Below are positions 1 through 34,863 of a stretch of DNA of 34,863 nt, piece after piece; position 1 is the stretch's first letter, and every line of letters starts with the position of its first letter. The stretch comes from Xenophilus azovorans DSM 13620 (GTDB lineage Bacteria; Pseudomonadota; Gammaproteobacteria; Burkholderiales; Burkholderiaceae_C), in assembly GCF_000745855.1 (NCBI RefSeq), contig NZ_JQKD01000048.1, forward strand, positions 1 to 34,863, written 5' to 3'. The position numbers and the translations under genes are program-made. The notes under the pieces were generated by a model. It worked only from the letters and a program-made list of their open reading frames with translations. It made no database searches and was not told where the DNA came from.

Positions 1-261
1 CTCGTTGGCGCGGCGAAGCTCGCGCACTTCGCGCTCCAGTTCCTTGACGCGCTTGGCCTCGGCCGTGGTCGCGCCTTCGCGCTGGCCCGTGTCACGCTCG
101 TGCTGACGCACCCAGTTCAGCAGCGTCTGCGGCGTGCTGCCGATCTTGCCGGCGATCGATACGACCGCCGCCCATTGCGACGCGTGCTCTCCTTGATGCT
201 CGAACACCATGCGCACCGCACGCTCGCGCACTTCCGGCGAAAACTTCACTGACTTCCTCAT
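1..261 (-). CDS. IS3-family transposase OrfA (partial, 3' end outside window)
   Basis: The minus-strand reading starts [16 protein letters not shown] and continues through an HTH segment containing [21 protein letters not shown], then a charged, coiled region rich in [12 protein letters not shown]. This is the layout of IS3 OrfA proteins: an N-terminal HTH_Tnp_1 DNA-binding domain followed by a leucine-zipper-like segment used for multimerisation. About 87 codons are visible, close to a full OrfA (about 90-100 aa), and the stop or -1 frameshift site to orfB is off the left edge. The protein would bind the IS ends and, as an OrfAB fusion, catalyse transposition. The start at 261 is the only ATG giving the family N-terminus. 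Confidence 0.85.
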
Positions 262-300
262 GATGGCTCCATCTTCTCAAACGAGGGAGCCTCCGCGAAA

Positions 301-314
301 GCCGGGGCGGTTCA
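301..314. repeat. IS3 terminal inverted repeat
   Basis: GCCGGGGCGGTTCA on + (TGAACCGCCCCGGC on -) marks the boundary of the element. It lies upstream of OrfA in the usual position for an IS3 left repeat. Confidence 0.75.
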
Positions 315-819
315 TACTGCACCAACGCGATTGCGGCAAGTTGCCACGGCCGTACGGTACGAGAGCGAAGCCCAAGGGAAAGCTTGGGAAGTTTGGCGGT
401 TGGCTTGAGGTTCACTCTGTGACGCAAGCTCAACATGTCGTACAGGACCTCACTCCGCATTTCCCTTTGCGGTACTGCTCCAACTGCATGGTCGCCAATC
501 GATCGGTCGGCCAGGTGCCAACTGCGGCAGCTTGGTTCCCGGGAATCGTCTTGGGCTGTTGAAAGCACATGCCCCATGCCATAGGGTCTGGACGAGCGTG
601 ATGTCCCGTGTGGAGGGACTCGAACAGCCAAGCGCAGTTGCAGCCTGTCGCGCGAGCGTGTGTTCGGCAACTCACATCGTGATCGGGCGGGCTATGGCGG
701 ACGGGCGCGGCTCCAAGAGAGGTAGACTTTGCTCAAGCACCGTGTACTCTGCCTGTGTAACAGCGGTCAGGGATCAAGTGGTCTTCCCTCTGGGCAAAGA
801 GTGATTCGGGACCGTCCCG
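315..819. other. Gene-poor junction, no supported gene
   Basis: About 500 bases between the IS end and the tRNA-like remnant. Several open frames exist on both strands (the longest unbroken one is the minus frame reaching from 670 into the IS), but none has a ribosome binding site, a recognisable domain, or a codon pattern like the neighbouring genes. The composition is visibly less GC-rich than the catabolic genes to the right. It is most simply decayed or shuffled island DNA disrupted by the IS. I recognise nothing functional in it. Confidence 0.5.
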
Positions 820-831
820 TCCACTCCGCCA
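820..831 (+). other. Possible tRNA(Ser) 3'-end remnant (attachment-site-like)
   Basis: The string TCCACTCCGCCA has the form of a tRNA 3' end: seven acceptor-strand bases, discriminator G and encoded CCA. It resembles serine tRNA ends in beta-proteobacteria. No tRNA body precedes it: the expected T-loop TTCGANTC and pairing T-stem are absent. It is followed 17 bases later by a strong intrinsic terminator, as expected downstream of a tRNA. Integrating islands often leave such 3'-end copies. The similarity is short and could be chance. Confidence 0.3.
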
Positions 832-848
832 AAATTTCCTAGTGAAAT

Positions 849-890
849 CAACGGGCTGCAATCGAGAGGTTGCAGCCCGTTGTTCTTTTT
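849..890 (+). terminator. Strong rho-independent terminator
   Basis: A perfect 13-bp inverted repeat, CAACGGGCTGCAA and TTGCAGCCCGTTG, encloses an 8-base loop (862-869) and is followed directly by TTCTTTTT (883-890). This is a textbook intrinsic terminator for + strand transcription. No gene ends just upstream, so it is an orphan. It would insulate the cupin operon from transcription entering from the left, and may be the old terminator of the tRNA whose 3' end seems to remain at 820-831. Confidence 0.88.
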
Positions 891-1037
891 GGAATTCGAT
901 TCGGCAGTCCTTGAAACATGGCTCACGCTGCGGGATGGCCTGATTTCCGCAACGAGACGTTCCAATCTTCAACCTATCCGGTCACCGGCTCGAACGGTAT
1001 TCTGGCGCTGGCACTCAACATGGAAGAGACCCGCGCT

Positions 1038-1433
1038 ATGAATCGAGATCTGACGAGCACCCCCGAGGGACGGCAATGGCTCTCCTCGTCCCGTGAAGGA
1101 ACATCGGGTTTCCGGTTCCAGCTCAATCTGATCGGGGCCGAGTACACCGACGCCTACAGCGTCGACTTGGTGCAGATCGATCAGGGCGGCGGTTCGGAGA
1201 CGCACATCGACGACTACAACCATGCCTTCTACTTCCTGGAAGGCGAGGGCGAGGTGTGCATCGCCGACGAACGCATCGCCACCGCGCCGGGGGTAGTCAT
1301 CAAGATCCCTGCCGGGGTCGTGCACAGCGTCGGCAACATCGGCGAGGCGCCGCTGCGCTTTCTCACCATCTACGATCCGCCGCGCATGCGTGTCGCGGAG
1401 GTGGCGACGGGAACCTACACGGAGACACGCTGA
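1038..1433 (+). CDS. Single-domain cupin protein
   Basis: A 131-aa small cupin. The metal-binding motifs are visible: motif 1 around residues 51-72 (GGSETHIDDYNHAFYFLEG, with H56, H62 and E68) and motif 2 around 91-100 (PAGVVHSVGN, with H96). Such proteins are metal-dependent dioxygenases, isomerases or small-molecule sensors; the substrate cannot be read from sequence. I chose the ATG at 1038 because GGAAGAGA lies about 10 bases upstream. The open frame extends back to ATGs at 918 and 1020 without a Shine-Dalgarno sequence, and the extra residues do not look like cupin. The stop overlaps the start of the CDGSH gene (TGATG), so the two are translationally coupled. Confidence 0.8.
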   Translation: MNRDLTSTPEGRQWLSSSREGTSGFRFQLNLIGAEYTDAYSVDLVQIDQGGGSETHIDDYNHAFYFLEGEGEVCIADERIATAPGVVIKIPAGVVHSVGNIGEAPLRFLTIYDPPRMRVAEVATGTYTETR

Positions 1434-1648
1434 TGAAGGTCAAGGCTCGCCTGATCGACGACGGCCCACTCGTTCTGAGCGGGGACACGGTCCTGATCGA
1501 CGGGGCCGGTGCGCCTTACCCTCCGGCGCCCGTGGTCAGCATCTGTCGTTGCGGTCTCTCGGACAAGAAGCCGTTCTGCGACGGATCGCATCGCGTCAGG
1601 CGCTTCTCTCATCAGGCCAGGGCGCCCCGGTTGGACGAGAACAGCTAG
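1433..1648 (+). CDS. CDGSH iron-sulfur domain protein
   Basis: A 71-aa protein carrying a complete CDGSH signature: C38-R-C40-G-L-S-D-K-K-P-F-C49-D-G-S-H53. This fits the family pattern CxCxx(S/T)xxxPxCDG(S/A)H, where three Cys and one His hold a labile [2Fe-2S] cluster (mitoNEET-like). Family members carry or transfer electrons or clusters, and bacterial ones are often next to oxidoreductases. The start ATG shares its A with the cupin stop, so the pair forms one translational unit. A flavin reductase gene follows about 1.1 kb downstream, which fits a redox role. The partner enzyme is unknown. Confidence 0.88.
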   Translation: MKVKARLIDDGPLVLSGDTVLIDGAGAPYPPAPVVSICRCGLSDKKPFCDGSHRVRRFSHQARAPRLDENS

Positions 1649-1684
1649 GCCCGGACGGCGGCGTGGCGTGATCGGGGAGCCAGG

Positions 1685-2674
1685 ATGGGAACGGTCGACG
1701 ATCTGATGCTGCTCATCGCCGTCATCGAGGCCGGCAGTTTCTCCGGTGCCAGCCGGAATTCAGGCATCCCGAAATCGCGGCTGAGCCGCCGGATCAGCGA
1801 ACTGGAGACGCGGCTCGGCGTGCAGTTGCTCAGCCGCGGCTCCCGGCGGTTTTCGGCCACCGAGGCAGGCCTGGCGATCTACGAGCGCGGCCTCAAGATC
1901 AAGGCCGAAGTCGACGCCATCAGCGCCATCGCCGAGGATCGCATGCAGCGTCCGACAGGTGCGCTCAGGATCGCGTGCCCCGCGCTCATCAGCGAGCGGC
2001 TGGTGGCGGCATTCGCGGTCAGCTTCAGTACGGCCCATCCCGACGTGAAGCTCTGCCTGGAAACGTCGAACGGGACATTCGATCCGAAGATCGATCACTA
2101 CGACCTGAGCATCCATCCGGCGCAGTCGGACGGCCTGGCGGACTGCGACCTGGTGCATCAGAAGCTGGTGACGGCGGATTTCTGCCTGGTGGCTTCACCG
2201 GAGGTTGCCGCCATGATCGGAAAGGCGGCCGGGCCGAAAGACCTCGAAGGCGAGCCCGGCATCGGCTGGTCGGCTGACGGTTTCACATCGCGCTGGCAGG
2301 TGCAGGATGCACGCGGCGAAACGGCCACCTTCAACGTGTCGGCCCGGTTCAGCGCATCCAGCCTCGCCGTCATCCATCAGGCCGCACTCACGGGCCTGGG
2401 GCTGGCGCGGTTGCCGCGCTCGATCTGCGAGGCCGATCTGGCCAGGGGAACGCTGGTTCTGCCGCTGCCCGCCTGGTCCCCGCCATCCATCACGATCTAT
2501 GCGCTGTACCCTTCGCGGCGTTCGCTGACGCTGGCCGGCAGGTTGTTCGTCTCCGGGCTGGCGCGTCATCTGCAGGAGAGCATGCACGGTTCGACGGCCG
2601 GCCTGCCGCCGATCGAAGGCCCCGGGCAGCGTCATGAAGGGATCGACCAGGGCGCACCCTTGCGTCCGATGTAG
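1685..2674 (+). CDS. LysR-family transcriptional regulator
   Basis: A 329-aa protein with an N-terminal winged HTH at about residues 3-60 (DDLMLLIAVIEAGSFSGASR, then SRLSRRISELE) and a periplasmic-binding-protein-like effector domain from about residue 90. LSRR inside the recognition helix is typical of the subgroup that includes many AphB/DmlR-like regulators. A start at 1685 is supported by GGGGAGCCAGG just upstream. It sits between the cupin/CDGSH pair and a flavin reductase gene on the same strand, so it may be co-transcribed with them rather than divergent, which is less usual for LysR genes. The effector is unknown. The last 30 residues are low-complexity and may be non-essential. Confidence 0.88.
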   Translation: MGTVDDLMLLIAVIEAGSFSGASRNSGIPKSRLSRRISELETRLGVQLLSRGSRRFSATEAGLAIYERGLKIKAEVDAISAIAEDRMQRPTGALRIACPALISERLVAAFAVSFSTAHPDVKLCLETSNGTFDPKIDHYDLSIHPAQSDGLADCDLVHQKLVTADFCLVASPEVAAMIGKAAGPKDLEGEPGIGWSADGFTSRWQVQDARGETATFNVSARFSASSLAVIHQAALTGLGLARLPRSICEADLARGTLVLPLPAWSPPSITIYALYPSRRSLTLAGRLFVSGLARHLQESMHGSTAGLPPIEGPGQRHEGIDQGAPLRPM

Positions 2675-2769
2675 CGTTCGCGAAACCATGCGTTCCAGAG
2701 ACGCGACTTGTCCGCCGCGCGACGCGAGGCCAACATGCAGGACATGTGTGGTCGATCAAGGAGACACCG

Positions 2770-3321
2770 GTGCTCGACGCTGAGGAATTTCGCAAGGCCA
2801 TTCGGACGTTCACCACTGGAATCACCGTCATCACGGTTCCGACCGGTGGCGCAGGCGGCGGCATGCACGGGATGACGGCGGGTTCGTTCGCGTCGGTGTC
2901 ACACAAGCCCCAGCTCGTCTCGATCAACGTGGCGAAGACCGCCCGAACCCACGCCTTCATCGAGAAGGCCAATCTCTACACGATCAATCTGCTCAAGGCC
3001 TCGCAAGGCGAACTCGCGGACTACTTCGCCGGCCGTCTTCTCGGCGTGGCGCTGTCTCCGTCCTATGGCTGGGAGGGCGAATGGCCTGTTCTGAGCGAGT
3101 CGCTGGGCTACTTCGCCTGCCGGAAGTGGGCCCAGTACGACGGGGGCGATCATTCAATCTTCGTGGGCGAAGTCGTGAAGCTCGTGCGGACCGACGAAGC
3201 GCCGCTTGTCAATTCGAGAGGCCGCTTCCATGTCCTGGGCGATCGCATCCAGCACCGGTTCTTTCGCGAGCGTCAGTTGTACGACGAGCAATTGCGTGAG
3301 GCATCGAAAGCCTCCTCGTGA
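2770..3321 (+). CDS. Flavin reductase-like, FMN-binding protein
   Basis: A 183-aa protein of the HpaC/NtaB flavin reductase family: it begins LDAEEFRKAIRTFTTGITVI and contains GMTAGSFASVSHKPQLVSI, the segment that contacts FMN, and a C-terminal HSIFVGEVV strand. These enzymes reduce FMN or FAD with NAD(P)H and supply it to a two-component monooxygenase. I chose the GTG at 2770 because AAGGAG lies six bases upstream; an ATG at 2746 in the same frame has no such site. The stop lies shortly before the Bug gene. No flavin-dependent monooxygenase is nearby, so its partner is encoded elsewhere or lost. Confidence 0.83.
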   Translation: MLDAEEFRKAIRTFTTGITVITVPTGGAGGGMHGMTAGSFASVSHKPQLVSINVAKTARTHAFIEKANLYTINLLKASQGELADYFAGRLLGVALSPSYGWEGEWPVLSESLGYFACRKWAQYDGGDHSIFVGEVVKLVRTDEAPLVNSRGRFHVLGDRIQHRFFRERQLYDEQLREASKASS

Positions 3322-3389
3322 ATCTTCTCGCGGCCGGCCTCATTGCAGGGCCGGCGTTCAATAGGCTGCCCACGTCGGAGGACGACACG

Positions 3390-4361
3390 ATGCTTTCCTT
3401 GGTTGTCCGCTGGGCCGTTGCGCTGCTGGCCGCTGCGGTCGTCGCGCCTGCTGTTCTGGCGGCGTCTGCCTTTCCTTCCAGGCCGGTCACGATCGTCGTG
3501 CCCTTTCCGGCGGGCGGCTCGCTGGACGCCGTGGCCCGCATCTGCGCCGAGAAGCTCTCCGCGAAATGGGGGCAGCCGGTGGTGGTCGACAACCGCGCGG
3601 GCGCGGGCGGCCTTGTCGGCGCGCAGCGAGTGAAGGTCTCACCGCCGGACGGCTACATGCTGCTGCTGACCAACTCCGCGATGGTCCAGAACGTGGTGGG
3701 CGCCGCCGCCGCCAACGCGCCGTACGACCCGGTCAGGGACTTCAAGCCGGTGGTGCAGATGACGGACGCGGTGGCCGTCTTCATCGTGAACCCGAAGCTG
3801 CCGGCGAAGAGCCTTCAGGAGTTCATTGCGCTCGTGAAGCGCGAGCCGAAGCAGCACTCCTATGGCTCCGCCGGCGTGAACCAGACGCTGCACTTGCTGG
3901 GCGCGACCTTCAACGAAGCCGCCGGGCTCGACATGGTGCACGTGCCGCAGAAGGGCGACGGCCCGCTGCTCAACGACATCGTGGGCGGCCAGGTCTCGGG
4001 CGGCTTCGCCACCATCGCCGCCGCCGGGCCGCACATCGCCGCCGGCACGGTGCGCGCGCTGGGCGTCGCGGGCCCGCGATCGCCGTTGCTGCCGGACGTG
4101 CCGAGCTTCAAGGAGATGGGGTTTCCGCAGCTGGACGTGGTGGGCTGGTTCGGCATGTTCGCGCCGGCCGGCACGCCGGAGCCTGTCGTGGACAGGCTTG
4201 CGGACGACATCGCCGGCGTGTTGAAGATGCCCGAGGTCGTCGCCAGGCTGCGCAGCATGGCCCTCACGCCCACAGGCTTGCCCTCCGCCGAATTCGGTGC
4301 AGCGGTGAAGCGCGATCTCGGCTACTGGGATACCGTCGTTCGCAGGGTGGGCGAGAAGTGA
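3390..4361 (+). CDS. Bug/TctC-family periplasmic solute receptor 1
   Basis: A 323-aa receptor with a Sec signal peptide (about residues 1-26, hydrophobic core AVALLAAAVVAPAVLA). The mature start FPSRPVTIVVPFPAGGSLD is the usual opening of Bug proteins, and VVVDNRAGAGGLVG forms the first ligand loop. Bug proteins bind carboxylates or other small anions, normally for a TctAB tripartite transporter. The ATG at 3390 has GGAGGA seven bases upstream and gives a clean signal peptide; upstream in-frame starts from 3318 would place 24 extra residues before it. It probably belongs to the same operon as the flavin reductase, suggesting uptake or sensing of that pathway's substrate. Confidence 0.9.
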   Translation: MLSLVVRWAVALLAAAVVAPAVLAASAFPSRPVTIVVPFPAGGSLDAVARICAEKLSAKWGQPVVVDNRAGAGGLVGAQRVKVSPPDGYMLLLTNSAMVQNVVGAAAANAPYDPVRDFKPVVQMTDAVAVFIVNPKLPAKSLQEFIALVKREPKQHSYGSAGVNQTLHLLGATFNEAAGLDMVHVPQKGDGPLLNDIVGGQVSGGFATIAAAGPHIAAGTVRALGVAGPRSPLLPDVPSFKEMGFPQLDVVGWFGMFAPAGTPEPVVDRLADDIAGVLKMPEVVARLRSMALTPTGLPSAEFGAAVKRDLGYWDTVVRRVGEK

Positions 4362-4418
4362 GAGGACGTGGGCGGCAGCGTGCAGCCCGGAGCCGGTTGC
4401 GCGACTCCTTGGAGCGCG

Positions 4419-5855
4419 TCAGTGCGCCAGTTCAACGTACTGTGCCAGCAGGCGGGCCGCATTCCGCGCATTGGCCTCGGTAACCGAAGCAAAACCCACG
4501 ACGAGCGCGGGTGGAAAGTGGCCGGAGGAGGAATATCGGGAGAGAGGCTCCGGCGCGAACCCCTGTTCCCGAAGCATTGAAAGAGCGGATCGATCCGGCA
4601 GGCTGCGCAAGGCGACCAGCATGTGCAGGCCAGCATCCGGGACATAGGTTCGCGCGCCCAGTTCGGCGAACGCTTCTCTCAAGGCTTCCCGGCGCCGCGC
4701 GCATGCCGCATGCGAGGCAGAGAAGAAGCGAAGAATGTGGCCACGGCGCACAAGGTCTGCCAGCGCGCCCTGTTCAATGGGACCTGCCATCGATGGAAGT
4801 TGCGCGCAGGCGGCCCTGAAGCTCTCCACAAGCTCCAGAGGAACGGCGACACAACTGATGTGGAGTGCCGGAAACACGATTTCGGAGAGATGCAGGGCGT
4901 AGATGACGCCGTTCCCCTCGGCTTCGCTCGCCAGCGACCGCACCGCCGACCCCGAGAAGCGATAGTCCGTCTGGATGTCGTGCTCGAATGCATAGGACCC
5001 GGTTGAGCGAAGCAGATCCAACAGGATCTTTCGCCGGCGAACGGACAAGCTCACACCCATCGGATACTGACAGCCCGGCGTCACGATCGTGAGCCGTGGC
5101 AGAGGACATGAAGCCAATCCCTCCTCGATGCGCATGCCATCGGCGTCCACGGGCACGGGAATCAGCGCCGCGCCTGCGGCGCCCACCGCTCGGACGCAGC
5201 GCGGATCGGAAGGATCCTCGACGAGGACGCGATCTCCGTTCCGAATCATCGCTGCCGCCGTGAGTGCCGTCGCTCCCGCCATGCCGGCCGTGACGAATAT
5301 CTGATCCGGTGTGCAGAAAATGCCACGCGTGATGGCAAGGCGGTTCGCCAGCGCCCGACGCAGCGTCATGCTGCCTTGCGGGTCCTGGGGCAGGAGATCG
5401 CTCGGCGACATGCCGCCATATCGCCGCTTGACGAGGTTGACCCAGATCTTGCGGGGAAAGAACTCCACAGGCGCGAGACCGACCGAGAACATCGGGGCAC
5501 TGGTCGCGGATGGCCTGGGAACCGATGGATCGGCTCTTCCACCCAGGTGGGCCCGGCGCTCGTGCGAACGTCGCACGAAAGTGCCGGCACGGCCACGGCT
5601 GGTGATGTAGCCATCTGCCGCCAGCAGGTTGTATGCATAGGAAACGATGAAGCGCGAGACCGCCAGTTGTCCGGCAAGGAAGCGCGATGGCGGCAGCCGA
5701 GCTCCTTCAATGAGCGAGCCGTCATCGATCAATTGAGCCAGGCGCCGGTACACGTGCATGTAGATCGGCCCGTCCTTGCGATGGATCGGGCCAAGGGCGC
5801 TCGCGTCGAAGATGGAAGACGCCAAGCGATTGGACTGGTTTTCTTTGCGTGGCAT
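4419..5855 (-). CDS. MocR-type regulator (GntR HTH + aminotransferase-like domain) lacking the PLP lysine
   Basis: A 478-aa two-domain protein. Residues about 28-95 are a GntR winged helix (LPPSRFLAGQLAVSRFIVSY, then GYITSRGRAGTFV). Residues about 120-478 are a fold-type I aminotransferase domain, with VEDPSDPRC and the D293 expected to contact the PLP ring nitrogen. In MocR proteins the PLP-binding lysine follows a serine in S-K-x-x-x-P; here the site reads LSEIVFPALH, with Glu325 (codon at 4881-4883, GAA) in place of Lys. The usual Tyr after the ring-contacting Asp is Ile294. It probably controls the divergent dioxygenase and Bug genes. The effector domain may have lost covalent PLP binding. 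Confidence 0.88.
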   Translation of the reverse strand: MPRKENQSNRLASSIFDASALGPIHRKDGPIYMHVYRRLAQLIDDGSLIEGARLPPSRFLAGQLAVSRFIVSYAYNLLAADGYITSRGRAGTFVRRSHERRAHLGGRADPSVPRPSATSAPMFSVGLAPVEFFPRKIWVNLVKRRYGGMSPSDLLPQDPQGSMTLRRALANRLAITRGIFCTPDQIFVTAGMAGATALTAAAMIRNGDRVLVEDPSDPRCVRAVGAAGAALIPVPVDADGMRIEEGLASCPLPRLTIVTPGCQYPMGVSLSVRRRKILLDLLRSTGSYAFEHDIQTDYRFSGSAVRSLASEAEGNGVIYALHLSEIVFPALHISCVAVPLELVESFRAACAQLPSMAGPIEQGALADLVRRGHILRFFSASHAACARRREALREAFAELGARTYVPDAGLHMLVALRSLPDRSALSMLREQGFAPEPLSRYSSSGHFPPALVVGFASVTEANARNAARLLAQYVELAH

Positions 5856-5888
5856 GGACTAACGGAAGACAAGGTGCGCTTGCTAGAG

Positions 5889-5908
5889 TGATTTCGACGC
5901 TGAAATCA
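5889..5908. promoter_or_regulatory. Inverted repeat, candidate MocR operator
   Basis: TGATTTC and GAAATCA form a perfect 7-bp inverted repeat with a 6-base spacer. It lies in the 65-base gap between the MocR start (5855) and the dioxygenase start (5921), just ahead of the dioxygenase ribosome binding site GAGGA. Its position suits a shared operator for autoregulation and control of the dioxygenase operon. Confidence 0.5.
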
Positions 5909-5920
5909 AAGAGGAAAGCG

Positions 5921-6934
5921 ATGGAAACCATGCTTGTCGAACAAGGAAAATCTACACCAGTGCCCCCATCCATGCTGATGTCCACTCTCGTGGGTTCGCG
6001 GTCCTGGGCGGCTGGCCATCTGAACGATGTCGAATGGAAAGTCGATATCCAGAAAGACGCGCTGGAAGAGCTGGACTTCGCGCTCGATCTTCTTCGCCGT
6101 ACCGCCGTGCCGATGGAGAAAGCGGACCTGAAGACATTCCGACTCGATGCCTGCAGCGTGATGATGCGCCGAGTGAAGGCCATGCTGGACGACGGCGCCG
6201 GATTCGCCGTGCTGGATCGGCTTCCGGCCGCGCGCTACGGCGAAGAGGAACTTGTCCGGGCCTACTGGCTGCTGGCGTCGCTCCTGGCGAGGCCGGTAGC
6301 GCAGAACCAGGCAGGCGACCGGATCTACAAGGTGCACAACACCGGCAGGAAGGCGCTCCCGGGCTCCGGCGTGAGGCCGGACCAGACCGACATGGAGCAG
6401 AACTTCCACAACGACAATTCCTACAACCGTACGCAGCCCAGCTACATCGGCCTTCTATGCGTGCGTCCGGCGCCGCAGGGTGGGGAAAGCTCGATCCTGA
6501 GCATCTCGAGCGCGCACAACCGCCTTCTCGAGACCGAGCCGGAGCTGCTGGCTCGCCTGTACGAGCCCTTCTGGGTCGATCGGCAGAAGGAGCATGCGCC
6601 CGACGAGGCGCCCTTGCTGTACGAGCCCGTCTTCACCTATGACGATCGATTGAAGGCGCGCATCGGCCTTCTTCCTATCTACAACGCCTACGCGATGCGG
6701 GGCGAGCAGATGGACGCACGCGGCGCAGCCGCGCTGGACGCGTTGAAACGTGTCTTCCGGCAGCCGGAGCTGAGCTTTCATTTCACCATGGAGGCCGGGC
6801 AGATTCAGTTCGTCGACAACCTCGGCATCTGCCATCGACGCACCGCTTTCGTCGATGCGCCGGAGGCGAGTCGCAGGCGCCTGCTTGTCCGCACCTGGCT
6901 GCGGGACGAGGGCGATGTCGGATACGACGGATAG
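5921..6934 (+). CDS. TauD/TfdA-like Fe(II)/2-oxoglutarate-dependent dioxygenase
   Basis: A 337-aa enzyme with the iron-binding facial triad visible: H163-N-D165 in NFHNDNSYN and H305 in NLGICHRRTAF. A basic RRRLLVR segment at 318-324 supplies the arginine that holds 2-oxoglutarate. Such enzymes hydroxylate or oxidatively cleave small acids while converting 2-oxoglutarate to succinate and CO2. The ATG at 5921 has GAGGA five bases upstream; the open frame starts earlier at 5849 but that start overlaps the MocR gene. The next gene, a Bug receptor, begins 15 bases after the stop, so uptake and oxidation are probably co-expressed under the divergent MocR protein. The substrate is unknown. Confidence 0.87.
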   Translation: METMLVEQGKSTPVPPSMLMSTLVGSRSWAAGHLNDVEWKVDIQKDALEELDFALDLLRRTAVPMEKADLKTFRLDACSVMMRRVKAMLDDGAGFAVLDRLPAARYGEEELVRAYWLLASLLARPVAQNQAGDRIYKVHNTGRKALPGSGVRPDQTDMEQNFHNDNSYNRTQPSYIGLLCVRPAPQGGESSILSISSAHNRLLETEPELLARLYEPFWVDRQKEHAPDEAPLLYEPVFTYDDRLKARIGLLPIYNAYAMRGEQMDARGAAALDALKRVFRQPELSFHFTMEAGQIQFVDNLGICHRRTAFVDAPEASRRRLLVRTWLRDEGDVGYDG

Positions 6935-6949
6935 ATGGAGTCCACCCTT

Positions 6950-7906
6950 ATGCGCTCACGAACATTCGTCGTACTGGCCCTGGGACTGCTCGCCGCTGCG
7001 CTGTCATTCGCGCAGCCGGCATTCCCGTCGCGTCAGGTTCATCTGGTCGTTCCGTTCCCGCCGGGCGGTGCGTCCGACGCCATGATGCGAATCCTGGGGG
7101 CGCGGCTGCAGGAGATATGGAAGCAGCCCGTCGTGATCGAGAACAAGCCGGGTGCGGGCACGATCATCGGCACCAATGCCGTGGCCAAGGCGGTGCCGGA
7201 CGGCTACACACTCGGGCTGGTCGCCTCGGCGCATGCCATCAATGCTGCGGGTCGCCGCGATCTGCCATACGACACGTTGAAGGACCTCGCGACCGTCTCG
7301 CAGGTGGCCGTGGTTCATCAGGCGATATTCATGCGCGCCGACATGCCGGTCCATTCGATGCGGGAACTGGTGAACCATGCGCGAAGCCAGCGCACCACGT
7401 ATGCGACGGCCGGTGTGGGAACCGCGGGGCACCTCTTCGGCGAATTGTTGAACGCCAAGGAAGGCACCCACCTGGCGCATGTCCCCTACAAGGGGAGCAG
7501 CCCGGCCCAGGTGGATCTGCTGGCGGGCCAGGTCGATCTGATGGTGGATGCGCTGTCGGCGCACTACCCGATGGTGAAGGCGGGCAAGCTCAAGGTGATC
7601 GCGCTCGCCAGCCCTCAGCCGCACCCTGGATTTCCGCAGATTCCGATGGCTGAGCAGACGTATCCCGGCATCAGCGTCGAGAGCTTCTTCGGCATCGTCG
7701 CGCCGGGGAACACGCCCAGGTCCATCGTGAACCAGTTGAGCGGCGATATCGCCACGGCGCTCTCCGATCCGGGTGTCAAGAACAGGATCGATGAATTGGG
7801 TCTGCTGCCGATGAGTACGACACCGGCACAGTTCGATGCACTGATCCGAGCCGAGGTCCGGAAGTGGACCGAGCTGTTTCGTGCCGGCAATATCAGGATC
7901 GATTGA
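6950..7906 (+). CDS. Bug/TctC-family periplasmic solute receptor 2
   Basis: A 318-aa receptor with a Sec signal (about residues 1-23, VVLALGLLAAALSFAQP). The body opens FPSRQVHLVVPFPPGGASDA and has the ligand-loop signature VVIENKPGAGTIIG. The ATG at 6950 is preferred because TGGAG at 6936-6940 sits nine bases upstream and the signal peptide then starts with a basic residue; an ATG at 6935 immediately follows the dioxygenase stop. It is tightly linked to the dioxygenase gene, so it probably binds that enzyme's substrate or a precursor. The C-terminus meets the PHP hydrolase gene tail to tail with a 35-base gap, in which I see no clear terminator. Confidence 0.9.
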   Translation: MRSRTFVVLALGLLAAALSFAQPAFPSRQVHLVVPFPPGGASDAMMRILGARLQEIWKQPVVIENKPGAGTIIGTNAVAKAVPDGYTLGLVASAHAINAAGRRDLPYDTLKDLATVSQVAVVHQAIFMRADMPVHSMRELVNHARSQRTTYATAGVGTAGHLFGELLNAKEGTHLAHVPYKGSSPAQVDLLAGQVDLMVDALSAHYPMVKAGKLKVIALASPQPHPGFPQIPMAEQTYPGISVESFFGIVAPGNTPRSIVNQLSGDIATALSDPGVKNRIDELGLLPMSTTPAQFDALIRAEVRKWTELFRAGNIRID

Positions 7907-7941
7907 CCGGAGGGCGCCTGCAGGCTGCCGCCGGTCCTGCT

Positions 7942-9420
7942 TCATGTGTGATCGATGAAGAACGGGCTGGTCCAGGCAAGCTGGCCGTTGAGCTGCCGGA
8001 CCCGTAGATACGCATAGCGTGCCAGCGTGCGGCCGGGAAGCGCCAGGTCGATGTGCATGCGGTAGTCGGACGGCGTGACGGCGCGGTGAAACTGGAAGCT
8101 CTCGGCGCCGTAGGGCCCCGCATGAAAGTTGGCCGATCCCCGCAGCAGGTCGCCCATGCGCACCCGGTGGGCGAGCACGGCCGGCTGGCGGATGTCGATC
8201 GTCAGTTCGGTCGCGGCGTTCCCCTCGATCTGCATGACGACGGCATGCGTCGCCACGTCGGCAAAGGCGTTGCGTCGGGAGGTATGGGACTGGATGCCGA
8301 CGCCGTTGTCCTCGCGGGTGATGCGATGCCTCCGGTCTTCGTCGAAGGGCCCGCCGCCCAGGCACTTGTCGACGCGCAGCAGCCTTCCTCCGTGGATGCC
8401 GATGTGCTGCTGCCAGTCGGTGACGCGGTCGAGCCCGAGCTCGCCCCACGGGCCCCAGCCCCATTCGTAGCGCACCAGCACGGCTCCTCCGTCATCGAGC
8501 GCGGCGGCATCGGACGGCTTGCGCGGCCAGAAGCGCTCGACGACCTCGCCGTCGACCACCAGTTCGACCAGGTCGATCTCGTCGGCCGCCTCAATGTCCG
8601 CCTGGAACCGGTATTCCTCCTTCCCGGGAACCGTCGATCCCATGGGCGCGCCGTCGAGCGTGCAATCCAGCCGGATGCGGTCGCCGGTGAGGGCGTAGGT
8701 GCGCCGCGCGCGCAGCGCGTCCATCACGTCGTCGCGCGACAGCGCCGGCGCGTGCACGGCCAGAAGCCCTTCTCCCCAGGCACCCGGAAAACCGGCATGG
8801 TTGTCGGTGGATGCGACGAATCCGAATCGCAGGCCGGCGTCCAGCGCGGCGCGCACGGTGTTCTGGGTCTGCCGTCCGCCCGGCGATCCGCGCACCATCG
8901 GATGAGGCCCGCGATCGTGTTCGGACAGGCCGTGGAACGAGAAGATCTCGACCACCGGCGTGCAGGCGGGATGGAAGACATCCCAGTTGACGCCGCGGCG
9001 GCCCCGGGGGTACCCCAGGTGGTGGGGGATCATGAGCGCGCCTTCCGAGAGGCAGAACTCGCGCAGCGCCTGCAGGCTCGAGGTGTACTTGATGGGGCGA
9101 TGGTCTCCGGGAAAGATCACGCACTGGTCGCCGTACATGTTCGAGTGCCACTCGAAGCCGAGGAAGGATGCGAAGCGGCCGGGCTCGTTGGCCTGGGCGA
9201 TGCGTTCCTGCACGCGGGGCCAGGTCTCCTTCAGCCGCCGGAACCCGTCGATGAAGTGCCGCTCGCGGCCGTTCTCGAGCGCGGTGAGGTCGTGCCAGCT
9301 CGAATGGCCCGTGAAAGCGAAGAAGTCCAGGTGCTCGCGGGCGATCTCGATGCTGCGTTCGATGCTGCCTTTGCCGTAGCCGTGCGCATTGTGGTTGTGG
9401 ATGTCGCCGAAATAGATCAT
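7942..9420 (-). CDS. PHP-domain metallohydrolase (DUF3604/CehA-like)
   Basis: A 492-aa protein with no signal peptide, so probably cytoplasmic. The N-terminal half has PHP-fold metal motifs: GDIHNH (H8, H10), FTGHSSWHD, PHHLGYPRG and STDNHAGFPG. The C-terminal half (about 265-492) is beta-rich with VELVVDGEVVERFW, as in DUF3604-type proteins. PHP proteins are multi-metal phosphoesterases or hydrolases; the related CehA/McbA group hydrolyses carbamates. The substrate cannot be assigned. The gene starts 10 bases after the stop of a Bug receptor gene on the same strand, so the two are an operon. In this genus group such a pair suggests uptake plus hydrolysis of an ester, carbamate or similar compound. 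Confidence 0.75.
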   Translation of the reverse strand: MIYFGDIHNHNAHGYGKGSIERSIEIAREHLDFFAFTGHSSWHDLTALENGRERHFIDGFRRLKETWPRVQERIAQANEPGRFASFLGFEWHSNMYGDQCVIFPGDHRPIKYTSSLQALREFCLSEGALMIPHHLGYPRGRRGVNWDVFHPACTPVVEIFSFHGLSEHDRGPHPMVRGSPGGRQTQNTVRAALDAGLRFGFVASTDNHAGFPGAWGEGLLAVHAPALSRDDVMDALRARRTYALTGDRIRLDCTLDGAPMGSTVPGKEEYRFQADIEAADEIDLVELVVDGEVVERFWPRKPSDAAALDDGGAVLVRYEWGWGPWGELGLDRVTDWQQHIGIHGGRLLRVDKCLGGGPFDEDRRHRITREDNGVGIQSHTSRRNAFADVATHAVVMQIEGNAATELTIDIRQPAVLAHRVRMGDLLRGSANFHAGPYGAESFQFHRAVTPSDYRMHIDLALPGRTLARYAYLRVRQLNGQLAWTSPFFIDHT

Positions 9421-9430
9421 GGCCTGTGTC

Positions 9431-10411
9431 TCAGTCGTTCTTCGCGCCGGAGTACCGGACGGCGCGTCCCCAGAAGTCCTGCTGGACCTTCATGCCCGCA
9501 CTGACCGCGGTGCCGCTGCGGAACCCGGCCCACAGGCCGAGCCTGTGCATCCGGTCGCGAAAGTCCGGCCGCCCGACGGCCTTCTCCACTTCGGACGCGA
9601 TCAGCCCGCGCACGGGATCGGGCAATGCCGCGGGCGCCACGAGACTCAGGCTGTTCGCGCCGACGATGTCGGGGAAGCCGAGCTCTCCCAGCGTGGGAAC
9701 GTCGCGCAGAAAGTCGGACCGCTGCTCGCCGCTCTGCGCCAGCGGAACGATGCGGCCGGCCTGGATGAGGGGCAGCAGCGGTCCGATCGCGTCCACGCCG
9801 AGTTCGACCTCGCCGCCCGCCACCGCATTCATGGCCTGGGGTGTGCCGCGGTAGGGCACATGCACGACGAACAGCTTGTCGCGCGCCTTGAACATCTCGA
9901 ACGAGAGGTGCGCGGTGGTGCCCGTTCCCGGCGACGCGTAGGAGAGCTTCCCCGGCTCTCTGCGCATGGCATCGATGGCCTGCCGCAGGTTCGTGATGCC
10001 GGAGGCGCGGCTGGCATAGATCAGGCTCTGCCCCTGCGCGAATTCCCCCAGCGGCACCAGATCGGCATCGGCGCTGTAGGGCAGCCTGGGATAGAGGAAG
10101 GAAGCGATGACGAGGTTGGACGTGGTGCCCAGGCCGAGCGTGTAGCCATCGGGTGCGGAACGCGCCACCTCGGCCAGGGCGATGGTCCCGGCGGCGCCGG
10201 CCTTGTTGTCGACGACGAGCGTCTGCAGCGCGCCCTGCGACAGCGACTGCACCAGGGCCCGGGTCGCCACGTCGAGCGCGCCGCCCGCGGGAAAGCCGAC
10301 GACGATGCGGATGGGCTTCGCCGGATAGTCCTCCTGCGCGGCGGCCAGGGCGCCCCAGGGAAGTGCGGCGGCGCCTGCGAGGAGGACGTCTCTTCGGGAC
10401 ATGCGTTTCAT
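9431..10411 (-). CDS. Bug/TctC-family periplasmic solute receptor 3 (Tat-type signal)
   Basis: A 326-aa receptor. The N-terminus MSRRDVLLAGAAALPWG has a twin-arginine-like motif (SRRDVLL), suggesting Tat export, followed by the mature start YPAKPIRIVVGFPAGGALD and the loop VVDNKAGAAG. The start at 10411 gives MKRMSRRD; the second ATG three codons later is equally possible and no strong ribosome binding site separates them. It is the first gene of a two-gene operon with the PHP hydrolase and is divergent from a LysR gene at 10507, which is its likely regulator. Confidence 0.9.
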   Translation of the reverse strand: MKRMSRRDVLLAGAAALPWGALAAAQEDYPAKPIRIVVGFPAGGALDVATRALVQSLSQGALQTLVVDNKAGAAGTIALAEVARSAPDGYTLGLGTTSNLVIASFLYPRLPYSADADLVPLGEFAQGQSLIYASRASGITNLRQAIDAMRREPGKLSYASPGTGTTAHLSFEMFKARDKLFVVHVPYRGTPQAMNAVAGGEVELGVDAIGPLLPLIQAGRIVPLAQSGEQRSDFLRDVPTLGELGFPDIVGANSLSLVAPAALPDPVRGLIASEVEKAVGRPDFRDRMHRLGLWAGFRSGTAVSAGMKVQQDFWGRAVRYSGAKND

Positions 10412-10506
10412 GCGTGGACTCGCTCGGGTTGTGATGTCCGGATATGGTGTGACCGGCGCATGAATAAGTAAAATTAAAAGTAGGAATCCACGAATGAGTT
10501 CTGCTT
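10412..10506. promoter_or_regulatory. Divergent promoter region between Bug/PHP operon and LysR gene
   Basis: This 95-base gap contains the most AT-rich stretch in its surroundings (about 10460-10490, ATAAGTAAAATTAAAAGTAG). That fits back-to-back promoters and a LysR binding site. I could not fix -35/-10 boxes or a single convincing T-N11-A site. Confidence 0.5.
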
Positions 10507-11415
10507 ATGCCGACCCTGCGACAGCTGCAAGCGCTCGAACTCATCGGCCAGACCGCCAGCTTCACCCGCACCGCCGAGCGGATGTTCGTCACCCAGTCGG
10601 CGATCAGCATCCTGGTGCGGGAGCTCGAAGCTGAACTCGGGACCAGGCTGGTGGTGCGCGGCCGCGCTGTGCGCTTGACCGAGGCGGGCGAGCACCTTCA
10701 GCGTGCCGGCCAGCGGGCGCAGCGGGAAGTGGCGCGCGCGGTCGAGGAGGTGAGGGCGGGCAGGCATGCGGCCCTGCCCGTCATCCGCGTGGGCGCGGGG
10801 TCGCTTTCTGCGGCGACCTTCATTCCCGGCGCGCTGCGGCGGCTGCGCGAAGAAGCATCGCTCGTGCGCATCGAACTCATCGACCGTCCCGTGACGCTCC
10901 TCACCGATCTCCTGGCCTCGGGCGAGGCCGACGTCGTGATCGGCTCGACCGAAGCGTCGCCGAAGCTGTCGGGGGAGTTCAAGTCCGAACTCCTGCTCAG
11001 CGACACGCTGTGCGCGGTGTGTTCGGCCGAGCATCCGCTCGCGGGCAGGATGCGGGCGTCTGCCAGAGGGATCCGCTGGAAGGCGCTGGAGGGAACGGAC
11101 CTCATCCTCGTCGGGCGCAACGGCGGGCAGTGGCGCTCGCTGCTGCTGGAGCAATGCGCGCGCGACCACCAGTTGAGCGTCGGCCACGAGGTGCAGTTGT
11201 ACTCGACCGCGCTCTCGCTCGTCAGGGAAGGCATGGGCGCTGCCGTGCTGCCGCGCTACGCGTGCGAATACCTCGATCGCTCCGTCTACACGGTCAGCCC
11301 CCTGGTGTCACCGGGCACGCGCTGGTCGATCTACTGGGTCGTGCGCAAGCGGTCGGCGGTCGACCCGGCGGCGCTGTCGCAATGGAGGCGGGCCGTCGAT
11401 CTGGCCATCCGGTGA
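10507..11415 (+). CDS. LysR-family transcriptional regulator
   Basis: A 302-aa protein with the LysR winged HTH at residues about 2-60 (LRQLQALELIGQTASFTRTA, then TQSAISILVRELEAELG). The effector domain follows from about 90 (VIRVGAGSLSAATFIPG, then EADVVIGS). The start at 10507 gives the usual distance to the HTH. It is divergent from the Bug3/PHP operon and probably senses the compound bound by that receptor. It ends 19 bases before the tail of a second, convergent LysR gene. Confidence 0.9.
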   Translation: MPTLRQLQALELIGQTASFTRTAERMFVTQSAISILVRELEAELGTRLVVRGRAVRLTEAGEHLQRAGQRAQREVARAVEEVRAGRHAALPVIRVGAGSLSAATFIPGALRRLREEASLVRIELIDRPVTLLTDLLASGEADVVIGSTEASPKLSGEFKSELLLSDTLCAVCSAEHPLAGRMRASARGIRWKALEGTDLILVGRNGGQWRSLLLEQCARDHQLSVGHEVQLYSTALSLVREGMGAAVLPRYACEYLDRSVYTVSPLVSPGTRWSIYWVVRKRSAVDPAALSQWRRAVDLAIR

Positions 11416-11434
11416 GCCTTGCTCCTTCGAGGAT

Positions 11435-12421
11435 TCAGTCCCGCTCGTTGGCGTCGGAGACGCTTCTGGCGACGTCGAATGCCATGTCGCGCAGCCAGAT
11501 GTGCGCGGCGTCATGGTCGTTGCGCCGGTGCCAGACCGCACGCGTCGGCACCGTGACGGACGGATAGGGCGGGCGCCGCAGCAACAGGTCCGCGCTGCGC
11601 CTGAGCGCCCTGGCGAGCGACATCGGGACGATCGACAGCATGTCGCTCTCCTGCAGGAGCGCGGGGATGGCCAGGGAATGCGGCACCGTGATGCGCAGGC
11701 GGGGCGCCTGGCCCATGTCCGCCAGCGCTTCCTGCAGTGCGTGGCGGTCGAACATCTCGGACTGGCGCGCAAGGCCGCGCTCCAGGATGAACCCGTCCAC
11801 GGCGCCTTCCTCCTGGCCGCCCACCGAGATCGTCACCAGGGGGTACCTGGCGATGTCGCGCAGGGTCAGCGCCCGGCGCGCCGCGGGATGCCCCTTGCGC
11901 ATCAGGATGGCTTCGCCCTGGGTCATCAGCGTGCGCGCATTCATCCGGGCAGGCACCTGGGAGAAGATGCCGATGGCGAGGTCGATGCGGCCCAGGTCGA
12001 TCTGTTCGGCCAGGTCCAGCCGCGTGGACGGGCGAATCACGAGGTCCACGCCGGGCGCGGCCCGCTGCAGGTCGCGCGAGAGCGGGGCGACGATGACCGC
12101 CGTGACATGGTCGTTCGCCGCGATGACGAAGCGGCGCGTCGACTGCTCCGGAACGAAGCGCTCCACGCCCAGGGTCGCCTCGACGCGCCGGAGCGCATCC
12201 CTGAGCACGGGCGCCATCTCCATGGCCCGGCCGGTGGGGGCCATGCCCTTGCCCGTGCGCAGGAACAGGTCGTCGCCGACCAGTTCCCGCAGGCGCGCCA
12301 GCGCGTGGCTGACCGCGGACTGGCTCAGGTTCAGCCGGCGCCCGGCCAGCACCAGGTTGCGGTCTTCGTAGACGGCGTCGAAGACCTTCAGCAGGTTGAG
12401 ATCCATGCGCCCGATGCTCAT
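11435..12421 (-). CDS. LysR-family regulator of the pnb-like operon
   Basis: A 328-aa regulator of the NahR/NodD/PnbR subgroup: the N-terminus reads MDLNLLKVFDAVYEDRNL with SQSAVSHALARLRELVGDDLF, the characteristic opening of regulators of aromatic catabolism. I chose the ATG at 12421 because CGGAGGC lies six bases upstream; an in-frame start at 12454 has none. It is divergent from a Bug receptor, a hydroxylaminobenzoate lyase-like gene and a nitroreductase gene. In Pseudomonas putida TW3 the 4-nitrobenzoate genes pnbA and pnbB are accompanied by a LysR gene pnbR, so an equivalent role is likely. The effector would be a nitro- or hydroxylamino-benzoate. Confidence 0.82.
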   Translation of the reverse strand: MSIGRMDLNLLKVFDAVYEDRNLVLAGRRLNLSQSAVSHALARLRELVGDDLFLRTGKGMAPTGRAMEMAPVLRDALRRVEATLGVERFVPEQSTRRFVIAANDHVTAVIVAPLSRDLQRAAPGVDLVIRPSTRLDLAEQIDLGRIDLAIGIFSQVPARMNARTLMTQGEAILMRKGHPAARRALTLRDIARYPLVTISVGGQEEGAVDGFILERGLARQSEMFDRHALQEALADMGQAPRLRITVPHSLAIPALLQESDMLSIVPMSLARALRRSADLLLRRPPYPSVTVPTRAVWHRRNDHDAAHIWLRDMAFDVARSVSDANERD

Positions 12422-12436
12422 CGCGGGCCTCCGAAT

Positions 12437-12489
12437 GAGTTGAATCCGGTGCATTTTGCTATTGCAAAGTCATCAGTTCCATTCAACTC
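12437..12489. promoter_or_regulatory. Nested inverted repeats, candidate LysR (PnbR-like) operator
   Basis: GAGTTGAAT (12437-12445) and ATTCAACTC (12481-12489) form a perfect 9-bp inverted repeat separated by 35 bases. Between them TTTGC-TATT-GCAAA (12455-12468) is a smaller perfect dyad that contains a T-N11-A LysR box. The arrangement lies in the divergent gap between the LysR start (12421) and the Bug start (12536). Confidence 0.5.
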
Positions 12490-12535
12490 GTGCGTACTCC
12501 ATCATGGCGTCCGTTCCACATCCATCGAGGCCCCC

Positions 12536-13522
12536 ATGACTCCTCTTTCCCGCCGTTCGCTGGTGCGCTTCCTTGCCGCATCGCCCATCGTCGCCCGGCT
12601 GGGACCGGCCGTGGCACAGGCCGGTGCAGCCACGGGCAGGATCCTCGTGGGCTATCCCGCGGGCGGCACGCTCGACACGACCGCACGGCAGCTCGCCGAA
12701 GCCTGGCGCAAGCAGGGGCGGCCCTACATCGTCGACAACCGGGCCGGTGCGGCCGGGCGTGTCGCGAACAGCCAGCTCAAGCGCGAGCGGCCGGACGGCA
12801 GCGCGCTGCTGTGCACGCATGCCTCGGCGCTGACGATCTATCCGCACGTCTACAGCCGGCTGATGTACGACCCCGCGACCGATCTGGTGCCCGTCTCGCC
12901 GCTGGTGGCGGCCACCTGCGCGTTCGCGGTCAGCAGCGCCGCGCCGGCATCCGTGCGGACGCTGCAGGACTACGTGGCATGGATCCGGCGGGCGCCGGAG
13001 CAAGGCACCTATGCGTCGCCCGCGGCGGGGTCGATGGCCCACTTCCTGGGCTATCAGCTCTCGGAGGCGGCCGGCCTGAAGCTGCAGCACGTCGGCTACC
13101 GCGGCTCGGCGCCGGCCATGCAGGACCTCATCGGCGGACAGATTCCCGCCTACTTCGGGTTCGTGGCCGACTTCCTGCCGTACATGCAGCAGGGCCGGAT
13201 CAGGATCCTCGGCGTCGCCGGCGAGCGCCGCTCCGCCTTCATGAAGGATGTCCCCACCTTCATCGAGCAGGGATTCGCGGGTATCCGCGGAGGCGAGACC
13301 TACGGCATCTTCGCCCCGCCCGCGACGCCCGAGGCCATCGTCAGGGGCCTGTACGAGTCGATGGTCGAGGCCAGCAAGGACGCCGCGCTGCGCGCATCCT
13401 TCGCCCAGGTGGGCCTGGAGCCCATGACACTGCCGCCGCAGGAATACGCCGGTTCGATCCGCAAGGAGCGCGACGCCTGGGGGCCGGTCGTGCGCGCATC
13501 CGGCTTCCGTTCCGAGGAGTAA
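12536..13522 (+). CDS. Bug/TctC-family periplasmic solute receptor 4 (pnb-linked)
   Basis: A 328-aa receptor. The N-terminus PLSRRSLVRFLAASP is a Tat-like signal, followed by GRILVGYPAGGTLDTTARQL and the loop YIVDNRAGAAGRVAN. The ATG at 12536 has CGAGG five bases upstream; the open frame runs far upstream on the antisense of the LysR gene and is not meaningful there. The gene is followed after five bases by the lyase-like gene, so it is the first gene of the probable operon. A substrate such as 4-nitrobenzoate is inferred from context only. No TctAB genes accompany it. Confidence 0.9.
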   Translation: MTPLSRRSLVRFLAASPIVARLGPAVAQAGAATGRILVGYPAGGTLDTTARQLAEAWRKQGRPYIVDNRAGAAGRVANSQLKRERPDGSALLCTHASALTIYPHVYSRLMYDPATDLVPVSPLVAATCAFAVSSAAPASVRTLQDYVAWIRRAPEQGTYASPAAGSMAHFLGYQLSEAAGLKLQHVGYRGSAPAMQDLIGGQIPAYFGFVADFLPYMQQGRIRILGVAGERRSAFMKDVPTFIEQGFAGIRGGETYGIFAPPATPEAIVRGLYESMVEASKDAALRASFAQVGLEPMTLPPQEYAGSIRKERDAWGPVVRASGFRSEE

Positions 13523-13527
13523 CCACG

Positions 13528-14100
13528 ATGAACACCGAACCCATCAACCAGGATCGAGAAGCGCTGATCGAGCGCAGCATTGCCTTCCTCGACGAAGTGA
13601 AGGACATGACCGCCGGCACCGACACGGAGCGCTGGCTGAACCGGAAGTACGGCCCCGATTCCGGGCTGTACCGGGCGCTCGCGCGCCTGGTGACCCAGGG
13701 CGTGCAGGACGGCTGGGCCGCGAACGTCGAACTGGACGGGCCGGTCTATCGCCGCAGCCGCATCGCGGATCCGTCGGAGCGCACGCATCACTTCAGCATC
13801 ACGGCGGTCTACATGGACAGCACGGGCAACCGCCAGGGCCACCCGGATGGACGCTATCGCGGCCAGTACCACGCGCACCCGTACGGCGAGTTCAACATGG
13901 TGGTGCCCCTGGGCCCCGATGCGGCGCTCAACGGGCCCAACGGGTGGTGCCACGCCGGGTGGACGGCGCCGGCGCCCGGAAGCCACCACTATCCCGAGGC
14001 GAGGGGCGGCGCGGTGATCGCGCTGTTCTTCCTCCCGGCCGGCCGCATCGCCTACCACCCGGCGCCGCAGGAAGAGGTTGCGGAACATGGCGCCGCGTGA
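13528..14100 (+). CDS. pnbB: 4-hydroxylaminobenzoate lyase-like protein (PnbB, DUF4863 family)
   Basis: A 190-aa protein. Residues 95-180 carry a compact beta-rich, cupin-like domain: GRYRGQYHAHPYGEFNMVVP, then GPNGWCHAGWTAPAPGSHHY, then a GGAVIALFFLPAGRIAY end. This is the architecture I associate with the DUF4863/PnbB family, which converts 4-hydroxylaminobenzoate to protocatechuate and ammonia. The histidines in YHAHPYGE are likely catalytic or metal-binding. GAGGAG precedes the ATG by eight bases. The stop overlaps the start of the nitroreductase gene by 14 bases, so the two are coupled, matching the known two-step pathway. Family assignment is from memory of the motif, not a search. Confidence 0.72.
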   Translation: MNTEPINQDREALIERSIAFLDEVKDMTAGTDTERWLNRKYGPDSGLYRALARLVTQGVQDGWAANVELDGPVYRRSRIADPSERTHHFSITAVYMDSTGNRQGHPDGRYRGQYHAHPYGEFNMVVPLGPDAALNGPNGWCHAGWTAPAPGSHHYPEARGGAVIALFFLPAGRIAYHPAPQEEVAEHGAA

Positions 14101-14806
14101 ACTGCCGCCGGGTCGCCGGGAAGACGTCGACCATGTCCTGAAAGCCCGCAGGTCGGTGCGGGCCTATACCGGCCGGCCGCTCTCGCGGGCGCAGGTGCTC
14201 GACGTCCTGCGGGCGGCGGCTGCGGCGCCGAGCAATTCCAACACGCAACCCTGGCGCGTCCACGTGCTGACCGGCACGCCGATGAAGACGCTGGGCGGCC
14301 TGCTGGTGGAGGCGTTCCGCAAGGCGGAGCTGCCGCCGTCCAGGCACTTTCCCGATCCCCTGCCGGAAGCGCTGGGCCGCCGCCAGGCGGAGTTCGCGCA
14401 GCGCTACTACGGCGCGCTGGGCATCGGCCGGGAAGACGCCGGGGCGCGTGCGCGCCAGACGCAGCGCAACTTCGATTTCTTCGGCGCGCCGGTCGGCCTG
14501 ATCTTCTCCATCGACGCGCGCCTGGGCCGCCATAGCTGGCTCGATCTGGGCCTGTTCGTGCAGAGCGTGATGATCGCGGCCAAGGCGCGCGGCATCGACA
14601 CCTGCCCGCAGGTGTCCTTCGCGCGCTTCCATCCGGTCATCGCGCCGTTCCTGGGCATGGCGCCGGAGGAGGTGACGGCCTGCGGCATGGCCATGGGCTT
14701 CGGCGATGCGCATGCGCCGGTGAACCGCATGGACATGCCCCGGCAGCCGGTGGAGGCGTTCACCCGCCTGGTCGGCTTCGACGAGGCGGGTCGCGTCGAA
14801 GCCTGA
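14087..14806 (+). CDS. pnbA: FMN-dependent nitroreductase, probable 4-nitrobenzoate reductase (PnbA-like)
   Basis: A 239-aa nitroreductase-family protein. It has the FMN-contacting KARRSVRAYTGRPLS near residue 18, and APSNSNTQPWRVHVLTG near 47, the typical SNxNTQPW motif. The C-terminal half ends in GMAMGFGDAHAPVNR. Enzymes of this family reduce nitro groups to hydroxylamines with NAD(P)H. Its 14-base overlap with the lyase-like gene makes 4-nitrobenzoate to 4-hydroxylaminobenzoate the most likely reaction. The ATG at 14087 is preferred over an in-frame TTG at 14078. It could also be a nitroreductase for another nitroaromatic acid. Confidence 0.75.
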   Translation: MAPRELPPGRREDVDHVLKARRSVRAYTGRPLSRAQVLDVLRAAAAAPSNSNTQPWRVHVLTGTPMKTLGGLLVEAFRKAELPPSRHFPDPLPEALGRRQAEFAQRYYGALGIGREDAGARARQTQRNFDFFGAPVGLIFSIDARLGRHSWLDLGLFVQSVMIAAKARGIDTCPQVSFARFHPVIAPFLGMAPEEVTACGMAMGFGDAHAPVNRMDMPRQPVEAFTRLVGFDEAGRVEA

Positions 14807-14818
14807 GCGGGCCGCTCG

Positions 14819-15286
14819 TCACGGCCGCGGCGCCTCGCGGCGCTCCGGCCGATGCACGACGATCGGCTTGCCGCCGAAGCGCTGCTTGCACAGCCAGGCC
14901 GCCAGGGCCGAATCGAGGTAGTCCGCGTGGCCGGGAAACCAGCGCGCCAGGGCGTCGACGAAGGAGGGCGCCGCATCGAAGCGGCCCTGCCGCGCCAGGT
15001 CGAGCACCTCCTGCGAGGACCGGAGCACGGCGGCATGCTCCTCCATGTGGCAGTCGCGCGGCGGGAAGGCCGTCTCGGTCATCCAGCGGTCTTCCGCCTC
15101 GAAGTGGCTGCGCAGGTGCGCATCGATCTCCGACAGCAGGGGCAGCCACTCGTCGTCGCTGCCCGCGGGCCGGCGCATCAGGAGCTGCTCGAACTCGGCA
15201 TGGATCCGGTCCATCGGCGGGAAGCCCAGCTCCGCCGGGCGGTCCGCGGCGGGTGGCGCATCGGGGGCGTGCCTGAGGTCGGTCAT
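14819..15286 (-). CDS. Bacteriohemerythrin-like protein
   Basis: A 155-aa protein with the seven di-iron ligands of hemerythrin in order: H29 (MDRIHAEF), H61 and E65 (HFEAE), H80 and H84 (CHMEEHAAVL), H120 and D125 (GHADYLD). Bacteriohemerythrins reversibly bind O2 and can store, deliver or sense it. Its tail meets the nitroreductase gene tail to tail, 12 bases apart, and it lies between the nitroreductase and the amidohydrolase on the minus strand. It may supply oxygen to the Rieske oxygenase encoded upstream on the same strand, but the gap to that operon is long. Confidence 0.87.
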   Translation of the reverse strand: MTDLRHAPDAPPAADRPAELGFPPMDRIHAEFEQLLMRRPAGSDDEWLPLLSEIDAHLRSHFEAEDRWMTETAFPPRDCHMEEHAAVLRSSQEVLDLARQGRFDAAPSFVDALARWFPGHADYLDSALAAWLCKQRFGGKPIVVHRPERREAPRP

Positions 15287-15303
15287 GGCCGGATTGTCGC
15301 AAC

Positions 15304-17091
15304 CTAGAGCGGCTGGCGGCGGTTCGAGGCGGCCGCCGTGCGTCCGGCTGCTTCATAGACCACCTTGCCGCCGACGATGGTCTGCAGCGCCACGATGTCC
15401 TTGATCTGCTCGTCGGGCACGGTGAGGTAGTCGGCCGAGAGCACGACCATGTCGGCGAGCCGGCCGACGGCGATGGCGCCCTTCCTGTCCTCCTCGAAGG
15501 TCAGGTAGGGGCCGGCGTTGGTGTACAGCCGCAGGGCTTCCTCCCTGGACACCTTCTGGTCGGCGCCGTAGACGACACCGCGCGGGTCCTTGCGCGTCAC
15601 CATGAGGTACATGCCGACGAAGGGGTTGAGCAGGTTGACCTCGTTGTCCGTCCCGGCGGACGTGCGCTCCATGCCCAGCACGTCGAGCAGCCGCCGCGTG
15701 GGGACGGCCCGGTTGGCGAGCAGCCGCCCCATGTAGCGTTCCACCGTCCCCGCCTTGTCCCACATGAAGGCGTTCTGGGCGTCGACGCGCACGTCCAGCG
15801 CCTTGGCCTGGTCGATCTGGTCGGGCGCGATCAGGCTGCCGTGCACCACGCTGAAGCGGCGTCCCCGGATGGATCGGTCCGCGTCGGCGGCGGCATAGGC
15901 CTTCAGCGTCAGGTCGACGGCGGCGTCGCCGACCGCGTGGGTGTGGACGCGCCAGCCGTACTGGTTGGCCAGCCGCACGACGCGCTGGTAGGTCGCCGGA
16001 TCGACGGCCACCATGCCGTGGTTCTGGGGCTCGTTGGCGTAGCTGCTGCGGATGTAGGCGGACTTGAGCGTCATGCCGCCGTCCGAGACCAGCTTGATGC
16101 CGGCCAGCCGGGCCCAGTCGTTGCCTTCTCCGTCCTTGAACCGGGCGGCCTTGAGCCTGGCTTCGAATTCCTGGGCACTCCCGACAGGGAAACGCCAGAA
16201 GAGACCGGATCGAACCGTGGATTGCCCGCGCTCGGCGACCGTGAAGTAGGCCTTGATCTGGTCTTCGTTCAGTCCGGCGACCACGGTGCTCGTGATGCCC
16301 GAGCGGTTGTAGACGCGCTGCCCGGCGATGTTCTGGGCCACGCGCTGCTCGAAGGTCGGCGCGGGGATCTTGTCGGTGACCAGATCGATCGCCGTTTCCT
16401 CCAGCACGCCCGTGGCGTCTCCATTGGCATCCCGCCAGATCTTCCCGCCGACGGGGTCCTTGGTCGTCTTGGTGATCCCGGCAAGCTGCAACGCCTTGCT
16501 GTTGGCCATGGCGAAGTGGCCGACGGTCTGCACGTAGACGGGGTGGTCGGGCGCCACCGCGTCGAGCTCCTGGCGCGTCAGGTAGCGCTGCTCCTTCAGT
16601 TGCGAAGGCGGGTGCCAGCGGCTCGTCTGCACCCATTGGCCGGGCGGAACGTTCTTCGCGCGGATGAAGTCGCCGATGATCGACTGCGCCTCGGCCACCG
16701 TTCTCGCCTTGATCACCTGCGCCGTGGTTTCCACCGTGCCGGCGCCGTCCATGTGGGTGTGGGCGTCCATCAGGCCCGGTACCACGGTCCGGCCCTGCAG
16801 GTCCACGACCTTCGTGCGCGGGGTGGCGAGCTGGCGGATCGCATCGCTGCTGCCGACGGCGACGAACTCGCCGTTCCTGACGGCCACGGCCTGCGCGACG
16901 GAGAAGTCCTTGTCGGCCGTGATGATCTTGCCGTTGACGTACGCGACGTCCGGGTCGGACGCCGCGTTGTGCGCGCACCCGGCAAGGATCATCCCTGCGG
17001 TGGCGGCAAGCGCCGCAGCCAGGGTGCGGGAAGGAAGACGGCGTCCTGCGCGTGGTGACCGGTGGGTCAGGCGATGGGTGGATTGAGACAT
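15304..17091 (-). CDS. Lipoprotein amidohydrolase (amidohydrolase_3, YtcJ-like)
   Basis: A 595-aa protein. The signal ends in a lipobox (LAGC, Cys about residue 35), so it should be a lipoprotein at the periplasmic face of a membrane. The catalytic domain of the YtcJ/amidohydrolase_3 type includes PGLMDAHTHMDG (HxH metal ligands), TVGHFAMANSKAL, KLVSDGGMTLKSAYI, THAVGDAAVD and AGTDNEVN. These enzymes hydrolyse amide or other C-N bonds with bound zinc. AGGAG lies about nine bases before the ATG at 17091. It is the last gene of the long minus-strand cluster, 92 bases after the amidotransferase gene. It may hydrolyse an N-acyl or amide substrate outside the cytoplasm before uptake. Confidence 0.82.
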   Translation of the reverse strand: MSQSTHRLTHRSPRAGRRLPSRTLAAALAATAGMILAGCAHNAASDPDVAYVNGKIITADKDFSVAQAVAVRNGEFVAVGSSDAIRQLATPRTKVVDLQGRTVVPGLMDAHTHMDGAGTVETTAQVIKARTVAEAQSIIGDFIRAKNVPPGQWVQTSRWHPPSQLKEQRYLTRQELDAVAPDHPVYVQTVGHFAMANSKALQLAGITKTTKDPVGGKIWRDANGDATGVLEETAIDLVTDKIPAPTFEQRVAQNIAGQRVYNRSGITSTVVAGLNEDQIKAYFTVAERGQSTVRSGLFWRFPVGSAQEFEARLKAARFKDGEGNDWARLAGIKLVSDGGMTLKSAYIRSSYANEPQNHGMVAVDPATYQRVVRLANQYGWRVHTHAVGDAAVDLTLKAYAAADADRSIRGRRFSVVHGSLIAPDQIDQAKALDVRVDAQNAFMWDKAGTVERYMGRLLANRAVPTRRLLDVLGMERTSAGTDNEVNLLNPFVGMYLMVTRKDPRGVVYGADQKVSREEALRLYTNAGPYLTFEEDRKGAIAVGRLADMVVLSADYLTVPDEQIKDIVALQTIVGGKVVYEAAGRTAAASNRRQPL

Positions 17092-17183
17092 GGCCGATTG
17101 GCTCCTTTGTGTGGTGGTTGTCCTGCCCTGAGGCGGCCCGCCCGGGCCGATGCTTGGTTGTGATCCGTTCTTCGCTGCCGGCG

Positions 17184-17903
17184 CTACGCGCAGCCCTGCA
17201 CCCAGCGGGCATAGAGCCGCGCCAGCACCGACCGCATCCGCGACGTGCGTGCCTCCAGGTCGTTCAGCAGATCGCCGGGATCGCTGACGGCCGGGTTGCC
17301 CTGGGCGTGCTGGCGCACGAGCTGGTGGCCGTTGCGCGCCATCGAGACCTCGACCAGGGCCGGCGTCATCTCCAGATGGGACTGCAGCAGCAGGTGGCGG
17401 TCGTGCAGCACGCAGGCCTGGCTCTCGCAATGCCGGCTTCGCGCGATGCGCACCGCTTCGGCCGGGGGCTGGAAGGCATCGGCGTGCCACTGGAAGGTCT
17501 GTACCTCGGTGGCCGCGAATTCGCCCCACCAGTCCCGCGCCACGGGGTGGTCTTCCGTCTGCAGCGGCTGCCAGCCGATCTCGGGAACGGGGTGGCGCGC
17601 GACGCTGCCGCCCAGGGCCTGCGCGAGCAGCTGGCTGCCGAGGCAGTGGCCCGCCAGCGGCAGGCCGCGGGCCGCGGCATCGCGGATCAGCGCCAGCTCC
17701 TGCGCGATCCAGGGGAGGTCGTCATGGACGCCCATGTAGCCGCCCATGAACACCAGGCCGGAGAACGCCGACGCGTCCTCGGGCACGGGCTCTCCGTCGA
17801 CGATCCGGATGCACCGGACCTCGCGGCCCAGCGCCTGCAGGATGGGGACCACGCTGCCGGGCGCCCCGACCTCCGTGTGCTGGAAGACTGCAATCGGCTT
17901 CAT
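17184..17903 (-). CDS. Class I glutamine amidotransferase-like protein (TdnT-like candidate)
   Basis: A 239-aa protein with a class I GATase fold: nucleophile elbow AGHCLGSQLLAQALGG (Cys87) and the QSHLEMTP motif (His176, Glu178). It also has a family-specific WHADAF at 139-144. GATase-like proteins hydrolyse gamma-glutamyl amides. In the aniline cluster, TdnT is a GATase-like protein acting next to the glutamine-synthetase-like TdnQ. Here it follows the LivF gene by seven bases (ATG 17903, with AGGAAG upstream) and lies in the same cluster as a GS-like gene. A gamma-glutamyl hydrolase role is inferred. It could instead be a generic YfeJ-type amidotransferase. Confidence 0.82.
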   Translation of the reverse strand: MKPIAVFQHTEVGAPGSVVPILQALGREVRCIRIVDGEPVPEDASAFSGLVFMGGYMGVHDDLPWIAQELALIRDAAARGLPLAGHCLGSQLLAQALGGSVARHPVPEIGWQPLQTEDHPVARDWWGEFAATEVQTFQWHADAFQPPAEAVRIARSRHCESQACVLHDRHLLLQSHLEMTPALVEVSMARNGHQLVRQHAQGNPAVSDPGDLLNDLEARTSRMRSVLARLYARWVQGCA

Positions 17904-17910
17904 GGCTTCC

Positions 17911-18613
<703 letters not shown>

Positions 18614-18621
<8 letters not shown>

Positions 18622-19387
18622 GCGCCGCTCCCGCGTGTGTCGCCACGTGGCTGCTGCCGAGATAGACCTCGCGCACGCGCGGGTCGCTGCCGATCTCGGC
18701 CGGCGTGCCTTCCGTCAGGATGCGGCCGGACACCAGCACCGAGATGCGGCGCGAGAAGCGGAAGACCAGGTTCATGTCGTGCTCGATGAAAAGAACGCTG
18801 ATGTCGGCGGGCAGCTCGGCGATGACCTCGAAGAGCTCGCCGCTCTCGTCCTCGGGCACGCCGGCGGCGGGTTCGTCCAGCAGCAGGATGCGGGGCCGCG
18901 CGGCCAGCGCGAGCGCGATCTCCAGCAACCGCTGCTTGCCGTAGGCCAGCTCGGCCACCGGCACGTGGGCCACCGCGTCCAGGCGCAGCCGCGCCAGCAG
19001 CGCGTGCGCCTCGTCGAACAGGCCCGTGCAGCGCCTGAGCGGCCGCCACCAGGTGGCGCCCAGGCCCTCGCGTTCGCCGATGGCCAGCACCACCGACAGC
19101 AGCGGCGTCAGGCTGGGAAAGAGCGTGTTGATCTGGAAGGTGCGCACCAGGCCCATGCGCGCGCGCTGGTCGCAGCTCAGCGCCGTGATGTCCTGGTCGC
19201 CCATGCGCACCATGCCGCTGCTGGGGCGGTACACGCCCGTGAGCAGGTTGATCAGGGTGGTCTTGCCCGCGCCGTTCGGCCCGATCAGCGCCTGGCGTGC
19301 ACCGGGTTCGAGCGTGAGATCCACGTCGGCCACCGCGTCGAAGGCGCCGAAGCGGATGCCCAGCCCCCGGGTCTGCAGCGCGCTCAT
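18614..19387 (-). CDS. ABC transporter ATP-binding protein, LivG type
   Basis: A 257-aa ATPase with Walker A GPNGAGKTT, signature LAYGKQRLLEIALAL, Walker B ILLLDEPAAGV, and the LivG-characteristic C-terminal segment EHDMNLVFRFSRRISVL. The start ATG at 19387 has AGGAG about eight bases upstream and overlaps the LivM stop by four bases. It pairs with the LivF-type ATPase. A much longer open frame upstream on the same strand is antisense noise over the permease gene and is not part of this protein. Confidence 0.9.
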
Positions 19388-20352
19388 CGGCCGGACTCCT
19401 GCACGCGCACGCGCCGCGACAGCACGCCCATGATGCCGCCGCGGCCCAGCATCACCGCGGCGATCAGGAAGATGCCCAGCCAGAACATCCAGTACTGCGG
19501 GTTCATGTCGGCGAACCAGTCGTGCACCAGCATGTAGACGATGGCGCCGACCATGCCGCCGTACAGGCGGCCCGTGCCGCCGAGCACCAGGATGATCAGC
19601 ACTTCGGCCGAGCGGTTGAAGCCGATCGACTCGATGCCGACGAACTGCGTGGTCTGGGCCAGCAGCGCGCCGGCCACGCCGGCCACCGCGGCCGAGAAGG
19701 CATAGGCCATGCGCAGGCGCGCGTCCACCGGCGAACCGACGGCCAGCATGCGCTTGCGGCTGTCGTGGATGCCGCGCAGCGCCAGGCCGAAGGGCGAGCG
19801 CAGCACCAGCCGCACCAGCAGGAACATCGCCAGCACCACCACGAACGCGTAGCCGAAGGCGGTCCTGCCGAACAGGTCGAACTCGAACAGGCCCAGCACC
19901 GGCCACACCTGCATGCCTTGCAGGCCGTCGGTGCCGCCGGTGATGCCCGACAGGCGGTTGACCAGCTCGGCCAGCAGCACGCACACGCCGATGGTGATCA
20001 TCAGCCGGGCCAGGTCGCTGCCGCGCACCACCAGGTAGCTCAGCGCGTAGCCCAGCGCGGCGCACAGCAGCAGGGCGGCCAGCAGGCCGCTGAAGGGCTC
20101 GCCCCAGCCGTGCCGGGCCAGCAGGCCGGCGGTGTAAGCGCCGGCGCCGAAGAAGGCGGCGTGGCCTACGGTCAGGATGCCCGCGTAGCCCAGCGCCATG
20201 TCCAGCGAGACGGCGAACAGCCCGAAGATCAGCACCTGGCTCATCAGCGTGAGATGGTCGGGCAGCAGGAAGAAGCTGCCGGCCAGCGCGGCCCAGAACA
20301 GGACTTCGGCAACGCGCAGCCGTTGCGGCGAGAGCAGCAGGGTCTTGGTCAT
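19384..20352 (-). CDS. ABC transporter permease, LivM type
   Basis: A 322-aa polytopic membrane protein. Multiple hydrophobic segments begin with VLFWAALAGSFFLLP and the Liv-family stretch LDMALGYAGILTVGHAAFFG. The cytoplasmic coupling loop is IHDSRKRMLAVG. ATG at 20352 is the usual position for this family; the frame extends further upstream without a sensible start. It overlaps the LivH-type stop by four bases, as in other tightly packed Liv operons. It forms half of the membrane pore. Confidence 0.9.
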   Translation of the reverse strand: MTKTLLLSPQRLRVAEVLFWAALAGSFFLLPDHLTLMSQVLIFGLFAVSLDMALGYAGILTVGHAAFFGAGAYTAGLLARHGWGEPFSGLLAALLLCAALGYALSYLVVRGSDLARLMITIGVCVLLAELVNRLSGITGGTDGLQGMQVWPVLGLFEFDLFGRTAFGYAFVVVLAMFLLVRLVLRSPFGLALRGIHDSRKRMLAVGSPVDARLRMAYAFSAAVAGVAGALLAQTTQFVGIESIGFNRSAEVLIILVLGGTGRLYGGMVGAIVYMLVHDWFADMNPQYWMFWLGIFLIAAVMLGRGGIMGVLSRRVRVQESGR

Positions 20353-21209
20353 GAGAGTCCCTTCCGGGGCACGATGCCGTGGGGCCGCAGCAGCAGCATG
20401 GCGATCATGAAGACGTAGATGAGGAAGGCGCCGGCCTCGGGCAGGTAGTATTTGCCGGCCACGTCGACGATGCCCACCAGCAGCGCCGCGACGAACGGGC
20501 CGGTGATGGTGCCGGCGCCGCCGACGCACACCACGATCAGGAAGTACACCAGGTACTTCAGCGGAAAGCTCGGCTCCAGGCCCAGCATGCCCAGGCTCAG
20601 CGCGCCGCCCAGCCCCGCCAGGCCGCAGCCCAGCGTGAAGGTCAGGAAGAACAGGCGCTGCACGTGGATGCCCGTGCCGCCGGCCACGCGCTGGTTGTCG
20701 ACGGCGGCGCGCACCATCGCGCCGTAGCGGGTCTTGCCCAGCGCGAGCAGCAGGGCGGCGAGCACCAGCGCGCCGGCCACGATCATGAACAGGCGGTAGC
20801 GGCCGACCTGCAGCCCGGCCAGCGAGACCTGGCCCTGCAGCACCGCGGGCAGGGTGAAGGGCTGCATGCCCGGCCCGAAGGCCCAGGTGAAGGCCGCGAT
20901 GGAGACGAACACGATGCCGATGGACAGCAGCACCTGGTCCAGCGGGTGCGCGCGGTACAGCCGCCGGTAGAACAGGAACTCCAGCACCGCGCCGACCAGC
21001 GCCGCCGCCACGAAGGCCGCTGCCAGCGCGGGGAAGAAGCCCAGGCCGGCGCGGCTCATGAGCACGCTGGCGGCGTACCCGCCGACCATCGCGAACGTGC
21101 CGTGCGCGAGGTTGACGAAGTTCATGAGGCCCATCGTGATGGACAGGCCGACGCCGATGAGGAACAGGAGCATGCCGTAGGCCACTCCGTCGAAGATCAC
21201 GATACCCAT
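20349..21209 (-). CDS. ABC transporter permease, LivH type
   Basis: A 286-aa polytopic membrane protein with the LivH opening GVAYGMLLFLIGVGLSITMG and the conserved MNFVNLAHGTFAMVGGYAA. The coupling loop is VRAAVDNQRVAGGTGI, and VCVGGAGTITGPFVAALLVG follows near the end. It pairs with the LivM-type permease. The gap to the upstream binding-protein gene (84 bases) holds two hairpins. Confidence 0.9.
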   Translation of the reverse strand: MGIVIFDGVAYGMLLFLIGVGLSITMGLMNFVNLAHGTFAMVGGYAASVLMSRAGLGFFPALAAAFVAAALVGAVLEFLFYRRLYRAHPLDQVLLSIGIVFVSIAAFTWAFGPGMQPFTLPAVLQGQVSLAGLQVGRYRLFMIVAGALVLAALLLALGKTRYGAMVRAAVDNQRVAGGTGIHVQRLFFLTFTLGCGLAGLGGALSLGMLGLEPSFPLKYLVYFLIVVCVGGAGTITGPFVAALLVGIVDVAGKYYLPEAGAFLIYVFMIAMLLLRPHGIVPRKGLS

Positions 21210-21231
21210 GGGATTCCCGATGCGAAGCGCA

Positions 21232-21282
21232 CGGCGTTCAGGGCGAACGCCGCGTGCCGAAACCCGCGCCCCGGCGGGCGCG
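21232..21282. repeat. Two GC-rich hairpins between binding-protein and permease genes
   Basis: CGGCGTTC / GAACGCCG (21232-21252, 5-base loop) and CGCGCCC / GGGCGCG (21265-21282, 4-base loop) are perfect inverted repeats in the 84-base gap between the LivK-type and LivH-type genes. No T-tract follows on the minus strand, so they are unlikely to be simple terminators. They probably protect the upstream mRNA and lower permease expression relative to the binding protein, as is common in ABC import operons. Confidence 0.6.
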
Positions 21283-21293
21283 AAAGGGGTGGC

Positions 21294-22487
21294 TTACCTG
21301 GCTTCCTTGGCCGGGTCCTTGACGCGGCCGAACTTGTCGAACTCCACGTTGACGAGCTGGCCGTCCCGGTTCTTCTCGACCTTGCGGATGTAGACCGTCT
21401 GCACGATGTCGCGCGTGGCGGCATCGATCTCGATCGGGCCGCGCGGGCTCTCGAACGCCATGCCCTTGAGCGCCGCCATGAGCTTGTCGCCGCTCGCGTC
21501 GCCCTGGGTCCTGGCCAGCGCCTGGTCGATCGCCGCCATGGCGTCGTAGGCGGTCACCGCGAAGTAGTTCGGGCGGATGGACTTGCCGTACTGCGCCTCG
21601 AAGTCCTTCACGAACTTCTGGTTCTTGGCGCTGGGATGCGCGTAGGAATAGTGGTGGCTGGTGACCAGGCCGAGCGCGACGTCGCCGGTCGCTTCGAGGA
21701 AGCTGTCGTCCGTGGCCTCGCCGGTGGCGAACAGCTTGATCCCGGCCTCTTCCATGCCGCGCTCCTTCCAGACCTTGAGGAAGGCCGGGGGCATCACGCC
21801 GGAGGGGAAGAAGAAGAACACCGCCTGCGGCTTGCTGTCCTTGATGCGCTGGACGTAGGCGGAGAAGTCGGGGTTGTTCATCGGCGTGCGCACCTCGCCG
21901 ACCACCTTGCCGCCGCCTTCTGTGAAGGCCTTCTTGAAGGCCGATTCCGCGTCCTGGCCCGAGGCGTAGTCGGCCACGACGGTGTAGGCCTCCTTGATGC
22001 CCTGCCTGAGCATCCATCGCGCCATCGGGTCGGTCACCTGCTGCACCGTGAAGGACAGGCGCGCGATGTAGGGCGAGCTGGTGGTGATTGCCGAGGAGGC
22101 CGCGTTCATCACGATCGTGGGCACCTTGGCCTGCGTGGCGACGGCGCCGACGGCATAGGCGTTCGGGCTGAAGTCCAGGCCGGTCAGGATCTGCACCTTG
22201 TCGCGCACGATCAGCTCCTGCGCCATGCGCTTGGATGCGTCGGGCGCGGGGCCGCCGGTGTCCTTCTTCACGATCTCCACGCTGCGGCCGGCGATCTTGC
22301 CGCCGTGCTCCTTGAGGTACAGCGCCACGCCCGCGTCGAACTGGCGGCCATAGTCGGCGTAGGGGCCGGAGTAGGTGGCGATCAGGCCGATCTTCAGCGC
22401 GTCCTGGGCCTGCGCGGCCGTGGCGATGCAGGCCAGCGCGGCGGCGGCTGCAGAGGCCAGGAGGGTGCGTTTGGTCATCTTCATCAT
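21294..22487 (-). CDS. ABC transporter substrate-binding protein, LivK/LivJ type
   Basis: A 397-aa periplasmic binding protein (Peripla_BP_6). A Sec signal (about residues 1-27, ASAAAAALACIATAAQA) is followed by DALKIGLIATYSGPYADYG, then IVMNAASSAIT and the hinge segment VVADYASGQDAE. The start ATG at 22487 has CGGAG about five bases upstream. It begins 19 bases after the ferredoxin-reductase gene stop, so the importer is in one operon with the oxygenase system. It captures the catabolic substrate in the periplasm. Confidence 0.9.
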   Translation of the reverse strand: MMKMTKRTLLASAAAAALACIATAAQAQDALKIGLIATYSGPYADYGRQFDAGVALYLKEHGGKIAGRSVEIVKKDTGGPAPDASKRMAQELIVRDKVQILTGLDFSPNAYAVGAVATQAKVPTIVMNAASSAITTSSPYIARLSFTVQQVTDPMARWMLRQGIKEAYTVVADYASGQDAESAFKKAFTEGGGKVVGEVRTPMNNPDFSAYVQRIKDSKPQAVFFFFPSGVMPPAFLKVWKERGMEEAGIKLFATGEATDDSFLEATGDVALGLVTSHHYSYAHPSAKNQKFVKDFEAQYGKSIRPNYFAVTAYDAMAAIDQALARTQGDASGDKLMAALKGMAFESPRGPIEIDAATRDIVQTVYIRKVEKNRDGQLVNVEFDKFGRVKDPAKEAR

Positions 22488-22506
22488 GGTGCTCCGTGGG
22501 GAAGGG

Positions 22507-23760
22507 TCAGCCCGCAGGCCGGGGGATGGAATACGGCTTGAGGTCGGCGGCCGGATCGGCCAGCGCCTCGGAGGGGATGTGTGCGCGCTGCGCGATCAAT
22601 TTGCGTGCCAGCATGTGCTCGGCCGGCCGGTTGACCGAGTGCGCGGCGGCCACGGCGCCGTCGCGCAGGTAGAACAGCGTGAAGCGGTCCGAGTCCATGT
22701 CGCCGCGCAGCACGACGGCATCGTCCGCCGCGGGCAGGCCGGCCATCTGGAACTTCAGGTCGTGCTGCTCGCTCCAGAACCATGGCACGGCGCCGAGCGG
22801 CTGCGGCCTGCCGACCAGCACCGAGGCCGCCGCGCGCGCGCCGTCGTTGGCGGCCTGGATGGATTCGAGCCGCATGCGCGCGGGGCCGCCCGGAAAGGGC
22901 GGCTGCGCCATGTTGGCGACGTCGCCGGCGGCCAGCACGTTCGGCGCGCCGGTGCGGCCCAGCGCATCGACCAGGATGCCGCCGGCGCATTCGATGCCAG
23001 CCTCCTGGGCCAGCTCCACGTTCGGCAGCACGCCGATGCCGAGCACGACCAGGTCGCAGTCGAGCCGGCGGCCATCGTCCAGCAGCACCGCCTCGACCCG
23101 GCCCTGGCTGCCCTGCAGCGCCCGGACGCCGCGGTCCAGCTCCAGCGCGACGCCGCGCCGGCGGTGCGCCGCGGCCACGTAGTCGGACATGGACGCCGGG
23201 AAGCTGCGCGCGAGCAGGCGCGCCTGGCTCTCGATCACCGTGACCTGGGCGCCGGCGGTGGTCAGCGCGGCGGCGACCTCCAGGCCGATGAAGCCGCCGC
23301 CGATCACGCAGGCGCGCGTGCAGCGACCCAGCGCCTGCTGCACGGCCAGCGCGTCGTCCAGCGTGCGCAACTGGTGCACGCCCTGCAGGTCGGTGCCGGG
23401 CACCGGCAGGGGGCGGCAGCGTGCGCCCGTCGCCAGCGCGAGCCAGCCGTAGCCGAGGTGGCTGCCGTCGGCCAGCCGCACGCGCTGCGCCGCCAGGTCG
23501 AGCGCCATGGCGCGCACGCCCAGGCGCAGGTCGATGCCCTGCCCGGCATAGAAGTCCGGGCCGCGCAGCGCGAGCTGGTCCACGCCGGTCTTGCCGGCGA
23601 GCAGGCCCTTGGACAGCGGCGGGCGCTGGTAGGGCGCGTGCGGCTCGTCGCCGAGCAGCACGATGGGTGCGTCGAAGCCCAGCTCGCGTGCGGCGGCCGC
23701 GAGCTGCACGCCGGCGTAGGAAGCGCCGACGATGACCAGGGGCGCGGACGAGGATGCCAT
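22507..23760 (-). CDS. FAD-dependent ferredoxin reductase
   Basis: A 417-aa flavoprotein of the putidaredoxin/rhodocoxin reductase type: N-terminal FAD dinucleotide fold (VIVGASYAGVQLA), NAD-binding fold (ACVIGGGFIGLEVAAAL), NVLAAGDVANM near 290, and a C-terminal domain with WFWSEQHDLKFQMAG. It transfers electrons from NAD(P)H to a [2Fe-2S] ferredoxin. Its start ATG shares one base with the ferredoxin stop (TGATG on the minus strand), so the two are coupled. It is the electron donor for the Rieske oxygenase encoded two genes upstream. Confidence 0.9.
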   Translation of the reverse strand: MASSSAPLVIVGASYAGVQLAAAARELGFDAPIVLLGDEPHAPYQRPPLSKGLLAGKTGVDQLALRGPDFYAGQGIDLRLGVRAMALDLAAQRVRLADGSHLGYGWLALATGARCRPLPVPGTDLQGVHQLRTLDDALAVQQALGRCTRACVIGGGFIGLEVAAALTTAGAQVTVIESQARLLARSFPASMSDYVAAAHRRRGVALELDRGVRALQGSQGRVEAVLLDDGRRLDCDLVVLGIGVLPNVELAQEAGIECAGGILVDALGRTGAPNVLAAGDVANMAQPPFPGGPARMRLESIQAANDGARAAASVLVGRPQPLGAVPWFWSEQHDLKFQMAGLPAADDAVVLRGDMDSDRFTLFYLRDGAVAAAHSVNRPAEHMLARKLIAQRAHIPSEALADPAADLKPYSIPRPAG

Positions 23761-24083
23761 CAGACCTGGGTCTCGGGCACGCGCACGGTCAGCCCGTCGA
23801 GCTCGGGCGTGACGGTGAGCTGGCAGCTCAGCCGGCTGCCGGGCAGGCGCTCGGAGGCCACGCCGTCCAGCAGTTCGTCCTCCATGTCGTCGGGCGGCGG
23901 CAGGCGGTCGATGAAGTCGTCCGCGACGTAGACGTGGCAGGTCGCGCAGGAGCAGCTGCCCCCGCACTCGGCGTCGATGCCGCGCACGTTGTGGTGGATG
24001 GCGGTCTCCATCACGCTGGCGCCTGTCCTGGCGTCGATGCTGCGCGCGCTGCCATCCTTGAGGATGTAGGTGATCGTGGGCAT
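23760..24083 (-). CDS. [2Fe-2S] ferredoxin, adrenodoxin/putidaredoxin type
   Basis: A 107-aa ferredoxin with the cluster cysteines in CX5CX2C (C40, C46, C49 in ECGGSCSCATCHVYV) and C87 (RLSCQLTV), as in class I electron-transfer ferredoxins that serve P450 and Rieske oxygenases. The N-terminus MPTITYILKDGSARSID is typical. It lies between the GS-like gene (8 bases upstream) and the reductase. It relays electrons to the Rieske oxygenase. Confidence 0.92.
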   Translation of the reverse strand: MPTITYILKDGSARSIDARTGASVMETAIHHNVRGIDAECGGSCSCATCHVYVADDFIDRLPPPDDMEDELLDGVASERLPGSRLSCQLTVTPELDGLTVRVPETQV

Positions 24084-24091
24084 GCGGTCGT

Positions 24092-25531
24092 TCAGAACAT
24101 GTCGAAGTACTCGCGGTGTTCCCACTCGCTGACTTCGAGGTTGAAGCGCGCGATCTCGGCTTCCTTGATGTGGCAGTAGTAGTCGACGAAGCGCTGGCCG
24201 AGTTGCTCGCACAGCAGGCTGTCGGCGCGCAGGGCGGCCAGTGCATCGGAGAGCGAGCGCGGCAGTTGTTCCGCCGCGGTCTCGTAGGGCACGTCGGCCG
24301 AAGGGCCGGGATCGAGCCGGCGGCGCATGCCGTCCAGGCCCGAGAAGATCTGCGAGGCCAGGTACAGGTAGGGGTTGGCCGTGGGCTCGCCCACGCGGTT
24401 CTCGATGCGCGTCGCGTTCTGGCCGACGCCGCCCAGCACGCGCAGCATGGCGCCGCGGTTGTCGCGCGCCCAGATGGCGCGGTCCGGCGCCAGCGAGAAG
24501 GGGCGGTAGCGCCGGTAGCCGTTGATCGTCGGGCTGGCCAGCGCCGCGGCGCCGCGGGCGTGGGCCTGCAGGCCGGCCAGGTAGTGCAGGCCGGTCTCGC
24601 TCAGCGCATCGCCCTCGCGCGCCGGGATGAAGGCGTTGCGGCCGTCCGCCTTGCGCCGCAGCGACTGGTGCAGGTGCCAGCCGCTGGACATCACGCTGGG
24701 GATCTTCGGCCGGCACATGAAGGTGGCGTGGTAGCCGTGGCGCTGGCAGATCTGCTTGACGGCGCTGCGCAGCAGCACCATGGTGTCGGCCGGCACGAGT
24801 CCGGACGTGGGGCCGAAGACCAGCTCGAACTGGCTGGGGCCGAACTCGATCTCCAGCGACAGCAGGGGCAGCTCGAGCGCGGCCAGATGCGAGCGCAGCA
24901 GCTCCATCAGCGGTTCGACGCGGTCGTAGCGCAGCTCGGTCAGGTACTGGTGGCCCTGGGTGAGCAGCGACACGCGCGGCGGCTCGCCGGGCTGCCCGGC
25001 GTCCGACAGCGCCAGGCTGGGGTCGTCCAGCCGGAACACATGGAACTCGACCTCCAGGCCGGCCACGAACTCCAGCCCCAGCGCGTCGATTTCGCCCACG
25101 GCACGCTGCATGATCTGCCGCGTCCCGAACGGGCAGGGGCTGCCGTCCGCCAGGTAGGCGTCGCACAGGATCCAGCCGGTGCGGGGCGTCCAGGGCAGCA
25201 CGCGGAAGGTCGCCGGGTCGGCCACGATGGTGAAGTCCGCGCCGCCCTGCATGCCGGGGCTGTCGAAGCCGCCGCCGGCCGAGAACACGGGGAACACGGA
25301 GCGGTGCGAGGTGTCCTTGGCCAGCAGGGTGGAGGTGAGGTTGACGCCGTCGCGCAGCGCGGCGCGCGCGGCCGAGGCCACCAGGGTCTTGCCGCGCAGC
25401 ACGCCGTGCTGGTCGGGCCAGGCGAAGCGGACCACGTCCACCTCGCCGGCCTGGAGCCGTTCGGCGACGGCGTCGGCCTGCCGGTGCTGTTCGTCCGACC
25501 AGAGGCCGAAGCGTTCGACGAAGCTTTGCAT
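24092..25531 (-). CDS. Glutamine synthetase-like ligase (gamma-glutamylamide synthetase candidate)
   Basis: A 479-aa protein of the glutamine synthetase superfamily. It has GLEVEFHVF and EIEFGPSQFELVF (metal/ammonia-site glutamates), SGWHLHQSLRR (ATP-site histidine), and the C-terminal ATRIENRVGEPTANPYLYLA. It resembles the GlnA-like enzymes that ligate glutamate to amines (TdnQ gamma-glutamylanilide synthase, PuuA, IpuC) rather than housekeeping GlnA. The start ATG at 25531 lies 11 bases after the Rieske gene stop. In the aniline pathway this reaction precedes ring oxidation, and the flanking Rieske oxygenase and GATase-like genes match that logic. The amine substrate is not known. Confidence 0.87.
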   Translation of the reverse strand: MQSFVERFGLWSDEQHRQADAVAERLQAGEVDVVRFAWPDQHGVLRGKTLVASAARAALRDGVNLTSTLLAKDTSHRSVFPVFSAGGGFDSPGMQGGADFTIVADPATFRVLPWTPRTGWILCDAYLADGSPCPFGTRQIMQRAVGEIDALGLEFVAGLEVEFHVFRLDDPSLALSDAGQPGEPPRVSLLTQGHQYLTELRYDRVEPLMELLRSHLAALELPLLSLEIEFGPSQFELVFGPTSGLVPADTMVLLRSAVKQICQRHGYHATFMCRPKIPSVMSSGWHLHQSLRRKADGRNAFIPAREGDALSETGLHYLAGLQAHARGAAALASPTINGYRRYRPFSLAPDRAIWARDNRGAMLRVLGGVGQNATRIENRVGEPTANPYLYLASQIFSGLDGMRRRLDPGPSADVPYETAAEQLPRSLSDALAALRADSLLCEQLGQRFVDYYCHIKEAEIARFNLEVSEWEHREYFDMF

Positions 25532-25542
25532 GATGGGCGGGC

Positions 25543-26865
25543 TCAGGCGGCCAGGCGTGCCGAGGCCCAGTCGGAGGCGCGCCGGCGGGCCAGGTCCGCC
25601 TCGCGGCAGTAGTCGTCGGCCTGGGCGGTGGCGGCTACGCCGTCGATGGACGCAGGCCCCGTGAGGGCGCCGGCCTGCGAGGCGTCGATGACCATGGGCG
25701 CCGTGTCGCCGGCCAGGGTGCTGTCGATGGCCTCCTGCAGCATGCGCCGGTAGGCGACGATGCCCTTGTCGGTGGTGCCCAGGTGCTCGCGCGTGCGGTC
25801 CTGGATCGGGCCCATCGACTCGCAGGCCCACTGGTCGTGCACGTTGATGTCCATGCCCATGCCGGTGTAGGTCTGGGCCATCTGCTCCTCGACGCTGTAG
25901 CCGTACTGGTTGCGCTTGTTCTTGCGCGAGGTGTAGTCGGGCAGCTCGATCGTGGCCAGGCGCTGCTCGCGCATCTGCTGCTTGTCCACCGGGCCGGTGA
26001 AGCTGGTGAAGATGGCGTACCAGTAGCAGTGCGTGTCGTCCACCGGCACGTGCCACTGCGAGATCGTCATCTCCGAGCTCATCGGGATGACGAAGGCCTG
26101 CGGGAAGACGAGGTTGGTCACGCGCACGTGCGTCTGTTCCTCCGAGAGCTTGCGCAGCGTGGTCAACTGCATGCCGTAGGGCGCGGGCGCGACGCGGATC
26201 TCGGGGCAGTCGTACTCGCGCAGCACCTGCGTGATCGCCATCTTCGAGTCGGCCGAGGCGCCGCGGAACTGCTTGCCGTAGCTCTCGGAGGTGTCCTCGT
26301 CCTCGAAGAAGCGGTGCAGGAAGGAGGCGTGCGCCGGGTCGATGCCCACTTCGAGCGCCTGCAGCCAGTTGCACTCCCACAGGCCCTTGAAGGCGAAGGT
26401 GTGGCTGTCGGGCGCGACGAAGCAGTCGAATTCCGGGAAGGCCGGCGGCTCGCCCTCGCCGACGTAGGCGAAGACGACGCCGCTCTTCTCGACGACCGGG
26501 TACGCGCCCTGCCGGATGCGCGTGCACAGCTTGCTGCCGGCCGGCTCGGCAGGTGTTTCCAGGCACTGGCCGGTGGCGTCGAACAGCCAGCCGTGGAAGG
26601 CGCAGCGCAGGCCGCCGCTTTCCAGCCGGCCATAGGCCAGGTCGGCGCCGCGGTGGGGGCAGTCGCGGTCCAGCAGGCCGAAGCGGCCGGCCTCGTCGCG
26701 GAACAGCACGAAGTCCTGGCCCATCAGCTTGACGGGCTTGAGCGGGCGCGGTCCCTGGAGTTCTTCGGCCAGCGCCACCGGCTGCCAATAGCGCCGCAGC
26801 AGCCTGCCGGCGGGGGTTCCGGGTCCGACCCGGGTCATCTGGTCGTTCTTCTCGGCACTGATCAT
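25543..26865 (-). CDS. Rieske non-heme iron oxygenase, phthalate 4,5-dioxygenase-type large subunit
   Basis: A 440-aa oxygenase. The Rieske motif is CPHRG at 69-73 (C69, H71) and CAFHG at 88-92 (C88, H91). The mononuclear iron site is in GIDPAHASFLH (H179, H184). The N-terminal ISAEKNDQMTRVGPGTPAG and ECNWLQALE stretch place it in the phthalate-dioxygenase-type (alpha-only) branch, which includes O- and N-demethylases. No small subunit is encoded. The ATG at 26865 has AGGAG about nine bases upstream; a TTG at 26883 in frame is less likely. As first gene of the operon it probably oxidises the glutamylated amine. Confidence 0.88.
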   Translation of the reverse strand: MISAEKNDQMTRVGPGTPAGRLLRRYWQPVALAEELQGPRPLKPVKLMGQDFVLFRDEAGRFGLLDRDCPHRGADLAYGRLESGGLRCAFHGWLFDATGQCLETPAEPAGSKLCTRIRQGAYPVVEKSGVVFAYVGEGEPPAFPEFDCFVAPDSHTFAFKGLWECNWLQALEVGIDPAHASFLHRFFEDEDTSESYGKQFRGASADSKMAITQVLREYDCPEIRVAPAPYGMQLTTLRKLSEEQTHVRVTNLVFPQAFVIPMSSEMTISQWHVPVDDTHCYWYAIFTSFTGPVDKQQMREQRLATIELPDYTSRKNKRNQYGYSVEEQMAQTYTGMGMDINVHDQWACESMGPIQDRTREHLGTTDKGIVAYRRMLQEAIDSTLAGDTAPMVIDASQAGALTGPASIDGVAATAQADDYCREADLARRRASDWASARLAA

Positions 26866-26906
26866 GGTGGGGTGCTCCTGCAAGGCAAATCAAGAAATGC
26901 ATGCTG

Positions 26907-26916
26907 TTGCATGCAA
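26907..26916. promoter_or_regulatory. Palindrome TTGCATGCAA, candidate GntR operator (oxygenase side)
   Basis: A perfect 10-bp palindrome 42 bases upstream of the Rieske start, overlapping a possible -35 box, with another TGCATGC seven bases closer to the gene (26898-26904). The same core occurs before the GntR gene. Repression by promoter occlusion is a reasonable inference. Confidence 0.6.
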
Positions 26917-27147
26917 TGGGATTCATTGTTGAATCCATGATGATTCAGGTCAATGGCCTGGCACTCAATATGCGTTTGGAATAAGGGTAAACACCTGATT
27001 CAGGGTGCTGAAATCGGGTGATTCGAAGCACCGATGCGGTGCGAACGGGGCGGATTGGGTCATGCTGAAGGCCGCTGCATGCATGATCCGGGCCAAATGG
27101 AGCTATTCGCATGCAGTTCGGCGCCGGGGATAGAATGGCTCGGTCTT

Positions 27148-27161
27148 GATTGCATGCAATC
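27148..27161. promoter_or_regulatory. Palindrome GATTGCATGCAATC, candidate GntR autoregulatory operator
   Basis: A perfect 14-bp palindrome ending six bases before the chosen GntR start codon (27168). It includes the same TTGCATGCAA core as the site on the oxygenase side. GntR proteins usually bind such short dyads and often repress their own gene. Confidence 0.65.
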
Positions 27162-27167
27162 GAACTC

Positions 27168-27902
27168 ATGGACTCTCAACAATCACGGGTGCTGGTGCAA
27201 CTGCGGGACCTGATCCTCAAGGGCGAATTCGCCCCTGGGGAGCGGCTGGCGGAGATCCCTCTCGCAGAAACCCTCGGCGCCTCGCGCACGCCCGTGCGGC
27301 TGGCGCTGGCCAGCCTGGAGCACGAGGGGCTGATCGAGCCCTCGCCGGCCGGCGGCTACCAGATGCGGCGCTTCACCTCCCGCGAAATCGCCGACGCGAT
27401 CCGGGTCCGGGGGGTCGTCGAGGGTTTCGCGGCCCGGCTGCTGGCGGAAGAGGGCGCGCCGCGCCAGTTGCTGCGGGAACTGCACGAGTGCCTGGAGGCC
27501 GGCGACAAGGCGGTCTACAAGCCGCAGATGGAACTGGACGACTACGCCGCCTACGTGGAGATGAACGACACCTTCCACCGGCTCATCCTCGAGGGCTGCG
27601 GCAATTCATCGCTGCAGCGCATGATGGATCTCCTGATCGGCCAGCCCTTCGCGTCGCCGAGCGCCATGCTGCCCATGCAGTCGTCGATGCAGGAAGGCCA
27701 GCAGTGGATGCAGCAGGCCCACCGGCAGCATCACGCCATCGTGCAGGCGATCGAGCGGGGCCAGGGCTCGCGCGCCCAGGCCCTGGGCGAGGAGCACGTG
27801 GAGATCGCGCGCATGAACCTGGAATACGCGCTCGAGCAGCCCGAGCTGGCCGCCAAGCTCATGCCGGGCATGCGGCTGGTGGCCTCGCGGGGCCGGGGTT
27901 AG
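27168..27902 (+). CDS. GntR-family (FCD) transcriptional regulator
   Basis: A 244-aa regulator with an N-terminal GntR winged helix at about residues 8-70 (LRDLILKGEFAPGERLAEIP, then GASRTPVRLALASLEHEGL) and a C-terminal all-helical FCD effector domain (metal-binding D and H residues in MNDTFHRLIL and AHRQHHAIV). I used the ATG at 27168; an in-frame TTG at 27150 lies inside the operator palindrome and is less likely. It is divergent from the Rieske/GS/ABC operon and is its probable regulator, responding to the amine substrate or a derivative. Confidence 0.9.
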   Translation: MDSQQSRVLVQLRDLILKGEFAPGERLAEIPLAETLGASRTPVRLALASLEHEGLIEPSPAGGYQMRRFTSREIADAIRVRGVVEGFAARLLAEEGAPRQLLRELHECLEAGDKAVYKPQMELDDYAAYVEMNDTFHRLILEGCGNSSLQRMMDLLIGQPFASPSAMLPMQSSMQEGQQWMQQAHRQHHAIVQAIERGQGSRAQALGEEHVEIARMNLEYALEQPELAAKLMPGMRLVASRGRG

Positions 27903-27923
27903 GCGTCTTCGTCCTTTCCCGGC

Positions 27924-29162
27924 TCAGGCTGCCGCAGCCACTGGCCGCTGCGGCAGCCGCGTGAACGCGATCGCCGACAGGAAGGCCGCGATGCCCAGCG
28001 AGAACGCGCCGATGAAAAGCCACGCATAGCTGGAAAACGTGTCGTAGATCAGCCCGCCCAGCACGGGCCCCAGCGCCATGCCGAAGCTGCTGGCCATCGT
28101 GGTGCCGCCGATCACCGTGCCCATCATGCGCAGCGGGAAGTTCTCGCGCGCGATCACGGCGAACAGCGGCATCACGCCCGCATAGGTGAAGCCGAACAGC
28201 GCCGCGACGGTGTAGAAGCTTCCCAGCTGGCGCGCGGAGATGTAGCCCAGCACCACGACCGCCTGCGCCAGCAGCGCCAGCACGAGGACGCGCGCCGCCC
28301 CGAAGCGGTCGCCCAGCAGCCCGAACACCAGGCGTCCGCCCATGCCCGCGAGCCCCTCCATGCTGTAGACCGACACGGCGGCCATCAGCGGGATGCCGCA
28401 GGTGACGGCGTAGCTCACCGTGTGGAAGATCGGCCCCGAGTGGGTGGCGCAGCTCAGGAAGCTCGTCAGCACCAGGATCAGGAACGGCGCCGAGCGCATG
28501 GCCTGCCCGACCGACAGGGCCGGCGCCTGTGCCGCGCCCGGCGCCGCGGCGGACGCGGCGGATGCGGCCTGCGCCAGCGCGGGCGGACGGCGCACCAGCC
28601 ATGCCGCCGGCACCATGACGGCCGCCGCCAGGGCCGCGATGATCTGCAGCGAGCTTCGCCAGTCGTGGTGCTGCACCAGCCACGCGGCCAGCGGCGACAT
28701 GGTCATCGGCGCCATGCCCATGCCGGCCGACACCAGCGACACGGCCAGGCTGCGCCGCGTGTCGAACCAGCCCGTGACGCACGCCATCATCGGCGCGAAG
28801 ATCCCCGCCGCGCTGAACCCGACCACCACGCCGAACAGCAACTGGAATGCCAGGAGCGACGTCGCCAGGCTGGCCAGCGCGAGGCCGGCGGCGAGCAGCA
28901 CGGAACTTGTCAGCACCACGATGCGCGGGCCCACGCGGTCGGAGAGGTAGCCCCAGGCGATGCTGCCGAGCGCCAGCGCCACGAAAGCGAGCGTCATCGC
29001 GGTGGAGATCCCCGTGGTGGACCACCCGGTGCCCTGCGCGATCGGCCGCAGGAACACCGGCAGCGAGAACAGTCCGCCGATCGCCACGCAGCCGAGCACG
29101 CCGCCGGCGGCCACGATGATCCAGCGGTAGTGCGTGCGCAGCGCGTTCGTCCAGGAAGCCAT
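27924..29162 (-). CDS. MFS transporter
   Basis: A 412-aa protein with about twelve hydrophobic segments and the MFS signature between helices 2 and 3 (GYLSDRVGPRIVVL), repeated in the second half as GLLGDRFGAARVLVL. A central alanine-rich loop (about residues 185-205) separates the two halves. It resembles the monocarboxylate/oxalate-formate transporter branch. The ATG at 29162 has GAGGA about nine bases upstream; the frame continues further without support. It lies downstream of a LysR gene on the same strand (117-base gap) and ends tail to tail with the GntR gene. The substrate is unknown, perhaps an organic acid from the nearby pathways. Confidence 0.87.
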   Translation of the reverse strand: MASWTNALRTHYRWIIVAAGGVLGCVAIGGLFSLPVFLRPIAQGTGWSTTGISTAMTLAFVALALGSIAWGYLSDRVGPRIVVLTSSVLLAAGLALASLATSLLAFQLLFGVVVGFSAAGIFAPMMACVTGWFDTRRSLAVSLVSAGMGMAPMTMSPLAAWLVQHHDWRSSLQIIAALAAAVMVPAAWLVRRPPALAQAASAASAAAPGAAQAPALSVGQAMRSAPFLILVLTSFLSCATHSGPIFHTVSYAVTCGIPLMAAVSVYSMEGLAGMGGRLVFGLLGDRFGAARVLVLALLAQAVVVLGYISARQLGSFYTVAALFGFTYAGVMPLFAVIARENFPLRMMGTVIGGTTMASSFGMALGPVLGGLIYDTFSSYAWLFIGAFSLGIAAFLSAIAFTRLPQRPVAAAA

Positions 29163-29279
29163 GGTCCGGTCCTCGGTTGATTCGGTTGGGTCTGGGGAGC
29201 AGGCTACATCCGCCCGCCGGGCGGCGGGAGTAACAAACGTGGCGCGATGGTCCGCATCGGGGCCGGGCGTCAACAGGCC

Positions 29280-30194
29280 CTAGCCGTTGCGGACAGTCTG
29301 CTTGAGCACTTCGAGGAACGACGCTGCCGCGGGCGAGAGGGAACGATCGCGCCGGAAATGAGCGCCGATCACGCGCTCGATGGTCGGGCGCATGAGCCGC
29401 TGCGTCACCAGCTTCGCTTCCTGCGCCACGATGGACGGCGGAACCACCACAACGCCGAGTCCGTTCACCGCCAATGCGACGGCGGTGGAGAGAAGAGAGA
29501 CCTCGTGCTCGATCCGGAGCTGCACGCCCGCCTCCCTCGCGGCAGCTTCGATGCTGCCCCGGATGCCATAGCCGGAGCGCACCGTCACCATGGGCAGGCC
29601 GCCCAGTTGCTTCCAGGTCATCGCGCCGCCGCCGGGAAACGTGGCGGAGGGCAGGGCGGCGGCGACCAATGTCTCGCGGATGAGCACCTCCGCGCGCAGC
29701 GCCGGCACCGGCGCCTCGAGCGTACCGACCCCGAAGTCGATGTGGCTCGCTTCCATGGCGGTGACGAATTCCGCCGGGCCGACCTCTTCGATCTCCAGGC
29801 TCACGCCGGGATGCCTGTCGAGGAACCGCCTCATCGCCGGAGGAAGCATGGCCTGCGCCACCGCGGCGGTGGCGACCACGCGGACCCGTCCCGCATGCAC
29901 GCCGGCCAGTTCGCTCATCGAGATCGACAGGCCTTCCATCTCGGCCAGCGCGCGCTGCGCATAGCCGATGGCGCGGGCCGCGGCATCCGTCCGGCGGATC
30001 GACCGGGTGCTGCGGTCGAACAGGCTGATCCCCAGCTTGGCCTCGAGTTCGCGCACCAGCATGGTCACCGCCGGCTGCGTCAGCGACAGCGCCTGCGCCG
30101 CGGCCGAGATGCTGCCGGTGTGGTAGACGGCGACGAAGGCGCGCAACTGCCGCACCGAAGGCATGGAAGACAAGGGCTGCTTATGAATCGACAT
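29280..30194 (-). CDS. LysR-family transcriptional regulator
   Basis: A 304-aa protein with the HTH at residues about 12-72 (VRQLRAFVAVYHTGSISAAA, then LTQPAVTMLVRELEAKLG) and an effector domain with VVATAAVAQAMLPPAMRRFL. The start at 30194 lacks a clear ribosome binding site; a second ATG ten codons later (30164) is an alternative. It lies upstream of the MFS gene on the same strand and probably regulates it. The gap between them contains a GC-rich dyad but no T-run. Confidence 0.88.
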   Translation of the reverse strand: MSIHKQPLSSMPSVRQLRAFVAVYHTGSISAAAQALSLTQPAVTMLVRELEAKLGISLFDRSTRSIRRTDAAARAIGYAQRALAEMEGLSISMSELAGVHAGRVRVVATAAVAQAMLPPAMRRFLDRHPGVSLEIEEVGPAEFVTAMEASHIDFGVGTLEAPVPALRAEVLIRETLVAAALPSATFPGGGAMTWKQLGGLPMVTVRSGYGIRGSIEAAAREAGVQLRIEHEVSLLSTAVALAVNGLGVVVVPPSIVAQEAKLVTQRLMRPTIERVIGAHFRRDRSLSPAAASFLEVLKQTVRNG

Positions 30195-30253
30195 GGAAGC
30201 ATCAATTTCGCATATATGCGTCCTCCGACTTTAATCAGTCCGCCACGGCTTTC

Positions 30254-31360
30254 TCATCCCCGCGCCGGTTGCCCGGCGCCGGCGACCTCGAGCAGCCTGT
30301 CGATCTCCGGCTGCGTGCCGATGCTGATGCGCACCCAGTCGGCCAGCCCATACGACGCCACGGGCCGCACGATCAGGCCGTGCTGCTCCAGCCTGCGCGC
30401 GAAGTCGGCACCGCCCTTGACGTCGGCCAGGACGAAGTTGGTGTGCGATTCGAGGCATTGGCAGTCCATCGACGCCAGCCCCTCCACGAGCGCTGTGCGC
30501 CCCTGGCGGGTCGCGGCCACGGTGCGGGCAATGAAGTCCTGGTCTTCCAGCGCGGCGATGGCGGCGACCTGTGCGGGCTCGGAGATCGTGAAAGGCGACC
30601 GGACCCTGCGCATGACGTCCGCGAGGCCGGGCTGCGCAATGCCGTAGCCGACCCGCAGGCCCGCCAGGCCGTAGGCCTTGGAAAAGGTCCTCGTGACCAC
30701 GAGGTTGGCATGCTCCCGCACCCAGGCCACCGAGTCGCCGCGCCGGTCGGGCGGCAGGAACTCGACATACGCTTCGTCGAGCAGCACGACGACGTGCGGG
30801 GGAACCCGGCCCAGGAAGGACTTCAGTGCATCCGGATCGACGGCGGTGCCCGTCGGGTTGCCGGGATTGGCGACGTAGACCAGCGAAGTCGAGGGAAGGA
30901 TCGACCCGGCGAGGCCTTCCAGATCGACGGTGAAATCCGGCGAGGCGACGACGGTGGAATGCGCCCCCAGCTTCTGGACTGCATTCACATAGGCCTGAAA
31001 GGAATACTGCGCATAGCTGGTCGACCGGCCGGGTTCGAGCAGGCAGGCGGCCACGTTGCCCAGGACGCTCTCCGAACCGGCCCCCACGACGATCCACTCG
31101 CGCGGAACGTCGTGAAACCGCGCGATCGCATCCGAAAGCGCTGCGCAGTCGCTGTCGGGGTAGCGGGACAGGTCGATGCCGGCGCTCGACAGGGCGGCGA
31201 GCGCCCTGGGGCTGGCGCCCAGCGGGTTCTCGTTGGACGCGAGCTTGACGATCCGGTCTGCGGCGAGGCCCGAGCGTGCGGCGACGGCAGAGATCGGAAG
31301 GCCCGGGACGTACGGCTTGAGCGCTGCGACATGCGCCGGGTACGGGATGGAAGAGTTCAT
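30254..31360 (-). CDS. HisC-like PLP-dependent aminotransferase
   Basis: A 368-aa aminotransferase of the histidinol-phosphate family: SNENPLGASP near 42, NPGNPTGT near 165, DEAYVEF near 195, and the PLP lysine in TFSKAYGLAGLRVGYG (K228). It converts an amino acid or amino alcohol phosphate to the keto form with 2-oxoglutarate. It stands alone, away from any his gene, next to a LysR gene and Bug receptors, so it is probably a catabolic or aromatic/other amino acid paralogue and not the biosynthetic HisC. I chose the ATG at 31360; a GTG at 31420 in frame is possible but has its purine-rich site too close. Confidence 0.85.
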   Translation of the reverse strand: MNSSIPYPAHVAALKPYVPGLPISAVAARSGLAADRIVKLASNENPLGASPRALAALSSAGIDLSRYPDSDCAALSDAIARFHDVPREWIVVGAGSESVLGNVAACLLEPGRSTSYAQYSFQAYVNAVQKLGAHSTVVASPDFTVDLEGLAGSILPSTSLVYVANPGNPTGTAVDPDALKSFLGRVPPHVVVLLDEAYVEFLPPDRRGDSVAWVREHANLVVTRTFSKAYGLAGLRVGYGIAQPGLADVMRRVRSPFTISEPAQVAAIAALEDQDFIARTVAATRQGRTALVEGLASMDCQCLESHTNFVLADVKGGADFARRLEQHGLIVRPVASYGLADWVRISIGTQPEIDRLLEVAGAGQPARG

Positions 31361-31414
31361 CGCCCGATGGTCGGCCGGTCGGATGCCGGTGACCAGCACC
31401 GGATGGCGCTTCGC

Positions 31415-31431
31415 GATCACCTTTGGCGATC
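31415..31431. promoter_or_regulatory. Imperfect dyad between aminotransferase and LysR genes
   Basis: GATCACCTTTGGCGATC is an imperfect 17-base palindrome in the divergent gap between the HisC-like start (31360) and the LysR start (31457). It is a possible regulator site; it would lie inside the aminotransferase gene if the GTG at 31420 were used. Confidence 0.3.
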
Positions 31432-31456
31432 AGGCGCGCACGACTACCATCGCGCC

Positions 31457-32407
31457 ATGCGATTGCAGCAGCTGCGTGACCTCCTCGCCGTGGTGTCTCA
31501 CGGCGGCTATCGGGCGGCGGCGCGGGCGCTGAACGTGTCGCAGGCGGGCTTGACCAAGAGCCTGGCGAAGCTGGAGGAAGAGCACGACGTCGTGCTGATC
31601 CAGAGGACGTCCCAGGGCATCGCGCTGACCTCCGCGGGCGAGGAGTTCGTCTCGTACGCCCGCGCCGTGCTTCACGAGGCGGACCGGGCGGAGGCGTGGC
31701 TCAGCCGCGCACGGCGGCCTGCACCGAAGCAGGTGAAGGTCGGCGTCTCGGTGGAGCCGTCCCTGAGGCTCGTGCCTTCGGTGCTGAAGGACTTCCGCCA
31801 GGCCTTTCCCAAGACCACGATCCACCTGACGCAGCGCTCCTCGAACGAACTCGTCGCAGCCGTCCTCGACAACCGCGTCGACTTCGCGGTGATGCGGCTG
31901 CCGCAGCACGTCCTGCCCGACGACCTGCGCGTCGAGCCTCTTTACTCCACCAGCGCGGCCATCATGGCCCGCAGGGGCCATCCCCTGCAGGGCGCCACGA
32001 CCGTCGGCCAGTTGGTCGACTCTCACTGGATCGTCGTCGGTGATCCGGCGCGGCCCGGGCACCAGGACGAGAGCATCCAGGAACTCTTCCTCCAGCACCG
32101 CCTCGGCCAGCCGCGCTTCGCGGCGGTGTCCGATTCGGTCTTCGGCGCGATCTCGATGCTGCTCGAGACGGATTGCGTCGCGCGGCTTCCGGCGCAGCTT
32201 CTGCAGCATCCGCTGACGGCAGGCAGCCTGGTCGAGATCCCCGTGCTCGAGCAGGCGCACCTGGCGTATCAGGTCGGCATCGTGTCGAAGACCGCGCGGC
32301 GGCTCGGCTCGGAGGCGGCGCAGCTCGCCGCCATGCTGCGGTCCTTCTCGCGCCTGTCGGGCGTGCTGAAGAACCTGGGCGCCGTCGAAGGCGTCAGTCG
32401 GGCTTGA
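31457..32407 (+). CDS. LysR-family transcriptional regulator
   Basis: A 316-aa protein with the HTH at residues about 1-60 (LQQLRDLLAVVSHGGYRAAA, then SQAGLTKSLAKLEEEHDVVL) and an effector domain with VKVGVSVEPSLRLVPSVL. Its start at 31457 fits the family; the open frame extends back over the antisense of the aminotransferase gene without meaning. It is divergent from the HisC-like gene and its last 14 bases overlap the end of the convergent Bug gene. It may regulate the aminotransferase, the nearby receptors, or both. Confidence 0.88.
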   Translation: MRLQQLRDLLAVVSHGGYRAAARALNVSQAGLTKSLAKLEEEHDVVLIQRTSQGIALTSAGEEFVSYARAVLHEADRAEAWLSRARRPAPKQVKVGVSVEPSLRLVPSVLKDFRQAFPKTTIHLTQRSSNELVAAVLDNRVDFAVMRLPQHVLPDDLRVEPLYSTSAAIMARRGHPLQGATTVGQLVDSHWIVVGDPARPGHQDESIQELFLQHRLGQPRFAAVSDSVFGAISMLLETDCVARLPAQLLQHPLTAGSLVEIPVLEQAHLAYQVGIVSKTARRLGSEAAQLAAMLRSFSRLSGVLKNLGAVEGVSRA

Positions 32408-33368
32408 AGCCGGAGTCCTTCACGACCGGCGCCCACTGCTGAAGCTCGGCCGCCTGCAGCCGCGTGAAATCCCGCGAGCCGAGATAGGCGGTCTGAAGCA
32501 CCATCTTGTTCAGCCTGTCCTTCACCTCCTGGCTGGCGAGGGCGCTCGCGATCGCCTGGTCCAGCCGGGCCACGACGGGGCCGGGCGTTCCCGCGGGCAG
32601 GAAGGCGCCGAACCAGCCTTCCACGGGGTTCATCCCGATGCCCTGTTCCGCCAGCGTGGGGATGTCGGGCGCCAGGACGTAGCGCTTGTCGCTGAAGACG
32701 CCGAGCACGCGGATCTTGCCTGCACGGTGGTGCTCGATCTGGTCGACGAGCGTGTCGATGGCCGCGGGCAGGTGGCCGCCGATCAGGTCGGTGACAAGCG
32801 GCGCGCCTCCCTTGAAGGCGACGTGGGTCCATTCCAGCCCCGTCGCCTTGCCGAATACCAGGCCCGCGAAGTGGGCCATGCCGCCGGCGCCCGATGTGCC
32901 GTAGCTGGCGTCCTTGTTGTTCTTCATGGCGGACACCAGTTCGGGCGCCGTCCTGACGCTGCTGGTGGCCGGCACCGCGAGTGCCATCGGATAGCTGGCC
33001 AGCCGGGCGAGGGGGATGAAGTCCTCCATCACCTTGTAGTCGATCTGGTGGGCGTAGACGAGCGACTGGATGGTGGTCAGCGCATTCGGCGCGATGAGGA
33101 CCACGCTGCCGTCGGCGGGCGAGCGCTTGAGCAGGGACGCCGAGATGCGGCCGCCGGCGCCCGGCTTGTTGTCCACGACCACGGTGGTCTTCAACTGGTC
33201 CTGCAAGGGCTGCTGGATCAGCCTGGCCAGGATGTCGACGCTGCCGCCCGGCGGGTAGGGGACCACGAGCTTGACCAGCGGTGGCAGGGACTGGGCCTGC
33301 GCCGTGCCGGACAGGCCCAGCAGGGACATGCTGCAGGCGATCAGAAGACGTCGGGTGAAGGAGGCCAT
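32394..33368 (-). CDS. Bug/TctC-family periplasmic solute receptor 5
   Basis: A 324-aa receptor with a Sec signal peptide (about residues 1-25, RRLLIACSMSLLGLSGTAQA). The mature start is VKLVVPYPPGGSVDILARL and the ligand loop is VVVDNKPGAGGRISA. The ATG at 33368 gives a normal signal; the frame extends upstream to 33539 but those residues do not resemble a signal. The 3' end overlaps the LysR gene by 14 bases. It is divergent from a sixth Bug gene. The ligand is unknown. Confidence 0.9.
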   Translation of the reverse strand: MASFTRRLLIACSMSLLGLSGTAQAQSLPPLVKLVVPYPPGGSVDILARLIQQPLQDQLKTTVVVDNKPGAGGRISASLLKRSPADGSVVLIAPNALTTIQSLVYAHQIDYKVMEDFIPLARLASYPMALAVPATSSVRTAPELVSAMKNNKDASYGTSGAGGMAHFAGLVFGKATGLEWTHVAFKGGAPLVTDLIGGHLPAAIDTLVDQIEHHRAGKIRVLGVFSDKRYVLAPDIPTLAEQGIGMNPVEGWFGAFLPAGTPGPVVARLDQAIASALASQEVKDRLNKMVLQTAYLGSRDFTRLQAAELQQWAPVVKDSGFKPD

Positions 33369-33432
33369 GTGCGGTTGCCGTGAGTTGGTTGTATGTCCGC
33401 GATGCTGTCGGCAAGCGGCGCGAACGCCTAGC

Positions 33433-33466
33433 CGGAATTCCGAATCGCGATTTCCTTTGGAAATCG
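33433..33466. promoter_or_regulatory. Two palindromes between divergent Bug genes
   Basis: CGGAATTCCG (33433-33442) and CGATTTCC-TTT-GGAAATCG (33448-33466) are perfect inverted repeats in the 213-base gap between the two divergent receptor genes. They are probable regulator sites controlling one or both. The second has the same GATTTC/GAAATC half-sites as the dyad at 5889-5908. Confidence 0.5.
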
Positions 33467-33581
33467 GGCTCGGGGCCGCAAGGGTTGCCCAAAATTTATT
33501 GAAGCGTTCATGAATCGAATTCGTTTGCCTCGTCGCCATGCCTGGCGTTCAATGCGCCCACTTTTCAACGGAGACCGAGGT

Positions 33582-34562
33582 TTGAACATCCAAGCAACCG
33601 CGCGCCGCTTCCTGTGCGGCGTGGCCATCGCCGCCGCCATCGCGCCTGCTGTCGCGCAGGACTACCCCAGCAAGCCGATCGTGATCGTGGTCCCGTTCAC
33701 GACAGGCGGGGTGCTCGACACGCTGGCCCGCACCATCGGCCAGGAGCTGACGCCCGCTCTCGGCCAGTCCGTCGTGATCGACAACCGCACCGGCGCCAGC
33801 GGCAACATCGGCACCGCCGCCTATGCCCGCGCGCCTGCCGACGGCTACACCATCGGCATGGGGACGATCGCCACCCACGGCATCAATCCCAGCCTGTACG
33901 GCGACCGCCTTCCCTACGACCCGATCAAGGATTTCAAGCCGCTGGCGATGGTCGCCACGCAGCGCAACGTGGTGCTGGTGAATCCCGCCCTGCCGATCGG
34001 CAACGTCCAGCAACTGATTGCCCATGCCAAGGCCCATCCGGGCCGTGTCGCCTACGGATCGGCCGGCAACGGAAGCTCCCAGCACATGGCGGGCCAGATG
34101 CTCATGAGGCAGACGGGCATCAAGCTCACGCACGTGCCGTACCGCGGCAGCGGACCGGCCCTGATGGACCTGATCGCCGGCAACATCGACCTCATGTTCG
34201 TCGACATGCCGGCGGCCATGCCCCACATCCAGTCGGGCAAGGTGCGCCCCATCGGCGTCACCTCGCTCGATCGCTCCAGCGCATTGCCGGACGTGCCGAC
34301 CGTGGCGGAGCAGGGCGTGCCGGGCTTCGAGGTCACCGCCTGGTTCGGCGTGCTCGCTCCCGCGCAGACGCCGCAGCCGATCGTCGACCGCCTGAGCAGC
34401 GAGATCCTCAAGGTCATGGCCAGGCCCGCCGTGATCCAGAAGATGAAGAGCCTGGGCGCCGACCCGGTCGCCGTGCCGCCGGCGCAGTTCGGCCAGCACA
34501 TCGCGCGCGAGATCGACCGGTGGACGGCGGTGGTGAACGAGCTCAACGTGAAACTGGACTGA
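33582..34562 (+). CDS. Bug/TctC-family periplasmic solute receptor 6
   Basis: A 326-aa receptor. From the TTG at 33582 it reads MNIQATARRFLCGVAIAAAI, a clean Sec signal with GGAG eight bases upstream. The mature protein opens DYPSKPIVIVVPFTTGGVLD and has the loop VVIDNRTGASGNIG. An ATG at 33510 in the same frame would add 24 residues of charged sequence before the signal and has no ribosome binding site, so I prefer the TTG. It ends 16 bases before the IS110-type gene. No enzyme gene is attached to it; the downstream IS may have separated it from partners. Confidence 0.85.
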   Translation: MNIQATARRFLCGVAIAAAIAPAVAQDYPSKPIVIVVPFTTGGVLDTLARTIGQELTPALGQSVVIDNRTGASGNIGTAAYARAPADGYTIGMGTIATHGINPSLYGDRLPYDPIKDFKPLAMVATQRNVVLVNPALPIGNVQQLIAHAKAHPGRVAYGSAGNGSSQHMAGQMLMRQTGIKLTHVPYRGSGPALMDLIAGNIDLMFVDMPAAMPHIQSGKVRPIGVTSLDRSSALPDVPTVAEQGVPGFEVTAWFGVLAPAQTPQPIVDRLSSEILKVMARPAVIQKMKSLGADPVAVPPAQFGQHIAREIDRWTAVVNELNVKLD

Positions 34563-34578
34563 GCAACCGTCTTGCTCG

Positions 34579-34863
<285 letters not shown>

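Follow-up and report, generated by a model that had tools for sequence, protein, structure and literature searches.

A conserved sad-like operon of Xenophilus azovorans DSM 13620, probably for catabolism of an acidic arylamine

The window, i.e., the whole stretch of 34,863 nt from Xenophilus azovorans DSM 13620 that was analysed, carries an operon coded on the minus strand. The genes are ordered as Rieske oxygenase, GS-like ligase, ferredoxin, ferredoxin reductase, periplasmic binding protein (SBP), LivH, LivM, LivG, LivF, GATase-like protein, and amidohydrolase (Table 1). Adjacent genes are spaced by -8 to +19 bases, except for SBP-LivH (84) and GATase-amidohydrolase (92). The gene set and order named in the initial annotation, with a divergent GntR regulator, were all present according to coordinates and Pfam; ten proteins were tested in Pfam, while LivM and LivG were assigned by homology and position. 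The full unit seems to extend past the coordinates given there, with a pnbR-Bug-pnbB-pnbA module (11435-14806), related to 4-nitrobenzoate genes and located 0.5 kb from the operon, also belonging to it. An MFS gene (27924..29162, minus strand) had no tblastn match in any of 80 loci, and therefore it is probably outside the unit.

Table 1. Genes and sequence features of the locus, with positions in the window
Feature	Position	Strand	Basis or location
LysR regulator, PnbR type	11435..12454	-	homologues beside window-type pnbB
Bug-type (TTT) solute-binding protein	12536..13522	+	named by eye from sequence; between pnbR and pnbB
PnbB-like 4-hydroxylaminobenzoate lyase (PF16155)	13528..14100	+	E 3.3e-62
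PnbA-like nitroreductase	14078..14806	+	Pfam Nitroreductase, E 1.4e-26
Lipoprotein amidohydrolase (Amidohydro_3), accessory	15304..17091	-	Pfam; lipobox by eye
Class I GATase-like protein, candidate gamma-glutamyl-arylamide hydrolase	17184..17903	-	Pfam GATase; Cys-His-Glu
LivF ATPase	17911..18621	-	Pfam ABC_tran
LivG ATPase	18614..19387	-	homology and position; annotated in JS666 relative
LivM permease	19384..20352	-	homology and position; JS666 relative annotated permease
LivH permease	20349..21209	-	Pfam BPD_transp_2
Liv-type periplasmic binding protein (SBP)	21294..22487	-	PDB matches 4ey3/4eyg/4eyk
FAD ferredoxin reductase	22507..23760	-	Pfam Pyr_redox_2 and Reductase_C; 43% to SA1
[2Fe-2S] ferredoxin, sad type	23760..24083	-	Pfam Fer2; 46% to SA1
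SadB-like gamma-glutamyl arylamine ligase, GS-like	24092..25531	-	PDB match NpaA1 8wwu; conserved Lys72
SadA-like Rieske oxygenase alpha subunit (LigXa_C / phthalate-dioxygenase branch)	25543..26865	-	Pfam Rieske and LigXa_C
Operator candidate TTGCATGCAA	26907..26916		in front of Rieske gene
Partial operator TGCATGCA	27076..27083		between Rieske gene and gntR
Operator candidate TTGCATGCAA	27150..27159		in front of gntR
GntR/FCD regulator, divergent	27168..27902	+	Pfam GntR, FCD

The GS-like query found 558 loci, and neighbouring genes were counted in the best 80 named loci of these. The Rieske gene adjoins the GS-like gene in 80/80 and gntR is present in 75/80. Importer genes at least 50% identical were found in 52-57/80 loci (LivH in 54, LivM in 53, LivG and LivF in 52 each), so the importer, already described as built in, is usually kept. 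The reductase is at least 50% identical in 39/80 loci, the GATase-like gene is near in 22/80, and the lipoprotein amidohydrolase in 9/80, eight of these with at least 50% identity. The gene set is thus real, conserved, and widespread among bacteria. As the order recurs outside the source strain, in named genomes of several families, the arrangement is more than chance; the initial annotation had asked for this comparison.

The GS-like protein has NpaA1 (8wwu) as its best PDB match (E 1.3e-124), with the next match at 1.5e-53. Its identity is 60% to the counterpart in N. resinovorum SA1, which degrades sulfanilate, 50% to DcaQ, 42% to NpaA1, and only 30.9% to GlnA of its own genome, which is placed apart on a separate long branch of the tree. 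The PDB ranking, the identity, and the tree rule out a housekeeping GlnA, the grouping that was to be checked by phylogeny, and by sequence the protein groups with arylamine glutamylases. Judged as a GoaS (glutamyl-organic-amine synthetase), it likewise resembles NpaA1-type proteins more closely than GlnA; the N-terminal 15th-motif loop of GoaS aligns without gaps and with different residues. The sad rows do not form a single clade in this tree, as the long branch with DcaQ and NpaA1 is nested close to SA1, a placement flagged by the tree program as possibly false. Glu232 and Glu234 of the NpaA1 amine site correspond to Glu227 and Glu229, each conserved in 85/85 aligned proteins. Lys72 is likewise invariant (85/85) and takes the position of tunnel Phe75 of NpaA1, which is Phe in DcaQ too; in NpaA1, the F75A mutation almost abolished use of aniline. 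The lysine is also found in the Hydrogenophaga-type clade (16/16), so it is evidence for an acid substrate and not for 4-aminobenzoate in particular. The Lys/Phe difference offers a testable sequence rule that could separate acid-using from neutral-arylamine glutamyl ligases. The amine tunnel of the glutamyl ligase lies between subunits.

A single oxygenase gene is coded in the operon, and no second subunit was found among its genes. The CxH...CxxH motif and the His-His-carboxylate iron site were read by eye in the Rieske protein, with His179 and His184 invariant in 92/92 sequences. Arg248, conserved in 92/92, is equivalent to the carboxylate-binding Arg of PDO (R244) and IPDO (R234) from Comamonas KF1; the position of PDO R207, in a gappy region of the alignment, is Met, Leu, Ile, or Val in window-type proteins. 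PDO and IPDO are similar over most of the length, but, unlike the window Rieske protein, have no GS partner in the portion of their description consulted. Identity to DcaA1 and NpaA3 is 23-26% over less than half of the length, in agreement with the suggestion that the oxygenase comes from a branch other than tdn/atd/dca.

The SBP matches 4ey3, 4eyg, and 4eyk best in PDB (E 1.5e-113), followed by 4f06, 4evs, and 4evq. The first three are Liv-type binding proteins of R. palustris, and they and their relatives have benzoate derivatives as ligands. Of 12 distinct loci from Burkholderiaceae, 10 encode a PcaK-like transporter, which scores below curated cut-offs.

The sad operon includes a reductase, and its ferredoxin is SadD. 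In Hydrogenophaga intermedia PBC, the operon codes for 4-aminobenzenesulfonate 3,4-dioxygenase, with the oxygenase gene sadA, the GS-like sadB, and a ferredoxin gene, and its product is 4-sulfocatechol; a legend in PMC5632844 gives the ferredoxin as sadC. The Rieske-GS-ferredoxin set of the window is that of this operon, so the opinion that no such system had been described does not hold. Copies in the genus Hydrogenophaga, presumably the published sad genes, are 60-66% (Rieske) and 45-50% (GS) identical to the window proteins, and an orthology test did not place the latter as orthologues of Hydrogenophaga SadA and SadB. The 60-66% Rieske copy is present in 46/60 Hydrogenophaga genomes, and genome G219 also has an 80% copy. 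The GS gene is adjacent in all 30 fetched loci, with 45-50% identity in 29 and 78% in one. On sequence comparison, the window system is a sister clade of the Hydrogenophaga-type sad. The sad family, which has received little study, was first found in sulfanilate-degrading bacteria. The GntR partner is 53-57% identical in seven fetched Hydrogenophaga-type regions, five of which have a TRAP binding protein, whereas the window clade has the Liv ABC importer. Where catabolic neighbours are present, they are pnb genes in the window clade and gentisate dioxygenase genes in the Hydrogenophaga-type clade (5/7 regions); gentisate dioxygenase had no match in the 80 loci.

The aniline dioxygenase systems tdn/atd/dca and the 1-naphthylamine system npa share gamma-glutamylation before oxygenation and a GATase-like gene with the window, where the Cys-His-Glu residues align with those of DcaT, NpaA2, and PuuD. 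Their two-subunit alpha/beta oxygenase, ferredoxin-NADP-reductase-type reductase, LysR regulator, and tunnel Phe are absent from the window operon, and the oxygenase type and tunnel residue rule out an aniline (tdn-type) system. The Mab cluster for 3-aminobenzoate of Comamonas QT12 was also considered and rejected; the main text of its paper does not mention glutamine synthetase, ferredoxin, or Rieske.

The motif TTGCATGCAA occurs 55 times in 68 intergenic regions totalling 20.9 kb, compared with once in the remaining 1.35 Mb of the same loci, and TGCATGCA was found in 60/68 of the regions. TTGCATGCAA is a conserved candidate for the GntR operator. Besides the two sites of the window, the genome has three more; two precede a gene judged DctA-like by eye, with another GntR-like gene after it, and the third is elsewhere. 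This search revealed no new pathway gene in the genome.

Linkage of pnbR-pnbB to operon genes was seen in seven arrangements. Thirteen of the fetched sad loci contain window-type pnbB, and in these it has a homologue of the PnbR-type LysR (48-72%) as its neighbour; no Bug-type protein was seen next to pnbB in the other pnb modules that were fetched. The PnbB-like protein, with no convincing solved relative, scored 209.4 bits in PF16155 (cut-off 26.9). This family consists of two subfamilies; identity is 61-100% inside that of the window and falls to 26-38% when its members are compared with other PF16155 proteins. Among 72,556 plasmid records searched, nine had a listed GS match of at least 60.0%, and six of these carry window-type pnbB, within 12 kb in each; four of ten plasmid records with window-type pnbB had no GS match, as did two genomes of the family (G139 and G116). 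In the best 80 loci, pnbB was found in only nine and a nitroreductase gene in ten (five at least 50% identical) within fetched flanks of up to 10 kb, and most Variovorax-type loci have no pnb genes nearby. Seven of ten family genomes with a GS ortholog carry a PF16155 gene not beside GS, and the three of these that were fetched belong to the other subfamily (33-34%). Strain KU-15 grows on 4-nitrobenzoate, and its tags pnbB 35480, pnbR 35500, and pnbA 35570 have, by locus-tag arithmetic and not by sequence, the spacing of a ten-gene layout PnbA-GntR-Rieske-GS-Fdx-FdR-PuuD-PnbR-PcaK-PnbB. This tag order favours the window-type subfamily as that of the characterised PnbB.

More probably (about 0.56), the operon serves catabolism of an acidic arylamine, with 4-aminobenzoate as the most likely substrate. 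Tunnel Lys72, the benzoate-type SBP, Rieske Arg248, and the PcaK-like transporters point to an aromatic amino acid anion, probably a carboxylate, unlike in sad. With the pnb linkage and the tag layout of KU-15, conversion of 4-aminobenzoate to protocatechuate becomes the best guess. Reactions and regulation are predicted as follows. The Liv importer would take up the aromatic acid, and the SadB-like ligase would use ATP to couple glutamate, through the gamma-carboxyl, to the amino group of this acid. The SadA-like oxygenase, with electrons from the reductase and ferredoxin, would dihydroxylate the nitrogen-bearing carbon and its neighbour; the glutamyl-bound nitrogen would then leave, giving a catechol acid, which is protocatechuate in the case of 4-aminobenzoate. 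Surplus gamma-glutamyl conjugate may be hydrolysed by the GATase-like protein, and GntR may act at the TTGCATGCAA sites as a repressor that is released by an inducer. The pnb route, reductive and through a hydroxylamine instead of oxygenation, would convert 4-nitrobenzoate via 4-hydroxylaminobenzoate to the same product.

Another acidic arylamine handled by the same chemistry, such as 3-aminobenzoate, an aminosalicylate, an aminophenyl-acid, or an aminoarene acid released from an amide by the lipoprotein amidohydrolase, is possible, although clearly less probable. The acid-type evidence fits all of them equally, and the amidohydrolase and PF01425 amidases (two neighbour clusters, in 11/85 and 7/85 loci) recur nearby; since the sister clade lies beside gentisate dioxygenase genes, substrates may also differ between clades. 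Linkage to pnb and the tag layout of KU-15 favour the para-benzoate series. Conversion of sulfanilate (4-aminobenzenesulfonate) to 4-sulfocatechol, as performed by the Hydrogenophaga sad operon, is unlikely here. The SA1 plasmid copy (63% identity in Rieske and 60% in GS) does have a maleylacetate reductase gene at a distance of 2 kb, but the X. azovorans genome (assembly 99.6% complete) has a single PF00775 match, therefore no pcaH2G2 pair for 4-sulfocatechol, and the recognised catabolic neighbours are of nitrobenzoate and not sulfocatechol type.

The physical linkage with pnbA and pnbB would also suit an operon mainly cleaning up 4-aminobenzoate from over-reduction of nitrobenzoate instead of supporting growth on an imported amine, but this is quite improbable, as the majority of loci encode the importer and show no pnb gene within the flank that was fetched. 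Gamma-glutamylation followed by Rieske oxygenation, as first proposed, agrees with the relationships of the ligase, while the neutral arylamines, N-alkyl amines, or amides proposed with it are very hard to reconcile with the locus. The relatives NpaA1 and AtdA1 do use neutral anilines, and the DcaQ and NpaA1 rows nest near the sad rows; such substrates are disfavoured by the tunnel Lys in place of Phe, the benzoate-type SBP, and the PcaK-like transporters in most Burkholderiaceae versions, and the Rieske carboxylate Arg also stands against them.

For the clade as a whole, aerobic 4-aminobenzoate catabolism via gamma-glutamyl-4-aminobenzoate to protocatechuate is proposed with a little less than even odds, with fusion to pnb in several genera funnelling nitro- and aminobenzoate into one ring-cleavage pathway, and sulfanilate degradation as a xenobiotic offshoot of a natural family. 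In the Hydrogenophaga genome study, the original sad substrate was considered likely to be a naturally occurring compound of a structure close to that of sulfanilate; the question left open there is now narrowed to a specific and cheap test with 4-aminobenzoate. If true, the genes for aerobic loss of this folate precursor in many soil bacteria would be named, with a bearing on vitamin cross-feeding, and a natural pathway would be seen turned to a dye pollutant. No ring-cleaving genes were recognised among the 45 commonest neighbour clusters (by eye, five of them Pfam-tested), and FAA hydrolase gave only 28-31% matches in three of the 80 loci. The X. azovorans genome itself has two LigA genes of the protocatechuate 4,5-cleavage type.

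The window represents one entire contig (C44) of the 6.5 Mb genome, and all genes named in the initial annotation were found in its sequence. Counted from the divergent GntR gene, the minus-strand order is Rieske oxygenase, GS-like protein, ferredoxin, reductase, Liv-type binding protein (SBP), LivH, LivM, LivG, LivF, GATase, and amidohydrolase, and neighbouring genes of this operon mainly overlap or almost touch. A second module, with a LysR gene and Bug-pnbB-pnbA genes, lies about 0.5 kb beyond the operon. The gene at the pnbB position was recognized in Pfam as 4-hydroxylaminobenzoate lyase (E 3.3e-62) and the adjoining gene as nitroreductase. Elsewhere in the window, genes for a MocR-like regulator (by eye) and a TauD/TfdA dioxygenase point away from each other, with a Bug binding protein gene after the dioxygenase gene (4419-6934), and another Bug binding protein gene adjoins a DUF3604 protein gene (7942-9420).

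The closest solved relative of the GS-like protein is NpaA1 (8wwu, E 1.3e-124; runner-up 1.5e-53), described as 1-naphthylamine glutamylase in PMC11335346. In one alignment, the GS-like protein was 62.1% identical to that of M. nodulans, 60.3% to that of SA1, 49.8% to the DcaQ-type protein of pTB30, 42.3% to NpaA1, 30.9% to GlnA of the same genome, and 26.9% to PuuA. The oxygenase belongs to the LigXa/phthalate branch, and is just 23-26% similar, over part of its length, to the aniline and 1-naphthylamine oxygenases DcaA1 and NpaA3. Gan et al. (2012, Microbiology) reportedly added a reductase to the sad set, and oxygenase activity in E. coli is said to be lost without sadB. The sad operon of Hydrogenophaga PBC, as presented in PMC5632844, has the same core as the window, i.e., oxygenase, GS-like protein, and ferredoxin. 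DcaQ-like GS genes of the aniline type, with Phe in the tunnel, are present in the same bacterial family (L017, which is plasmid hit H26, L019, and L022; also L115 from pTB30). As they are partly plasmid-borne, both glutamyl ligase types circulate in that family.

A scan of named bacterial genomes with the GS-like protein listed 558 related stretches, of which the 80 best were compared with the window. Variovorax, Xenophilus, Pseudorhodoferax, Hylemonella, Azoarcus, Pusillimonas, Cupriavidus, Burkholderia, and Paraburkholderia are among the genera of this set.

Features of the window and their presence in the 80 best loci (tblastn with window proteins, E 1e-20; counts are lower bounds, as some loci stop at a contig end)
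Feature	Position (strand)	Loci with match	Loci with at least 50% identity
LysR gene and Bug-pnbB-pnbA	11435-14806 (LysR -, Bug-pnbB-pnbA +)		
Rieske		80	80
GS-like		80 (by construction)	80
GntR		75	75
ferredoxin		69	69
SBP		63	57
LivH		57	54
LivM		56	53
LivG		56	52
LivF		56	52
reductase		45	39
GATase		22	19
nitroreductase		10	5
amidohydrolase		9	8
pnbB		9	9

In the family sample (n = 200), a GS match at E 1e-100 was obtained in 43 genomes: the own genome, 10 whose match is 74-79% identical, and 32 whose match reaches only 45-52%. According to this sample and the counts per gene, the core consists of the Rieske, GS, and ferredoxin genes with GntR, the Liv importer is usual, and GATase and amidohydrolase are optional. 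A CHMI-family tautomerase gene (PF02962) is located downstream in 10 of the 80 loci (e.g., L063:17659-18024), and in SA1 it directly follows the GS-like gene (L113:16569-16910).

The genus of genome G114 was taken, by inference from its match to a named plasmid record, as Hydrogenophaga. A Rieske match was found in 46 of its 60 genomes, with the best copy at 60-66% in 45 and at 80% in one (G219), which carries a 62% copy as well. All 30 loci fetched from this genus have an adjacent GS-like gene, 45-50% identical in 29 and 78% in one. Nineteen weaker GS loci were fetched from the family; a Rieske gene is present in 16 (in 15 together with ferredoxin), and the remaining three are DcaQ-like. The published sad operon is most likely this second clade, because it is described as conserved in all Hydrogenophaga genomes of that study (PMC5632844). 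The window is a sister of the second clade and not its ortholog. In seven second-clade regions (L182-L188), a GntR gene (53-57%) was present in all, FAA hydrolase in six, gentisate 1,2-dioxygenase in five (one truncated by the region edge), and a TRAP binding protein in five, so importers and partner genes differ between the two clades. A simple vicinal-diol product leaves these gentisate dioxygenase, FAA hydrolase, and TRAP neighbours of second-clade cores unexplained. The sulfanilate degrader N. resinovorum SA1 carries a third copy (Rieske 63%, GS 60%) on its plasmid pSA3, with a maleylacetate reductase gene nearby. A glutaminase gene (PF04960, L113:22204-23115) is also near the sad-type genes on pSA3, and its product perhaps handles the glutamyl nitrogen.

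Judged from sequence, glutamylation with Rieske oxygenation is a well supported mechanism class, and 4-aminobenzoate is a moderately supported candidate for the substrate of the window clade. By sad chemistry, 4-aminobenzoate would be converted to protocatechuate; the own genome gave two matches to LigA and a single match to PF00775. In the amine tunnel of NpaA1, F75 sits on a loop of the adjacent subunit, and F75A nearly abolishes the use of aniline (PMC11335346). Lys occupies this position in all 85 sad-group rows (window, 80 loci, JS666, RL4, SA1, and M. nodulans), while the DcaQ-type protein has Phe in the alignment; His follows four residues after this Lys in 84 of the rows. The second clade has Lys too (16/16), whereas Phe occupies the position in the three DcaQ-like rows, and Lys thus marks the larger group. 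Arg248 of the Rieske protein, present in 92/92, aligns with R244 of PDO and R234 of IPDO, which bind the substrate carboxylate according to PMC12445078. The second PDO arginine, R207, is not kept in the Rieske alignment, from which 9ina is probably IPDO. The best PDB matches of SBP were 4ey3/4eyg/4eyk, 4f06, 4evs, and 4evq, which we take to be binders of benzoate derivatives. Among 12 distinct Burkholderiaceae loci, Liv genes at 50% identity or more were found in none within the fetched flank, where a PcaK-like transporter is present in 10 and a PuuD-like hydrolase in nine. One PcaK-like protein, when profile-scored, was below curated cut-offs.

PnbB converts 4-hydroxylaminobenzoate to protocatechuate (PMC9590159). 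Among 72,556 plasmid records searched, nine were listed with a GS match of at least 60.0% and 10 with a pnbB match of at least 59% (next match 38%). Both genes are on six records, at most 12 kb apart in each (hypergeometric 9e-23, a figure that ignores shared descent). Seven different arrangements of sad-pnb linkage were counted, one of them in the alphaproteobacterium M. nodulans. Every pnbB in the fetched flank of sad loci belongs to the window subfamily, whose members share 61-100% with one another but 26-38% with the remaining PF16155 proteins in the comparison. In all 13 sad loci with such a pnbB, a gene for a PnbR-like LysR regulator accompanies it. Against the link, window-type pnbB occurs without a sad GS match in family genomes G139 and G116 and in four of the 10 plasmid records. 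When any PF16155 gene is counted, 7 of the 10 family genomes that carry the GS ortholog have one vs. 37 of the 189 that lack the ortholog (p 0.0012), but this count says little about the link, because the genes in those seven are not adjacent to GS and all three fetched are of the other subfamily. A second PF16155 gene of the own genome (G000:C38:10852-11283, in L151) belongs to the other subfamily and matches window pnbB at 34%. Four loci (L105, L108, L141, and L143) share the ten-gene order PnbA-GntR-Rieske-GS-Fdx-FdR-PuuD-PnbR-PcaK-PnbB. P. terrae KU-15 can use 4-nitrobenzoate for growth, and its pnbB, pnbR, and pnbA have locus tags 35480, 35500, and 35570 (PMC9302171); the tag spacing, from which its layout is inferred, matches the ten-gene order, with PnbR third counted from PnbB. 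In titles and abstract openings of the open-access literature, a weak search with subscription papers mostly outside its scope, no description of this clade or of a gene for aerobic 4-aminobenzoate oxygenation was found.

The motif TGCATGCA is present in 60 of 68 GntR-Rieske intergenic regions, including that of the window. The ten-base palindrome TTGCATGCAA is a candidate operator, with 55 copies in 20.9 kb of intergenic DNA (43 of 68 regions) and one in the remaining 1.35 Mb of the same loci. Five sites are in the own genome, two of them in the window. At G000:C6:84296-84328 (L149:4297-4329), two copies 23 bases apart precede a DctA-like gene (by eye) and then another GntR-like gene; the same operator core seems to be used by a related regulator.
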